From NCBI GenBank assembly GCA_018902385.1, contig JABSSW010000007.1:620001-684000 (forward strand): a stretch of DNA of 64,000 bases, in the 5' to 3' direction. Source of the stretch: Physcia stellaris (Eukaryota; Ascomycota; Lecanoromycetes; Caliciales; Physciaceae). Positions 1 through 64,000 of the stretch are shown one piece after another; the stretch's first letter is position 1; each line of letters opens with the position of its first letter. Position numbers and translations under genes: made by a program. The notes below the pieces were generated by a model. That model was not told the origin of the DNA, did not search any database, and saw only the letters and a program-made list of their open reading frames with translations.

Positions 1-1360
1 AGATCCTTCACAACTTGTCCCTACGCGGGCTTACTCGAGAGCATTTTCTTTTTGTAAGCCTCATCAAAGTGGCTCATTGATCAATCAACCGGTGCTCCCA
101 ATCGTCGTTGACTAGCGTCTAGCTTGCAGCCTATGATAGAGTGAGCGTTACTGGACATTGATGACTCCTGTTCTGCTCGCTTAATGCTATCGGTGTCGCT
201 CTTCATCCAGTTCTCCCTTTGTTGTTCCCGGTGTCGGACTTGGAAAATGGCAGCGGTTGTCTGACTCGGCAAACGGTCTCGTCTCACTTTTGTTCGCATG
301 AATGGCTCGTGGGAGGCTTGATCCTATGATATGGTACTGCCAATAACGTCCGAGGTCCTGTGTTGTCCTTTGTTGTCCATGAGCAAGTGTTCAGCAAGGC
401 TTGAAATTACGATTCAGCTAAGGCGCTAATGCAGGTTTATCTCTAGCTCCAGCCCGCTGAGATCCGCTGTAGAGATTTTCTGCTTAAGTAATCAGGTACG
501 GCTCTCGTTTCCTGGCTTCTGACCAAGTCGGTGCTTTATTTGCTACTCAAGAGCAGACTTCCTTACATGAGCTTCTTTACAAGGGCAGATAAATGCCAAG
601 ACTCTATCTAAGGTCATCTGGGCAGCTGGAAGTTTCCCATAGGGTGGCAGCACCATTTGGAATTACATTTAGTCTTCTCACGCCGCAACGCCACAGTTGG
701 GTGGATGATGGTCCACTCATCAGCCAGCTACAGACGGGACTGAACTATACTAGTGACCTCCCGTTTCCAATTTTTCCATTCCTCAATGTCGAAGTGGTTT
801 CATCAGCTCTCATATTCTGTGGTTCTTATCAAGCCAGGAGTTTGGAGCACTGGCATGTTGGCCTGTATTTGCTCGGTGCGGTTAATTCCAGTGATTAAGG
901 CACTTCATAGCTTCCAGGTATTCCTGCTACAAAGTGCCCGAATATCGGTACGAATCGTAAAGCATTGATTGAGCCTTCTTCAAATCAGTGGATTACTTTG
1001 AAGCTTTGAGAAGATGACGCACGACTCCCACAAGATAGTGTAAGCTGAATTTTCTCATTCGCCTTTACTTGAAGCATATAGGGCTTTCAATAACTTGGAC
1101 ACATGTAAGAATTTATGAACTTTTCGTTTACAGCTTCGTCTACACTCTATTCTGGTTTGGAACAGATCCACAGCCAAAAAGTCGCTGTCGGAGACAGGGA
1201 AAACCTTCGCTCAAGATCTTCAAGATAGCATAAATTCGTAAGCTTCATTTCTATCTTCTGAAAATCTATCTGTAAACCAGTTCGCAATCTAAATTTGCCA
1301 GTATCATCAATCGTTAATCGTCAGTATTAAGCATTACACATTAAAAATAGATGCTGAAGT
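1..1360. other. no supported gene
   Basis: Only short open frames without recognisable protein character are present on either strand. The last ~130 bases (about 1228-1360) are homologous to the sequences just downstream of the two neighbouring paralogues (around 4750-4865 and 7320-7410), including a shared run beginning aagcttcatttctat. They are therefore the 3' flank of the first tandem gene, not unique DNA. Confidence 0.5.
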
Positions 1361-1415
1361 TCAGCCGTAGAATCGAACCACTGGAAAACCGTACCAAGAC
1401 TCTTCGTAGTTAGTA

Positions 1416-3110
1416 TCAATGCTTGGTCTTTTTGGAACCTCGCTGCTTATCCTGATTGTCCCGCCTCCCCCTCTCCTCCGTCCTTCCACCCTCCTCCGTC
1501 CTTCCCTTCTCCTTCGTTCTTGAGGAAGAATGCTTCGATGCTTCACCCTGTCTATCCTTCCTTTGATCTGTCGATTTATCTCGAAGGTCCCTTGGTGGGC
1601 CTCGAGAAGCAGAGGCACTGGATCCGGAGGTAGAAGTATCCCTGGGTGTCGAGGTTCTATCGTGCTTGTGGCCTGCAAAGCGTTCTATAGAAGTGTCTGC
1701 ACGGACAAGGAAGCCCCTTTCATCGAGTCGGGGCAACGGTAATCCTATATCTTCTTCAGGGATCGGCCACTGACGAAGTTCCGCGCTGGATTCTCCAGAG
1801 GGGACTTTGCTTCTTGGAAGACCGGTAAGTTTATCTCTGGGCTCGCTATGTCCCGCTATACGACTGCGTCTCAACTCCCTGGCTTCCTCGACGCTCACAT
1901 ACTCCCTGTGGTACCACCGTATCACGTTGTCCGGCGAGTCTGACGCATATTCAGTGCCGTCTTGCCACATATAACCATACTTGTCCTCGTGGAATTTTGT
2001 TGGGATTGCCCAGACAGGAAGTCCAGTTTTTGGATTCTTGTTAGTGTCTTCCTTGTAATAATCAGATTCCATATACTCTTTTACGGCCTCTATACTGAAA
2101 TTATATTGGCTGATTCCCTCGTTCGGCCCAAGTACTGGAGATCGTACAGCCGGGGCTGTCTGGGGCGCGGACACTGGTAAAATTCGCTTGAGTTCGGGCG
2201 TTTTGTACGGAAAACTCTTCGACCCAGCATCAAAATTCATGGCATACTGAGTCCATGCAGGGTCATTGTACAAAATGGAGGTCCAATGAGTCTTCTCCAC
2301 AAGTGTTTGATCGCGAATTTGACTTTTATCGTAAATATAACGAGCTATCTGACCAATAATAGAAGGCCTTAGACTTGATGGCGATTTAGCTTCCAACACA
2401 TGAAAAGCATCACTAACGGTGTTCGGCGCCCACTTGAGATGAAGAATCGTGGAGATGATAAATTTCTGTCCGTAAATACTAACTTTCCGTGGCCGGCTGG
2501 CTCTGTCATATTTTATCAAATAGGATGGGAGTTGTGGGTCCAGCTTGATCCTAGCATAATGATGATCTTCAGGTTCGGGGATATTTTCGACCCAGAAACC
2601 CAGGCCTGGAGCTGATTGGGCAATGGCGCTTTCGAAAGCCGTTGCATTGTCTGTTCCAGTGGGGATTTGTGCTAATTGTGGTTGCGTAATGTGAGTAATC
2701 ATTTGAGCAATACGAGGATCGATTTTCTGTTTCCATTCAGGATCGTACTTTAACATGTTTTTCCAGTAGGTCGAGTTCTTGCCCCCTGGAGAAGCTGGAC
2801 GGGCAGCTTCATCTTGAATGTAACGAGCTACCTCTTCAATCAAAGTATTCGATGCTTGAAACCCAGTGGAACCTGGTGATATTTCTTTCTGTATTGAGAT
2901 AATAGTAGGGAGGAGTTTCGTTGCACCCCATTCAAGGGGGTTGTGAATCATTGTGCAGACTATGAGTTTTTGTACATCCGGTATGAAATGTGCACGATTG
3001 GGCTGCCGGTAAAACTCTATTGTATAGGTAACTTCTCCAGAAGAATGTGTCCAAGGAACCTTCGTGAGATGACGATATATTTCGGCTCCGGTGATAACCT
3101 TTTTCGGCAT
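1416..3110 (-). CDS. tandem-family hypothetical protein, copy 1 (two modules)
   Basis: A 564-aa protein read as one exon. I do not recognise the family. It contains two copies of a roughly 100-residue module (about residues 28-131 and 196-294). Each module has the pattern QK(L/F)I..T..H, then an A-R-Y-I-x-D helix, then YW/HW..IL..D..W. Between them lies a linker with TGTDNATAFESA that is nearly identical to the linker before the third module of copy 3. Near the C-terminus is a block with W-x-IP-E-ED-x-G-LPLP-x-LD, shared by all three copies. The protein ends in a Ser/Arg/Lys-rich tail resembling a nuclear localisation or nucleic-acid-binding tail. A TATA-like box lies 155 bp upstream of the ATG, at the same place as in the paralogues. 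Function unknown; a nuclear role is only a guess from the basic tail. Confidence 0.75.
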   Translation of the reverse strand: MPKKVITGAEIYRHLTKVPWTHSSGEVTYTIEFYRQPNRAHFIPDVQKLIVCTMIHNPLEWGATKLLPTIISIQKEISPGSTGFQASNTLIEEVARYIQDEAARPASPGGKNSTYWKNMLKYDPEWKQKIDPRIAQMITHITQPQLAQIPTGTDNATAFESAIAQSAPGLGFWVENIPEPEDHHYARIKLDPQLPSYLIKYDRASRPRKVSIYGQKFIISTILHLKWAPNTVSDAFHVLEAKSPSSLRPSIIGQIARYIYDKSQIRDQTLVEKTHWTSILYNDPAWTQYAMNFDAGSKSFPYKTPELKRILPVSAPQTAPAVRSPVLGPNEGISQYNFSIEAVKEYMESDYYKEDTNKNPKTGLPVWAIPTKFHEDKYGYMWQDGTEYASDSPDNVIRWYHREYVSVEEARELRRSRIAGHSEPRDKLTGLPRSKVPSGESSAELRQWPIPEEDIGLPLPRLDERGFLVRADTSIERFAGHKHDRTSTPRDTSTSGSSASASRGPPRDLRDKSTDQRKDRQGEASKHSSSRTKEKGRTEEGGRTEERGRRDNQDKQRGSKKTKH

Positions 3111-3264
3111 GATAGCGAGTGGCGATTGATTGCCGGAATAGGCTGCACACAGGAGATTCGAAGAATGGAAAGTTGGTGGTTAAATTGATAGTCTTGATAT
3201 GTTGGTAATTTCTGATGTTTGGTTTATCTGAAAAAGAGCAGAAGAAGAGCGGAGCAGCAGCAGA

Positions 3265-3272
3265 TATTTATA
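3265..3272 (-). promoter_or_regulatory. TATA-like box of copy 1
   Basis: TATAAATA on the minus strand, about 155 bp before the ATG. The same octamer, with a shared downstream run related to CTGCTGTTGCTCGCTCTTC, stands before copies 2 and 3. Conservation across three tandem units supports a real core promoter. Confidence 0.55.
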
Positions 3273-3299
3273 CACATCCAGCCGGCCGCAGCACACACC

Positions 3300-3510
3300 C
3301 TTGAGACTTCGTGATGGCCGTGCAGATATCCGGAAACATTGTGATGGTGTCTGAGCCAACGGCAATCGACTCTTGAACGCAGACATGAATCGCAAAAGAT
3401 GAAGAAATTGCTCAAAACATAGAGAAATCACTCAATCATTGGGTACGCGCGTCCACTGGTAGAGATATTGAATGAGACAAGACATGTTTCGACCCCCTGG
3501 AGGGGTGATA
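3300..3510 (-). repeat. conserved upstream tract of tandem unit 1
   Basis: Upstream DNA homologous to the tracts before copies 2 (about 6660-6945) and 3 (about 10085-10280). Landmarks are an aaac(a/g)ttgtga core (3336), a segment with ..gcagacatgaa.. near 3380, and gacatgtttcgaccccctgg at 3481-3500. The duplication unit therefore includes promoter DNA. The rest of the interval to copy 2 (about 3511-4600) shows no gene that I can support. Confidence 0.5.
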
Positions 3511-4838
3511 GAGATATCAGACGCTCCTACTTGTGAACTAGTTTAGAAAATTGGCCATCACTGTTACTGCACTACTAGAGTTTCAGGATGACCAACCTTC
3601 ACGCACTGTCACGTATAGATTTACTATGACTATCCTAGTTATATTGTCAATGAACATCTTTTTATGATGTTATGCCTTCTGTTAGCCTCTATTTCTCATC
3701 CTCCCCGTTCTGTACCTCTACCGCCTTCCTTTTCTCCAGGATCTGGCCATAGCGGCGTTGACTGCTGTTTCTGTAGAAATTTCTGCCTTGAACTATGCAT
3801 TACAGCGTTTCAAGACTTCTGAGTAGGAACGGTATTCAGATCTAACAGGTTTCATTTTATTCATTTTGCGTGTGCGTTTCACGATGATGCTACCTTAAAT
3901 GATTGGAGCTTTAGGTGATGTACTTAGTAATGCCAACCGAATCAAACGATTGCTCCAAACCCGAGCCCATCTTTGCGTTGCGGTGAAGAACAACACGTTT
4001 GGTAGATACTAGGTCATGAAGGTTTCTGAGTGATGTTGCCTGTTTCCGACGGTTTCAAGGATCGTTTGAGTGACAAAACCTCAACATCATCGACACAATC
4101 ACAAATTCAAGCCTATTCATCAATCGCCTGATGATGTTGGGGATCAATAACGAAGAAACCACGTAAGTATTACCCCTTTGCTCGTCTAGTGAAGAGTCCA
4201 GCCGAAATTTGGTTATATAATGCCCTAACCCTACCCAAAATATAACCAGATTTAGCAGGACTGTTCACCTGACGAACAAAGAATCCTAATGGTCACCATC
4301 GTCGAATGAATGTACTAGCGAGATTGTGAAACTCTTGTTAACGTAAGAGCTCTCCATTCGGGTTCTTGGTATTTGATTGTCGCCGTCGCCGCTTTCTGGA
4401 TTCTGGGCTCAGGGAACGATGCGATTAATAGCACATGAGATCACATATCCCGCGAAAATTGCTGAGAGTTTAGTCGTCTTCTAGTGATAGTTGGAGAGTT
4501 TCCCAAAAAGATCTAATGTCAATCAAAATTTATACCTTGGATTGACAGCATTGAGCGAAAAAGGAGTGTGGGTAGTAAATCGGGATATGGATCCATCAAT
4601 TGCCTTATCACTAATAGTGCGCATGATTATTGAGAGCGTTGTCAGACAATACTTGTCTGATTTCATGTGGATACGTAATACCTACCCTGCAAACTCTTTG
4701 AAAGTAAAGTCGGAGAGCATAATGCACGGTATCGAATTGCAGATCATAGCATAAACACGCAAGCTTCATTTCTATGTCATAAAAGTCTATCTGTAAAATC
4801 AATCTGTAAAGCAAAATGCCAGCATCAGTCGTCAATCA

Positions 4839-6494
4839 TCAAGGATAATACATTACACATTGAACATTGATTCTCGGCCATAGGATCGATTCATCGAGAT
4901 ATCGCTCCATGCATCCTCGCAATCGTCTATGCTTACGCCTCTGTCTGTCTGGCTGCTTCCCTTCCGCCTTTGTCAACTCCCTCCCGGACGAAGATTGGCT
5001 CCTGGGATCTACCTTTGACGAAGAACGGCTCGACTGTCCCTTTTGTCCCCCTTGTTGACGCCCCCTTTGCTTTGTCCCCCCATTACCTCTTGAGCTTGTA
5101 GATTCTGGGGTACCAGACGATGATTCTCTAGCGCGCTTATGGCTTTCTGCAGCGGGTGGAAGTTCATCCGCTATAAGGAAGCCGTCCGTTGCAATCGCGG
5201 GCAATTGTTTCCCTACATCGCCGCTAGGAATTGGCCACCAGGCTTTGTCTCCCATTGAGTCCGAGGATAGTCCAGACTCGACCACTTCATAAGGAAGAAA
5301 ATTTGCAGGATTCATCGAGAGGTCAGAGCTGTGCTTCTCTTTCCATTGTTTGGCATACTCTGCACTGAAATAAGTTCTGTGATTTGCTTTTATTGTCCCG
5401 GCTGATGGGGGTTGATGGATCCGCCCGTCGGGATTTCGTAGGACCGGTCTGCCAATTTGATTATCATAGCGCGGCGCTTCTTGAAAACGTGGGGGATCTA
5501 TGATAGGTGGCCTGCGGCTTGTAAAACCCCGATGAGCATCCCATAATTCGCCATAATCTAACCAGCGGTAATCGTACTCCATTATGTGAAACCAATATTC
5601 TCTCTCCTCGAGGGTATACGTGTTTGCAGGGTCCACATGTTTTAGGACTTGTATCACGATGTAACGAAGTATCTCCAAACTTCCGGTCATTGAGAGATGC
5701 GATCTTTCAAAATCATCAGGGAAGAATTCACGAGCAGGATCAATGGCTCTTTTTTCAGTCCAAATAGAGGGGTGGTAGAAGACTGTGCAAATTAAGAATT
5801 TTTGAACCTCTGGTCTTACTTTCATTCTTCGGCGTAGTGATATTATTGATATATCATAGAAAGTGTATCCGGAAGAGTCTTTTCTGGCTGAGATTCCGTA
5901 CTTGGCTTCTAACTCGTCTGTAGATTTCAATCCAGGTCGATCACGGAGGCCTTCGACGGCTTTTGTCCAATCAAGTCCCTGTGGGCGATTGGGATTGTAA
6001 TCAGGTATCCCACAGTAGAAATGGTCTAGTCCTGTTTTAACGAGAATTGGCATACCAGCTAGAGATGCCTTCGTGTAGTCTCGATCTCTCATGACCCAAT
6101 CACACCATTGGTCGTCACGTCTTGTGATGGCTTCCCAATAGAATATTTCCGGTTCATTTCCACTTTGATGGGATTTTTGAGCTGAATCATAGATATAATC
6201 AGATATCTCTTCCATATGTTCCGCGCTAGGTAATAGTGGTTCTCCGGCATAATCCAGGATCCCCTTGATAGCACGAGCGACGTGTGCCTTATTACAATCG
6301 GTGTAGTTGAGGGCACAGAATATGAACTTTTGTACCCTCTCCTCCAAAATCCTGGGGGGAGTCTGGATTTTCCGGATAGCACGTCCTGATGATCGTCTAT
6401 AGTAAGACCATGATATTGGGCAGGTGACGCCAATGCCTACGGCAGAGACTTTGCTCGAATGGGCGATTGTGACTCCCAAACGTGGTTCGGCCAT
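4839..6494 (-). CDS. tandem-family hypothetical protein, copy 2 (two modules)
   Basis: A 551-aa single-exon protein, paralogous to its two neighbours but the most diverged. Modules lie at about residues 25-136 (VQKFIFC..., ISDYIYD, YWEAI..DDQW) and 209-320 (VQKFLICTVFYHP, LRYIV, YWFHIMEYDYRW). The C-terminal block is present as WWPIPSGDVGKQLPAIATDG, followed by KRARESSS and a Gln/Arg/Ser-rich basic tail. The final ~28 codons correspond to sequence that is 3' untranslated in copy 3. The stop that ends copies 1 and 3 after the basic tail is thus missing here and translation runs on into old UTR. The ATG follows a conserved TATA box at 136 bp. Function unknown. Confidence 0.72.
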   Translation of the reverse strand: MAEPRLGVTIAHSSKVSAVGIGVTCPISWSYYRRSSGRAIRKIQTPPRILEERVQKFIFCALNYTDCNKAHVARAIKGILDYAGEPLLPSAEHMEEISDYIYDSAQKSHQSGNEPEIFYWEAITRRDDQWCDWVMRDRDYTKASLAGMPILVKTGLDHFYCGIPDYNPNRPQGLDWTKAVEGLRDRPGLKSTDELEAKYGISARKDSSGYTFYDISIISLRRRMKVRPEVQKFLICTVFYHPSIWTEKRAIDPAREFFPDDFERSHLSMTGSLEILRYIVIQVLKHVDPANTYTLEEREYWFHIMEYDYRWLDYGELWDAHRGFTSRRPPIIDPPRFQEAPRYDNQIGRPVLRNPDGRIHQPPSAGTIKANHRTYFSAEYAKQWKEKHSSDLSMNPANFLPYEVVESGLSSDSMGDKAWWPIPSGDVGKQLPAIATDGFLIADELPPAAESHKRARESSSGTPESTSSRGNGGTKQRGRQQGGQKGQSSRSSSKVDPRSQSSSGRELTKAEGKQPDRQRRKHRRLRGCMERYLDESILWPRINVQCVMYYP

Positions 6495-6629
6495 CTCTGG
6501 AGCACGCTGGTAAGTAATAATTAGAGGTAGGCTGTCAAAATAGTTGATTGAAATGATAGTTGTAATATTTTGATAATTTCTGTTCTGATATATGAAAAAT
6601 AGAACAGAAAAAGAGCGAGCAACAGCAGT

Positions 6630-6637
6630 TATTTATA
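6630..6637 (-). promoter_or_regulatory. TATA-like box of copy 2
   Basis: TATAAATA on the minus strand, 136 bp before the ATG, within the same flanking context as in copies 1 and 3. Confidence 0.55.
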
Positions 6638-6679
6638 CATGAAAATTTGATCGCAATAAGAAATTGAGATTTTGTGATC

Positions 6680-6835
6680 ATCATATTCATTTTCAGAAAC
6701 GTTGTGACGATCAGGTGGATGGCTCCCCAACAGCGCATCACGGGTATATCTTTTGGTGATCCTTGTGTCTACCTCCAAAGACGTTGTGACGGCCAGGTAG
6801 ATGGCTCCCCGACAGCGATTGACAGTTCAACGTAG
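6680..6835. repeat. 82-bp tandem duplication upstream of copy 2
   Basis: Two adjacent copies share acgttgtgacg, then a ca-ggt-gatggctccc run. The core acgttgtgac begins at 6699 and again at 6781, a period of 82. The same core occurs once before copy 3 (10115) and, changed, before copy 1 (3336). It may be a promoter element or simply a tandem duplication. Confidence 0.65.
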
Positions 6836-7029
6836 ACATGAATTTCTGATGGTGGGAACTTCGCCTGCTTGTTCAGCATTTGGCTGTACTAGGAAATTAA
6901 TGAATTGGACTTGACATGCTCTGATCCCTGGGAGGCTTTCAGATGTGTGAAATCTGTCTCAAAGATCCAGAATTCTCTATTAGCGAGTCAATATATTGTG
7001 GTCTGATTCGCCTGAGACTAGGTGACTCG

Positions 7030-7315
7030 ATTGTGCGCGTGCTTCTGCATCAATATCTCTAGCACTGTGTATGTCATCAGTCACATATGGAACAATATGT
7101 CTGATATCACACAGATAGCACTCATCGTAGTAAAGTACGCTTATGTGAAGACTTGCTGGATGATACATCAGTGGTTTGATCAGTAATATTGCGCATGAAT
7201 ATTGAAACGTTGTGACAATAATTGTCTGATTTCATATAGATAGTATCTACTGTGATGAATCTAGCAGAATGTGAAAGCCGACTTGAAAGTGTACAGTATC
7301 GGATTGCACAACATA
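7030..7315. repeat. two diverged ~150-bp repeats upstream of copy 2
   Basis: One unit begins attgtgcgcgtgcttctgca at 7030 and a more diverged one begins with attgcgcatg near 7187. Both are related to the two units at 10371-10660 upstream of copy 3. A single related segment lies at about 4612-4760, just downstream of copy 2's stop (between copy 2 and the upstream region of copy 1). Confidence 0.5.
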
Positions 7316-7463
7316 GCTAGATAAATTCGCAAGCTTCATTTCTATGTCGTAAAACTCTATCTACAAATCAACATGCACAATAATAATACATTACACATTG
7401 AACATTAATGCCCGGCCATAGGATCGAACCATCGAGGTATCGCACCACCCATTCTCGCAATCA

Positions 7464-9863
7464 TTAATGCCTGCGCCTCTGTTTCTCTGGCCGCTTCGTG
7501 TGCTCCCTCCTCGGCTCCTCCCTCCTTGAAGAATGGCCCGATGAACCCTGGGCTCTATGGCTACTACCGCTTCTCACGTCGCCTTGATTAGGCCTCGGGT
7601 CCGGAGATGCAGAGGCACCTCGTTCGGGAGACTGAGACAAGGACGCTGAGTCTCTAGCGCGCTTGTTACTTATGACGAAGGGGTCGTCGAATTTCATATC
7701 GAGGAGGCCATCTTTATCGAGAACGGGCATCGGTAGCCCGATATGTTCTTTAGGGATATCCCACTGATGAACAGGGTTTCTCGAATCCATTTTGAATCCA
7801 GATTCGACGAATTCTTCAGGTAGAACTTTGTAGTGTTTCCTTAAGGCGCTAGCGTACTCCACAGTAACATAAAGTTTGTGGTTGTTTTGTATTCGTGGCG
7901 GAGATGGGGGACCTGTTTGACGGTGAGAGAGGGGGTTCGGCGGTCCCACACTCCGATTGCTAGTAGCGGTGAGGGGGTTCGGCGGTCCCAGACTCAGATT
8001 GCTAGCAGCGGTTGTCGTTGCAGTCATAAGTGTGTTTCGGCCGCCGGATTCATCAAGGCCGCGGTGTGTTCGTGATTCTAGTCTGTGTGTCTGGGTCTGA
8101 GAGGCTGGGTTGTAAGTGTTAAACGAAGTGTTTGCTACGGAACTGGAGCTGGATGCGACTGGTTCAGGTGCGGGGATCGGTAGCTTTCGCTCGATTTCGG
8201 GTTTTTCGTTGGGGAATCGCTGAAATTGTTCAAAATGCGAGACATAACGTGTCCATGCGGGATCATTGAACATAATGCTGGTCCAGTGAATTTTCTCCTT
8301 GTACGCTTTGTGATGGTCTAGACTTTGATCGTAGATGTATAGAGCTATCTGATTTATGAGACGACCAGTCCAAATTCTGCTTCTGCTTCCTCTTCTCTCC
8401 ATCTCCTGAAGAGCTTCAGCGACATCTAGCGGTTTCCACTTGAGATGGAGGATTGTGGAAATTATCAATTTTTGTCCATATTCATCAAGACGATGTGGTC
8501 GTCGTTCTCCTATTAAATAGGTTATCGTATAAGTATCGTGTTCAGGTTCTGCATTGATCCTGTGATACTGTGCATCATCACGTGCGGCTAAGAGTGTGAC
8601 GTGAAAACCTATGCCTGGGCGTGATAGGATGCGGGCACTCTCGAAAGCCGTTATCGTGTCTGTCCCAGTCGGTAATGTTCGTGCTGCATGCGTTGGCGGT
8701 GGTGCTCGTGCTGCTTGCGGTGGCGGTAGTGCTCGTGCTGCTTGCGGTGGCGGTGGTGCTCGTGCTGCTTGTGGTGGTGGCATTGAAGTCAAATGGCTGA
8801 CTAGATTGCCGAATTCATCACAGTCGTATTGTTCTGGTGGCGGTTGATATCTCGGGTCGGCATAAGGGTTGTATATGTGACCAGGGGTTTGTTGACTTGT
8901 TGAATGACGTTGTAACGTGGGTATCTGAGTCTGAGAGAGTGGGTCATGAATGTTTTCGCGGGGGTTTGCTACGGCAGGAGCTAGAGAAGGCTTTGCATTC
9001 AGGAAACGCTTTGTGGCTCTATTGAAGCTTTTGGCATAATCTGACCATGCTTGCTCATTGCATAGAATGATTTTCCAGTGGTCATGCTCCGGCCCTGTTT
9101 GTTGGGTGCGACTTCTGTCCAGAATGTAACGAGCAAATTGACCACAAACAAGAGCAGTCAAGTATCTATTTTTGATGCCTGTCGTTGTCTCAAGAGGCTC
9201 AACGACATCCTTCAAAGGTGACTGCATGTGGAAAACCATGCACATTAGTAGTTTCTGTCCATGCGGTCCCAGATCCAATTCTCGGTCGGTCAAGAATAAC
9301 TCGTAAGTCGACGCTTTCGGTCTAATAGAGATTCTCCCTTCATACTTCGGATCAATTTTGGGAACGTGCTTTTGCAACAAAGATTGTATAGAGGCACTAG
9401 GATAAGACATGTGGGGGGGAAAACAAATTGGTGGTCGTGGACGCCCAAATGTCTTCGTGTAGTTGTCGAAAGCATCGACGAATGTTTTCCATTCCTGATC
9501 TTCGGATAGAATGGTGTTCCAGTAAGCGGTTTCGGGATCCTGAGGGTCTTGACGGGCTTGTAACTTGATGTATTCAGCTACCCCACGAACGACAGGAGCT
9601 GTCATGAATTGGCCATTGTTATATAGTGTTTGCTGTAATGGAATGGCAAGCGGTAAGACGTCGCTCGCGCGCCAGCTCTTGTGGAGATACGTGGTGGCTA
9701 TAAGCTTTTGTACACTTGCCCCGACAAACACATCTCGGCCACTCCTGCGAAATTCTATCTTACAGCTAATGGTTGTAGGAGATTCTAGAACCGGGAAGTG
9801 GTTGAGATCTACCTCAATCTCTCTCTCCTCTTCAGGTCGCCCACTCCGTCGATGAGCGGACAT
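7464..9863 (-). CDS. tandem-family hypothetical protein, copy 3 (three modules)
   Basis: A 799-aa protein starting at the ATG of MSAHRRSGRPEEEREIEV. The same frame stays open upstream to a TTG at 10193, but that stretch contains the TATA box conserved in all three copies, so I exclude it. Three modules lie at about residues 32-136, 185-284 and 444-546, each with (G/V)QKLI, a YI.DQS-type helix and W..I(L/M)..D..W. A low-complexity linker of PPPQAARA repeats (about 361-396) precedes the third module. The conserved C-terminal block (WDIPKEHIGLPMPVLDKDG) and a Ser/Arg-rich basic tail follow. This is the longest copy: its third module and preceding linker match module 2 of copy 1, so copy 1 could be a shortened version. 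Function unknown. Confidence 0.75.
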   Translation of the reverse strand: MSAHRRSGRPEEEREIEVDLNHFPVLESPTTISCKIEFRRSGRDVFVGASVQKLIATTYLHKSWRASDVLPLAIPLQQTLYNNGQFMTAPVVRGVAEYIKLQARQDPQDPETAYWNTILSEDQEWKTFVDAFDNYTKTFGRPRPPICFPPHMSYPSASIQSLLQKHVPKIDPKYEGRISIRPKASTYELFLTDRELDLGPHGQKLLMCMVFHMQSPLKDVVEPLETTTGIKNRYLTALVCGQFARYILDRSRTQQTGPEHDHWKIILCNEQAWSDYAKSFNRATKRFLNAKPSLAPAVANPRENIHDPLSQTQIPTLQRHSTSQQTPGHIYNPYADPRYQPPPEQYDCDEFGNLVSHLTSMPPPQAARAPPPPQAARALPPPQAARAPPPTHAARTLPTGTDTITAFESARILSRPGIGFHVTLLAARDDAQYHRINAEPEHDTYTITYLIGERRPHRLDEYGQKLIISTILHLKWKPLDVAEALQEMERRGSRSRIWTGRLINQIALYIYDQSLDHHKAYKEKIHWTSIMFNDPAWTRYVSHFEQFQRFPNEKPEIERKLPIPAPEPVASSSSSVANTSFNTYNPASQTQTHRLESRTHRGLDESGGRNTLMTATTTAASNLSLGPPNPLTATSNRSVGPPNPLSHRQTGPPSPPRIQNNHKLYVTVEYASALRKHYKVLPEEFVESGFKMDSRNPVHQWDIPKEHIGLPMPVLDKDGLLDMKFDDPFVISNKRARDSASLSQSPERGASASPDPRPNQGDVRSGSSHRAQGSSGHSSRREEPRREHTKRPEKQRRRH

Positions 9864-10045
9864 GATACTGAAAGACCACTTGACTTCGCAATCAAAGGCG
9901 GCAGATCGGTTTCCGAAGCAGGCTATTAAGTAGTAAGTAATGATGGAATGACAAAATGGTTGATTGAATGGTAGTTGTAATACTTTGGTAATCTTTGTTC
10001 TGGTTTTCTGGGGACAAGAACAGGAGAAGAGCGAGCAATAGCAGA

Positions 10046-10053
10046 TATTTATA
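10046..10053 (-). promoter_or_regulatory. TATA-like box of copy 3
   Basis: TATAAATA on the minus strand, 183 bp before the chosen ATG and flanked by sequence shared with copies 1 and 2. Its position decides the start codon of copy 3. Confidence 0.55.
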
Positions 10054-10104
10054 TACAACGAATTGGCCGCATCACGGAAAAGCCATTTGGTGATCATCCT
10101 ATCC

Positions 10105-10160
10105 ACCTCCAGAAACGTTGTGACGGCTGGGTGGATGGCTCTCGAGTAGAGGAATTGACT
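10105..10160. promoter_or_regulatory. single copy of the shared acgttgtgac element before copy 3
   Basis: Contains agaaacgttgtgacggc and then gggtggatggctc, matching both halves of the 82-bp duplication before copy 2. It sits about 60 bp upstream of the TATA box. It is a candidate activator site by conservation only. Confidence 0.4.
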
Positions 10161-10370
10161 GTTCAATGTAGACATGAACGCTTGGTGGTGCAAATTTCAC
10201 ATGCCCGTTAAGCATTTGGATCGACGGTAGACTGATGAACAGGACTTGACATGTTTTGATCCGAGAAGCCGCCAGGTATGTGGCTGGCGAAGTTTGCCTT
10301 AAAGAATAAGGATTCTTCTCCGAGCGAGCAGATGAGTTTTAGTCCAAATCGCCTAGTACTTGATATCTCA

Positions 10371-10660
10371 ATTGTTCGCGTGCTCAAGCATCGAGAGAAA
10401 TCAGGATTGCATGGGTCAGCAGCAGCATATGTTAGAATGTGTCTAATCTCACATGGATAGCACTCATTTTTGTGAAGTGCTTTGATGTGAAGGCGTACTG
10501 ATTGATGTCCGCTCAATTGTGCGTCTGCTCGAGCATCAACATATCTAGGATTGTGTGGGTCAGAAACAGCATATATAATAATGTGGCTGATGTCACGTAG
10601 ATAGCACTCACTCTGATGAAGCTCTGTGATGTGATATTGTACCAGATTATGTTCCGTATT
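10371..10660. repeat. two ~145-bp direct repeats upstream of copy 3
   Basis: The first unit begins attgttcgcgtgctcaagca (10371) and the second attgtgcgtctgctcgagca (10516), a period of 145. Both contain a run like ..ggatagcactca.. / ..agatagcactcac.. and a following gtgatgtgaag-type segment. Related units lie before copy 2 (7030-7315). Confidence 0.65.
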
Positions 10661-10864
10661 GAATTGCACATCGTGGATAGGTGGAGTGAAGAAAGATCAC
10701 TTTTGGGAATTCCGAGGGCTGACTTTTCAGCACTGACAGCATCAAGCGATAATGATGAAACTTCCTAGAGTTGGGCAGATCACTAAGTAGTATGAACATG
10801 TCTGAACAACAGCGCATGCATCACCGGATATTCCTTCAGCTTTCCCTTGCTCTTTATGAAATCT

Positions 10865-11527
10865 CTAGCCTGTGGATGAAGCTTCACTCTTCGGTTGGAC
10901 GAGCTCCTTCATCTTCCGTTCTTGGCTGATTCTGGGTTCTCCGTTTACTGCACTCGATGGTGATTCTCCCGTCCTCAGACCCAAACCCTTCACGGCTCTG
11001 TCTCTGTCCCCTTGCAAGTCACGCAGCTTGAGATCTGCAGCAATGATCTGTTCGATAATTTGCAGACGAAGTGAAGCGTTGAGCGCATTGTCTCTGATCG
11101 CTATGATCAGTCGTCCATCACTAGCCAGCGGGGAATAACAAAGGAAGGAGACCATCGCATGGAGAGTTCACACATCCAAGCAGAGACTGGTAGAGGAAGA
11201 GAACTCGCCTCGCGAACCTTGAATCTCTTCGTTCGTTTCTCTGACGTCTCAACATAATGATCAAATTGCTCGCCAATCTTCTCGAGCTCTTCATTATAAC
11301 ATGCTCGACACCTCCCTGGCATATTGATGTATGTCACATTGTTCTTCGTCAGAACACTATATCACCATGCGACCTCGCCTTTTCGATCACTTGCGTACTC
11401 GCGTGCAGCTGTCCGCACCAGTCGAATCAGCATTCATTTCACAGCGTGCGCACAGCTGGCTAGACCGGATGTGCGGGCAATTGATGTGGAGAGTGACAAT
11501 GCAGCTAAGTGGTTTGAAGCCTGACAT
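10865..11527 (-). CDS. small Cys/His-rich coiled-coil protein (paralogue of 12311-12793)
   Basis: Proposed exons are 11399-11527, 11205-11343 and 10865-11100 (introns 55 and 104 nt). They close in frame to a 167-aa protein. The N-terminal part has C-x8-C-P-H-I, further Cys residues (LCARCE) and, in exon 2, a C-x2-C (GRCRACY). The rest is a charged helical segment. The order C..C-x-H..C..C-x2-C and the length match the 160-aa gene on the opposite strand 0.8 kb away, so I infer a diverged paralogous pair. The type resembles the many short fungal proteins that begin MC..(Y/F)..C(G/S)H and probably bind a metal. The second intron is less certain than the first; a different splice choice would alter about 15 residues. 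Confidence 0.5.
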
Positions 11528-12310
11528 TATGATGAAGTTCGGTGGACGGAAAAGCCACTGGAAGTGATTGACGGACAAGTAGATACCTATGAGTGAGCCT
11601 TATGAACTGGTTGAAGTGAACAGTTGCCAGAGAAATGTGGGTAGGAAAAGCGAGCAAGAGGCCGGCGTTTGTTGGAAAGAGATAAACCGAGGGCAAGCCA
11701 CTTCAGGTAGCTAAATGAGTGGACGGTGAACAGAATATGATTCAGAGCGGAAGACTTAAGCTGGATGAGTAAGAACTAGACAATTGTCGTTTGTAGTGCG
11801 TAAATTATTCAATAGGTGCTTACGAGTGAGAGGGCATCCTTCACGGATGAATTTTAAGTCACCACTTCCACAACTCAAAATGTCCCCTACCAGCATCGCC
11901 AGATATTTGACATGTCCCTCCTGAAGACTTTGATATGCTAGGCGTACAGTGTTTGGCATCAGTAACCTTGCCGACGGCCACCCTCTTCGTCAACATATCT
12001 AGGAATTCTCAGATGGTGCGGATTTTGACAATGACTAGCCGTATGTACTAAGAGCCGTGAGCGAGAACAAAGGGTTGACGACAATGACCATTCATGGTAT
12101 TCGCCAAAGAAGACAATGCAAATTCGGCCATTGTGTTTAACAAAGGGTTAAGTCGAGATGTGGACTTAAATATCTCTCCAACGCTGCTGTCGCTGTTGGA
12201 AAATCCAAAAGTTTCTTCCGTCATAAACACTGCCTATACCAACTACCAGAGCTACAGCATAAAAATCGTCAAGCAAGTCTTGCTTCCCTCCGTACTCAGA
12301 ATATCCCAGG
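11528..12310. other. divergent intergenic region
   Basis: A shared upstream region between the two small Cys/His-rich genes. Short open frames on both strands lack coding character. I see no strong regulatory site. Confidence 0.4.
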
Positions 12311-12793
12311 ATGTGCCGGGGTAGAGCCCAGATATATCGCGGTTGCAGTCATATCAAATCAAAGACTGTCACTCAGGTCTGTCAAGCAGGCTTCAACTCC
12401 GCAAGTAAACGCTGCGCTGATCCTCGAGGCATTGTTCGATATGAAGGGGTCTGGATAGAGACTCCGTCTCTTTGTTTCGATTGCTTCTGTACAAAGAGGG
12501 ACACCATGGTGGCTTCCCACAAAAGAGTTATCGACAACCTGAACAATCAGATCGGTAAGACAGATGCAAAGAGGGAAGCGGAAACTGTAATCCATGAGGC
12601 ACATTTGGCAAGGGCGAGAACCGAGTCGCAGACCGGAAACGAATATAAGAGACACGCGAAAGAGCTAATAGCTTTGCACTCAAAGTACGCGCATCTTGGG
12701 GAGGAGGTCAAGAGTGCGGAAGTGAGGCACAAACAGGAGCTCACTCGATTCTTTGAATCCATGGGACTCTCAGCTGATGGCCAGAAGCTGTAG
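12311..12793 (+). CDS. small Cys/His-rich coiled-coil protein
   Basis: A 160-aa single-exon protein beginning MCRGRAQIYRGCSH. Residues C2, C12, H14, C24, C35, C55, C58 and C60 could form a zinc-binding head: C-x9-C-x-H, then C-x2-C-x-C. From about residue 65 to the end it is a charged, heptad-like helix (HKRVIDNLNNQIGKTDAKRE and on). No signal peptide is visible, so it is probably intracellular. This MC..Y..CSH start is common among unnamed fungal proteins of unknown function. Its divergent neighbour on the minus strand has the same layout. Confidence 0.65.
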   Translation: MCRGRAQIYRGCSHIKSKTVTQVCQAGFNSASKRCADPRGIVRYEGVWIETPSLCFDCFCTKRDTMVASHKRVIDNLNNQIGKTDAKREAETVIHEAHLARARTESQTGNEYKRHAKELIALHSKYAHLGEEVKSAEVRHKQELTRFFESMGLSADGQKL

Positions 12794-13350
12794 TCCAAGG
12801 CTGTTAAAAGGTGATGTCCAAGGCCTGATCCCCTTATGTATTTGCTCGCTCGGCTAGGCCGTATAATGACAGAATAAACACTACCTGGTTGAATACAGCG
12901 AAATGTGCCTTGATCATAGCGCTTATCTCAGAGATTCCAAGTTTTCCACAAGTTCTTACGGAATATGGTATCGTAACCCCTGTCATCATGCTGTGTTTCA
13001 TTAGATTGCGTAATTGACAGCCTGCTCTCGGTTTTCTAGATCTCGTGATGCTAAATTGAAGAGATCAAACTCGAAATTCTCCTGTGACGATCAGAAAGTA
13101 AACTCATGTTACGCTTGACGATTATTGATTCGGATCTTGTTTGAAAGGGGGTTGGTGGTAAGTTTGATAGGTTTCGTTCCGTAGAAGCCGAAAAAGAGAG
13201 ACTAACGCGTCTACACGGCCGAGAACGAAAACATCCAACAATGAGTCGTGTGCTTTCCCATTTGATAGCTCGTTTCGCAGTATGTAGTTTTTTGTGTCGA
13301 GAAGAGTGCACACCGTGGTTCTGGGCCCTGGGACTACTTCTCCTACCCTA
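12794..13350. other. convergent intergenic region
   Basis: Lies between the ends of the plus-strand Cys-rich gene and LYS4. No coding-like frame is visible. Confidence 0.4.
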
Positions 13351-15877
13351 TCAGACGCCAGTTGCTATTTCATTCTTGACCCACTTCTCCAGGCCCCCTC
13401 TTGCAACGATTTCTTGTACGTTCGGAGGAAGCTCTCCAACCTTTTGACTCCACACTGGGCCACTGGGGCCTTCTTGAATCTCAACTCTACTTCTTGCAAC
13501 GTCCCAGACAAGCTGCCAGCCAGTCCTACGTGTTAGTTGCTTGTCCTGCTTTGGCGTGGTCTGAGGTGCTGGGGGAGGCGAGTCCAGAGATTCCCAATTA
13601 CCCGACGTTTCCTCCATGTTCTGTTGTTCAGCTTTAGGCTCAGTTGTAGAAAATGTTTCTCTCAAACGCCGAACTAGCCGAGGAACTTCAACACCCATAA
13701 GTGCATTATTGATACTGTTGCGAGAGAAGATGTTTCCAAAGCTACCAGCGACGACTAGTGGGATCCTTTTCGCCAGAATGGCTGTCGCTGCTTGCTCTCT
13801 GGAGCTACCACAGCCGAAATTGAAGCCTGTGACAAGGATGTCGCCCGCCTTTGCGATATCAGCGAAATTTTTGTCATAATTCTCCATGCAGACTGTTGCC
13901 ATCTTCTCCACAGTAACGTCATCTTGGTATGTGTACTTGCCAGGATATATACCATCAGTGTTGATATTGTCTGCATCGCAAAATATAATTTCCCCCTCAA
14001 CTTTGCTAGGGAATCCGGGGAGGATCTCGGTTAATGAGTCACTATCAATCGCATCGCTTGATGTTTTCTCTGCAAAGTCTCTTTCGGCACTCTCAACAAT
14101 CCCATCTAACTGGCCAATCACCTTTTGCAAGGCCTCTTCAGCAGTGATCATGCGGTCCTCTTCCTTTATTCCATCACCTTCGCCCATAATAACACCAGTC
14201 CAGCCATCTGGTTGCTCGTATGTTCCAGGCCCAGAAATCTTTCCGCACAATGCGCTCGCAGCAACAACTTCTGGGCTGGCGAGATAGGCTTTGGCATCTG
14301 TAGAACCCATGCGGCCTTTGAAGTTGCGATTACTTGCGCTTATCCCAACTTCGCCAGGCTCTAGAAGGCCAGTACCAAGGCCTATACACGGCCCACAACC
14401 GGACGGCAAAGGTAGTGCTCCAGCTTCCAACAATGCCTGCCAGTCACCGGCTTCTTCAGCGGCTAGCTGCTCTGGCATGGAAGCAGCTGCGATGTAGAAT
14501 TTCACACCTCCGGCTATTTTCGGGATTACCCCTTCATTGGCCTTTGCAGCATCTTTGAATACTTTTGCTGCTGATGCAAGGTCAGAAGCACGACTGTTAG
14601 TGCAAGACACTAGGTAGGCTTTATCGAGCTTAAGGTTTTGGGTAGACAGCTCTTGCAAAGGAGTAGCCACTTTGACGGAATTGGGTCCTGAGACGTACGG
14701 CGACAATGTGGAAAGGTCTAAGTGTAGAACTTTTGCGTAGTTTGCTCCTCGATCTGCAGACAAGTTTTTTCGGTCTGAAAAAAGCTCGTCAAGCCGTGGA
14801 TGGGTAAATCTTTTGACGGTTGTCGCTTGACCCAGCGCTGAAGTCTGATGCAAAGCGGCTTCAGTGGCTTTGTATCTAAGCCAGCCTAGTAGTACCGAGT
14901 CGACGGGAAAGATGCCAGACAGGGCACCCCATTCGGTGGTCATATTGGCGATAGCTAAACGATCGTCAACGGCCAAACTTCGCAGAGTCTCTTCTGACCC
15001 AGTGAACTCAATCGCATGGTTCAGGACCTCATCATTGTTGAAGAGACCACAGAGTGCAACAATGACATCTTTTCCTGTCACTCCTTTTGGCAGCGTTCCA
15101 AGGAAATTGACATTGGCTATCGGAGGTACCTAGATTAATGAATCATGCAGCCGAAGATGACCCAGGTGGTTCGCTTACCTGCCACCATGTCCGGCCAGTA
15201 GCCCAGATACTAGCAGCATCTGTTCGAACTACTGGCGTTCCCAGACATGATATACCTCCGTACATGTTGGAGTGGCTGTCTGAGGCAACCGCGAGTGTTC
15301 CGGGCCAAGCGTAGCCTTCCTCGACCATGATTTGGTGGCCAATCCTACATCTTATGAGCCGTATGTCTAGGTTGTGACCAGCTTTCCATACCCTCTACCA
15401 GCTGGATAGAAATCCACCCCTTGCTGCTTTGCGAATTCTTCAATCTTTTCGTATTTCTTGAGATTGGACGCACTCTTGTTTTGAACGTCGTGATCCAAAG
15501 TCATCACGATCTGATCAGGATTGTGGATCTTGGAAGCACCGATTGACATGAATTTGGTAGCTACGGGCCAAGAATTGTCGTGGGTCATGCATTTGTGTGG
15601 TGATAATGTGACATAATCACCAGACTTGACAAATTTGCCTTCTGGGAGCCCATGTGAATAGCGCTGGACGATCTTCTCGGTCAAGGTCTGGGGCACTGAA
15701 GGTATCCTGAGTGAGGAGAGGATCTCAGCGGAAGACGAATCCTCCACTTGCGCGTGGAAGGCATCTTGACAGCGGCGTGTGGTGGAAGTGTAGGTCCGTC
15801 GCAGGAGCAGAGAGTATCGGTGTCGCTATTCCAGATTAGTACATACTGGAGGGTGGGCAGAAGGAGCTTACTAGCAT
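13351..15877 (-). CDS. LYS4: homoaconitase, mitochondrial (lysine biosynthesis)
   Basis: Acts in the alpha-aminoadipate pathway of lysine synthesis, hydrating homoaconitate to homoisocitrate in the mitochondrion with a [4Fe-4S] cluster. Exons by splice reading: 15872-15877 (only ATG CTA), 15392-15825, 15179-15344 and 13351-15129. Introns are 46, 47 and 49 nt. Frame closes to 794 aa. The spliced N-terminus, [20 protein letters not shown], is Arg/Ser/Thr-rich and without acidic residues, as expected for a mitochondrial presequence. Aconitase-family signatures are clear: [22 protein letters not shown] (cluster Cys ligands) and [10 protein letters not shown]. The C-terminal swivel ends with [12 protein letters not shown]. 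It shares a 421-bp promoter with SER1, containing a TGACTCA site. Confidence 0.95.
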
Positions 15878-16298
15878 GTCCGACACCACTACACCACTAT
15901 ATCGCCAGAAATACCTGCTCTCAGAAGACAAGCCTTGATCAACGATCCCTTCAATGTCAGCATATTTTTCCTCAAATTAGCGCGCGTTTGCCTCGGTTCT
16001 AGACGCGATGGCTTGGCAACAAGGCTAGACTAGGTAGCGTGGGGTTTAGGATGGAGTAAGATTTTCCCCTCTCCAGAAATGACTCATGGTCTGTGATCTG
16101 GATTTTGGTGATTGGATACCTTGTTGCGCTTGAGTTGAGAAAATTCTCTTTTTCTTTTTCCGAAAAAGCCTCAACCTACGTCTATGTAGCAATGGCATCT
16201 TCCCCTCAATTTCTTTCGTAGCCTATATCTTCTATCATTCCGACAAAGACGTCTACTTTGACATTCCTCTTAGATTTAACTCAAGCTTTTTTTGCAAT
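15878..16298. promoter_or_regulatory. bidirectional LYS4-SER1 promoter
   Basis: 421 bp separate the start codons of two divergent amino-acid biosynthesis genes. A single perfect cross-pathway-control element lies near the middle. Pyrimidine-rich tracts (for example near 16141-16165) precede SER1. No clear TATA box on either side. Confidence 0.6.
16080..16086 (+). promoter_or_regulatory. Gcn4/CpcA-type element TGACTCA
   Basis: An exact TGACTCA heptamer. It is 213 bp before the SER1 ATG and about 200 bp before the LYS4 ATG. Gcn4 in yeast and CPC1/CpcA in filamentous fungi bind this sequence and induce amino-acid biosynthesis genes on starvation. Assignment is by motif and context only. Confidence 0.65.
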
Positions 16299-17655
16299 AT
16301 GCCTTCTCGAGAAGAGGTCGCTTATTTTGGTGCTGGACCAGCTCCAATGCCTACACCAGTACTCGAGCAAGGAGCTAAAGCATTTCTCAATTATGAAAAC
16401 ACTGGCCTGTCACTCGCGGAGATCTCTCATCGCTCTGCCACAGCAAATCAGATACTAGCAGACACGAAGGCTAGTCTGACTAAACTCTTAGACATCCCTG
16501 AAAATTATGACATTCTCTTCATGCATGGTGGGGGTAGTGGAGAGTTTAGTGCTGTTGTCTTCAACATGATCGCAGTATGGGTCGAGCGGAGGAGACGGCG
16601 CGCAGAATCAGAATGTGATGGAGACACTGACAAGGTCCTTGAGCGCGTGAGGCAGGAAGTCCGGCAAGATTTACGACTTGATTATCTGGTCACTGGCTCC
16701 TGGTCCCTGAAGGCGTCACAAGAAGCCGCCTCGTTACTGGAACCTGTTGGCACTGGCCTGGTGAACGTTGCATCCGATGCCAGAAAATCAAACGGTGGCA
16801 AATTTGGTTGTATACCGGCAGAAGACAGCTGGAATCTGACCTCTAGTTCACAGAAACCGAGAAAAGAGAGCGCATTTGTATACTACTGTGACAACGAAAC
16901 AGTAGACGGCGTAGAATTCCCCCACTTTCCGATCGCTCTTGCTTCAGGTGCTCAAGATCAAGACAACAGTCCACTCGTCGTAGCCGACATGAGTTCAAAC
17001 TTCCTGAGCAGGCGGGTCGATGTGAGCAAATTCGCCGTAATCTTCGTAAGTCTTGATAGCCAGGTGCCAACGAGTGAAATTTCAGACTAAGACAAACTAG
17101 GGCGGTGCGCAAAAGAACATAGGTATTACAGATGTCACCATTGTGATAGTGCGTAAAGATCTTTTGAGCACGATCCCGCCCCCCGCTTTCCTCCACGCAG
17201 TCGGCATATGGTCTCCCCCGGCCGTTTTCAACTGGGCTGTGGTCGCAAAGAATAACTCCCTCTACAATACCATGCCGATATTCAGCATCTGGATAGCTGG
17301 ACAAGTGATGAAATCGCTGCTAGCCACGCACGGTGAAGCAAAGCTCGCTGGACAAGAAGAACTTTCAAACTCCAAAGCCAAACTTATTTACGACATCTTG
17401 GACGCCAATCCTGACACCTATCAAGTCGTACCTCAGAAAGCTGTACGAAGTCGGATGAACATTTGCTTCCGAGTTCGCAATGGGGATGCCGCAAGCGAGA
17501 AAGAGTTCCTTGCTGGAGCGGAAAGTCAGTTGTTGCAGGGCCTCAAGGGGCATAGAAGCGTGGGAGGGATCAGGATCAGCAACTATAACGCTGTGACACT
17601 TGCTAATGTGAAGAGGCTGGCTGCGTATCTCGAGGACTTTGTCAAGGGAAAATGA
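16299..17655 (+). CDS. SER1: phosphoserine aminotransferase (serine biosynthesis)
   Basis: A PLP enzyme that transaminates 3-phosphohydroxypyruvate with glutamate to O-phosphoserine. Exons 16299-17045 and 17101-17655 (intron 55 nt, phase 0) give 433 aa. N-terminal YFGAGPAPMPTPVLEQ is the family opening; ENTGLSLAEISHRS and MHGGGSGEFSAV follow. After the intron GGAQKNIG carries the PLP-binding Lys, and the typical TPP..-like helix region AVGIWSPPAVFNW and the end (GGIRISNYNAV) follow. A charged insertion (about residues 92-120, WVERRRRRAESECDGD onward) is longer than in bacterial SerC. The exon junction falls right before the PLP-lysine loop. Divergent from LYS4. Confidence 0.95.
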
Positions 17656-18424
17656 AAAATATGTGTAACCGCTGGACTGTAGTCACCTCAACGAAGACTG
17701 CTATGAGCCGCACAATGAACTTGAATATTACCCAGGGGATAATCAAATTGGTCGATCTCCAGAACCTGTTGGTTTGCTGTAGCTGGAAACTATATATGAC
17801 GCCGATTGGACGAACGATACGCCTGTGCCGTTGAATACTGAGCGACTTGACCTCGTTCAGGATGTACGTTAGAATCCCGAGTTTTTTCCATCTTATTCAG
17901 AATTCAACATTATATATGTTGGGTAATATGACCACAGTCGATATCCTAGACGAAGCTCTTGGGTTATCCTATCATCACATTCCAAGCTATTGAAAGCATC
18001 CCTGTTTTCGCGTTCATCTTTAAGTCCAACAACAAAAGCTTGTCCTAAAGCTCTGATCTCATCTCCCTGAGCCCCTCCAGAATTGAGACCCTTGGTCCAG
18101 GAATTTCGCAGATATGCTAGCCCTTCATCTTCGAATTTTAGGTAATCTCTTCAGCAACCTCAGATTAGGATATCATGTAATTCGGAATCATGCTTCAAGC
18201 CCCAATGTCTTGGTGAGAAAGTAGTATCGACGTTAGAGCTCCAACAACCAGCACCACTCGCCATGAACTTGCATGTGGAAGGTCACCAAAATGCCGACTG
18301 TCTTTCGTAACTACCATTCTAGCGCGAAGATGAAGAACGATAACCAAGCTGAACCAAGCCGTGCTACAACTTACAATTTCGAGCACACCTGTAGCGCTGA
18401 CTATGCCTTCAGAGCTATGTCGCT
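17656..18424. other. convergent intergenic region
   Basis: 3' flanks of SER1 and of the minus-strand membrane-protein gene. No supported gene or RNA. Confidence 0.4.
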
Positions 18425-19305
18425 CTACCCCGGATATCTACTCATGACCAACCCCTCCCTAACCCCCGTATCATAAAGCATCATGCCCCCCTGCCCGAAC
18501 CGCCCAGGCTCATACGGATCCGTCATCACAGTGCTGGTCCGACTATACCGCTCATACTTCTCATCCGTCCCCCTACGGGCCACATACCGCCAATCCGCAC
18601 CTCCACCTCCACCACCAGCCTCATAATCCCCACTACTGGACCTACCATAAGCCCCATCCTCCCCAGCCCTCGTCTTCACCCCCTCTCACCCTCGGCACAT
18701 CAACCAAATCCCCCTGCCCACCTTCCTTCTCCCCCACCCCCGCAGTCCTCTTTCCCTTCAAAGCGCCCATCCACAAAGGCGGCCACCGTACCGGACTCTG
18801 CCACACCAGCACCCCGCACCCCGCAACCGCAAACATCACCGTAAACCCCACAGCAACCCAGCCCACCGCGCCCACAAACGCCACAACCACCAACCCGAGC
18901 GCCACAAACGCAACCACAAGCAACGCAAACAGTCCCCCCGCAACCAAAGTCGCGAACCACAGCACCCGTCTCCTCAACCGCTCTCCCTCCCCCTTCCCAA
19001 TAACCCCATCCCCATTCAGATCCCCATTGAAAGCGCTCACCGCCTGCGGCCGATACAGCGACAGCGCGCTGGCCGCAAAGGACGTCGTCGCTAAAGTGAG
19101 CACGAAGAAGAGCCAGGAAATGGCGATTAGGTATTGGATGCGGGAGGGGAGACGCCGGGGCGATGGGGGCGCGTCGGTGATTTTCGAGAAGGTGATGCTG
19201 GCGCCGAAGGTGGCGATGCCGATTGTGCCGCGGAAGAAGTTTTCGAAGTAGGAGGCTAGGCGGTCGCCGGGGGTTTGGGGGGTGCGGAGGGGGCTCGTTG
19301 GCCAT
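18425..19305 (-). CDS. putative membrane protein, reading phase uncertain
   Basis: Strong coding character: SYFENFFRGTIGIATFGASI, a hydrophobic segment (QYLIAISWLFFVLTLATTSF), then two or three more membrane spans (LWFATLVAGGLFALLVVAF and on, to GCGVLVWQ) between a Gly/Asp loop and a basic tail. The only ATG (19305, MANEPPPHPP) is out of phase with this frame by one base across C-rich runs (19260-19300). The C-terminal tail (DWRYVARRGTDEKYERYSR onward, to 18425) is in a third frame. It could be joined by a 70-nt GTGAGA...GAG intron with a weak acceptor, or by a one-base slip in a G5 run near 18680. I do not recognise the family. The 5' phase conflict has no intron solution that I can find. 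Confidence 0.5.
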
Positions 19306-19880
19306 TTATTTGGTTGGGGGCGAGAGGGGGTTTGGCGGGATGGGTTGGGAGGGGGGAGGGCGATGGGAGAGCGAAGGCGGGTTTGGTGTGACCTTCGGGA
19401 AGGAGAGGAATGGTCGCGTTTGGGTTTATTGGTGTTGGTGGTGGCGGGAGGCTGATGTTGTTAGCGACGCGGACATATTCTTGTTAGAACGGGAGGAATC
19501 ACGCGGTCTCCTCTCTGGATCACCCACCCTCTTGCTTTTTTATTAGATTCAGGGATCTGATTATTTACTACTGAATAAATACTCTTTTGGCGGTAATTAC
19601 GTGATCTGTGATCCCCAGCTCATGGATAATTGAAATCAACGACTGCTCGTTCCAAAACTCAAAGAATATGGCGATTACGAAACTTCATTATCACATACTA
19701 AATGTATGTATACAGCAACCCCGTCGTCCGTATTTACAAGGGAATTGGCGATTCCCTTGACCTCATCTTAATCCGAGCCCAGGAGTCTGCGTTGTTGATG
19801 CAATAATGGTTGCTACGGATACAGAGATCGGGCCGATAATTTTCCGGCCGTGGACACCTTATTCGCATATCCGCATGGCA
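19306..19880. other. intergenic region
   Basis: C-rich on the minus strand next to the membrane-protein start, then unremarkable. No gene supported. Confidence 0.35.
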
Positions 19881-22800
19881 TCAACCAATGAGCCCCTGAA
19901 GAGGAGACCAACTGCTGAGACTCTGCTGGCACCCTTCGATCCAAGGAGTTCGGACGCAGAGAATAGGAGATGAGAAACATACGAACAGCGTGCCAGGCGC
20001 TGGCTGAGATCGAAAACATGTATTCATCCTATCATTTGCTATGGATTGGGTATCATCGCGCAAAAGAAAAAAACAAACATACAAACTATTTTCAGTGTGT
20101 TCGTTCCCGATATCGTGACATGTCGTTTTTATCGTGCCATCATGTTCCTGCAGTTTTCGACCTGAGGTAAACCCTCCTTGTACCACCCACTTTGCCAAGA
20201 TCTCCGAGATCACCCTTTTTTCTATTGCTGCGTGTCTAGCCTGCTCCAGCATGCCATCGACCCAAGCCTGCTTAGTCGGGCTGACATCGACCTTCTTAGT
20301 CTTAGGGCCTGCCCCACCAAGTGGCGACTCCTCCTCCTTCCAAGAGTGCGCTGAATCGGGTCGAAGCGAAGTGTTTGAAAGAGGCGTCGACTCGAGTTGT
20401 TTGAAGACTCCAGAATCTGGGGTTACTGGGCCAGAACCATATGAAGACTCGGGCCTACTTCCTGGCAAACTTGCGCCTCCAGCAGCTGGTGAGCCATTAA
20501 TCGGCGTTGAGGACAATTCCTGGATCGCAAACCGGCTATCACTGACGGAACGCTTGCCGTGGTGGCTTGCGTATTCTTTGAGGTACTCTCCAAGATCTGC
20601 CCATCCCCCACCGATGCGAACCATGACGCGCTCGCCCGCTTCACCTACTAAGCGCACGAAAAGCTTTATGGGCGCTTCCTTGCCGGACTGATGGAGGTGG
20701 TAGAGCTTAATTTCTGGATCTCCACCTTGAGGCCGTGAGCGTCCATTACTTGGTTGCGCGGGTGCAAGCGTCATTTGTGGTAGTGGTGACGGTGTAGTTG
20801 TTTGGGCGCGTGAGAGCCGGGGTGCGGTTTTGCTCCGGGGTAGAGGTGTCCTGGGATCTGGTGTAGCCAATTTGACCTCTGGCGCTTCGAGTTCGGGACC
20901 AGATGTTAATCGAATGTGCGCAGGGATTGTGGTGAGAATGGAGCTGATGCGGGCTTCCAGCTGTTCGGCGTCGTTCCTTGGGGGCGATAGAATGCGAGCG
21001 GGCGGCTTGTGGGGGGAGGTGTCTGACCTTCTCCGCTGGCGGATTTTGACAGGAGTTGAGCCTCGGGCTATGTCCGTGACCGTTTCGAATCTATTCCTAG
21101 ATTTGGTAGGGACCGGAGATGGGTCTGCTGCACCATTTGGAAGATTGGGTACTTCGGGCTGGGATAGTCGAGGCGCAAGGCATTCGGTCTGGTTTTCGGA
21201 GCTTATCGGTGGTATATCAGATCCGGTAACCTCAGAATCATAAAGCGACATGGCTTGGACCGTCGCACCTGTCCGATCGCTGTGATCACTTTCAGGGTCG
21301 GATCCATGCGGATCAAGTGAAATGAATGCAAGAGCTTCGGTGTCCGGAACTATGGCTGGCGCTGTCGAAGTTGTAGAATGGCTACTCCTTCTAGCTGTTA
21401 CCTTATTACCCTAGTGTATTGTTTAGTAAATCATCAATCTGGACTCTTGAATTCATGCTTACCTGGTTATGAGGTATGACTGAGAATGCCTGCATGGAAG
21501 CACTTCTTGCTCGCTGATGGCCTGTATTGCCGTTCGCTAAGCCTCCGATCTCTGATAGATTTGAATTCGGAATGAAGCTCGATGCTCGGCTGCGCTGTGC
21601 AACTGGAGAGGTAAAGTCTCCCGACGAGAAATCCATTGACATTGATCTGGAAGCGCGTTCTGTCCGCTGGCTAGATTGGCGCGACACAGTGTCCATCGGA
21701 TCTCGATAGCTGAAATTCGGAGTAGTGATCTCAATAGGAGCACCAAAATATTCTGCCCGAGATGCTTGCTGTATTTCGGGACTCGACATATCCGAGAAGT
21801 AGTCGGACGTTGATGATCCAGGAAACGAGACATCAGACGAGAATTCAGAGGCTGCATTGCTCACCATTGAGTTTCTCGGATGCTTCAGTTTAAGAGGCGT
21901 GGGTTTTGAAACGCTTCGTCCTCTAGGTGCAACACCTCTGTCCGCGTTGGAAACATTATCTTCACTTCTCTCAGGTGTAAAGGGATCGAAGCTACCATTG
22001 TAGCGTATCTCAACAGGGGCTCTTTCTAACAATGGCTCCGAAGAGCTCATATTTGAAGAAGCATCATGGTGTGATAGCGAAGTAGGCTCAGATGCTGGTA
22101 ATCTTTTAGATCCAGCAGACAAGTTCAGTGGTCCATCCTGTTCCGCTTGAAGGGATGTCGAGTGGTCACTTCTTAGCTTGCCAGAGATATCGGCTTCCAG
22201 AGATTGGTCTAAGTACGTACTCGGTGCATCCAGGATACCATCTCCCACTTGGGGTTCCCCGATTGGATTAGCCAAGTTTGTACCGTTATCACTTCGATTC
22301 TGATCGCCCAGATGTCCATCAAGGCCGCTTTTGGCGTACGGATGCATTGCGGGTGTCTGATGGCTTGAAGCCACGGCATGAGGACCGGGGAGACGATTCT
22401 TCAAGGTTAACGCCGATTCGGCCTTATTTCTGCTGCGTGCCACTTTAAGTTCGTCTTGCAGAACCTGCCTCTCAGTCTCCACAACCCAAGAACCGAATTC
22501 CGCCTCAAGATCCTCCATATTTTCTATCCAGTAGCCTGGAAGGGTGTCCTCCCGGCCTTCGAGCGCATCCAACATGCAATCCAGACGTTGCCCGAGTTCG
22601 GTAATTTGTTTTGCCAAGACACCCTGGATTGTAGAGAAAGTGTTTCTATCGGTGCCTGTTGTTTGTTCCAGCGCTTGCGGATTCAACGGTCTTACGACGT
22701 TCCACGCCGCCTTTATCGCTGTCTGGGCCTTTTCCATACAGTCCAAGAATCCTGGGACTTGACGGAGAACCGACAGCCGAGCGGACCATATTCCGAGTAA

Positions 22801-23505
22801 CGAATGTAAACGCGAGATATGTGGCAAAGTCTGCATGATTGTCGCTGTGATGATTGCTGTGAAGTCATCCATGTGCCCGTGTGTAGTGTGGTCGTCGCTT
22901 TGCGACTGACCGTACAGCGAGCGTTTCCGGCCTGACAGATTATGGGAGGTCCGAACGTGTTCTTTGAGATCTTCTAATTCCAGCGCATCCATGTCATCTC
23001 TAATGCTTTCTATGCGATCCTCGCACTCATGGACCAGATGAGCTGGAAGATGTCCCCAGAATTCCATCTCTTCCTCTTTGATGCCTCCTGACTCTCCATT
23101 GATTGAAAATCCAACTCCTGACAGAGATCTTCTTGCAGAGAAAGGCTCAAATCCATTGGCACTGCCATCCAACGCAGAAGGCCAGGGCCACGCGGCGACC
23201 TCCTCATACCATTCCTTAACCTTTTTACCGGCAAGCGCTGCCTTGATACCCCATGCCCGGTCCGATGTCGAGACAATGGCGACACTATCCAACAGAGCCC
23301 GCTTGTGTGTACCTGCATCTGCTGACACGGTATCTGTGCTTTGAAGCGCCTCGAGAGTGGAAGTGGGCGATAGGTTTGCAAGTAAGGGGTCGAGTTCGTG
23401 TTTGATGAGCTGCCGTTGCCGGGTGGGCGAATGTGACGGGGACCTCGATATGTGATGGTCTGGTCTGGCAAAGAGCGTAGTGGGGTTCAAGATGGTCGGA
23501 TCCAT
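19881..23505 (-). CDS. GAS2-related (GAR) domain protein, probable microtubule-associated
   Basis: Exons 21463-23505 and about 19881-21410, with a 52-nt phase-0 intron (GTAAGC ... TTTACTAAAC ... CTAG). Starts MDPTILNPTTLFARP. The first ~350 residues look like a conserved helical region (KRALLDSVAIVSTSDRAWGI, KKVKEWYEEVAAWPWPS, ..IRDDMDALELEDLKEHV). A long Ser/Pro-rich disordered stretch follows. A GAR domain lies at about residues 913-969, with the hallmark VMVRIGGGWADLGEYLKEY; in animals this fold binds microtubules. After it comes another disordered, Ser/Gly/Pro-rich part and a helix (KQAWVDGMLEQARHAAIEKR). The last ~80 residues of the open frame do not look conserved, so a 3' intron or an earlier end is likely. 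Faces GYP7 across a 787-bp divergent region. Confidence 0.8.
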
Positions 23506-24292
23506 GGCAAGCTAGGTAGCTGGCACAGATTTCATAGGTGCGGAAGGGCGTGGATGAATAAAGCTACAACAACTGAGCAGACATTGAGCTGGGAGTATTC
23601 CTTTATGGAGGAGTGAGTATCTGCAGGAGATGGAACAGTTCAGAGATGTGACGCTGAGATGCCCGATAATGCATGCCCACATCAAGGACTCTAGTAGCTT
23701 GCTTCTTCACTGTGGCGCCACTAAAAGATACCGTCGCAAGCCATGCCAAGAAGCCTCCGCTTGTGCGATCCTACTGCGGATGAAATCGACCCCATTTGCC
23801 TCATTGGGGTGTCCTGTTTGAGGATTGGGTGTTGGTGGTGTCGCTGGTGTTGTGCTGACGTCTACGTTTTGCGAGAGCTAAAATAGGGGTGAGCCTGGGC
23901 CTGGACCTGGTGTGTTGTCACAGTGGTCTCGTTCGGAAGATAAAGTAACATGTTGACAAAGAAGAGATTATGTAGGTACAAGGGGCTTGGAGCAATGAAG
24001 AGCCAGTAACAGAGCGAAGATACAACAGCTAAAGTACTCCTGTCACATCTACCGACTTGTTGGTGCCTTGCAGCTTCGTCTCTCGGGAATTGGGAAAGTC
24101 GAGTCGATAGCGGGGTTGATGGCACTGCGCGTCATTCTACTCGTACATCAAAGCAATCTACCTCCTTTATATCTTACACTTCTCATACTCAACACGACCA
24201 CGCCCATGCAGAGTGATATTGTTAACTCTCGCGTCAGACTTTCACATATTTTACCCCCTTGCCCTGCCCAAGCCACATGACATACTTTCGCC
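23506..24292. other. divergent promoter region (GAR protein / GYP7)
   Basis: Upstream DNA of both genes. No coding-like frame or recognised site. Confidence 0.4.
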
Positions 24293-26993
24293 ATGACCGA
24301 CCCTTCGACAGCACAGCATACCCCGCCGCTCTCTCCAACTGCCTCCTTCTACGACTTGAGCGACGACGAAGAGGGCGAGTACAATACTATAATGCATAGT
24401 ACTTCCGGCCGAGGCGTTAAACTACTCTTCTCTAAAAGCAAGGTCTACGTCCATCCCACCCCATCCTCCAAAGACAACATCCCAGGCTTCATAGCTCTCA
24501 TACAACAAAAAGAGCCAGCAGAGACATCGCAACGTCCGACCTCGTCATCGTCAAAGAAGAACCAAAGCTCCTCCTCCTCCTCCTACCTGTTAGCATGGCT
24601 GCCTGAATCTTCTTTGGGTGACGCGTACGACGCATACGTCAAGGTCGAAACATCCGACTCTCCATCACCACCTCGGCAGACATTCCTTGTACCCCAACCC
24701 CCTACAAGCACCACCCACAAGGGAGCTGTAGGTGCCTACGCCTTCGCAGTCCCCGTCAGCGAAATATACTCGTTGCTCATACGACCGCCAAGCCTAGGCT
24801 GGTGGTTTGGTAGCGTCGTCATCAATTCAAGAGCAGGCGACAGCTTTCCCGCGTTGTTCTTCCATGACGACGAATGTCAGTCGACAATCTTGCAGAAGAA
24901 GAGAATAGTCAGAGAAAGCTTCGACCCGTTCGGCGCAGATGGCGGTACCTTTTGGGGTGGCGACGAGGTCCTGCGTTGGTTAAGGCGATATGTTCCAGTC
25001 GAAAAGTCCGGCGCGGAACCTTCAGTATACCTGATCGAGCCCAGTGCAGAAGATAGGTTAGGGTTTGGCAGCCCTTCGTCACCCACTGGATCCAAAGCCG
25101 CAAGCAGCATGGCTGCGCCGCATGTTGGAGGAGGCCAGGGATCGGGAAAAACGAGTCAAGACGCCGGCATGGACCCTCTCACAAAGGCATTGAAGCAGGC
25201 AAGATGGAGCTTTTTGGAAAAGATGAGCCAGGTCACGAACTTCACAAGGCGGACGGCTCAGGACATCGCGGAGAATCCAAAGATCCCACCTCAAGTAAGG
25301 CGATTGATGAAGAATCCTGAGGTACAAACGTTATCAGACGAGTTCGACAGTGCAAGAGTGTACTTGGCGCGTTGGGCCATGGGAATGGCGGAACAAAGCG
25401 AGAAAGAAAGAAGTCAGCGAATATTCACCGCCCAGGATGTACTTGAGATGGAGAATAGTGACGTCGGAGATTTCGAGATTCTTGATATGGAGGCCGGTAA
25501 CCTTTCGCTAGCCGAGAAGAGAAAGCCTGTCTCACTTAAGGAGTGGAACGGATTCTTCGATGCGCAGACTGGTCGACTCCAGGTCACAGTCGATGAGGTA
25601 AAAGAGCGAATCTTCTTAGGTGGGTTGAACTCAACAGATGGCGTGAGAAAGGAGGCTTGGCTATTCCTTCTTGGGGTCTATGAGTGGGACAGCACCTCCG
25701 ATGACAGAAAAGCTTTCATGAATAGCAAGCGTGATGAATTTGTCCAACTAAAAGGGGCTTGGTGGGAAAGGATGATCGATGGGACTGGCACAGCCGAGGA
25801 GTCGGAATGGTGGAAAGAGCAGAAGGCTAGGATAGGTAGTCACCCCTCGAATCTGGCGATGGTGAACGTGAAGGCTGACTCAACCCATTGCTTGGGGTTC
25901 GGCACATAGAGAAGGATGTCCACCGCACAGATCGTCATATCCCCTTGTTTGAAGGCGAAGATATTCCACATCCTGACCCTGACTCACCTTTTGCGGAATC
26001 CGGAACAAACGTGCATCTCGAACAGATGAAGGACATGCTACTAACTTACAATGAATACAACCGTGACCTTGGCTATGTGCAAGGCATGAGCGACCTTCTC
26101 GCCCCAATCTACGCAGTCATGCAAGACGACGCTTTGGCCTTTTGGGGCTTCGTCAAATTCATGGAGCGAATGGTACCTCTCATCTACTATTCAGCACCAG
26201 ATAGAAGTTTTGTGCTCACTATTCCCACAGGAAAGGAACTTCCTCCGCGACCAATCCGGCATGCGTACCCAACTACTCACCCTCGACCACCTCGTCCAAC
26301 TCATCGACCCAGCCCTCTACCTCCACCTCCAATCCGCCGACTCCACCAACTTCTTCTTCTTTTTCCGCATGCTCCTCGTCTGGTACAAACGAGAGTTCGA
26401 ATGGCCCGACGTCCTCCGCTTATGGGAATCCCTATGGACCGATTTCCTCAGCAGCAATTTCCACCTCTTTATCGCCCTCGCCATCCTAGAGAAGCACAGA
26501 GACGTCATCATGGAACATCTCAAGCACTTTGACGAGGTGCTGAAATACGGTGCGCAACTCCCCTTTCTCTTGCTCTACAATCTCTACCCCTTGATAACCC
26601 ATATGCTCGAGCCGGACTTATGAATGTTGACCACATCTTCCGCTTTTAGTAAACGAGCTCTCCAACACAATCGACCTCCCCTCCACCCTCCTCCGCGCCC
26701 AAGCCCTCTTCCGCCGCTTCCAACGCACCGTCGACGCCATCGACAAGAAGAACAATTTTCCCGCTCCCAGTATCCGCCAACGCAAACCTGAACCGACACC
26801 CTCCTCCGCGAGGCCGAGCACACCTGGCAAGAAGCCCGCTGGTGCAGGCACTGGCTCGGACGCTAGTAACGGGGGCGGCAATGATGTGACGGAGAGGGGG
26901 AAGGTGATTAGTGATGAGTTGAGGGGGCTGTTGAGCCGGAAGGTGGTGATGCTGGATAAGAAGGCTGTGGCGGAGCATGGAGGGGGGATTTAA
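24293..26993 (+). CDS. GYP7: Rab GTPase-activating protein, TBC domain (Gyp7-like)
   Basis: Stimulates GTP hydrolysis on Rab proteins; yeast Gyp7 acts on Ypt7 and other Rabs in vacuole and endosome traffic. Exons 24293-25835, 25910-26172, 26231-26549 and 26650-26993 (introns 74, 58 and 100 nt) close to 822 aa. N-terminal region has the acidic DDEEGEY and VKLLFSKSKVYVHP segment typical of Gyp7/TBC1D15. The TBC domain runs from about residue 430. IEKDVHRT (with Arg-finger R520) spans the first exon junction, and YVQGM gives the glutamine finger Q572. Next comes ERMERNFLRDQSGMRTQLL, then HFDEVLKYVNELS across the last junction. A disordered Pro/Gly tail ends it. Confidence 0.93.
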
Positions 26994-28605
26994 GTTTTTG
27001 TTAAGTTTCTTGTGAGTACGGGTGATAGCTCGGAGGTGGCGCTGGGGCGATTGGCGTGTTCGGGATGAGGAGGGAAGGGAATTCATGGGCATGTTACGCG
27101 TTATGATGGGGGGTTTTGGGCTCTCTGAGAAGAGATGAAAGAGGAGAGATGAGAATGTGAGTCGGGCGGGTAAGAGTATGGATTAGGATGCGGTAGGTAG
27201 GTAGGTAGATATCCTACACGCAACCTACTTTACATGCGAATCCTCCCCAACGCGCATTGAAGGTTATACCAAATATGCTATTAGCTTAACAGTAAGAGAG
27301 ACTCAAAGCATTCCTTCCCTCTCTCCTCGCCTGTCTCCCCTCTTCTGGTTCCAGTAAGTCCTCAAATCAGACTCATCATTTCCGTTATTCATTCCTTTTT
27401 CTCTTCAATATATTTTCTATATCCAGTATTCAACTCAACTTAAACAGGCCTTCCAATCCCATCGTTCTGTCTACATACAAAGCAATCTAAATTAAAAGCT
27501 TAAAGCAACATAAATCTAAAGATTCACTATCGAATACATATATCAGCACCAAAACAAATCCCATGCACCCACTGGAATTCCACTCCAAATCCCAAAAGCC
27601 ACTTAAGCAAAGAATCAACTACATACTAAAAATACAATACCTTCATGCAACCACAATTCCACGATTTAGCTAAGGATAACCGGCTATAATAATTCGAACG
27701 GTTTAATCCGGAACTTACCGTCAAAAACACCACGGAATCGCCCACTGGAGCGCTCCGCTGCCGGGCGGCGAGTCTGAAGTGCCACCCTCTACCAGTGCTG
27801 TTGCTTGGGATAGATATCAAAAGTACCTTATAGGAAACTCGCTTTCTTGCGTCTTTGAAAGAATTGGAACGAGGAAGACGATGAGGAAGCGTTGATAACT
27901 AGCTGAATCGGCTATTTGATACAAGATGAGATAAATTGTTTATGAGTTTCTGATTGGTTGTTCATCAGTTTTTGAAACTTGTATTCAAATGTAAGTTAGA
28001 GGTGAGAAGAGCGCATTGCAGCGATAGGTAGTTGGATGGATGGTTCTCTTTTCTTGCTCTTTTTCTCTCTCGCTCCCAGGCACCGACATGGCACTAGCGG
28101 CTTTAGGCGGCGTTATGGGCGCGGCCAGGCCATTGGTGCCGCCGAGGCCCCTAAAGTCCAAGGCCCATACGCGTGAAATCTTTGTTGGTAGGGGACCTTG
28201 GGCACTAATCTCTAGGCTGCCTTTAGGACCCAGATTTCTAGTGCCACCCTCTATCGGCGCATGGGATATGTTCGGGGTTGTAGTTAAACACTTATCATAC
28301 TGACGAAACAGAACAGAAAATAAGAACTTCGATGACTCGTGAAGCTTTCTGATGAGAAAAACGAGACTAAACGAGTCGAAGATGAGACAACGTGACGGAA
28401 GGAATGAGAAAGTTGATTCGGAGTGCGATTTGTTCTTCTTCCCTCTTAGTATTGGGTTGACTGTCCAATAGCAGCCCGCTCTTCCTGACTTAGTGTCATT
28501 CATTTGACCAGATCCTATCTTCTCCTTGTCATGATTTGTCGATCCACTTACTCGCGATCTCTAGATAAGCCCTTCTTAGCTGACCTAGAATGTTTTCTGT
28601 TTTGA
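26994..28605. other. convergent intergenic region
   Basis: 1.6 kb between GYP7 and the F-box gene. A ggtag microsatellite lies near 27190-27210. A motif agtgccaccctcta occurs at 27778 and 28240, and GGCACTAG (28090) faces CTAGTGCC (28239). A 172-codon open frame at 27985-28503 (minus) lacks protein character. Confidence 0.4.
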
Positions 28606-30057
28606 TTAACGTGTGTCATTTCCCCCGTACCCAATTTCCGGCCACCCGGCCATAGGGTCCTCAGCACCAGAATCATATATGGTAAAGATACGTGGCGCTG
28701 TTTCTCCGAATAGATAGGGTGGCACGTAACGCCCCGTTGTGGCACTCATCTGCAGTATTAACCGAACCTTACTCTTCTCAAAGTCTTTGTGAAGAGTGTT
28801 CTTGAGGGCTTTCAAGTCCAGAGTGGCCTGAGTCTTGGAGGCTTCTTCACCAGTGAGCAGGGCAGCCAAGCCGTCGAAGACGATAACGAGGGTCCGAAGA
28901 TTCGGATAACCGGGCAAGTACAGTCCCAATGTCCGATGGTATAAAATCATGGACTGGGGTGCGTTTTTGTCCCACTTCATCCCGAGCATTACTGTCTCAA
29001 GGCTAGTGGAACCATGTTTGGGAGCAATACGCGTGATCATGGGGAGTAAGCGCCTTGAGAGACTGCTGCAGTTGTATGGTAAAGCAACATGTTTAAGATT
29101 TTGTAGTGAGGACAAGTTGAGCTTATGGTCTTCTGCCTGGGTTCCGGGCTGCTTTTCCATGAAATGGGCATAGGTCAACTTTTCGAGCTTCGGTTGGTGG
29201 ACTACTAGAATGTGGATTATGTCAATTCCGGAGAAGGCCTGTCCTCCGTTCGCTCGCTGAGATCGCTGAGAGGTAATTTCGAGAGTTTGGAGTGCTTTCG
29301 GAAGCGACAACAGGACATCCATTGCAGCCATCGAAAGGTGACACTCGGTAAGTGTGAGACATCTTAGAGGGGTGGTGCCTTGGAAATCGCTAATAGGTAC
29401 ATCGATATCCACTTTGTCTGCAGTTGCGCACGAGATGGTTAGTTCATGGAGCGTGGGGTGGAAGAACAGCGCCCTAGCATGTTCGAGTGGCCAATAGCGT
29501 GTTCTAGCACCACTGTAATGTAGAGTACCTATTGGGATTCAGCTCGCACGTCCAAAAGCCCTATTATTGACGTCCTACTGACAGCTTCGAAGCCGTGCTA
29601 GCGGCTGACCAAGTCTAAGTGTCTGTGGGTTGGCAAAGAGTGAAGCGTTGGCGAAAATGTGTGCATACGCTTCAACTTCCTTGTCCCACATCGTCGGGGT
29701 TGCTGGTGAGTGATTGCACCAGGGCGATTCAATGGTAAGCTCCTTGAGATATTTCAGTCTGGGGAGCAGGACTTCCATCAAAGACATGCCTTCGGTATGC
29801 TGGTATCGACATCGCAAGTCAAGAGCATGTACGAAGCGCGCCCGCTCGGTTCGGGCTTCTAGAGCACGACAGAGCTGTAGAATCTGTGACCCTTTGGTAA
29901 TAAGAATCGACGCATAGATTAGAGGCTCGGCCAGATCTTGCAATCTTTTGCAAGCACGCGAGATCGCAGTTAGTGTGGGTAAATCTATAGCTAAGTGGGA
30001 CAGCATCGAGATGAGAAGCTCATCTGGGAGATTGAGCAGTGAGAGAGCTCGCGCCAT
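28606..30057 (-). CDS. F-box protein
   Basis: Exons 29583-30057 and 28606-29528 (intron 54 nt, donor GTCAGT) give 465 aa. The N-terminal F-box, LLNLPDELLISMLSHLAIDL followed by LTAISRACKRLQDLAEPLIY, predicts binding to Skp1 in an SCF ubiquitin ligase. The rest has leucine-rich spacing (LEITSQRSQ..., LVVHQPKLEKLTYAHF, LYLPGYPNLRTLVIVFDGLA), as in the large fungal family of F-box/LRR-like proteins of unknown target. The junction restores LRSCTLHYSGARTRYWPLEH, a run seen in such proteins. No substrate can be inferred. Confidence 0.85.
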
Positions 30058-33000
30058 GAGGACTAGATCATAGATACACAGTATGTCAGGTGTAGGAGGT
30101 GGGTAGATTTGCCGGCGAAGCGGCTTGTTTGGCCTAACTTAATGTTGCAATCAACACGATATGCTTTACACAGGAGGCTAGGCTAGGCTATGAGTTGCGA
30201 AAGTAGACAGGTTCTTGATGATCAAAGTGAAGATGTGTTGAGTTGATCAGAGGCAAGACGTTGAGGCCTTGAGAGTTGGCTTGATGCCAAGACCAGTCTC
30301 TATTACGTAACCATTCATTGATTGGCTAGCTTGATAAGCTGAGTTGATAGGTCGAAAACATGAACTCCCAATCTTCACTCTTGGTTTCTTGATCTACTCA
30401 ATCATTGTTCTGACTGAACCTCTATCTACACAAGATAGATCATCTTGCCGCTATCCAACCTGTCCAGTATACAAGGGTCAACATTTTCGAATTCCTAACA
30501 TAGTTTTACATGAGTCAGGGCGGAATTGTGCTCGATATGTTCTAATCTATGGGTCACGATACACAACCCGTCCACCAATCTGTAATATCCGTCAAACCTG
30601 TTAAGGTTTTCCAATAATTGAAACAATCACTCTCTGGACAGCACTCAGTGCCGACTAGTGAACAAGAACGATCCGCCAAGTCGTCAACCTTGTAACCGCA
30701 AGTTCCGTCCACCCCTTCTTGTATTTAGTGTGTCAAATCCACTTTCTCTGGTGTCTTATGGTCATTAAGAGAGTACGAGTGCGAAGTTTGTCCTATCGAG
30801 TGATATTGAAACCATCGTACTCATGGGCAAAGTAAGTGCTAGGGTCTTTTAGATACCAGGTGATTTTCAGGCACTTTTGCGAGCTCTTCGTTGCCTTTCT
30901 GCAATTCTTTGTCCTTTACGCTAGGAACCACAATGGTAATTACAATCATTTTGTTCATTTCGAGCAAAATCCTTCCTCAATATGGTTTTAGAAGAGTCGG
31001 ACAGCGTCGTTTGAATTGTCAAGTCAATGACACGTCACACAGAGCTTGTGAAAGTCTTTCAATTCCGTGTATACTAGTAATCAGGAAACGTCTTGAGTAG
31101 CCTTTCAATCTCATTTTAATGGAAAATTGACTGTGGAAGGATTTCACAAACATATGCTATGAATGATGTATTGATGTATTGTTGGTAAAATATCCTCGAC
31201 TGAGTACGAGAAAGAGATGAAGCGTTGAAAATGACATGTAATCACCGAGAACGTAACCTTCAATGAAAAATTTGTCTCTCATTTCCAGCATCCAGTTGAC
31301 AGCATTTGGCTGCCAATATCGAAATTTGATACTATCCATTGTCGTGTTATCGAGTCGGTGCATCGTATGGTTCAGACCACCCCATGATATCTCTAAACGT
31401 TTACACGATTGCTGTAAACCGTCCGCTCGTAGTCCCGGGACTTAAACCATCCCTCCATGCGGATGATGCTACCATATGACGAGTGAAAAGTTGATTGTAG
31501 GAGCCAGAGCGGCAGCATAGATAGAAGTATGGCGAACCCATCACCAAGCCGCTACTGAAGTGGCATCAGCACGAGCAAAGCACCTGCCAATGGCCTACCC
31601 GCATAGTGGCCTTTGTAAACCTCCTAAATCATGACCACCCTTAATGACATGCTACCAAAGAGAAAAGAAGACCGGCGTCCGGTACGTACAATTTCCTCCA
31701 ATCGATGAATTGATTCCCAAAACCGCAGCTTTAGAGTACGAGTATGGCCCCCGCTCCCATCGCCATTAGGAACCTCCGGAAACTCCTCTTCGGCACCTGA
31801 ACCCGCCGCACAGATTATCGCAGGCCGATTAAGACGCTGGAGAATATGGACGACTAAGTGCCTGCCGGACACTCAACAGTGACTGTTCCGGCTCATCTGG
31901 GCTTGCCAATGACAGGGCTAGGAGAGTCACGGCACATACAGCCGTAAAAACACATCCAGCGAAGACTTTCTTCCTGAATTTTTCGCTTTGTGCTTGATGG
32001 GGACGAGCAAATCTGTATCTGCAATTTTCTCCATGGACGCGAGCCATAGTTTGGTGTCTTTCTTCGATAGGAAAGATGCATCTAGGTACTTGACCACTGA
32101 TTGTTGAAATGGCGTCGGGTGAATTGATGATACTCAATCGCGTTGTTGTATACCGCTTCGAAAAAGTGTACGTCCCATCATCGTTCTGGGAAATTATATC
32201 CTGTGAAACGGCAGAGCATCGAAATGTAATATCTCATGTTCGATATGTAAGAAATCTTCCAGAGACGATCAAAAGATAGTAACGTGATGCTCTTACTAAG
32301 ATATTGACACTCCTGAATAGATGATCATAGCAAAGAATAAAAGAGATGAAGAATCATACTCGAGTTTTCGCTCGACCGACATAATATCTCAACATGAATG
32401 TCAATTTCTGAATTTGTCGCAAATGAAGACAGCATAGTCGTACATCGACTCGTCGAAGTGACATCTCCTTTTGATGTCAAATCTCTGTCATAGTAAGTCT
32501 GTCCACGCTGATCTGAATCAGCCTTTTTTGAAATTCGCAGTATTCCCCGAAAGGCAGATGTGTATAGAGAAAATGAGAGTGAGATATCAGCTCAGCATTT
32601 ACTCATACCCTAGTCGACCAAGTACTCGTATTGTTAGTCACGGTCGCATAGCCGTCTCGATTAGGATTTATTCTGTCTCTGAACGAGACTGACCACCGCG
32701 ACATCCTAAGCGAAAGGGTTGTTAGCTGCCTTGCTCCGCTTGTCCGGCAATCTGACTTCTCACCTACGTGAGTCCTATGCTCTGTGAAGGAGAAATCCTG
32801 CTGGATATGAATGATCGGCGCGGTGACATGACTGAACGACATCATCAATGAAAAGAAGAAATCGCGGTGAATCCCTATACTCGGTCCCGATCCTCCAAAA
32901 CCAGAATCGTGTGTCCAAGTGATCTGCGAAGAATCAGCTCTGCGCAGAACGCGTTTTCCAATACAAGATACGAACTGTTTCTCCAGCCCCCGAGCCAGGC

Positions 33001-34100
33001 GAATGTTTGCGTATCATGTCAGCTCACTGAAATGTATTCAATGCAAATACCGTCTTTGTTCCCATTGAATAATCCATACGTCGGTTGTTGGGCGTAATCC
33101 GACATGACTGCAAGATTTAAAGTCTAGCCAGCCTCAAGATGTTAATCTGAACATACGCGTGTTTCAGCGAGGCTGGCACACTGGATCTTTAGTGACAGGA
33201 CTAACTTCTTAAGTAGTGTGGTAGCAGTAGGTTTGTCGTACTCCATGGCCGGAAATCACGCTCATGGCCTTAGACCGACTATCGAAGGTCAAGGACTCTA
33301 TTACCCTTGGGTGGACTTGCCAAATCTGGACCTGAAAACCTCTGTGCCACTAACCATGATTCTTATTGGTCAAGGTAACTACAAAAAGCGCGTTGTCGGT
33401 CTCGCTAAGTCAACTACTTGCCTCGGATGAGAGAACTAGAGGCACTTCGGTGTTCGGTCTTGACTAATTTGCTATGAAGATCATACAGATTCTAAAGTTA
33501 GCTGGGATTGCTGCTGCTGTTGTTCGGTGGCGAACAGTAGAGCTTCATCATTTGAAGTTGCGAAATTGAAGTCTTCTTCGATTTTAAAGAGATGGAACGA
33601 CGAAAGCAAAGATATGACAATGCGTTCGTTGATGCTATTGAAATGATAGAATTAGATTCCATTTTCAAGTAACTTTTTAGGCGTAATTTTGGAATAATAC
33701 ATGTTGCCAACTTGGATGAGTATATATATCCGATATGAAAAAGCAATAGTGCCAAATCTAGAGTATTTTATAAGATAGTATAGATGATAGAGAAGACTAT
33801 AGCCGGCACTTTAATCCTTGAAGGTAAACTTGATGCAGATGTCAGAATCAGCACATATCTCATCAAATCCAGATACCAGATCAATTCGTCGTAATCTCTT
33901 CACAATGTCCGTTGTAAGGCAAATCCATCAACCTTGGGTATCTCAACCCGGAGCTCCGGCAATATTGAGGAGATTTCGAAACGGACTGACGCACGCGTTG
34001 TTGGTGGAGAAAGTTTTCCTTGGCGTAATGGACGTTGGCAAGCTCCGCGATGACTATATCGGTCTCTTCAAAGACTTTGAAGTAAAGTCTTGATGATCAA
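30058..34100. other. gene-poor stretch
   Basis: Short open frames only. A possible small membrane protein is listed separately (31829-32047). Plus-strand frames at 32867-33097 and 33218-33430 are weakly protein-like but have no recognised motif. Confidence 0.4.
31829..32047 (-). CDS. possible small single-pass membrane protein
   Basis: A 72-codon frame starting MARVHGENCRYRFARPHQAQ, with a basic stretch followed by one hydrophobic segment (VFAGCVFTAVCAVTLLALSL) and a short tail. A further frame at 31624-31872 overlaps its end and might be a second exon. No family recognised; it may be chance in a gene-poor region. Confidence 0.25.
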   Translation of the reverse strand: MARVHGENCRYRFARPHQAQSEKFRKKVFAGCVFTAVCAVTLLALSLASPDEPEQSLLSVRQALSRPYSPAS

Positions 34101-34119
34101 CAGGGATCTCCTGCAAGTG

Positions 34120-37060
34120 AAAGGTCAAAGGCTCCTTTCTCGGCCAGAAGCTACCTTTATGTTGAGTTTGTGCTCGACTGAGATAACGCTGTCCCACAAG
34201 TCATCGAAGAAAACCTTGTTAGGCTTATCTTCTCTCCTTGGATACCAGGGCTTGCTTTGATCACCAAAGATCTGAAATATGATCTCCGTGGCCGCATCCC
34301 AGCTTACGCGGTTCATCTCATGGTTTCCAAATCAGCATTTCCATACTTAAATAAGCATTGAGCTGTAAATGAGATGTATAGAGCAAAGCGAGTGACGCGC
34401 AAGACCGATCATGTATAGCAAGATCTGGTACCAGTACGGCAATCAACTGATGCTTCGAATACGTACTTCGTGCTGAGAATCAGTGCCGCCTAGTCTTAGC
34501 ACCAGGAAATAGACGACCTTGTGAAGAACTAGTCTCCCGTCACAAGCGGATCAAACCTCACTTGCGCAGCACACACTAGAACCAGAGTGCTTGGAATATA
34601 GAGAAGAAGATCATATCTCAACCGATAGCTTTCGTAGCTAGAAAGAGATTCAATTTGTAACGTTTTGAAATATAGTATTCGTTGTATCTCTAATTTGCAT
34701 CGATTAGTAAAGATCAACTGAAACGTTGAATCAAGTACATGCCAAAAATCATCCACGACGGGCCAAAGATTTGCCTTTCCGGGTTCTGCAGTGCCACTCT
34801 GAATGTAGGGTTTGATATCCTTTCGAAATGAGACCAAGTTTCGCGCCGGCCCTTTAAGAGAAGCCTCTTGACGCTCGCCTGAGATGATCGCTTCAAGAGA
34901 TGCTTTCAGTATTTTCCAGTCATGACACGCTAATGGTTCTACCATCATCACGACAGCAGGTGCTGAACGAGCCTCCGACCTGGAACAACGACAGGCTCTG
35001 CCAGTAAGGTACAAAATTGGCATCTCGGGCGTGATGTTCTCCACTCTTCGCATCATCGCCTTGGTACTCTTGATCTCCTGCTCAACGTGTCCCCGAAAAA
35101 TTGTTGCTATTTATCAGCACTTGCTGCAACAACTCGTCATTGATTTGAACCTGACCATGTAGCCCTTGAGGCAACGTCTGTTGCAAGGAGTTTTCGTAGC
35201 CAGGTTCGAAAGGGTTCAGCTTCCCATTCTCGTTGTATGCCGCCTTGATCAGTTTTTCAACTCTAGCATAGGAGTCACACGAGCACGCAACTTGGTGAGG
35301 TTTCGCGAACTTGGAAAATGTATACGGTCTGGCACAGCGAGCATGTGCTTTTAATGTTCAAGCTTGAGCCTTTATAGGAAAAGCCTACGAAGCCTTGAGG
35401 CGAATCTCTGTAAACAAACTCGGCGATTAGTGAGAGGTCGAGATGATTCAGTTTCTTCGAGCTTTTTAACAGTCTCTTTCCTGATTTTTTACAGCTCCAG
35501 TTTTTTTGTAGCTGCTTCTGAGTCCTTCGGTTTCATTTCGTCGATTTAGTCGTCAAGTCTGCTTCGAAGTCTTCTTCGAGCTCCTCGAAAAGATTTTGGT
35601 ATCCAGCAAGAGGCTTTTGCCACAATTGCATTAATGAACGGTTGCTTTTGGGATCAAATTTTGACTGACGCTTTTCGTGAGCCCAGCGCTGAAGACCGAT
35701 TACTTTGCGATTGCTTCCACATGCTTCCCTCCCCATTGGATTTGAGCTGATTCCGGTGACCTCCACGGCTCCACGCCTAGCATCCGCATGGACGTCCATA
35801 CTCATCTTGTAGTCGAAGAGACGTATTGTATATGAATCCTCATTGTTCGTGATATTCAAGGTATGAAGGACGATCGGAGATGGATCCTTATGCTGGGCAC
35901 CTTACTCCAAACGCAACGTCAACCCTTACACCAGACAGGATCTGAGCGCCGCAGGGAGGTGGCTAATGGATGTCATTGGTGCCGATTGAAGAGCTTCAAA
36001 TTGTTTGAGTGATATTCCTCGACCTTTGGAGCTGTTATTCCCTTAAGTCTGATGATGCTTCGACGACGGAATCCCTCGAATGGCCGTGAAGAAAGTACAG
36101 GCCTTTCCAGGCAGAGTCATGGGCCCTCGTAACAAAGTCCTTCTCACGGATCTTTGACCTTGGATGTTTGAAGTAACGATTTGTACGAGCTTCTCTTCAT
36201 GGGCGGACTCGTACAGCCCAACAGTCTCATGAATAGGGTGTATTGGAAAGAGGCATGGTTGGTCTTATGGGTCGGGGGTGTGTAATTCAGCCTCAATACC
36301 CTTCCGAACCATCTTATGTCTGGCCTCCCATGTTGCAACCCGCATTTGCATTGTACTAAATTCAGTCAGCCCAAAAGCTCAGCCCTGATTCGCCTTTAGT
36401 TCACTTACTCTCAACTCGTCTCGTGTGTTTTGGCTTCTTGGCGGGAAGGCTAGTAAATTTCCTCGTAATGATATCCTAATAGATGGTCAGTGCCATCCCT
36501 GTACTATGTAGTACAGGATGGGTTTTTACAACAGGATGGCGACCTCGAAGCTCTGCTCAAGATTAGTCGCTAGATGAGAAAAATCTTGAAAAATAAACAT
36601 GAAAATTATCGTCCGAGCTTACTTCAAAAAAGATTATTCCCACTTCTTCGCGAATGAGCTCATATAAAGTTCGTTGGCCTGTGCTTGAGCAGTTTTGATA
36701 TTGCTCCCTACTCCAGCTAGTCAGTCTTCATCGATTTGATAAGTCTTTTTGGTGTACGTTGACTGTCAACCAGCGCTCGAAATCTCCTCTCGAGTTTTTC
36801 CTTCTTCAGTTTCTCTTCCATGCCTTTTCACCTCCAATTTTATCTGCTTTCCCTCAAGCTTTGCCTTTTTCCCATTGAATGTTCTCACTTTGTGAGCTCC
36901 AGTTTTGATTTGTAGGTATAGCTCGTTCTTTTGAGTTTCAACACTCTTGACAGCTTTGTGATGTGCTTTCCCAAGTTGGTCGAGAGCTGACGTCGCATCT
37001 TTGAAGTGCGACGAGATGTCTAACAGCGAGTTGTTTCAAGTTTTGATATGAGGTCTCTTT
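34120..37060 (-). pseudogene. decayed minus-strand gene(s), coiled-coil in part
   Basis: Several coding-like minus-strand segments in different frames, separated by stops and not joined by convincing introns. About 36800-37030 encodes a charged helix (FKDATSALDQLGKAHHKAVK and on). 35533-35859 includes QRWAHEKRQSKFDPKSNRSL. About 35082-35353 reads ..PYTFSKFAKPHQVACSCDSY.., then ..NGKLNPFEPGYENSLQQTLP... 34529-35056 is a 175-codon frame. Codon use looks fungal-coding rather than random, but I do not recognise the protein. Some stops could come from C-to-T change. One decayed multi-exon gene, or two, is the simplest reading. Confidence 0.4.
36493..36521. repeat. near-perfect 29-bp palindrome
   Basis: ccatccctgtacta, spacer tg, then tagtacaggatgg. 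The arms pair except for one extra c. It could be a hairpin or a dyad binding site; nothing nearby explains it. Confidence 0.6.
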
Positions 37061-40000
37061 ACTACAATGTATGACTAGACTAAGTTAACTCCAGTCCACA
37101 AGCTATGAAGAAAGGCAAGTTCGGGGATTTTGACACTAGAGATATACACGGCCGCGCGTCTTCTTTACGGTAAGTGCCATATTCAGTAATACCAATGAAA
37201 AGTAAGTTCAGAGAAGCAAATAACGATAGCGGTGTTCTTGAAGAAGTGAAAATGATTCTTTCTACTCGAAGGCCTTCGTGATACCCACCGTCTGCGAGGA
37301 TTTTGTTGTATCTCTAGGGGAATTAACAAATCGGAGATAATGAACGATGATTTCGTATAGTGAAGGTAGGTAGAGGACTGTGCTTCGATGTTCCTTCGAA
37401 ATAGATTGAATTTTGAATTGTGATTGGCGGATGGCTACGCAGTCGCAATGCTCTTTCAGCATGTGCATTCTGAGTACACTTTGAACGCTAGCACCATTTG
37501 CTCTTTCGCAGATCTGATGATGACGGGAACAATCGTTCTCGTACTCGTGAATTACACAAGTTGAGTTTCTCTTGTAACACGTCGCTTTTCGACTAGTATA
37601 GCCATGGACGGAGAAAACGAGTATGTGAGATGTTTCTTTCTACAATAACGAAATTGAAGTGCAGTGTCTGCCTGAAAGTTCTTAGTAGAACTTTCAGAGG
37701 CAGCGGCGATGACACCAAAGTTCTTCAATATCATGTCTTTATTATCGGTAAGTTTTAACGACAAATGCTTTAATAATGACGCCAACAACGTGATATTAAT
37801 ATGAGCATCTCAATGTCTAACGAATAGATCAATTCCTTCGGGCAGCGCGATGCCATGACTTGCCTGTTTGTATTTAATTCTCATTTGTCCTATTTCATCT
37901 CTCAATAGAACGTCAGAACTTTTGGCTTCTGCATTTGATAGAAAGGCGATAGTCAATTCGAAGTTTTCACTTGATCGCTGGATCAGTCGGCCGTTGCTTG
38001 AAATATCGAGATTGCTCTGCCATTAGGAAGCGAGGTGTTTTTATGGTATATTAGATCCGTAATCCAGCCACCGATCGAGTTGAACAAAAGGAAATAAATG
38101 CCCATTAGCGACGAAATAATCCCTTTCCTCTAAGAGGAGAGTCAGAGAGTCTCTCTATAGTTTTCACTCTCATTGACGTTGAGTTGACCGTCATTAAACC
38201 ATTGACGAAAGGAATGTTATTATTTTTCATCTAATGTTCGACTCAGAAGTCTTCGAACGCCGCGATTTCCTTTTTGCGCGTCGTGCCTTCTTGCGGGACA
38301 GCAACATGCCTCATAGAAAGCAAAGGTAGCCATTAAATAAATATCTGCTGTAAGACTTCGTTATCAGAGGATTGAAAGTAAAGAGAATTGCTTCACGATC
38401 ACGAATACACATCACAAAGCAATCGAACCAGTAGGGGTTGGACTGCGGCGGTGGCGTTGGTTCATCATCGGCGGATATTTCGAGCGGAGGGGGTGATGGA
38501 ATGCCGTGAAGACTAGTCAGCAATTTGTTAGGATGCCCATATATCATGAATTGCTTGCATGTAGTAACTTACAAACAGCTGCACAGCTTGGCCCAATTTA
38601 ATGTCAATTCAAAACCGCGCGCCGATTCGAAGACTCTCTCATACGTTGCGCAATTCTCATTAGAGCAAATCAACGGGATATAGGAATTGCGTTTTGCTGG
38701 TCGATTTTGCTTAAACCTTTCGCCTGATTGACGCGACTGAGACCACTCTGATTGATCAATTTGAGCGGTTCTTAACGCGTTGCCGATATGCCTGGCCTAC
38801 TGCCTCGGGGATGGTGGGGAGAAGGTGATTGTCAATCCTAACAACTGAAACGAATTGATTGCAGGCTTGTTTATAAGCATTGATGTATGACGATATGCAT
38901 CAATTTCAACAAAAGCTTTGCATGCTTTGTCAAGACCCACTATATCCATCGTAATACTACACTAATAATGGCTAATGTTGAGGGAAAAACAGAGCTGAGC
39001 CGTACTGCAAGCATCAAAATCTAGGAGCCACAAACTCGTTATTCTGTCCGGATAAATCAACCAGCTTTTGAAGATTCATTTAGAGAAAAAAAAAAGAGAT
39101 TCTCGTTTGTCTGTCCTTTACGTTTGTGTCTCGGTCTAGAGAAATGAGAGCATATATGAAGACTTCAGTGAAAACTTCAAGCAGAAAAGAAATGCTCAGA
39201 AAACAAGTACAAGGCAGAGCCGACTGCTGCTGCTAGTGGTGGTGGTGATGCGGTTTCTGTTGTCGCTGCCATTGCTGCTGCTGGCGCTGGTGATGGTGTC
39301 CGACACCTTTGTTGGAAGACATTGCTTGATATGTGGGATGGAAGTATGGGTTTTAGTATGTAATTGTCAATTTAAGACGGATGTACTAGATGGATGGATG
39401 AAGCTAGACGATGAATGTCGATTGACGGAAGTTTCACTGTCAAATTTTCAGTTGTGGCCGGCGGCGGCGGTGGTGCTGATGTTGATGCTGCTGCTGTGAA
39501 ACTGGCGGGGAAGGGGACGAAAAGGGCTAGTATTAAGTCCAATGGAGCCAATCAGGGCTTAGGGCGAGGGATCTTATACTCAGCATCTAGTCTCTCCCCT
39601 TTAGCAGAACTTGCAAGAGAAAATCCGTCTTGATAGAGAGATGACTCGCTTTTGTACGAGTGTACATGATGTGAGAAAGTCCTTTGATCTGATGAGCTTA
39701 CAGCTGAAGCGAGAAATTGGAGCGACTTACATCTTGATCCTACTAGATCATAGTGACATATCTAAGGTCGCATAGAAGTCGGGCTAGTCTCTAGATAATT
39801 ATGTTTATCCCACCCCGTTCTTTGGGGAGAAAATCTGAATACCTGTCACTGTCAAAACCTAGGTAGCGGTAAAGTAAACAGAGAGTTTTATGGTAATCAA
39901 AGGCTTTCATATGACTTGGTCGTACAGCCAGATATCAGGATGTCAGGCCCAATGGCCCCAGGCCTAGTCCGAATTCATCGAAGTCAGACGAGTTCCCGGT

Positions 40001-41098
40001 GCTGTTATTGTTGTGGATCTTGTCAGCTACTCATGATTTAGTATATATATTGTCTCATCATTTCGAGCTGGAAGATATGAGGCGGGCCGTGAATGCAGGT
40101 TTGAAGATATAAGGGATCTTGAACTGGGTAATCATAGTAAAGGATAGCGAGGCGGTGGTACTGGCTTAGCTAATGTTCAAGGTTCTGTAAGTAAGTCTTT
40201 AAAGCAAGAAGCCTGTTGTAGTAGTGTGTGGAAGAAGGGAGATTTTTGTTTTGGAGACATGTAAAAGAGTAGGTTCGGTGGAAAGGAGGGAATTTTGTAG
40301 TTCGGTTCCTTCTTAATCTGGCTAGTGCCATTCTGTGACTGTTCATGGGATGCACTGGTGGATTGGGAGGTTAATGAGCTCGTTCACTGTCTCTCCCTGA
40401 AGCTCCAAGAGTAGACGCAGAGGTTAAGAAATAAAACCATTATCTCTCATTACATCACGAGGGAATCAGCTGATGGATCGAGAGGTTAATCTGCAGGTTC
40501 AGCGTGCCTTCGTGAAGTTTGGATAGAAATGCTGGTAGACTCAGAGATTCAACGACAGGCTCCACCTGTGTCTATGATCTGATTAGACATTACGGACAGG
40601 CATGATGTGAGAGGAACAAGAGCAATTCTGTGTAGGAATGTTATCCTTCGATCGCTGGGACAGGAGATTTGATTGTGGCGTGACCAAGACGTAAGAATTC
40701 GATGTTGAGGTTAAGCCGGAAGCATCCATGGCTTATAGTGTTGGCTGATGGCTCGCTCATTTCTTCTCCTTCTCATCCTTGTGGTTGGCTGCTCCTCTTC
40801 GCTCCCATCACACAAGTATGCGTCATTGTGAAATGCTCAAAATATCAATTAGAAAATTGATGTCTTTAGCCCCACTACCCATACATTTCCTTTCCTTTCC
40901 TGCACTGTGGGGCGTATTGCTCATATCCCTGATTCTAGCCCAGGCCAGCTAGCCCAACTCCAATCCTGCAGTATGCGTATCCCCTGATATTAATTACTCC
41001 AGAATCCAACGGGTACCCGATATCATGACCGCGTCTCATCAACTCGCTTTTCTCCCTTTATCATTGCCGCAAGCCTCCTCCTTGCCCCCCTCGCAGCC
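37061..41098. other. gene-poor stretch
   Basis: Short minus-strand frames at 37262-37468, 37552-37788 and 38311-38547 (SPPPLEISADDEPTPPPQSN) may belong to the decayed coding region to the left. A ctg-type simple repeat near 39228-39300 and 39460-39500 gives low-complexity frames. Nothing else is supported. Confidence 0.35.
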
Positions 41099-42717
41099 TC
41101 AATGCATCTCGTACGGGCCCCTATACCCCTGCTGCGTATACGGAACCCCCGGGTTCCCCTGCGTACCATCCACCTCATTAATTCCCTGCCCATAACCATG
41201 CGGTACGCCAGGATTTCCTTGGGTGCCATCCACCTCCGTGGCTGTTGGAGAGACAGGTGACTGATTGTAATTTTGTCCTCCTGCCATTGGGCCCGCGTAG
41301 CCTGGCACTGGCGGACTGAGACGTTGTGGTTGTGTTCCACCATCCGTGGGATGCTGCGAGCTCACGACGCTAAAGGGCCGAGTGATGGGTTCGACTTTGC
41401 TAGGTGAGGGAGAGCCGACGGGAGAGACATGCGTGTAGGCATTGCTGTCTTTGCCGTCGGAGGGACCTCCAAAATAGCCTGCTTGCGTGGGCTGGAATTG
41501 GCCGGAGCCATGGTACGGGGTGTCCTGCTGCGGTACGGGTTGGTAATTTGGTTGCAATTGCTGTTGCTGTTGAATGGGCGCGGGGGCTGGTGAGACGAAG
41601 GTTGGAGGAGCATGCTGGGTCATATTTTGAGACGCGGCGATGCGAGCGCGTTTGCGCCGGCGGAGGCAGCACCAGATAAAGAAGCCGACCACCGCGCAAA
41701 AGACCAGACCTACTCCAGCTGCGATACCACCTATTGCGGCTGCAGCAAGGCCGGTACTACCGCTGTTATCGTTCCCGTATCCTGTGCTAGAGGAGGGGCT
41801 GGAACTAGTGCTGGAGCCCGAGCTGAACCCGAATGATGACCGAGAAGAACTTGGCTCCGAGGTTGCGCCACCTGTAATGGCGGTAGCCGCAACACTCGGG
41901 ATAGCATTAGTGAGGGTAGATCCAATGGCGGTCAGATAGTAGTCTTCCAGGTTTTCGATACTGCTGACCAGTCCATATTGGCTTTGCTCCTGGCAAACGT
42001 GCTGGTAACTGCTCCCAGGATATGAGTACAACGCACAATACGGAGTCAGTGGTTCGCTGTTGTGTGTAAGTTTCATGCACAATATCTGCAGAAGACTTAC
42101 ACAAAGGAAAGCATAAGGTTGCCTACCATTGGATTATTCTATCGTTCGCCGAACATGCGGCATCGCATTTATCATCGTAGCCTACGCAAGTGGTCCACTA
42201 TACATGGATTCAGGGTTAGCTTCTTCCATTCACGGGTAAATGTTGAGCTACTAATCATGTCTCTTGGATCGGTCGCTCCTGCCACATGTCTTGCTCAATT
42301 GAAGACCCAGGAAAGGAAGAACAAGCTTTGAAAGGACGTACAATCCCAACGCCGCTGACACCGGAGCATCCAACGAAGCCGCCTGAATGAACACAGGTAT
42401 TGGTGACGCTGCAGGAGAGCACATTACCTAGAGAGAATCCGTTAATGAAGACTATGTGAGAATGGTTCGATGCCGGACGTACTGTAATCACCGCCGACGA
42501 AACCGCACCAATTCGGCGGTGGAGGATACTGAACGTTCTGTCTGCGCACAAGTTCTTGGGGGATTCCATTCAGACCTGGAGCCTCGGTGGGGCGAGGAGA
42601 CATTCCCGCTTGAGCCATCAAGCCCAATGGAGTCTCCATCGCTGCTATCCATGGGACTGCGTAGCATGGCTGGGACAAGAGGCTCACGAAGCTCAATAGG
42701 AACAACTTGCGAGCCAT
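41099..42717 (-). CDS. Cys-rich single-pass cell-surface protein
   Basis: Exons 42483-42717, 42342-42427, 42127-42197 and 41099-42056 (introns 55, 144 and 70 nt) close to 449 aa. Signal peptide MARKLFLLSFVSLLSQPCYA. The ectodomain has regularly spaced Cys: NWCGFVGGDYS, then CSVTNTCVHSGGFVGCSG, then TTCVGYDDKCDAACSANDRI, then EPLTPYCALYSYPGS. A Ser-rich stalk and one membrane span (AAAAIGGIAAGVGLVFCAVV..) follow, then a basic stop-transfer CCLRRRKRAR. The cytoplasmic tail is Pro/Gln-rich and ends with a twice-repeated EVDGTQGNPGVP. The plan resembles fungal surface proteins often annotated near WSC/Mid2-like wall sensors, though it lacks a WSC domain. A sensor role is inferred only. Confidence 0.8.
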
Positions 42718-43706
42718 GGCTATTTACGAGTGTCAATGAAGCCAGGCCGACGGACCGACAGTGTCGAGAGCAGGAGAAGAGCAGATGTACACAAGGAAGG
42801 AGAATGGGACATGATGAGAGAATAATGGGCTCTATGCCCCCTCTTTCTTCGGCACTTGGGACGAATTAGTAACAAGCTTTCAGCCTGATGGTCGAATGAG
42901 CAGGTCCAGTCTTGGTACACCCCAGGCAAGGTTACTCATATGGTTGAAAGTCCGGACGGATATGCGATAGTGTGAGATGGCTGCAAGTCGAATGCGGGCT
43001 GGCATATGCGAAGATGGAACCATGGGTCGAATCAAGGGATGCGGTTGGATCATTTGGCTTTTTAGTGCGCACAATCTGCCTCAGCTGCCAACCATTACCA
43101 AGCTAATTCGGCGATCATGCACGCCAATTGCGCTTACTCTTCAGCCTCGTCCATGACTCGTAGCCTCATCTCCTCCGAGTAAATCGGACAGACCGGGATG
43201 AACCTGGAACCCTCTCAATTGAGCATCAGTCGAGGACAGCATGGTCGATGTGGAACTGGGACGAATTCTTCCCATTGTATCCGGTCCCAACAGTCGAAGA
43301 AGAGAGAGCGGAAGAGATTTGGAGAGGGTGCTTCTAGAGTCTAGACCCCTGAGACTGCAGACAAGATCCTTGTAGCGTGCAGCTTGGCGTTCCCGTCGTC
43401 TGTTACTGCATTTTTGGGTTAGATCCAGACACGTGATTCCTGGACTGGCTTCCGCACATGAACCACGAAGCTCGTGAAACCGTTGAAGTTCGAGTCATGT
43501 CAATCCACTTGTTGCTCGAGCAATAAGAGACGCTTCCAAGACATCTCACATTTCAAGCTTATGGGTTCAAGCAGCGAAACGAACTGGAGACGTTTCTGTT
43601 CTACACCGCCCTGGCCATTGTGACCTGCTCGCCGTGTCAAACAAACGCCTTCGCTATGCTCAGAAGCTCTCCGGTAAGTACCCTTGGAATACAGATGCCC
43701 TTGCCT
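42718..43706. other. intergenic region
   Basis: Upstream of the surface-protein gene and downstream of MED6. No coding-like frame beyond shadows. Confidence 0.4.
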
Positions 43707-44848
43707 TCACTTTGGCGTGGTAGTCGCAGCTGCACTAGCCGCTTTGCTCTTGCGCCGACTCTTCTTCTCCTTCGTCCCAGGTGTAATCGGACTCCTCTCC
43801 CCACCTTTGACTTTCTTCAGCGCAACAGGACTCTCGGTGATCTTACCATCCGCAGGCGCGGTATTGAATGGTGTCGCCACGCTCAACACAGGCTTTGGAA
43901 TGACTTCTTTTGTCTTGGTGATCCTAAAAGAGCCCGGTTCGCCAACCAACGGGTTCTCATCCATGTACTCATTCTCGTATACTCGCGACAAACGGTAGGA
44001 CTCCGCGAGAGTCTGAAGCTCTTGATATCCGGACCCTGAGGTAGCCTTGGGCGCCAAAGGGACTTTGCTGCTGTCTACGCTACCCGCAGGCGTGCCGGGC
44101 ATTGGTGTTCCTTCCTTGCTGCTCTGTCCGGGGCGAGCGTTCATGGCGGTGGTCACAGGTTTGGCCGTGGGCGGAAACCAGGTGTGGCCGATAGATGGAG
44201 TGAAGAGCGGAAGAGTGGATGCGGTAGAGAAGAATTTGTTTAGGGACGCCATGGTGGAAATCTGAGGGTAAGGTCAACAGATCGCTCTAGCACGGCGTTG
44301 ATGGAATTTACCAGCCTGCCACCAAGGACGTCCCCAATCGTAGGAGCCATGAAGATGCTCTCCCCCATAACAATGTAACAAGCGATCGGAGTGACCTCGT
44401 CATCCTCCCCTTTGATTTTCTTGCGATACTGCTTTCGTATGACCCAAACGCCCGAATGCTCTGTTTTTGTTCCACCTTCCGACGGATCTTCAATAACCAT
44501 GAATTCTAGCCCTTGCATGGACCTGAGCCGACCTTCAAAGAGCTGACGGTTGTAGAAGGCGTCGAAAAGCTCCTTGGAAGATCCAGCTTGGGTCACCAAT
44601 ATGTTGTTGTTTGATGTTGGGTCAAAGAAAGGGGACCATGAGAAGTAGTGTAGAACTGTATTATTTGTCAGCCGTCTTGATACGCATTGATCACGCTTGA
44701 CCTTACTGGAGTTGGTATGTACACTGTCCCAGTCGGCTGACATGGCAAGATACTGCGGGGCAGCCCAGACGGTCTCGTCCATGGGCGGTTGGGAAGCTTC
44801 CATGCTGATGACTGGTTGTCGGTGGTAAAAAGGATTCAGGGTGGCCAA
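43707..44848 (-). CDS. MED6: Mediator complex subunit 6
   Basis: Head-module subunit of Mediator, linking activators to RNA polymerase II in the nucleus. Exons 44707-44848, 44312-44655 and 43707-44261 (introns 51 and 50 nt) close to 346 aa. After MDETVWAAPQYL the junction gives SILHYFSWSPFFDPTSNN, the MED6 hallmark. Further conserved runs are GLEFMVIEDP, SGVWVIRKQYRKK, TPIACYIVMGESIFMAPTIG and DVLGGRL, and then TPSIGHTWFPP in exon 3. The C-terminus is a disordered Lys/Ser/Thr-rich tail. The 51-nt first intron is a multiple of three without an in-frame stop, so the unspliced frame also reads through. Confidence 0.93.
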
Positions 44849-45360
44849 GGAGAGGAAGTTCGCAAGGAAGGAGAGCTCATAGCGAAAGCAGACACTATGA
44901 CTTTAGACTCGGTGATCGGGCCTTAATGTGATCATGATATCTGTTCAACAGATTGAGCGATGAGTCCGAGGGCATAGTGTTGATGAGGTAAGGCTTGAGG
45001 GAAATTGTGGAATGCTGATTTGTGCATGAGCAGATCAACAATGTGCCTCAGGTGCGTGAGTTACCAAGGGGCAGCTTGTACGAGTACCCGGAGCGCGGGA
45101 CTTGCGCTTACGCTCGTAAGGTACAAGTAGCTTGGCTCGCGGGTTAACAAGGCGTAAAGGCCCCCTCGAAGTCTGTCAGTTCGGTACCGCTAATCACTTC
45201 AATCACGAGTTCTGCTGTAGTACCGTCTGAGCGTCTACCGTAATTATCTCACCATGACGCAACTAAGTCTTGCTTTGTTCGAACACTATCAATTCAACCA
45301 ATAGACGACGCAACGCTTTGTGGGGTATATCCAAACCAACGCCTTCGCCGAACCGCAAAT
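44849..45360. other. intergenic region
   Basis: MED6 promoter and the 3' flank of the ASXH-domain gene. No gene supported. Confidence 0.4.
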
Positions 45361-46699
45361 CTATGACTTTTTGTAGACATACCATTCCTCGCGGATCTCA
45401 AAGAGAGACCCAATGTCCTGATTGTTGCGTTTCACGCGTACGTTTTTGAATGCATTGCCATCAACTTTCTTATTCAAGCGACCGTCAACCGAGATTATCT
45501 TATCCTCCAATGCTTGTAATGTCGTGACAGACAGGAGGATGACATCGTCAACGTCCGATGGGATCGCGGATAGTTGCGACGATGGGGCTGGGCTAACAGG
45601 ACCTGGCAAAGAATCTGTTGCGTCGCATAGGGGTTCCGTAGAATGGCCGATCGCCTTTGCTTTGTCTCCAGTGTCTGTATGACTGACAGTGTCTGCTTCT
45701 GCGCTGTCATCTCCAGTACCGTTCGCCTCAGCGATTTTATTCCCAGAACTATCCATTTCTGGACACAGCTCGCTGGCAGCTCCGTTGACGACTCCTTCGG
45801 CAGTTGTTACATCTTCAAGTTCTTCATGTGTGGCATCATCATTCGGAACCCATGGAGATCCAATCTCCCCAGCTGTAGGCTGTCTGGCTTCCTCTTCAGG
45901 GGGTGCTAGTCGACGAGCAAACTTGAGCTGGCCTGGTGGAATAGCAAAAGTCAAAGTGCTTCCATCGATTTCAATAATCTACCATACCAAACCAAAATTA
46001 GATCCTGGAAAACCGCGACGAGGGAATATGTGAATCTGAGACATACTTTTACGTCTTTCTCGACGGTAAGCCTATCCTTCCCACGCCCGAAAGTTCTCTG
46101 GTAGCTGAAAATATCCCCTTCCCTGAACAACCCAGCTTCGACCAAGCGGTTCAGCTTGATCGTCCCACTCTGCCCAGCTCTGGCTTTGGAATCCAGTTTC
46201 TGTTTTTGGCCCCAAAACTCCTCAAATTCTTGCTCCTTCCATTTGTCAAAGTCTCCGTTCGCTCGCTGCTCCATGGCTTGCGCGGCTTGGCGCAACCACT
46301 CAGGATCATATCTGCCTGCGGCGAGGTCCTGCTGATACATCCGGATACCATGTCGGAAATCCATGTCATAACGGACGAAGTCGTCATTGAAATAGCCTTC
46401 CGGGGTAAGGCCAATATGATCGGGCAAGAGCTCTGCGATTTCGATTTTATCTTGGTCTGTTAATAGAGATTGAAACTCGGGACTACTATATTGTGCCTGA
46501 AAAAAGGGGTGTAAGTCTTTCCTCAAGAGCGAAGAAGTTAACCGCGTTGGAAGCTTACAATGAGATCCATGTCGACGAAAGGGGACTTGGGGTCCGTTGT
46601 GAGAAACTCGACATCGGGCTGCTCGTTTTCGGAGCCCTCAGACTGATCATGGGCATCAGCGAAAGCCCGTTTCTTAGATTTGCGTTTTGCTCTGGCCAT
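45361..46699 (-). CDS. ASXH/DEUBAD-domain nuclear protein
   Basis: Exons 46559-46699, 46047-46496 and 45361-45978 (introns 62 and 68 nt, phase 0) give 402 aa. The first ATG is MARAKRKSKKRAFADAHDQS, with a basic nuclear-localisation-like start. The fold follows as DPKSPFVDMDLIAQYSSPEF then QSLLTDQDKIEIAELLPDHI, the pattern of the Asx homology (DEUBAD) domain that in animals activates the H2A deubiquitinase BAP1. A helical region (YDMDFRHGIRMYQQDLAAGR, then EEFWGQKQKLD) and a longer acidic, Ser-rich C-terminal part follow. The C-terminus (NVRVKRNNQDIGSLFEIREE) looks conserved. The fungal partner is unknown; a chromatin role is inferred from the domain. Confidence 0.8.
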
Positions 46700-47310
46700 A
46701 GTGTAATCTGATGTGCTGAACAATGTAGTAAGATTTGGTGGGGATAGGTGTTTTCGATTATGGACTGAAAAGTCGGCTTATATGATGTGAAAAATCCCAC
46801 ATTGAAGATGCTCCTGAGATCTTTGATAGGCCTTGCCAAGTTGACATCTTTCTGGGCATTTGAGACTGAGGGTAGATTCTGCTGTGAATACATATCATGT
46901 TTGAAGCAAACACATCCACAATCTACTCATTACATGTGATTTTGCTCGGCGGAAAGTAATCCCGCAACCCGGTTCCAGGCATCACCACCAGCAGGAAGGA
47001 CTGGAGCAAGCTCTTGAATCTCAATAAAACCGAACGATTGTCAGAATAAGGTTACAATATACACCCTGAGTATCGAGGAAGCTGAAGAATTAAGGCATCA
47101 ACATTCCGTGACCCTCTTCAAGCCTATAGGATTCAATCAGTTAGGGAAAAGGCAATCTCAGCACGGTATCCAAAGGACCAAATCTTTCCCTCATCAACAT
47201 TCGAAATCTTCAATGGCCTATCGGTAAAAGAACGGACAAAGCCGTTGTTATGGTGCCAATTTGAAAGCTAGATCACAACTCGTGGACAAAGCCACCACCC
47301 GATCGCTACA
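46700..47310. other. divergent promoter region (ASXH protein / SEC22)
   Basis: 611 bp between the two start codons. No recognised element. Confidence 0.4.
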
Positions 47311-48188
47311 ATGGTCAAGTCAACCCAAATCGCACGGGTCGACGGTATTTCCCCCGACGCAGAACCGCCCTCTGAGCTTACTTCGACCTAGGCTTGATGC
47401 TCGCAGCGTCAGTGGACGATGAACAGGTACAAACACACTTGGAACCACAAATGCCCATTTCGAGACTACAGTCTAAACAGTCATAGTCCGAAGCCGAACT
47501 CTCAGAACCCAAGAGCAACGCGAAGATGGTGATAAGAAGGCTGAACAAGAACTCGGAGCCTCAAGCGACCATCGAAGCTGGCAACTTCACGCTACAGTAC
47601 GTAAACTACCAACCCATCAGAGCCCCTTATATTCATGCCCCCAACCAGCGCGTTGGAGGATTCCACAATTCCCCTTCCCAACCTTGAGAGAACTGCACAC
47701 TAACGGAACCCCATCCTAGCTACCTCCTCACCTCCTCCCTCATCTTCCTCACCATCTGCGACCGCTCCTACCCGCGCAAACTCGCCTTCACCTACCTCCA
47801 AGACCTCGCCACCGAATTCACCACCACCTACCCCGCGACCCAATACCTCTCCCCCAGCTGCCGGCCCTACGCCTTCGTCGAATTCGACACCTTCATCCAG
47901 CGCACCAAGAAAACATATCAAGACTCCCGTGCGAGCCAGAATTTGGATAAGCTGAACGATGAGCTCAGGGATGTGACGAAGGTGATGACGAAGAATATCG
48001 AGGATTTGTTGTATAGAGGGGATAGTTTGGAGCGCATGGGCGAGATGTCGGATCGACTGAGGGAGGATAGTCGCCGGTATCGCAAGGCGGCGGTGAGGAT
48101 TAATTGGGAGCTGTTGATGAAGCAGTATGGACCTTTTGCGGGCGTGGGCGTTATCGTTATATTTTTCTTGTGGTGGCGGTTTTTCTAG
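47311..48188 (+). CDS. SEC22: R-SNARE of ER-Golgi transport
   Basis: Exons 47311-47344, 47392-47426, 47487-47596 and 47720-48188 (introns 47, 60 and 123 nt) close to 215 aa, the usual Sec22 length. The longin domain starts MVKSTQIARVDGLMLAASVD and continues through IRRLNKNSEPQATIEAG, CDRSYPRKLAFTYLQDLATE and RPYAFVEFDTFIQRTKK. The SNARE helix (LDKLNDELRDVTKVMTKNIE) carries the zero-layer Arg in DLLYRGDSL. A C-terminal membrane anchor (VGVIVIFFLWWRFF) ends it. It acts in membrane fusion between ER and Golgi. Most of the N-terminal half lies in three small exons, so single-frame gene finding would truncate it. Confidence 0.95.
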
Positions 48189-48918
48189 ATTTTTGGTAGC
48201 ATATGCTCCATCCCCCGCATATTGTAGGTGAGTATTACAGCCCTGATGCTGTCTTCCGCTACCGTCCAGCTGACGACTCTCTTCTTCTTTCCTTTCCCGT
48301 TCACAACGCATCTCTTCCTCAGGTTCACAGAAAGCCCCTTTGACCCCCAAACTCCCAAACCCCAAATATCCCCCAATCCACCCCTCTCCCCATCTTTTAT
48401 ATTTAAAACCCCACAAACCCATCTAATACATCCATCCCATCTCCAGACCAGCAACAAGTCCCCATATCTCCCCTCCCATACTTAGTACAGCATGCTCGCG
48501 AGCTGCGGGGAGAGGGATGAGAGATGGAGATGTAGCGCTATCCTTGATATTCTTCTGGGTTTTCTTCTTTCCACACTTTCTTGCTTCTTTTTGTGTGGGA
48601 GAGGGGGTGGAAGGGTTAATCACGATAGATGTCGGATTCTGAGAGGTGACATTATGCGATTCTATATATTCATTTATATTCTCTGCATACCTCCTACACA
48701 TGGGTATCACTGACTTAGACGAGGGTGAAAAGCTAGCAATATTATCTTATTCCACTTCCTCCCCCAAACTGGTTCCCAAGCTTGGGATACCATTGACGAC
48801 CCGGGCATAGAGCCGAGTGAAGTGAAGGGTATCTCTCCATCTCCAGGTCTCCGGGATATTTCCCCAAAGTAGATACCACTAGGAGAGGCTCCTCCTAAGC
48901 GTGATATCAGAGACATCA
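48189..48918. other. intergenic region
   Basis: 3' flank of SEC22, C-rich then AT-richer. No gene supported. Confidence 0.35.
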
Positions 48919-49149
48919 CTATGAAATTCGGTTCCGAAATGTTGCCTTTACCATGCCCTTTAACCCTTCCTTCAACACCCTTGCTTTTATAAATTCCTTC
49001 GAAATTTCGTGGATGACGTCTTTGGTAGGCCTTCCAAAGGTATTCACGATATCCTGAGACGGTAACTCGAGAACAATGTTGGAACGAGCTTCTAGACCGT
49101 GGTGACGGTAGTTTCGGAGTGCTTTCAGAGAGGCTTTTCTTGGGGTCAT
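48919..49149 (-). CDS. small hypothetical protein
   Basis: A 76-aa frame starting MTPRKASLKALRNYRHHGLE and ending in a Lys/Arg-rich helix (EFIKARVLKEGLKGMVKATF). Immediately upstream is a good candidate intron (GTAAAC ... CTCACTAATCC ... TTTCTAG), which suggests a spliced 5' leader or first exon. No family recognised. The overlapping 181-codon frame on the same strand looks less coding. Confidence 0.4.
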   Translation of the reverse strand: MTPRKASLKALRNYRHHGLEARSNIVLELPSQDIVNTFGRPTKDVIHEISKEFIKARVLKEGLKGMVKATFRNRIS

Positions 49150-49339
49150 CGTTAAGATGAAAGCTAGAAATTGGGATTAGTGAGAATTTGGTGCCTAGAT
49201 GGGGATTTGAAGGAGTTGTGTTTACCGATAGCCTGATAGTAGGAGTGGTCACTCCAGAGTGGTGGGCCCACCAGAATCGCGATAGCTGTTCAGACGCTCG
49301 GCGAGTGACAAGTCTTGTAGCGAGATGGCTGACGAGCTT

Positions 49340-49720
49340 TTACGAGATCCTTTTACGTATGGCATAGTCTAGTATGGTGCGATGCTGCCTTCGGTGCATC
49401 GCCACTAACAATGTTATTGCGACAATAAACGGATCTATCCATAGTACGAAGCATAGGAGTGTGCCATGGATTAGACACCGTCTTCTGTTTCCGTCCCAAG
49501 TTGGGTAATGGGAGGTAACAGGCCATGGATACTCTTCAGGGGCATCTTCGAGGCGTCCTCGAGCGCGGCGTGCGTCAACCGAACGGGGTTCGGCGATGAA
49601 GTGTCGAGAAAAACGATGTTTCTTCGTCGACTCTGTGGGGCGGGAAGAGCTGGGTGTATCTCTGATACGGATATAGCGTCTTCGAAAATAGCTTGCAGCG
49701 TCCTCTACGGCTAAGGACAC
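49340..49720 (-). CDS. hypothetical protein with a hydrophobic segment
   Basis: An open frame of up to 126 codons, Arg-rich (FRRRYIRIRDTPSSSRP), with one hydrophobic segment near its end (LCFVLWIDPFIVAITLLVAM) and a short basic tail. The first ATG is not clear, and it may be one exon of a longer gene. No family recognised. Confidence 0.3.
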   Translation of the reverse strand: MSLAVEDAASYFRRRYIRIRDTPSSSRPTESTKKHRFSRHFIAEPRSVDARRARGRLEDAPEEYPWPVTSHYPTWDGNRRRCLIHGTLLCFVLWIDPFIVAITLLVAMHRRQHRTILDYAIRKRIS

Positions 49721-49894
49721 CGTCCATAGACTTGGCAGTAGCAGGTCTCTTCATCAGGACAGCTGTAGAAAACCGAAAAAAACTCAGTTAGCATCCTACT
49801 TACAGAGCAGACGAAAGTTTTCACACTATCCTCTTGTCTTCTTCGTCTTCTTCAACCCCGTCAATCCAAAGGAGAGGGATAGAGGGTATACGCA

Positions 49895-50793
49895 CTATAC
49901 AGCTGGCATGCCGAAAATCACATGCCACAGATACTCGAACGCGCGACCGCTATAGCGATCCGTCAACTCGGTATCGAAGATCCACTGTCGAAAATGCTCA
50001 TAATCACTCAACGGCCGCTCCAGCACCCGAGTACGCGAGACGGCGAATTGTGCGCAGCATGCAGCGGCGATGTAAGGCGGGGCATCTTGCTTCCCACTCG
50101 AGTCTGTTGATGTCCCGGTGAAAATCTCCTGCCATATTTCCGGTGTGACGAGCGTATTTTTCCGGTGTCCCACGACGCAGCCGGGATTCTGATTGCAGCG
50201 GAGATTCGCGTACCCATTTTCCTGCACGTACGGTATTTGGAGGGAGTTGAGGGCGTCGACGTTGGAATGTAGGGCCGTATCGGTGTGCCAGGCGGATAGG
50301 AAGCCAGAGAGGTGGGGATGAATGAATGCCATCGTGGAGGGGAGGGCGGCGTAGTTATCGATGATGAAGGTCAAGTAGGCCATAGCTTCGTGGCCTTTGT
50401 TCATGGGCGTGGTTAGTGTGGTGTTGGTAAGAGAGGAGACGGATGGGTTGACGACGTAGATTGCACGCTGCCAGCTAGATGACACAACAGAAGGACGTTA
50501 GCGCATACTGATCCAGGCTGATAGAAGGGTAATACGGACGAGGGAAGCTCTCTGGCGACCCAGTTGGTATCTTCGGTCTCTGTTTTGGCCATGATTATAA
50601 TCTTGTCGTCGGCTTCGACGCCAATGGCATGTGGAGCATCAGGAGCGCGGGAGAGAAATTGGGATAGAGATGTTCGAAAATAGGTAAAAGCGCTGTACTG
50701 GTTCCCAAGATCCAGCAAATGTCGTATTAGTAGGAAAAGAGGTGTCATCGATATGAGAGACAGGATGAGGAACATCCTCGTGGTAGCCTTCAT
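49895..50793 (-). CDS. DUF3431 domain protein, type II membrane
   Basis: Exons 50540-50793 and 49895-50474 (intron 65 nt, donor GTCCGT) give 277 aa. An N-terminal signal anchor (RMFLILSLISMTPLFLLIRH) places the rest in the secretory lumen or outside. The domain has NKGHEAMAYLTFIIDNYAAL, TMAFIHPHLSGF.., a C..CAQFAVSRTRVLERP run and the ending FEYLWHVIFGM, all typical of fungal DUF3431 proteins. These resemble sugar-transferase-like proteins, but no activity is established here. Single-copy within the window. Confidence 0.8.
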
Positions 50794-52011
50794 GTTTGAG
50801 AAAATTTGCGGGCTACATATGAGATGAAAATGACCTTGCAGGAATTAACAAGAAAGACGAAAGCAGTTCTCCTAGAAGGTCCCTTGTCCAGAGTGTGCAT
50901 ACAGTACGAGTACCTGTCGCAGCCTCTGTACGAGTACTTTAAAGTTCTTCGGTCACAGATGACCTCGGGGATTAGGAATCTCGCCCCGAACTTAGCGCAC
51001 CCGAGCTCATGCTCTTAGCCGCAACTAAGGTAAGGTACCCCAGGGGTTCTCAATCACTCACTCTCCTCAATACCTTAGCAACTGATTGTCCCAAAGGCAA
51101 ATAGCTTCATACAACAGCCTTGTGATTTACGTTTGCACGCCAGCCCTGGGCCGGCTCTTCCTTGGTAGAGAAACCACTCGAGACGCATGGGACTTGAAAT
51201 GATCCTCTGCACGTTGAATTTGAGGGAGACAGTGACGCTTACACGGGACATTTATTGAGCTGAAGACAGTCGAGTAGTGTGAGCTAAATCAATGCGAGAG
51301 GACTACCATCTTATATACGAGGTATAGAATCGTAAATTGGTTTTGGAGAATGCTCGGTGTGCTTTGATACTCACAGTTGAACTTCTCATTAATTGGACGT
51401 GGGGATCGTGGACCCTGGCCTGCATCAGACAGCAGTATCTTCTCTTCGGGATGAACAGGCTGAGACTGACGAGGATCGGAGAGAAGATCTACGCAGTGAT
51501 ACTTCCGAGGCTGAGACCCAGGAATTCATGCGATAAATTGCCCAATTGATTTCCTGCTCGTCTCTAATCCCTAAAATTGAGAGATACCTAGAAGCTTATG
51601 TCTTGTGGTATTCTCTCAATAATCATTCCTTACCTTCTGCTTCTATAGCTCTCAGACTAGATATCCAGCCGTGAGACCTGTGATCGAAGAATTTCGTGCC
51701 TTTGATCCGAAGGAAATCCGAAGGAAACGAGGACGGTCATTGCCGCCCATTTGCTCCACTGCCTTCTGGATAATGTTTTGGGCGATTGCCCAGCTCGCTG
51801 CTCGGCCGGACCGTCCAATTCTTGGCTACATACCCGCTGTTTTGGGCCCGATGTCCAATAAAATATACATATTATGTCTTCTTGGGACGAGCGTTCCAGC
51901 AGCGTACACCTCACCAGCTTACATATCTTCACCTTCCCTTCAACCCACCCCATCACCCTCCTTCTCGGTGCCCCCCAACCCCCATGGGACTGACGTGCAC
52001 ACGATCCCCTC
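50794..52011. other. intergenic region
   Basis: 1.2 kb between the DUF3431 start and the SDR 3' end. Short frames only; no gene supported. Confidence 0.4.
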
Positions 52012-53978
52012 TCATCGCCCACCAATCCGCAATTCCTCCTCCCCGTCATCAATATCGACTCCCGCACTAACCTGCACAAAGTCCTCCAGCTCTTCACTGA
52101 CAGTCTTCAGCTTCTCCTTCACGCTTCCCACGGCCTCATAGCCGACAATATGTCTCGCAGGGGGGTTCTCATGTCCGCCTATCGCCGTAATAGCATGGAT
52201 GGTTTCGGAGAGGAGGGCGGTTTTCATGGAAGGGGGAAGGCATGGGTATGTGCTTTCTATTCTCCCCTCTGAGTGGTTGAGTATTGGTGAGACGGTTGAA
52301 TTGGAGTTGTTGGCAGTGGGTTCGGAAGCTTTGAGAGGAAGCCGAGATAGAAGACCACCGACCATGGTGCGGACTAGAGGAGCGGGGTGTTGTGCTGGAG
52401 TGTAGGCGGGGAGGGAGGGGGCGAAGGTGATCTTGTTTGTTAAGAGGGAAGTTTCGAGGTTTGTTTGTAGGATCGTCATGCGGATGTTGAAGGGGGCAAT
52501 CTCGTACGCAAGGCTCTGGGGAACGAGGACGCTGTTAGTTCTACTTTCGCATCGGAGAGACTGCGGGGAGGATGTTTTGTGATTCAATGTTTGTGGAAAT
52601 GGGTTGGAATGGTAGAGGAAGGTTCTCGAGTATGAACGGGAATGGCAAAGATGATGAGATAGCGTAGCTGAACAAACTTCCGTTCATGCTGCACGGGACT
52701 GAGATTGCGTGAGCCATTATGTTGGCACAGCCTTCCCCTAGTCGAATCTCTTTCTTCGACTCTGTGGACAGACAACAATTGACCTCTTCGTTTGACTTAC
52801 GCTAAGAGTACAAGCGATGAAAGCAGAGTATCTCATTACGAACCAAGATGTGGATCGGAAAACGAAAAATCAGGCTGCCCGAACGTGCAGTACGATGAAG
52901 AAAGCAGGAAAGAAAGAAAGCACACTTACATCACAAAATCCCTCGAGGGCCCATCCAGCCGAGCAGTACATCCCCAAGCCAGGCGTACCCAAATGCCCAG
53001 CTTACAATGCACAATTAGCCCAACTAAGATCGCCTCCCTCCAGCCATAAAACATCAATGCAAGCAGCCGTACCGCATTCGGACGTCGCACATGACAGAAA
53101 AGTACTCACTGATATCGCTAAGCACAAGCACATGACCCTGCCCTCTGGCCCTCATACTCGGCAACACGGCCTTGATGACATTGACCGGCCCGAAGAATTT
53201 CGTCTCGAACTGATCTCGTATCAATGTCTGCGTGTCTGGCGTCATCGACAGTTCCTCTACGGCCCCTATGACCGCTGTATCTTATTTAGCAGATGTTTCC
53301 CACGCCCTCTTCCCACGCATCCTGGACAGAGGAATCGGCCGCTAGGAAAGACTCAGGGAGAGGAGAGAGAGAGAGAGGCATACCTTCACTACAGCAACAA
53401 AACAGCACATCGACCCTCCCAAATGCCTGCACCGCTTCGGCCACAGCAGACTGGCACGAACTCACACATCTAACCCCCACCAACAGTCAACCCCGCCTCC
53501 CAACTTTCATCACCAACTCAGGCCCAAACCGCAAAAGTAAAGGCAGAAGCATTACAAACCCAAACCCAAATCCGTATGAAAACGCATAGTATAACATACA
53601 CCCCAGCAACAGAAACACGAACCCCCAAACCCCCCAGAAATCCAATTTATGAGAGAAGGACGCATCACCCACCTACTCACCAGCCCGTCCAATACCCGAA
53701 ACCTCTCCCCCCACCCTCTCTCCTCCGCCTCCGCGCTCAGCATCTCCAGCTCGTGGGCCCGTTCCGGGTCCTCCTTCCCCAGGGTGATTGTGTCATTGCC
53801 CGCGAGCACGATATCGCCGTGCGCAAGCAAATCGCGCGAGAGAGCGCTGCCAATGGGCGAGGCAGCGGCGGTGATGAACCATACGCGGTTGGTGAAGTTG
53901 GATGTGGGAGGGGGAGGGGGTAGTGAGAAGTGGGTTTGGGTTGAGGGGGAAAGGTTGGAGGGGGTTGGAGTGGGTCAT
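52012..53978 (-). CDS. short-chain dehydrogenase/reductase-like protein, catalytic Lys absent
   Basis: Exons by splice reading: 53673-53978, 53384-53469, 53110-53274, 52930-53000 and 52012-52515. The NAD(P)-binding start reads FTNRVWFITAAASPIGSALS, replacing the usual TGxxxGIG. Further family runs: AFGRVDVLFCCCSEAVIGAV, ETKFFGPVNVIKAVLPSMRA, GHVLVLSDITGHLGTPGLG, MYCSAGWALEGFCDSLAYEI. The Tyr is present, but the YxxxK Lys is Gly (Y-C-S-A-G), so classical oxidoreductase chemistry is doubtful. The ATG at 53978 is one base out of phase with the coding frame across C5 runs in exon 1, and no other ATG or acceptor rescues it. It may be an assembly slip or a real lesion. The C-terminal ~110 residues are family-variable. 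Confidence 0.7.
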
Positions 53979-54204
53979 GATGGGTGGGGCATTGTTGATT
54001 AAGAATATGGGTTGGGATTCGGGGTGGATAATCGGAGTGGGATGAGAGGGTTACTCTCGATGGGATATTGATCGTCCGAGATTTAGCGAAGTCCTAACCC
54101 ACGATTACATAATAAATTACGAATTTTGCCTTGGATGAAACAACGATTCTACCTGCAGATTGACAGTTTCGAAGTCTGAAAGTGCAAATCGCGCGTGGCG
54201 TTTT

Positions 54205-54253
54205 TAGCGTGACGCTATAATATAGTCAATAGAAACTCGATTTCTATTGACTA
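54205..54253. repeat. two adjacent perfect hairpins at the AT-block boundary
   Basis: TAGCGT-g-ACGCTA (54205-54217) is followed five bases later by TAGTCAATAGAAA-ctcga-TTTCTATTGACTA (54223-54253, 13-bp arms). They lie where the composition changes. Confidence 0.75.
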
Positions 54254-54330
54254 AATTTTGACACGTGTAATCGCGAAAATGAAATCGCGTAAACAAATCA
54301 TGTTGTGATAATGTCGTCGTTTCATTTTTT

Positions 54331-54750
54331 GTAACAAACATTTTCGTTTTTATCGCAACATCATTAGTTCAACAATCAATGTTTTGTTGATTTCGTCAAC
54401 ATTATATAATTGACGTACAATGCAAAATGTTTGAAATCAAATCGATTCGATCACAATTTATCGATTTTGAAATCAACGCGATACGATTATATTTGAAAAC
54501 ATCATTTTCAAAAAAAGCATACATCAAACGAAAACATTTTTTGTAACAAGCATTTTCGACTTTATTGCATTACAGTCAGTTTCGCATATAACGTTTTCTT
54601 GTTTTCGTTCAAAAATCATTTTTGACGTACGATGAAAAATGTTTGAAATCAAATCGATTCAATCATCGTTTTTAGATTTTGAAATCAACGACATACGATT
54701 TTTTTGAAAACATTATTTCAAGCAAAAGCAAACAACAGACGCAAAATATC
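54331..54750. repeat. ~212-bp direct tandem repeat, two copies
   Basis: gtaacaa(a/g)cattttcg begins at 54331 and 54543. Later landmarks gacgtac(a/g)atg and aaatgtttgaaatcaaatcg and attttgaaatcaacg recur in the same order. A degenerate third segment with acgacgtacga lies near 54820. Confidence 0.65.
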
Positions 54751-57380
54751 ATTATCATTTTTTTTTATCATCGTTGCTCGAAATTTCAACAATTCGATTT
54801 TGTTATTGTAAAATTATCAACGACGTACGATTGAATTCGTTTTTACAAATTTCGACTAATTAATCGTTGACAATTCGTTGTTTTTGTTCATAATGATTTG
54901 ATCACATCAAAATGACAAACAATCAATTTTTCGCATTTTTCACAATCGTCGAAACATTTCATTCGAACGAATCAATTGAATTTGTTGTATGACACGACAT
55001 TTTTGAAACAAAACATGACGTTTTCATAATTTACGTCGAAAATCATGATTACAACATCAAAATCAAACGATCAAAAATCATTTAATTATGAAAAATGATT
55101 CAATCATCAAAAAACGTTTTAAAATTACGCTTGAATGCGATGAAAATTGTTCATGAAAAATCACATGTTACAAAAACGTTCGTGCGACGCAATGAAAATT
55201 CACGATTAAAACGAAATTTCATAATCATTCGTTCGTTTCAGCGAAGAATTTTCGTGTACATCACAAACATCAAATGACAAACGAAGTTCGAAAAAAAATC
55301 GCAATTGCAAACGAAAAAAATCAATTTTTTGATCGACAAATTCAATTTTCAATTTAACAAACATAAACATGATTTCGATCGAAATTTTGAATGATTTGAT
55401 CACGAATCATTTCAATCATTTTTTCATTTCTCAAAACATTTACAATGCGAAGAAGAAAATCAAAACGCAAAAATTGAACATTGACATTTTTATGAAAATT
55501 TTGTACGACGTTTTCGATGTCGATTTTATCAATTGATTTCGACATTTTCGCGATACGAAATATCACGATCGTTTGAAAAAATTTTTTTTTGTCAACAGAT
55601 ATGTCGCTCAATTTTTATTCAAAAATTTCGAAATTTTCGTGCTGAATAGCATTTGCAAAATCAAACAATACGAATTGTCGATGTTTGTTTTATTGAAACA
55701 AATTTCATTAGACATTAGTTTTTATTGAGATTTGACTTTTATTAATACGAAAAATAGAACGAATTTGACATGAATGATGAAAAGTATCGATCAACTATAT
55801 CGACAATTAGATTTTCAATTTTTTCTCGTAATCGTTTTCATTTCGAGTTGAGTATTGTTCGAAGTTCTCGAATTTCGATATTCAACAACAAACATTTTTC
55901 TTTTCATTTATCACATGAACAAGAAAATTCGAAAACATTGCAAACATTTTTTCAACGATAACAAAATCGAACAAAAATGACAACAATTCATGAAACATTG
56001 ATTCGAAATTGTTCACGTTTTCATTCGTGAAAATTACAAATTAATTTGAAAAAATTTGAAAAATAAATACGAACGTTTTTATCGCGACGAAATCGTGTAT
56101 TTGCGCAAAATTTGATTTGATGTTTCATGACGACGTTATTTTCGCAATTACAACATCAACGACATGTTGCATTTCAACGTTCATAAATTTTTTCGAATTG
56201 AAAACGATCATCGCATTTTGAAACAAATGTTCAAATGTTTCATTGACAATATAAAATTTGTAATCAAACGTTTGAAAATTTTATTTCTTAAACAATATGA
56301 AAATTATTTCGAAATCGTTGAATAAATTCGAACGAAATCAACAATCACGAAATTTAATCGACAATTCTATCGCAATCTGTTTATTCGAATTACATTTCAC
56401 GTTTTGCACAAAATCGAAAAACAATACAGACGATTCATCAAAATCAAAAAGAAATCGAATACATATTTTTTTGAATCGTGTATTGACACTCACAGTATCA
56501 CAACAAATATTTCGTGTGTTCACAATATACGAAACATTTTGAAACAATTCGAAATCAATCAATCTGAAAATGCATCGTTGTTTTCGTTTGAATTGTTTCA
56601 TTCTCATTTGAGAATGTTAAAATCTAAATTTTTTTTCATCACATCGAAATTTGATATCATTTCGTTTTGAAATTCATTGATCACGCACGTCGACTCGAAC
56701 TCGAATTCGAATTGAAATACTTTTGACAAAAAAAACGTTTTTTGACGTAAAATACGTGTTATGAAATAGTCGCGATCGATTTCAATCACGTTTCGTTTTT
56801 TTTTCGTTTTATCGATTGACGATGAAAACGATGCTTTCAATTCTGATCGTGTTTTTGATGATAATGATATCGTCGATGTTGATCGAAATGACGATTTTGT
56901 TGTCAATGATGACGATGTTTTCGATGTTGACGATAATGACGAAAATTCAATTGTTGATCATTCGAATGACGATGTTTTTCGAATTTTGTTCGTGTTTTCG
57001 ATAATGATAATGTTTTCAATTTTGTTCACGACGAAAACAATGTTTTTAATTCTGATCACGTCGATGATACTGACAATGTCATGAATGTTGATTATATTTT
57101 CGATATTGACGACGTCGACGTTATTGAAATGACAAACAAAAAATTTGCAATCATCGAATTGAAAAACAGACATCGAAAATCACAAAACAAAAACGACACA
57201 ACAATTCGAATCAAAAAACGAAAATCAAAATTCATCGATCGAAATTTTTCTGATCATGAATCGAAATTTTCAAATATAACAATTCGAAACAAAAAGACGA
57301 AATTGATCGAAATCAAAATTACACGAAAAAAAATTGTCAAAATGACGCAATCGATTGAAACTCAAAATACATTAAAACGT

Positions 57381-57440
57381 GATCGAGATCGCGATGATCG
57401 AAATCGCGATAATCGAAATCGCGATAATCGAAATCGAAAT
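57381..57440 (+). repeat. 15-bp minisatellite
   Basis: Unit aatcgaaatcgcgat repeated about three to four times with small changes. It encodes an RDRN-type run in one frame, but that is a product of the repeat. Confidence 0.7.
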
Positions 57441-59869
57441 GTCACACGCAATAAAATGATGATTGAAAAATCAATGAAAATGTTCAACGACAATTTCGAT
57501 AATTTTGACAATGTTTTCGAAAACGAAAACGATTTCGATCATTTGTTCAACGATGATAATTATAAAAACGCGAATGACGAAAATCATGACTCGAAATTTG
57601 AACATTAAATAATTCAATTTTTTCAAAAAATTGAAAAATATAATTGTTTGACTAGAAATTTAATAAAAAACAAAATGTTCAAAAACAATCACGTCGACGT
57701 TGATAATATTATAACATGTATTCATAAATAAATTTCAATTGAAAAATATTTTTTTAACAATTAAAATCATCAATACAATTATTTTTCGACGTTCGATGTT
57801 ATTATTTTTGAAAATGTTGAAACGTACGATTAAAATCATACATGTATGCGAATTTCATGAATCATCATTGATTTTACATGAAAATGCAAAATGCGTGAAA
57901 CAAATTCACATCATGATATTTACTTTTCGTGTTATTTGATGTTTGAAAACGAATTTTCTTTTTTGTTGAAATTCGTTATTTCGAAAATCAAACATCATAC
58001 ATTTCATATTCGCATAACGTTATCAACAATACGTCATTATTTTTTGAAAATTCAACAAGATACGACATCAAAATTTTACATTTCAAAAATTGTCATTGAA
58101 AACGATGCACATGATTTTCGCATATAATTCAAATTGCTTTTTTTTCACGAAAAAATGAAAAGATTGAAAAAATTAAAATTGTATGAATGTGATTATCGAA
58201 ATCTTTGAATAAAAAAAAAATAAAATCAAAAATTCAAATATTTGAAACATGAATAAAATATTGTTTACAATGATTTCATTATTGATTATTTGAATTTTGA
58301 TATTATTATTTGAAATATGAACATTTGATATGAAAAAAATTTATTGATTTTTAAAATACAAAAATTTTAATTTTAATGTAAAAATTGTTATTGAAAATAT
58401 GTTGTTGTATTATATAATGTTTACATTTTAATGTTAAATTCAAATATTTTAATTTAAAATTTTAATATTAACAATTACAAAAACAAATGTTTTTCATTTT
58501 TTTTTTTTTCGTTTGAAACAATCATTTTGTTCATTTATAATTCGATCAATTCGAAAAACAATTTTTCAAAAATCAAATCATGCATGACAATTATGATAAA
58601 ATTTTTGATATTTTATGATGAGCAAATTTCAAATGATTTCGATGAGCAAACTCAAAAAAATTTGAAAAATAAACATTATTTTTGCGAAAATGTGACGATA
58701 AAATAAAACGACTAAATAAAATTAAATGAATATGTTCAATGTTAAATGTTAATTTTCGTGAAACGATGATTGACACAAATGCAAAAATTTCTGAAAAATT
58801 ATATACGCAAAAAATGAATGTTTTAACGAAAAAAATTGTTTAATTTGAATACGAACTGTAAATAAACAATTTTCATTCATGATGTTTCATTATATTGCGA
58901 ATTAAATTTGCAATGATGATTATTTTTCAAAATTTATTTTATATTGCAAATTTCAATTTAACAATTTGAAATGAAACAATATTAAATTTTAATGCAATGA
59001 CAAAATTTAAAGATAATTGAATTGAAATTTGAAATTCGATTCGTGAAATATGAAAACATCATTTTTTTGATTGTTGTGACAATGTTGAAAATCGAACAAT
59101 TTCAATTTGCAAAATTCGAAATGAGAAAACGTTATAACAATGTTTTGAACAATCTGAATATGAAGCAAAAATTTCACGATAATAATGAAATTGATGTATT
59201 GATTTAATATTAACAATACAAAAAAAAAAAAAAAAAAAATTGACGAATGAATTGAAAAAAATCAAAAAAAAATGTATCGACAAACTTTTTGAACTTTGTT
59301 GAAAAAAAGAAATTGAAAAAAAAAAACGAATAAATTAAAAAAAAAAAAAAAAAAACAAAAAAATGTATCAGCAGACTTCTGAAGCTTTTGAAAAAAAAAA
59401 AAAAATGAAAAAAAAAATTGAAAAAAGAAAAAACATGTAAAATTTCTTGAATGACGCATCGTGTTTATATATGCAAATAAATGATCAATGATTTAACGAA
59501 ATGAAATCGATTTGTTAATTTAATGATTAAAATTGCGATTTAAATTGTAAATGATAAATTTTCATTCAAAAAATGTTCGAATTCGATTCGTGTGATGAAC
59601 ATCTGATGTTACAATTGAAAAAATCGAACAATAACAGTTTTGAATTCAATGAAAACGTTATAACAATGTTTGATTATCGAATTCGCGTTTCGACATTTAA
59701 TTGACTAACTTGAAATCAATGTTAATATGTGAAATATAAAAACAATTGAATAAAATGTTGAAAGTTCGTGAATATTTTGCAAAATACGAAATTGAAAAAA
59801 AAATTATCGATTAATTTGATTGAAAAATGATAAACGCGATGAAACAACGATTGAAAATAACAAAAAAGA

Positions 59870-60130
59870 AAAATCATAACAGAATAAAAGCGATGTGATA
59901 ATATCGTGAAAAAAAAAAAAAAAAATCATGATTGAATAAAAACGAAATAATCGTTTGAATTGTAATCGTCTAAACGAAATTGAAAAGAAAAAAACAAAAA
60001 AATCGTGACATGATAAAAACGAAATGATCGTTTGAATTGTGATCGTTTAAACGAAATAAAAAAAAAAAAAAAAAAAAAATCGTGACAAAATAAAAACGAA
60101 ATAAACGCACGAACGAAAAAAATGAAAAAA
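59870..60130. repeat. ~76-bp tandem repeats with poly-A tails
   Basis: Units begin aatcatgattgaataaaaac (about 59924), aatcgtgacatgataaaaac (about 59999) and aatcgtgacaaaataaaaac (about 60077), with a shorter related unit before them. Each is preceded by an A-rich run. Confidence 0.6.
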
Positions 60131-62159
60131 AAAAAAAAAAAATTGCAAAAAAAAAAGAAATTCATTGAAAAAACAATTTGATTTAATTATTAGTTACGTC
60201 GTCGATGATGAAATTCGATGTCATTGATTTCGTCTTGTTGAACGAATTCATTTCATCGCGATAAAAAATTTTCTTAATTTCTGACGTGCGTGAAATTTAC
60301 GACGTAATGAAAACTATAAAAACGCGTTAAATCGTGTCAAAAACACATTTCTAAAATTCAAAATTTCGTATTACAATTCATCGTCGTGAAAATGAAAAAT
60401 CAAACGTCGTGTAAAAAGTAAACAAAAAAAAAAAACGAAAAATTAAACGAAAATGCGAAATTAAATTTCATCGATTTCGCAATAACAATTTCACGAATTG
60501 ATGATCATGAATCAACATATAAAATGAAAAAACAACATAAAAAATGAAAACATTTGTTTCATCATATTTATTGATCAATTGTTATAATTATCAACATTTC
60601 GTTTTAAATATTTATAAATTGTTGTTTTCGTATCATTTCAAATTGCAAATATCAAAATAATAAAAAAAAATTCATTTTTTTTTATTCAAAACAAAAATTA
60701 AATATCATCAAAACATTTTAACATCAACAAAATCAAATCAAATCACAATTTATAGAAAATAACTGTTTGACAACATCAAATTTACTAAATACAAAAAAAT
60801 TGTTCATTAATCAATCGCATTTATTAAAAAACATTTTGTACGAATGATGTAAAAAAACAACAAAATAAAAAAAAAAAACGAATCAACGAAATTTAAAAAT
60901 GAAAAGTAAATACAATGCAAATTTTTTTGATGCGAATAATGTCAATTTTTTACAATATCGTGTATAACGATGTTTGCAATAAAATCGTTTTTCATAACAA
61001 AATTTTTCAATACATGATCATTGAAATAATGTTTAAACATTCAACGTTCGACGTCAAATTTTTTTTCTATGCGTCGCAACACGTTCGACTTTATTTTTTT
61101 CAAATTTCGTATTTCATTCGCATCGCTTGATTGTTGAAAAAGTTTGATATGAATTACAAAATGATGTTTTACAATCGCGAAAAGAACATGACTGTTTCAG
61201 AAAAATTCAAAGAAATTCATAATCAAACAACAATGCAAAAAAATTTCTTTGCAATTTCGTATATAACGAAAAATGCAATGAAATCGACACACAACATGAT
61301 TATTTTCGAAACAAGAATTCAATTGTGTTCAATTTCATTTCAAATCACAGTTTCATTTCATTATTTCTCGTTTTCGTCGTTTGATTCGACATTTCTCATT
61401 TGAATGTTCGAAAACAATGTTTTCGTCAACGTTTAATACATTTTTTTTTTGTTTGATTTTTTCGTCAACACAATTTTCAATATATTTTTTTCGTTTTCAT
61501 TCAATATCGTCTGATATTTTTTTTTATAAATCAAAAAAATGAATTTTTTTAAATTTTTTTAAAAAACACATTTACAATTTTTTTTGCGACGCGAAAGACG
61601 ACGCGATCTTGAAATTCAAATTGTAAATATTTTTGTAAAACGAAAATTCGAAATTTTTGTTTTTTCAATTGATGCGAAAACAACGATTTGAAATTCGATA
61701 AAATCGAATCGTTCGATTTCGAAATCGTTAAATTCGAAATCGTCGAAATTGTCGTCGTGTTCAAAATGAATTTTTGTGTTCATATTCATGAATTCGTTTT
61801 CATTTTGAAACAAAAATAATGATTCATTTTTGTCGACATTGAAATCGATTTTTTGTAATCGTTTGCGATTTGTCGTAAATTGATTGATGAACAATTTTTG
61901 ACGATTTGATTGTCGTTGCGAAAAACACGCGTCGAAATTCGACAATGTTGTTTTCACAACATTGATACGAATTCGCGTGTTTTTGTTATGCACAAAAAAA
62001 TTTTTAATTTTGAAAAAAATCGAAAACATCATTTTTGCGATCGCAAACTTTACGCGTATCGAATTTACATCATAAATCAACAATCGTTTCATTCGTTTCG
62101 AATGAAACGAAAAAAAAAAAAAACATATTCAACGAACATTTCGACGTTTTGTGTTTTCA

Positions 62160-62700
62160 TCAACATTCGTCGCATGTTTCAGATTGCGTTTTGATTTGAC
62201 GACAAACGCGAAAAACACGATTGTTCGTGACGACGCAATGAATGCAAAACGAACGAACATTTCGATCGATGATTTGAAATTGCGTCAACAATGTTATAAA
62301 CATTGAAATTCGAAATTTATTTGAATAATCAAAGTTTTCAATTGTTTCGAATGAATGATTTGAAACGAAACGAAACGATTGACGTTCGTCAAAAAATTGT
62401 ATGATCGTCGTAAATTTCAATAAATTGAAAAATTCGTTTTTGATAAACGTTGACGAAGTTTCGCATATATCAATCAACGTGTGCGCATTTTTTCGCATTT
62501 TCATTTACGACGAAAATATTGACGTTGATAACAATTTCATCGAATACGTTTGAACATATATCAAAAGTCATACACATTTTCGATTCAATAATACATTTAC
62601 AAATGATCAACTGATTCGCGTTACGAGACATGATGATAATGATCGTGATGTTTAAAAACAAAAAAAAAAAAAAAAAAAAATTGAAATTCATGTAAACAGA
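62160..62700 (-). mobile_element. fossil Ty3/gypsy-like LTR retroelement, protease region
   Basis: On the minus strand a segment has the general layout of a retroviral-type aspartic protease: a beta-rich lead, a degenerate LID..ET(S)..FI site where LIDSGATSSFI is usual, an FDxR segment, and a later FITLLTQFQII run. The element is old and broken, with many changes that follow the block's mutation bias. Neither terminal repeats nor other pol domains could be delimited by eye; they would be expected toward lower coordinates. Confidence 0.35.
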
Positions 62701-64000
62701 AATGATTTTACAAACGACGCTAATGATGAATATGTGTTGACGCGAAAATATTCACATGTTGAAATAACAACAACTGATCAAAAATATCGTTGTCAATGAA
62801 ATGAACAATATCATCGTAATTGCATAATATCAAGCAAAAAAATCAACGATTATTTAATTTTAGTTATCATTTTTCGTCAACGTACGAGTATAATATATTA
62901 AAGAATAATTTAAACATCGAGAAAATGTTCACATTTTCAATTTTTTTGATCGAAAACATTTATTTCTAAAAATCACGATAATGTAAATTTCAAAGCACAA
63001 TTTACACTATGAATTACAAAAAAAACAATAACACATGAAAATAATATTGTTGAAAAAACATCGTTTCGAATTCAGAAAATTGACAACGTGTAATCGTTAT
63101 AACAATCTATGAAAAAAAATATATTTATCGTTGTCAAATCGATGTTTTTTGCATGTTGTATTCATAAAAACAATGATGTTAAAATGATTTTGTTATGTTT
63201 GATTTCTATTCATGTTAATTTAGTGTAATTTTGTTTTTAAATTTCGATGTCGAACGTTTTTTTTCAATTCGTGCGAAAACATTAATATAGACGTTTTTTC
63301 AAAAATAAATCAATTATATGTCATATCGATTGTGCATTAGTCGTGATGAAATTGCTTTGATGTTTTCATTTTATAATTTTAAATTTTTCGTGATTTCGTG
63401 ATGTTGATATTGCGAAATCGACAAATTTTGATTTCGCAAACTCGTTTAATCTGTGACGAACGTACATCGAATTCAACATTCTGACAAATTTAACATCGAA
63501 TTAACATCGTTATTTTATCACATCGAATGTTAAGATCGAAATTCGACTTGACGTATTCAAAAGATCAAATTTTCTACATATGTTTTTGCAAGTCTCTTGT
63601 ATTTGTTTTTTCATTTCGATATTTCGTGTAATTATGTAATAATATTATATTTCTGCATAACATTTCACATTATATCGAAATCATTTTTTTTAAATGCTCG
63701 TTCATGATACGCGAACATTCAAATAAACAAAGTTTTTTACAATTAAATTAAAATGAACGAATAAAAAGCATAATAAACTCAATTTGATTTTGATCATTCA
63801 ACGAGAACAACAAAAAATAATAAACTCGTTGTGAATTGAAAAAAACGAAACATAATAAACTCGTTTGCTTTGTCTTAAAGAACGTTCAAAACAGACGAAT
63901 TACGCGATAGTCAAATTCACAATAAACAAATTTTCTCTTTATCACTTTTGACGAAAATTAATTGCGAATTGAAAATCAGAAAATCGATAAATCAGATTAA

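What the first reader, a model, noticed from the sequence alone, without database searches (positions are those of the whole stretch)
1416..10680. Tandem triplet of an unrecognised multi-module protein family
Three minus-strand genes at a ~3.4-kb period encode proteins built from two, two and three copies of a ~100-residue module (QKLI..T..H / YI.D / YW..IL..D..W), a shared C-terminal W.IP.ED.G block and a basic Ser/Arg tail. I know of no named domain with this pattern. Tandem expansion beside a gene-poor zone is typical of fast-evolving accessory families.
Basis: partly seen in the sequence, partly recalled or inferred. Interest (0 to 1): 0.75.

Follow-up and report, generated by a model that had tools for sequence, protein, structure and literature searches.

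The report
Orphan modular fungal gene family
Three neighbouring fungal genes, with at least two more relatives in the same genome, encode probably nuclear proteins built from repeated copies of a compact domain that matched no domain or structure searched here, so the family is real and unnamed but its job is still unknown.

Summary
Genes A (1416-3110), B (4839-6494) and C (7464-9863), minus strand at ~3.4-kb spacing, are open over 564, 551 and 799 codons and carry 2, 2 and 3 copies of one ~125-residue module, a W-x-I-P block and a basic Ser/Arg tail. Pfam, NCBIfam, PHROGs and PDB gave nothing credible. The model of module A2 is confident (pLDDT 87, pTM 0.84: three strands, five helices), yet its best PDB match by Foldseek has E=1.1. 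Two more members turned up: E (one module, 1.8 kb left of A, other strand) and D (contig C18, one module, frame broken). The five share a TATA motif, fitted to them, that occurs 11 times in 44 Mb. Flanks of B are better preserved than its module-coding DNA, and B-C flanks show excess C/T differences at CpC. Most likely these are intracellular, nuclear, multivalent binding proteins; the ligand is unknown. 'Beside a gene-poor zone' is not supported: the AT-rich island starts 44 kb away. That island is itself remarkable: it holds no CC or GG. Other fungi could not be searched here.

The parts
1416..3110 (-). Gene A, 564 aa, two modules
2667..3032 (-). Module A1
   Evidence: (E 4.5e-15 with module consensus)
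2190..2537 (-). Module A2 (modelled, pLDDT 87, pTM 0.84)
1707..1823 (-). W-x-I-P C-terminal block of A
1419..1685 (-). Basic Ser/Arg tail of A, net charge +10
3258..3272 (-). Shared TATA core promoter motif of A
4839..6494 (-). Gene B, 551 aa, two strongly diverged modules
6045..6386 (-). Module B1
   Evidence: E 3.2e-10
5490..5867 (-). Module B2
   Evidence: E 1.3e-14
5121..5390 (-). W-x-I-P block of B
4926..5150 (-). Basic Ser/Arg tail of B with KRAR, net +12
4839..4925 (-). C-terminal extension of B into sequence homologous to C's 3' flank (the stop found in C is absent in B)
   Evidence: match to C runs through 1 TGA and 1 TAA; D2 repeat
6623..6637 (-). Shared TATA core promoter motif of B
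7464..9863 (-). Gene C, 799 aa, three modules
9414..9785 (-). Module C1
   Evidence: E 1.1e-20
8979..9350 (-). Module C2
   Evidence: E 1.2e-20
8190..8561 (-). Module C3 (modelled with extra N-terminal residues, pLDDT 71)
   Evidence: (E 8.0e-30)
7644..7892 (-). W-x-I-P block of C
   Evidence: query
7467..7679 (-). Basic Ser/Arg tail of C with KRAR, net +9
10039..10053 (-). Shared TATA core promoter motif of C
6495..7463 (-). B-C spacer: homologous to C's 5' flank and, at its other end, to B's 3' flank; part of the flanks with excess C/T differences at CpC

Best explanation
This is a small family (at least five genes) of intracellular, probably nuclear, multivalent binding proteins. Each is made of one to three copies of an undescribed, independently folding ~125-residue domain: a beta hairpin plus a short strand packed with five helices; Q-K, Y-I, W and W are invariant in the seven window modules. 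In A, B and C this is followed by an acidic W-x-I-P block and a disordered-looking basic Ser/Arg tail. Shown: the genes, the module copies, a confident model of one module, the extra members D and E, the shared core promoter motif, and the copying of gene-plus-flank units. Inferred: the modules bind partner molecules, copy number tunes valency, the basic tail sends the protein to the nucleus or to nucleic acid, and the shared TATA promoter co-regulates the set. The array evolves by duplication and divergence; B is the copy with the most altered coding region of the three.
For: ORFs far longer than chance. Module homology in 20 of 21 pairs over the shuffle maximum. Confident best model from seven window sequences. 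Tails basic and poor in hydrophobic residues (2-7%), KRAR in B and C, KKTK in A; no 19-residue stretch of mean hydropathy above 1.11. Five of the 11 genomic occurrences of TATAARTAWCWGS are the promoters of the five members, against 65 occurrences of the reversed pattern; the motif was written from these five, so inclusion is circular, but its rarity is not. Four of five hits of the first pattern were family promoters. pN<pS in at least 997 of 1000 bootstraps for A2-C3, C2-C3, Bt-Ct and At-Ct.
Against: No expression, localisation or ligand data. Module net charge runs from -1 to +9, so nucleic-acid binding by the modules is not indicated. A1-C1 shows no clear constraint (pN>=pS in 108 of 1000 bootstraps). 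Silent-site estimates disagree: 36 of 77 four-fold sites differ against module pS 0.56-0.78. D has a broken frame and B lacks the stop present in C, which could mean decay. Member E keeps the two W but not Q-K or Y-I. The five AlphaFold models of A2 range from pLDDT 54.6 to 87.1. The nuclear role rests on motif-like tails only.
Confidence: 0.4

Rival explanations
1. The modules are a divergent winged-helix or Myb-like DNA-binding domain, and the genes encode sequence-specific regulators.
For: Several sub-threshold Foldseek hits are helix-turn-helix-like by name or by recall: UFL1-DDRGK1 (probability 0.57, TMq 0.42, 3.1 A over 70 columns), CadC DNA-binding domain, TRF1 telomere factor, TbiB1. 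Nuclear-like basic tails.
Against: The best of 105 matches (50 shown) has E 1.1; among seven modules only A2 (+9) and C2 (+5) are clearly basic and B1 and B2 are at -1; no Pfam family reaches its cut-off.
Confidence: 0.2
2. An orphan family in decay: duplicates under weak or no constraint, retained by chance.
For: D has a broken frame; B lacks the stop present in C and B1 has the longest module branch, B2 the third longest; A1-C1 shows no clear constraint; four-fold sites are hardly more diverged than replacement sites (36 of 77; pN 0.35-0.55).
Against: Three ORFs of 551-799 codons stay open; pN<pS in 24 of 24 pairs as point estimates and in 4 of 5 bootstrapped pairs; the core promoter motif is kept in five members; Q-K, Y-I, W and W are invariant in the seven window modules.
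Confidence: 0.2
3. Genes captured from, or domesticated from, a mobile element or virus.
For: Dispersed copy D on another contig carries flanks homologous to those of A on both sides, so a gene-sized unit has moved; no cellular domain is recognised.
Against: Only five members found in 44 Mb, a lower bound; no inverted repeats of 30 bases or more reported in window 1-14000; no credible transposon, phage or viral match (for protein C only); D is flanked by ORFs that look cellular to me by recall.
Confidence: 0.08
4. Secreted host-interaction proteins (effectors) of a plant-associated fungus.
For: Strong divergence between paralogues and tandem arrangement.
Against: Mean hydropathy over 12 N-terminal residues is at most 0.38 (A), 0.67 (C) and 1.83 (B); 63-91 kDa with basic tails (no signal-peptide predictor was run); not in an AT-rich compartment.
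Confidence: 0.05

Closest known systems
Gene families with untranslated DNA better conserved than coding DNA (for example the sea anemone BDS set, PMC3853724; abstract and passages seen)
   Same: Flanks of B align better with those of A and C than its module-coding DNA does.
   Different: There KA/KS>1 is reported; here pN<pS as point estimates in 24 of 24 pairs, the discord concerns B, and these are large proteins without an evident signal peptide.
Winged-helix / Myb-like domains (PDB, sub-threshold Foldseek hits)
   Same: Small alpha/beta domain with a helical core; partial superposition over 70 columns on UFL1-DDRGK1.
   Different: Best E 1.1; TMq 0.42 at most in the 50 rows shown; no sequence support.
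Repeat-induced point mutation (RIP) of duplicated DNA in ascomycetes (PMC4352252, PMC2621366; passages seen)
   Same: C/T differences with a strong dinucleotide context in duplicated flanks; C5-methyltransferase matches at three places in the genome.
   Different: Context is CpC in the flanks and CpC plus CpT in the islands; the passages read describe CpA as the usual dominant target, with CpT or CpG as further or, in some species, predominant ones.

Membership tests
Any Pfam-A family | Profile score above the curated cut-off | tested here: not met
   0 families for 3 whole proteins; 7 modules: best SWIB E 0.072 and PAC3 E 0.16, each in 1 of 7; module consensus: TPR-S E 0.3, 12.1 bits against cut-off 27.6; C-terminal block of C and protein E: 0 families
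Any fold in the PDB | Foldseek E <= 0.001 | tested here: not met
   0 of 54 matches (weaker model) and 0 of 105 (confident model). VIA-align was not available
Winged-helix DNA-binding proteins | Significant structural match to a winged helix | tested here: not met
   Sub-threshold only
Winged-helix DNA-binding proteins | Sequence-specific DNA binding | not testable with these tools
   needs a binding assay
Transposon or viral proteins | Match to a phage or viral protein family | tested here: not met
   PHROGs best E 0.23; BFVD best E 0.57 (weaker model only); phage records no match for protein C; the viral-contig scan could not run
Transposon or viral proteins | Terminal inverted repeats, target-site duplications, high copy number | tested here: inconclusive
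   No inverted repeats of 30 bases or more in 1-14000; five members found; target-site duplications not tested
Secreted effectors | N-terminal signal peptide | tested here: inconclusive
   Simple hydropathy shows none in A or C and a moderate stretch in B (1.83 over 12 residues); no dedicated predictor
Lineage-specific tandem paralogue family | Tandem copies with shared flanks | tested here: met
Lineage-specific tandem paralogue family | Absence from other lineages | not testable with these tools
   No fungal collection is held here; the search for related loci could not use the alignment

The most novel reading that the evidence does not exclude
The module is the founding member of a new domain fold used as a 1-to-3-copy binding array in a fungal nuclear protein family. 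The array is shaped by an unusual CpC-directed, RIP-like mutator that leaves its footprint in the duplicated flanks, while coding bodies escape by divergence and selection.
Probability: 0.2. Interest if true: 0.75.

Novelty: new variant of a known kind. Interest (0 to 1): 0.5.

Why it matters
If the model holds, this is a compact, confidently predicted domain with no recognised relative in the libraries searched, in a small family with a ready-made series of 1-, 2- and 3-copy proteins under one core promoter motif. That is a good handle for assigning a function to an orphan domain. The flanks also hint at a mutation process that removes CC/GG from duplicated DNA, which would make the context of RIP-like mutation in this fungus directly testable.

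Tried and rejected
Known-domain search: Pfam, NCBIfam, PHROGs, PDB by sequence, PDB and BFVD by fold; only chance-level matches. A weak MutL C-terminal coincidence (sequence E 0.74; Foldseek E 6.4) was set aside as chance. PADLOC was not used.

Further members: three weak genome matches to the module consensus (C9:832070-832330, C6:732987-733190, C40:19238-19414, E 0.18-0.87) lie on contigs without a hit of the shared motif. I could not read them, so they are neither counted nor excluded.

Flank-versus-silent-site test: my first reading, that silent sites of the modules are saturated and so older than the flanks, was not upheld on the multiple alignment (36 of 77 four-fold sites). I dropped the claim that coding bodies are demonstrably older. 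The local aligner inflates identity: it gives 66% for the A-C coding match, where codon-guided identity is 60% (A2-C3) and 52% (tails). What stands is the same-aligner contrast for B.

Literature searches for the family or a like case (listings only) gave nothing specific; two searches listed no paper. An orphan family cannot be found by name. The sigma-70 scan is meaningless for a fungus; tRNA and Rfam scans of the window found nothing.
Full report
SETTING. The window is G000:C7:620001-684000 of a 44-Mb assembly in 147 contigs. The species is not given and I did not determine it. No fungal collection is available here, so nothing below speaks to presence in other fungi.

OBSERVATION. They are far longer than the 218-aa maximum of 200 random sequences of like composition. 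A module HMM finds two, two and three copies (built from them). Shuffle tests support 20 of 21 pairs; B1-B2 fails. C3 and A2 are closest (47% identity). In a nine-row tree, in which D1 is half a module, C3 and A2 stand apart from the rest with low support (internal nodes 29-71, except D1+E1 at 86); B1 has the longest branch, E1 the next, B2 the third.

NOT A TRIPLET ONLY. A weak match to A on contig C18 (E 0.07) proved real: D (L010) has one module in two overlapping frames, a Pro/Gln-rich linker and an R-K-H-D-R-D-S-T tail like A's H-K-H-D-R-T-S-T; its first piece finds module A2 at E 0.0019, and the module consensus finds both pieces at E 0.0007 and 0.001 (D was among its rows). Within the module the frame changes, so D is broken or mis-assembled; I left it so. 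A profile without E scored a plus-strand ORF just left of the window, C7:619033-619605, at E 0.01. E has one module and a related TATA element, but keeps only the two W of the invariant positions. Protein E as a query found only itself, so its membership rests on the profile, its position 1.8 kb from gene A, and its promoter.

PROMOTER AND FLANKS. TATAWATANCTGCTR occurs five times in the genome (reversed-pattern control also five), four of them 60-190 bases before the starts of A, B, C and D. TATAARTAWCWGS, widened to include E, occurs 11 times (control 65), five at family promoters. With one aligner throughout and 100 shuffles, B and C score z=74 upstream, 1.9 in the first 700 bases of coding DNA, 25 in the last 700 and 37 downstream. 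A and B show the same pattern (21, 0.3, 6, 14). A and C do not to that degree (31, 9, 23, 11; whole coding region 75). So the discord is a property of B. The leader stays alike up to B's start codon, and similarity then falls off. Of ten gene pairs, upstream scores exceed 30 shuffles clearly for those among A, B, C and D; of the four pairs with E, B-E and C-E exceed the shuffle maximum, A-E and D-E do not. Downstream, E exceeds the maximum only with A, by a little, and C-D does not. Flank homology of A and D across contigs suggests that a whole gene unit was copied. B reads past the place where C stops, into sequence homologous to C's 3' flank.

CONSTRAINT. By Nei-Gojobori counts pN<pS in 24 of 24 pairs. 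I bootstrapped five of them: A2-C3, C2-C3, Bt-Ct and At-Ct are clear (0-3 of 1000 reversed), A1-C1 is not (108 of 1000). Four-fold sites at matched codons differ in 36 of 77, summed over six pairs that share sequences, so the ratio is uncertain and may be near one. I claim weak-to-moderate constraint, not positive selection.

STRUCTURE. Two AlphaFold runs used window sequences only. Module C3 with extra N-terminal residues gave pLDDT 71.3, pTM 0.64. Module A2 trimmed to the core gave pLDDT 87.1, pTM 0.84 for the best model; the five ranged from 54.6 to 87.1. Topology: three strands, then helices at 27-39, 44-55, 64-78, 85-95 and 99-106. Foldseek against the PDB found nothing with E below 1.0 (best 1.0, 1.1); BFVD was searched with the weaker model only (best E 0.57). 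Helix-turn-helix-like entries among the sub-threshold hits are a lead only; for UFL1/DDRGK1 I saw the words winged helix only as counts in a search listing.

FUNCTION. The tails of A, B and C are basic (+9 to +12), nearly free of hydrophobic residues, and carry KKTK or KRAR; the W-x-I-P blocks are acidic (-2 to -5); module charge varies from -1 to +9. I infer nuclear, multivalent binding proteins with an unknown ligand. This is a commitment at 0.4, not a demonstration.

MUTATION FOOTPRINT. Where the neighbouring base is the same in both copies, aligned B-C flanks show C/T differences at 28 of 37 CpC sites against 72 of 254 at CpA, CpG and CpT together (Fisher p 4.5e-8; C to A/G differences set aside). 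The A-C plus A-B flanks, which share A, show a weaker excess (17 of 32, p 0.03), and A-C plus B-C coding DNA none (28 of 123, p 0.08 in the other direction). CC+GG is mildly low in the B-C spacer (o/e 0.71) and upstream of D (0.67), below the 5th percentile (0.73) of 56 comparison windows; C's 5' flank (0.76) and the A-B spacer (0.88) are within it. This matches in kind the AT-rich islands on the same contig, where CC and GG are absent: 0 of each in C7:676001-704000 and in C7:520001-530000, CT/AG at 0.10-0.11 of expectation, CA 1.25-1.27, CG 3.8-4.0. In the passages I read of PMC4352252 and PMC2621366, RIP favours CpA in most fungi, with CpT or CpG in addition or predominant in some. Loss of CpC and CpT with CpA and CpG kept was not in those passages, nor evident in the listings; that is a limited search. 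C5-methyltransferase matches lie at three places in the genome (four matches, two of them close together on C5). I infer that a RIP-like process touched the duplicated flanks; alignment choice and the small number of CpC sites are the main weaknesses.

VERDICT. A real, unnamed modular family, wider than reported, with a probable new domain. Its evolutionary kind (tandem duplication and divergence) is familiar; the domain is not. Interest 0.5.

Noticed in passing
window 54501-64000 (continuing to C7:704000, L036-L037); also C7:520001-530500 (L026-L027) and about C7:753001-757500 (L042-L043): AT-rich islands (20-33% GC in the 500-bp blocks shown) with sharp edges. C7:676001-704000 and C7:520001-530000 contain no CC and no GG, almost no CT/AG, but normal-to-high CA and CpG about 4 times expectation: cytosine survives almost only before purines. 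The third island has one CC in nine blocks. It looks like a saturated RIP-like mutator acting at CpC/CpT, unlike classical CpA RIP. In my view at least as interesting as the finding itself.
   Followed up: partly
L035:7009-8163 (-), C7:617009-618163: ORF of 384 aa with GYPVQP repeats and a charged, basic C-terminus, head-to-head with member E; a TATAAATA element lies upstream. No Pfam match. May belong to the same cluster.
   Followed up: partly
   Followed up: no
window 10415-10650 and 7073-7164: A ~92-base element present twice in tandem (144-base spacing) upstream of C and once upstream of B.
   Followed up: no
window 57081-57608: A 175-codon ORF inside the AT-rich island with RDNRNRDN-type repeats, probably a by-product of the biased composition.
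   Followed up: no
window 12311-12793: 160-aa ORF with a Cys/His-rich N-terminus; only sub-threshold Pfam matches.
   Followed up: no
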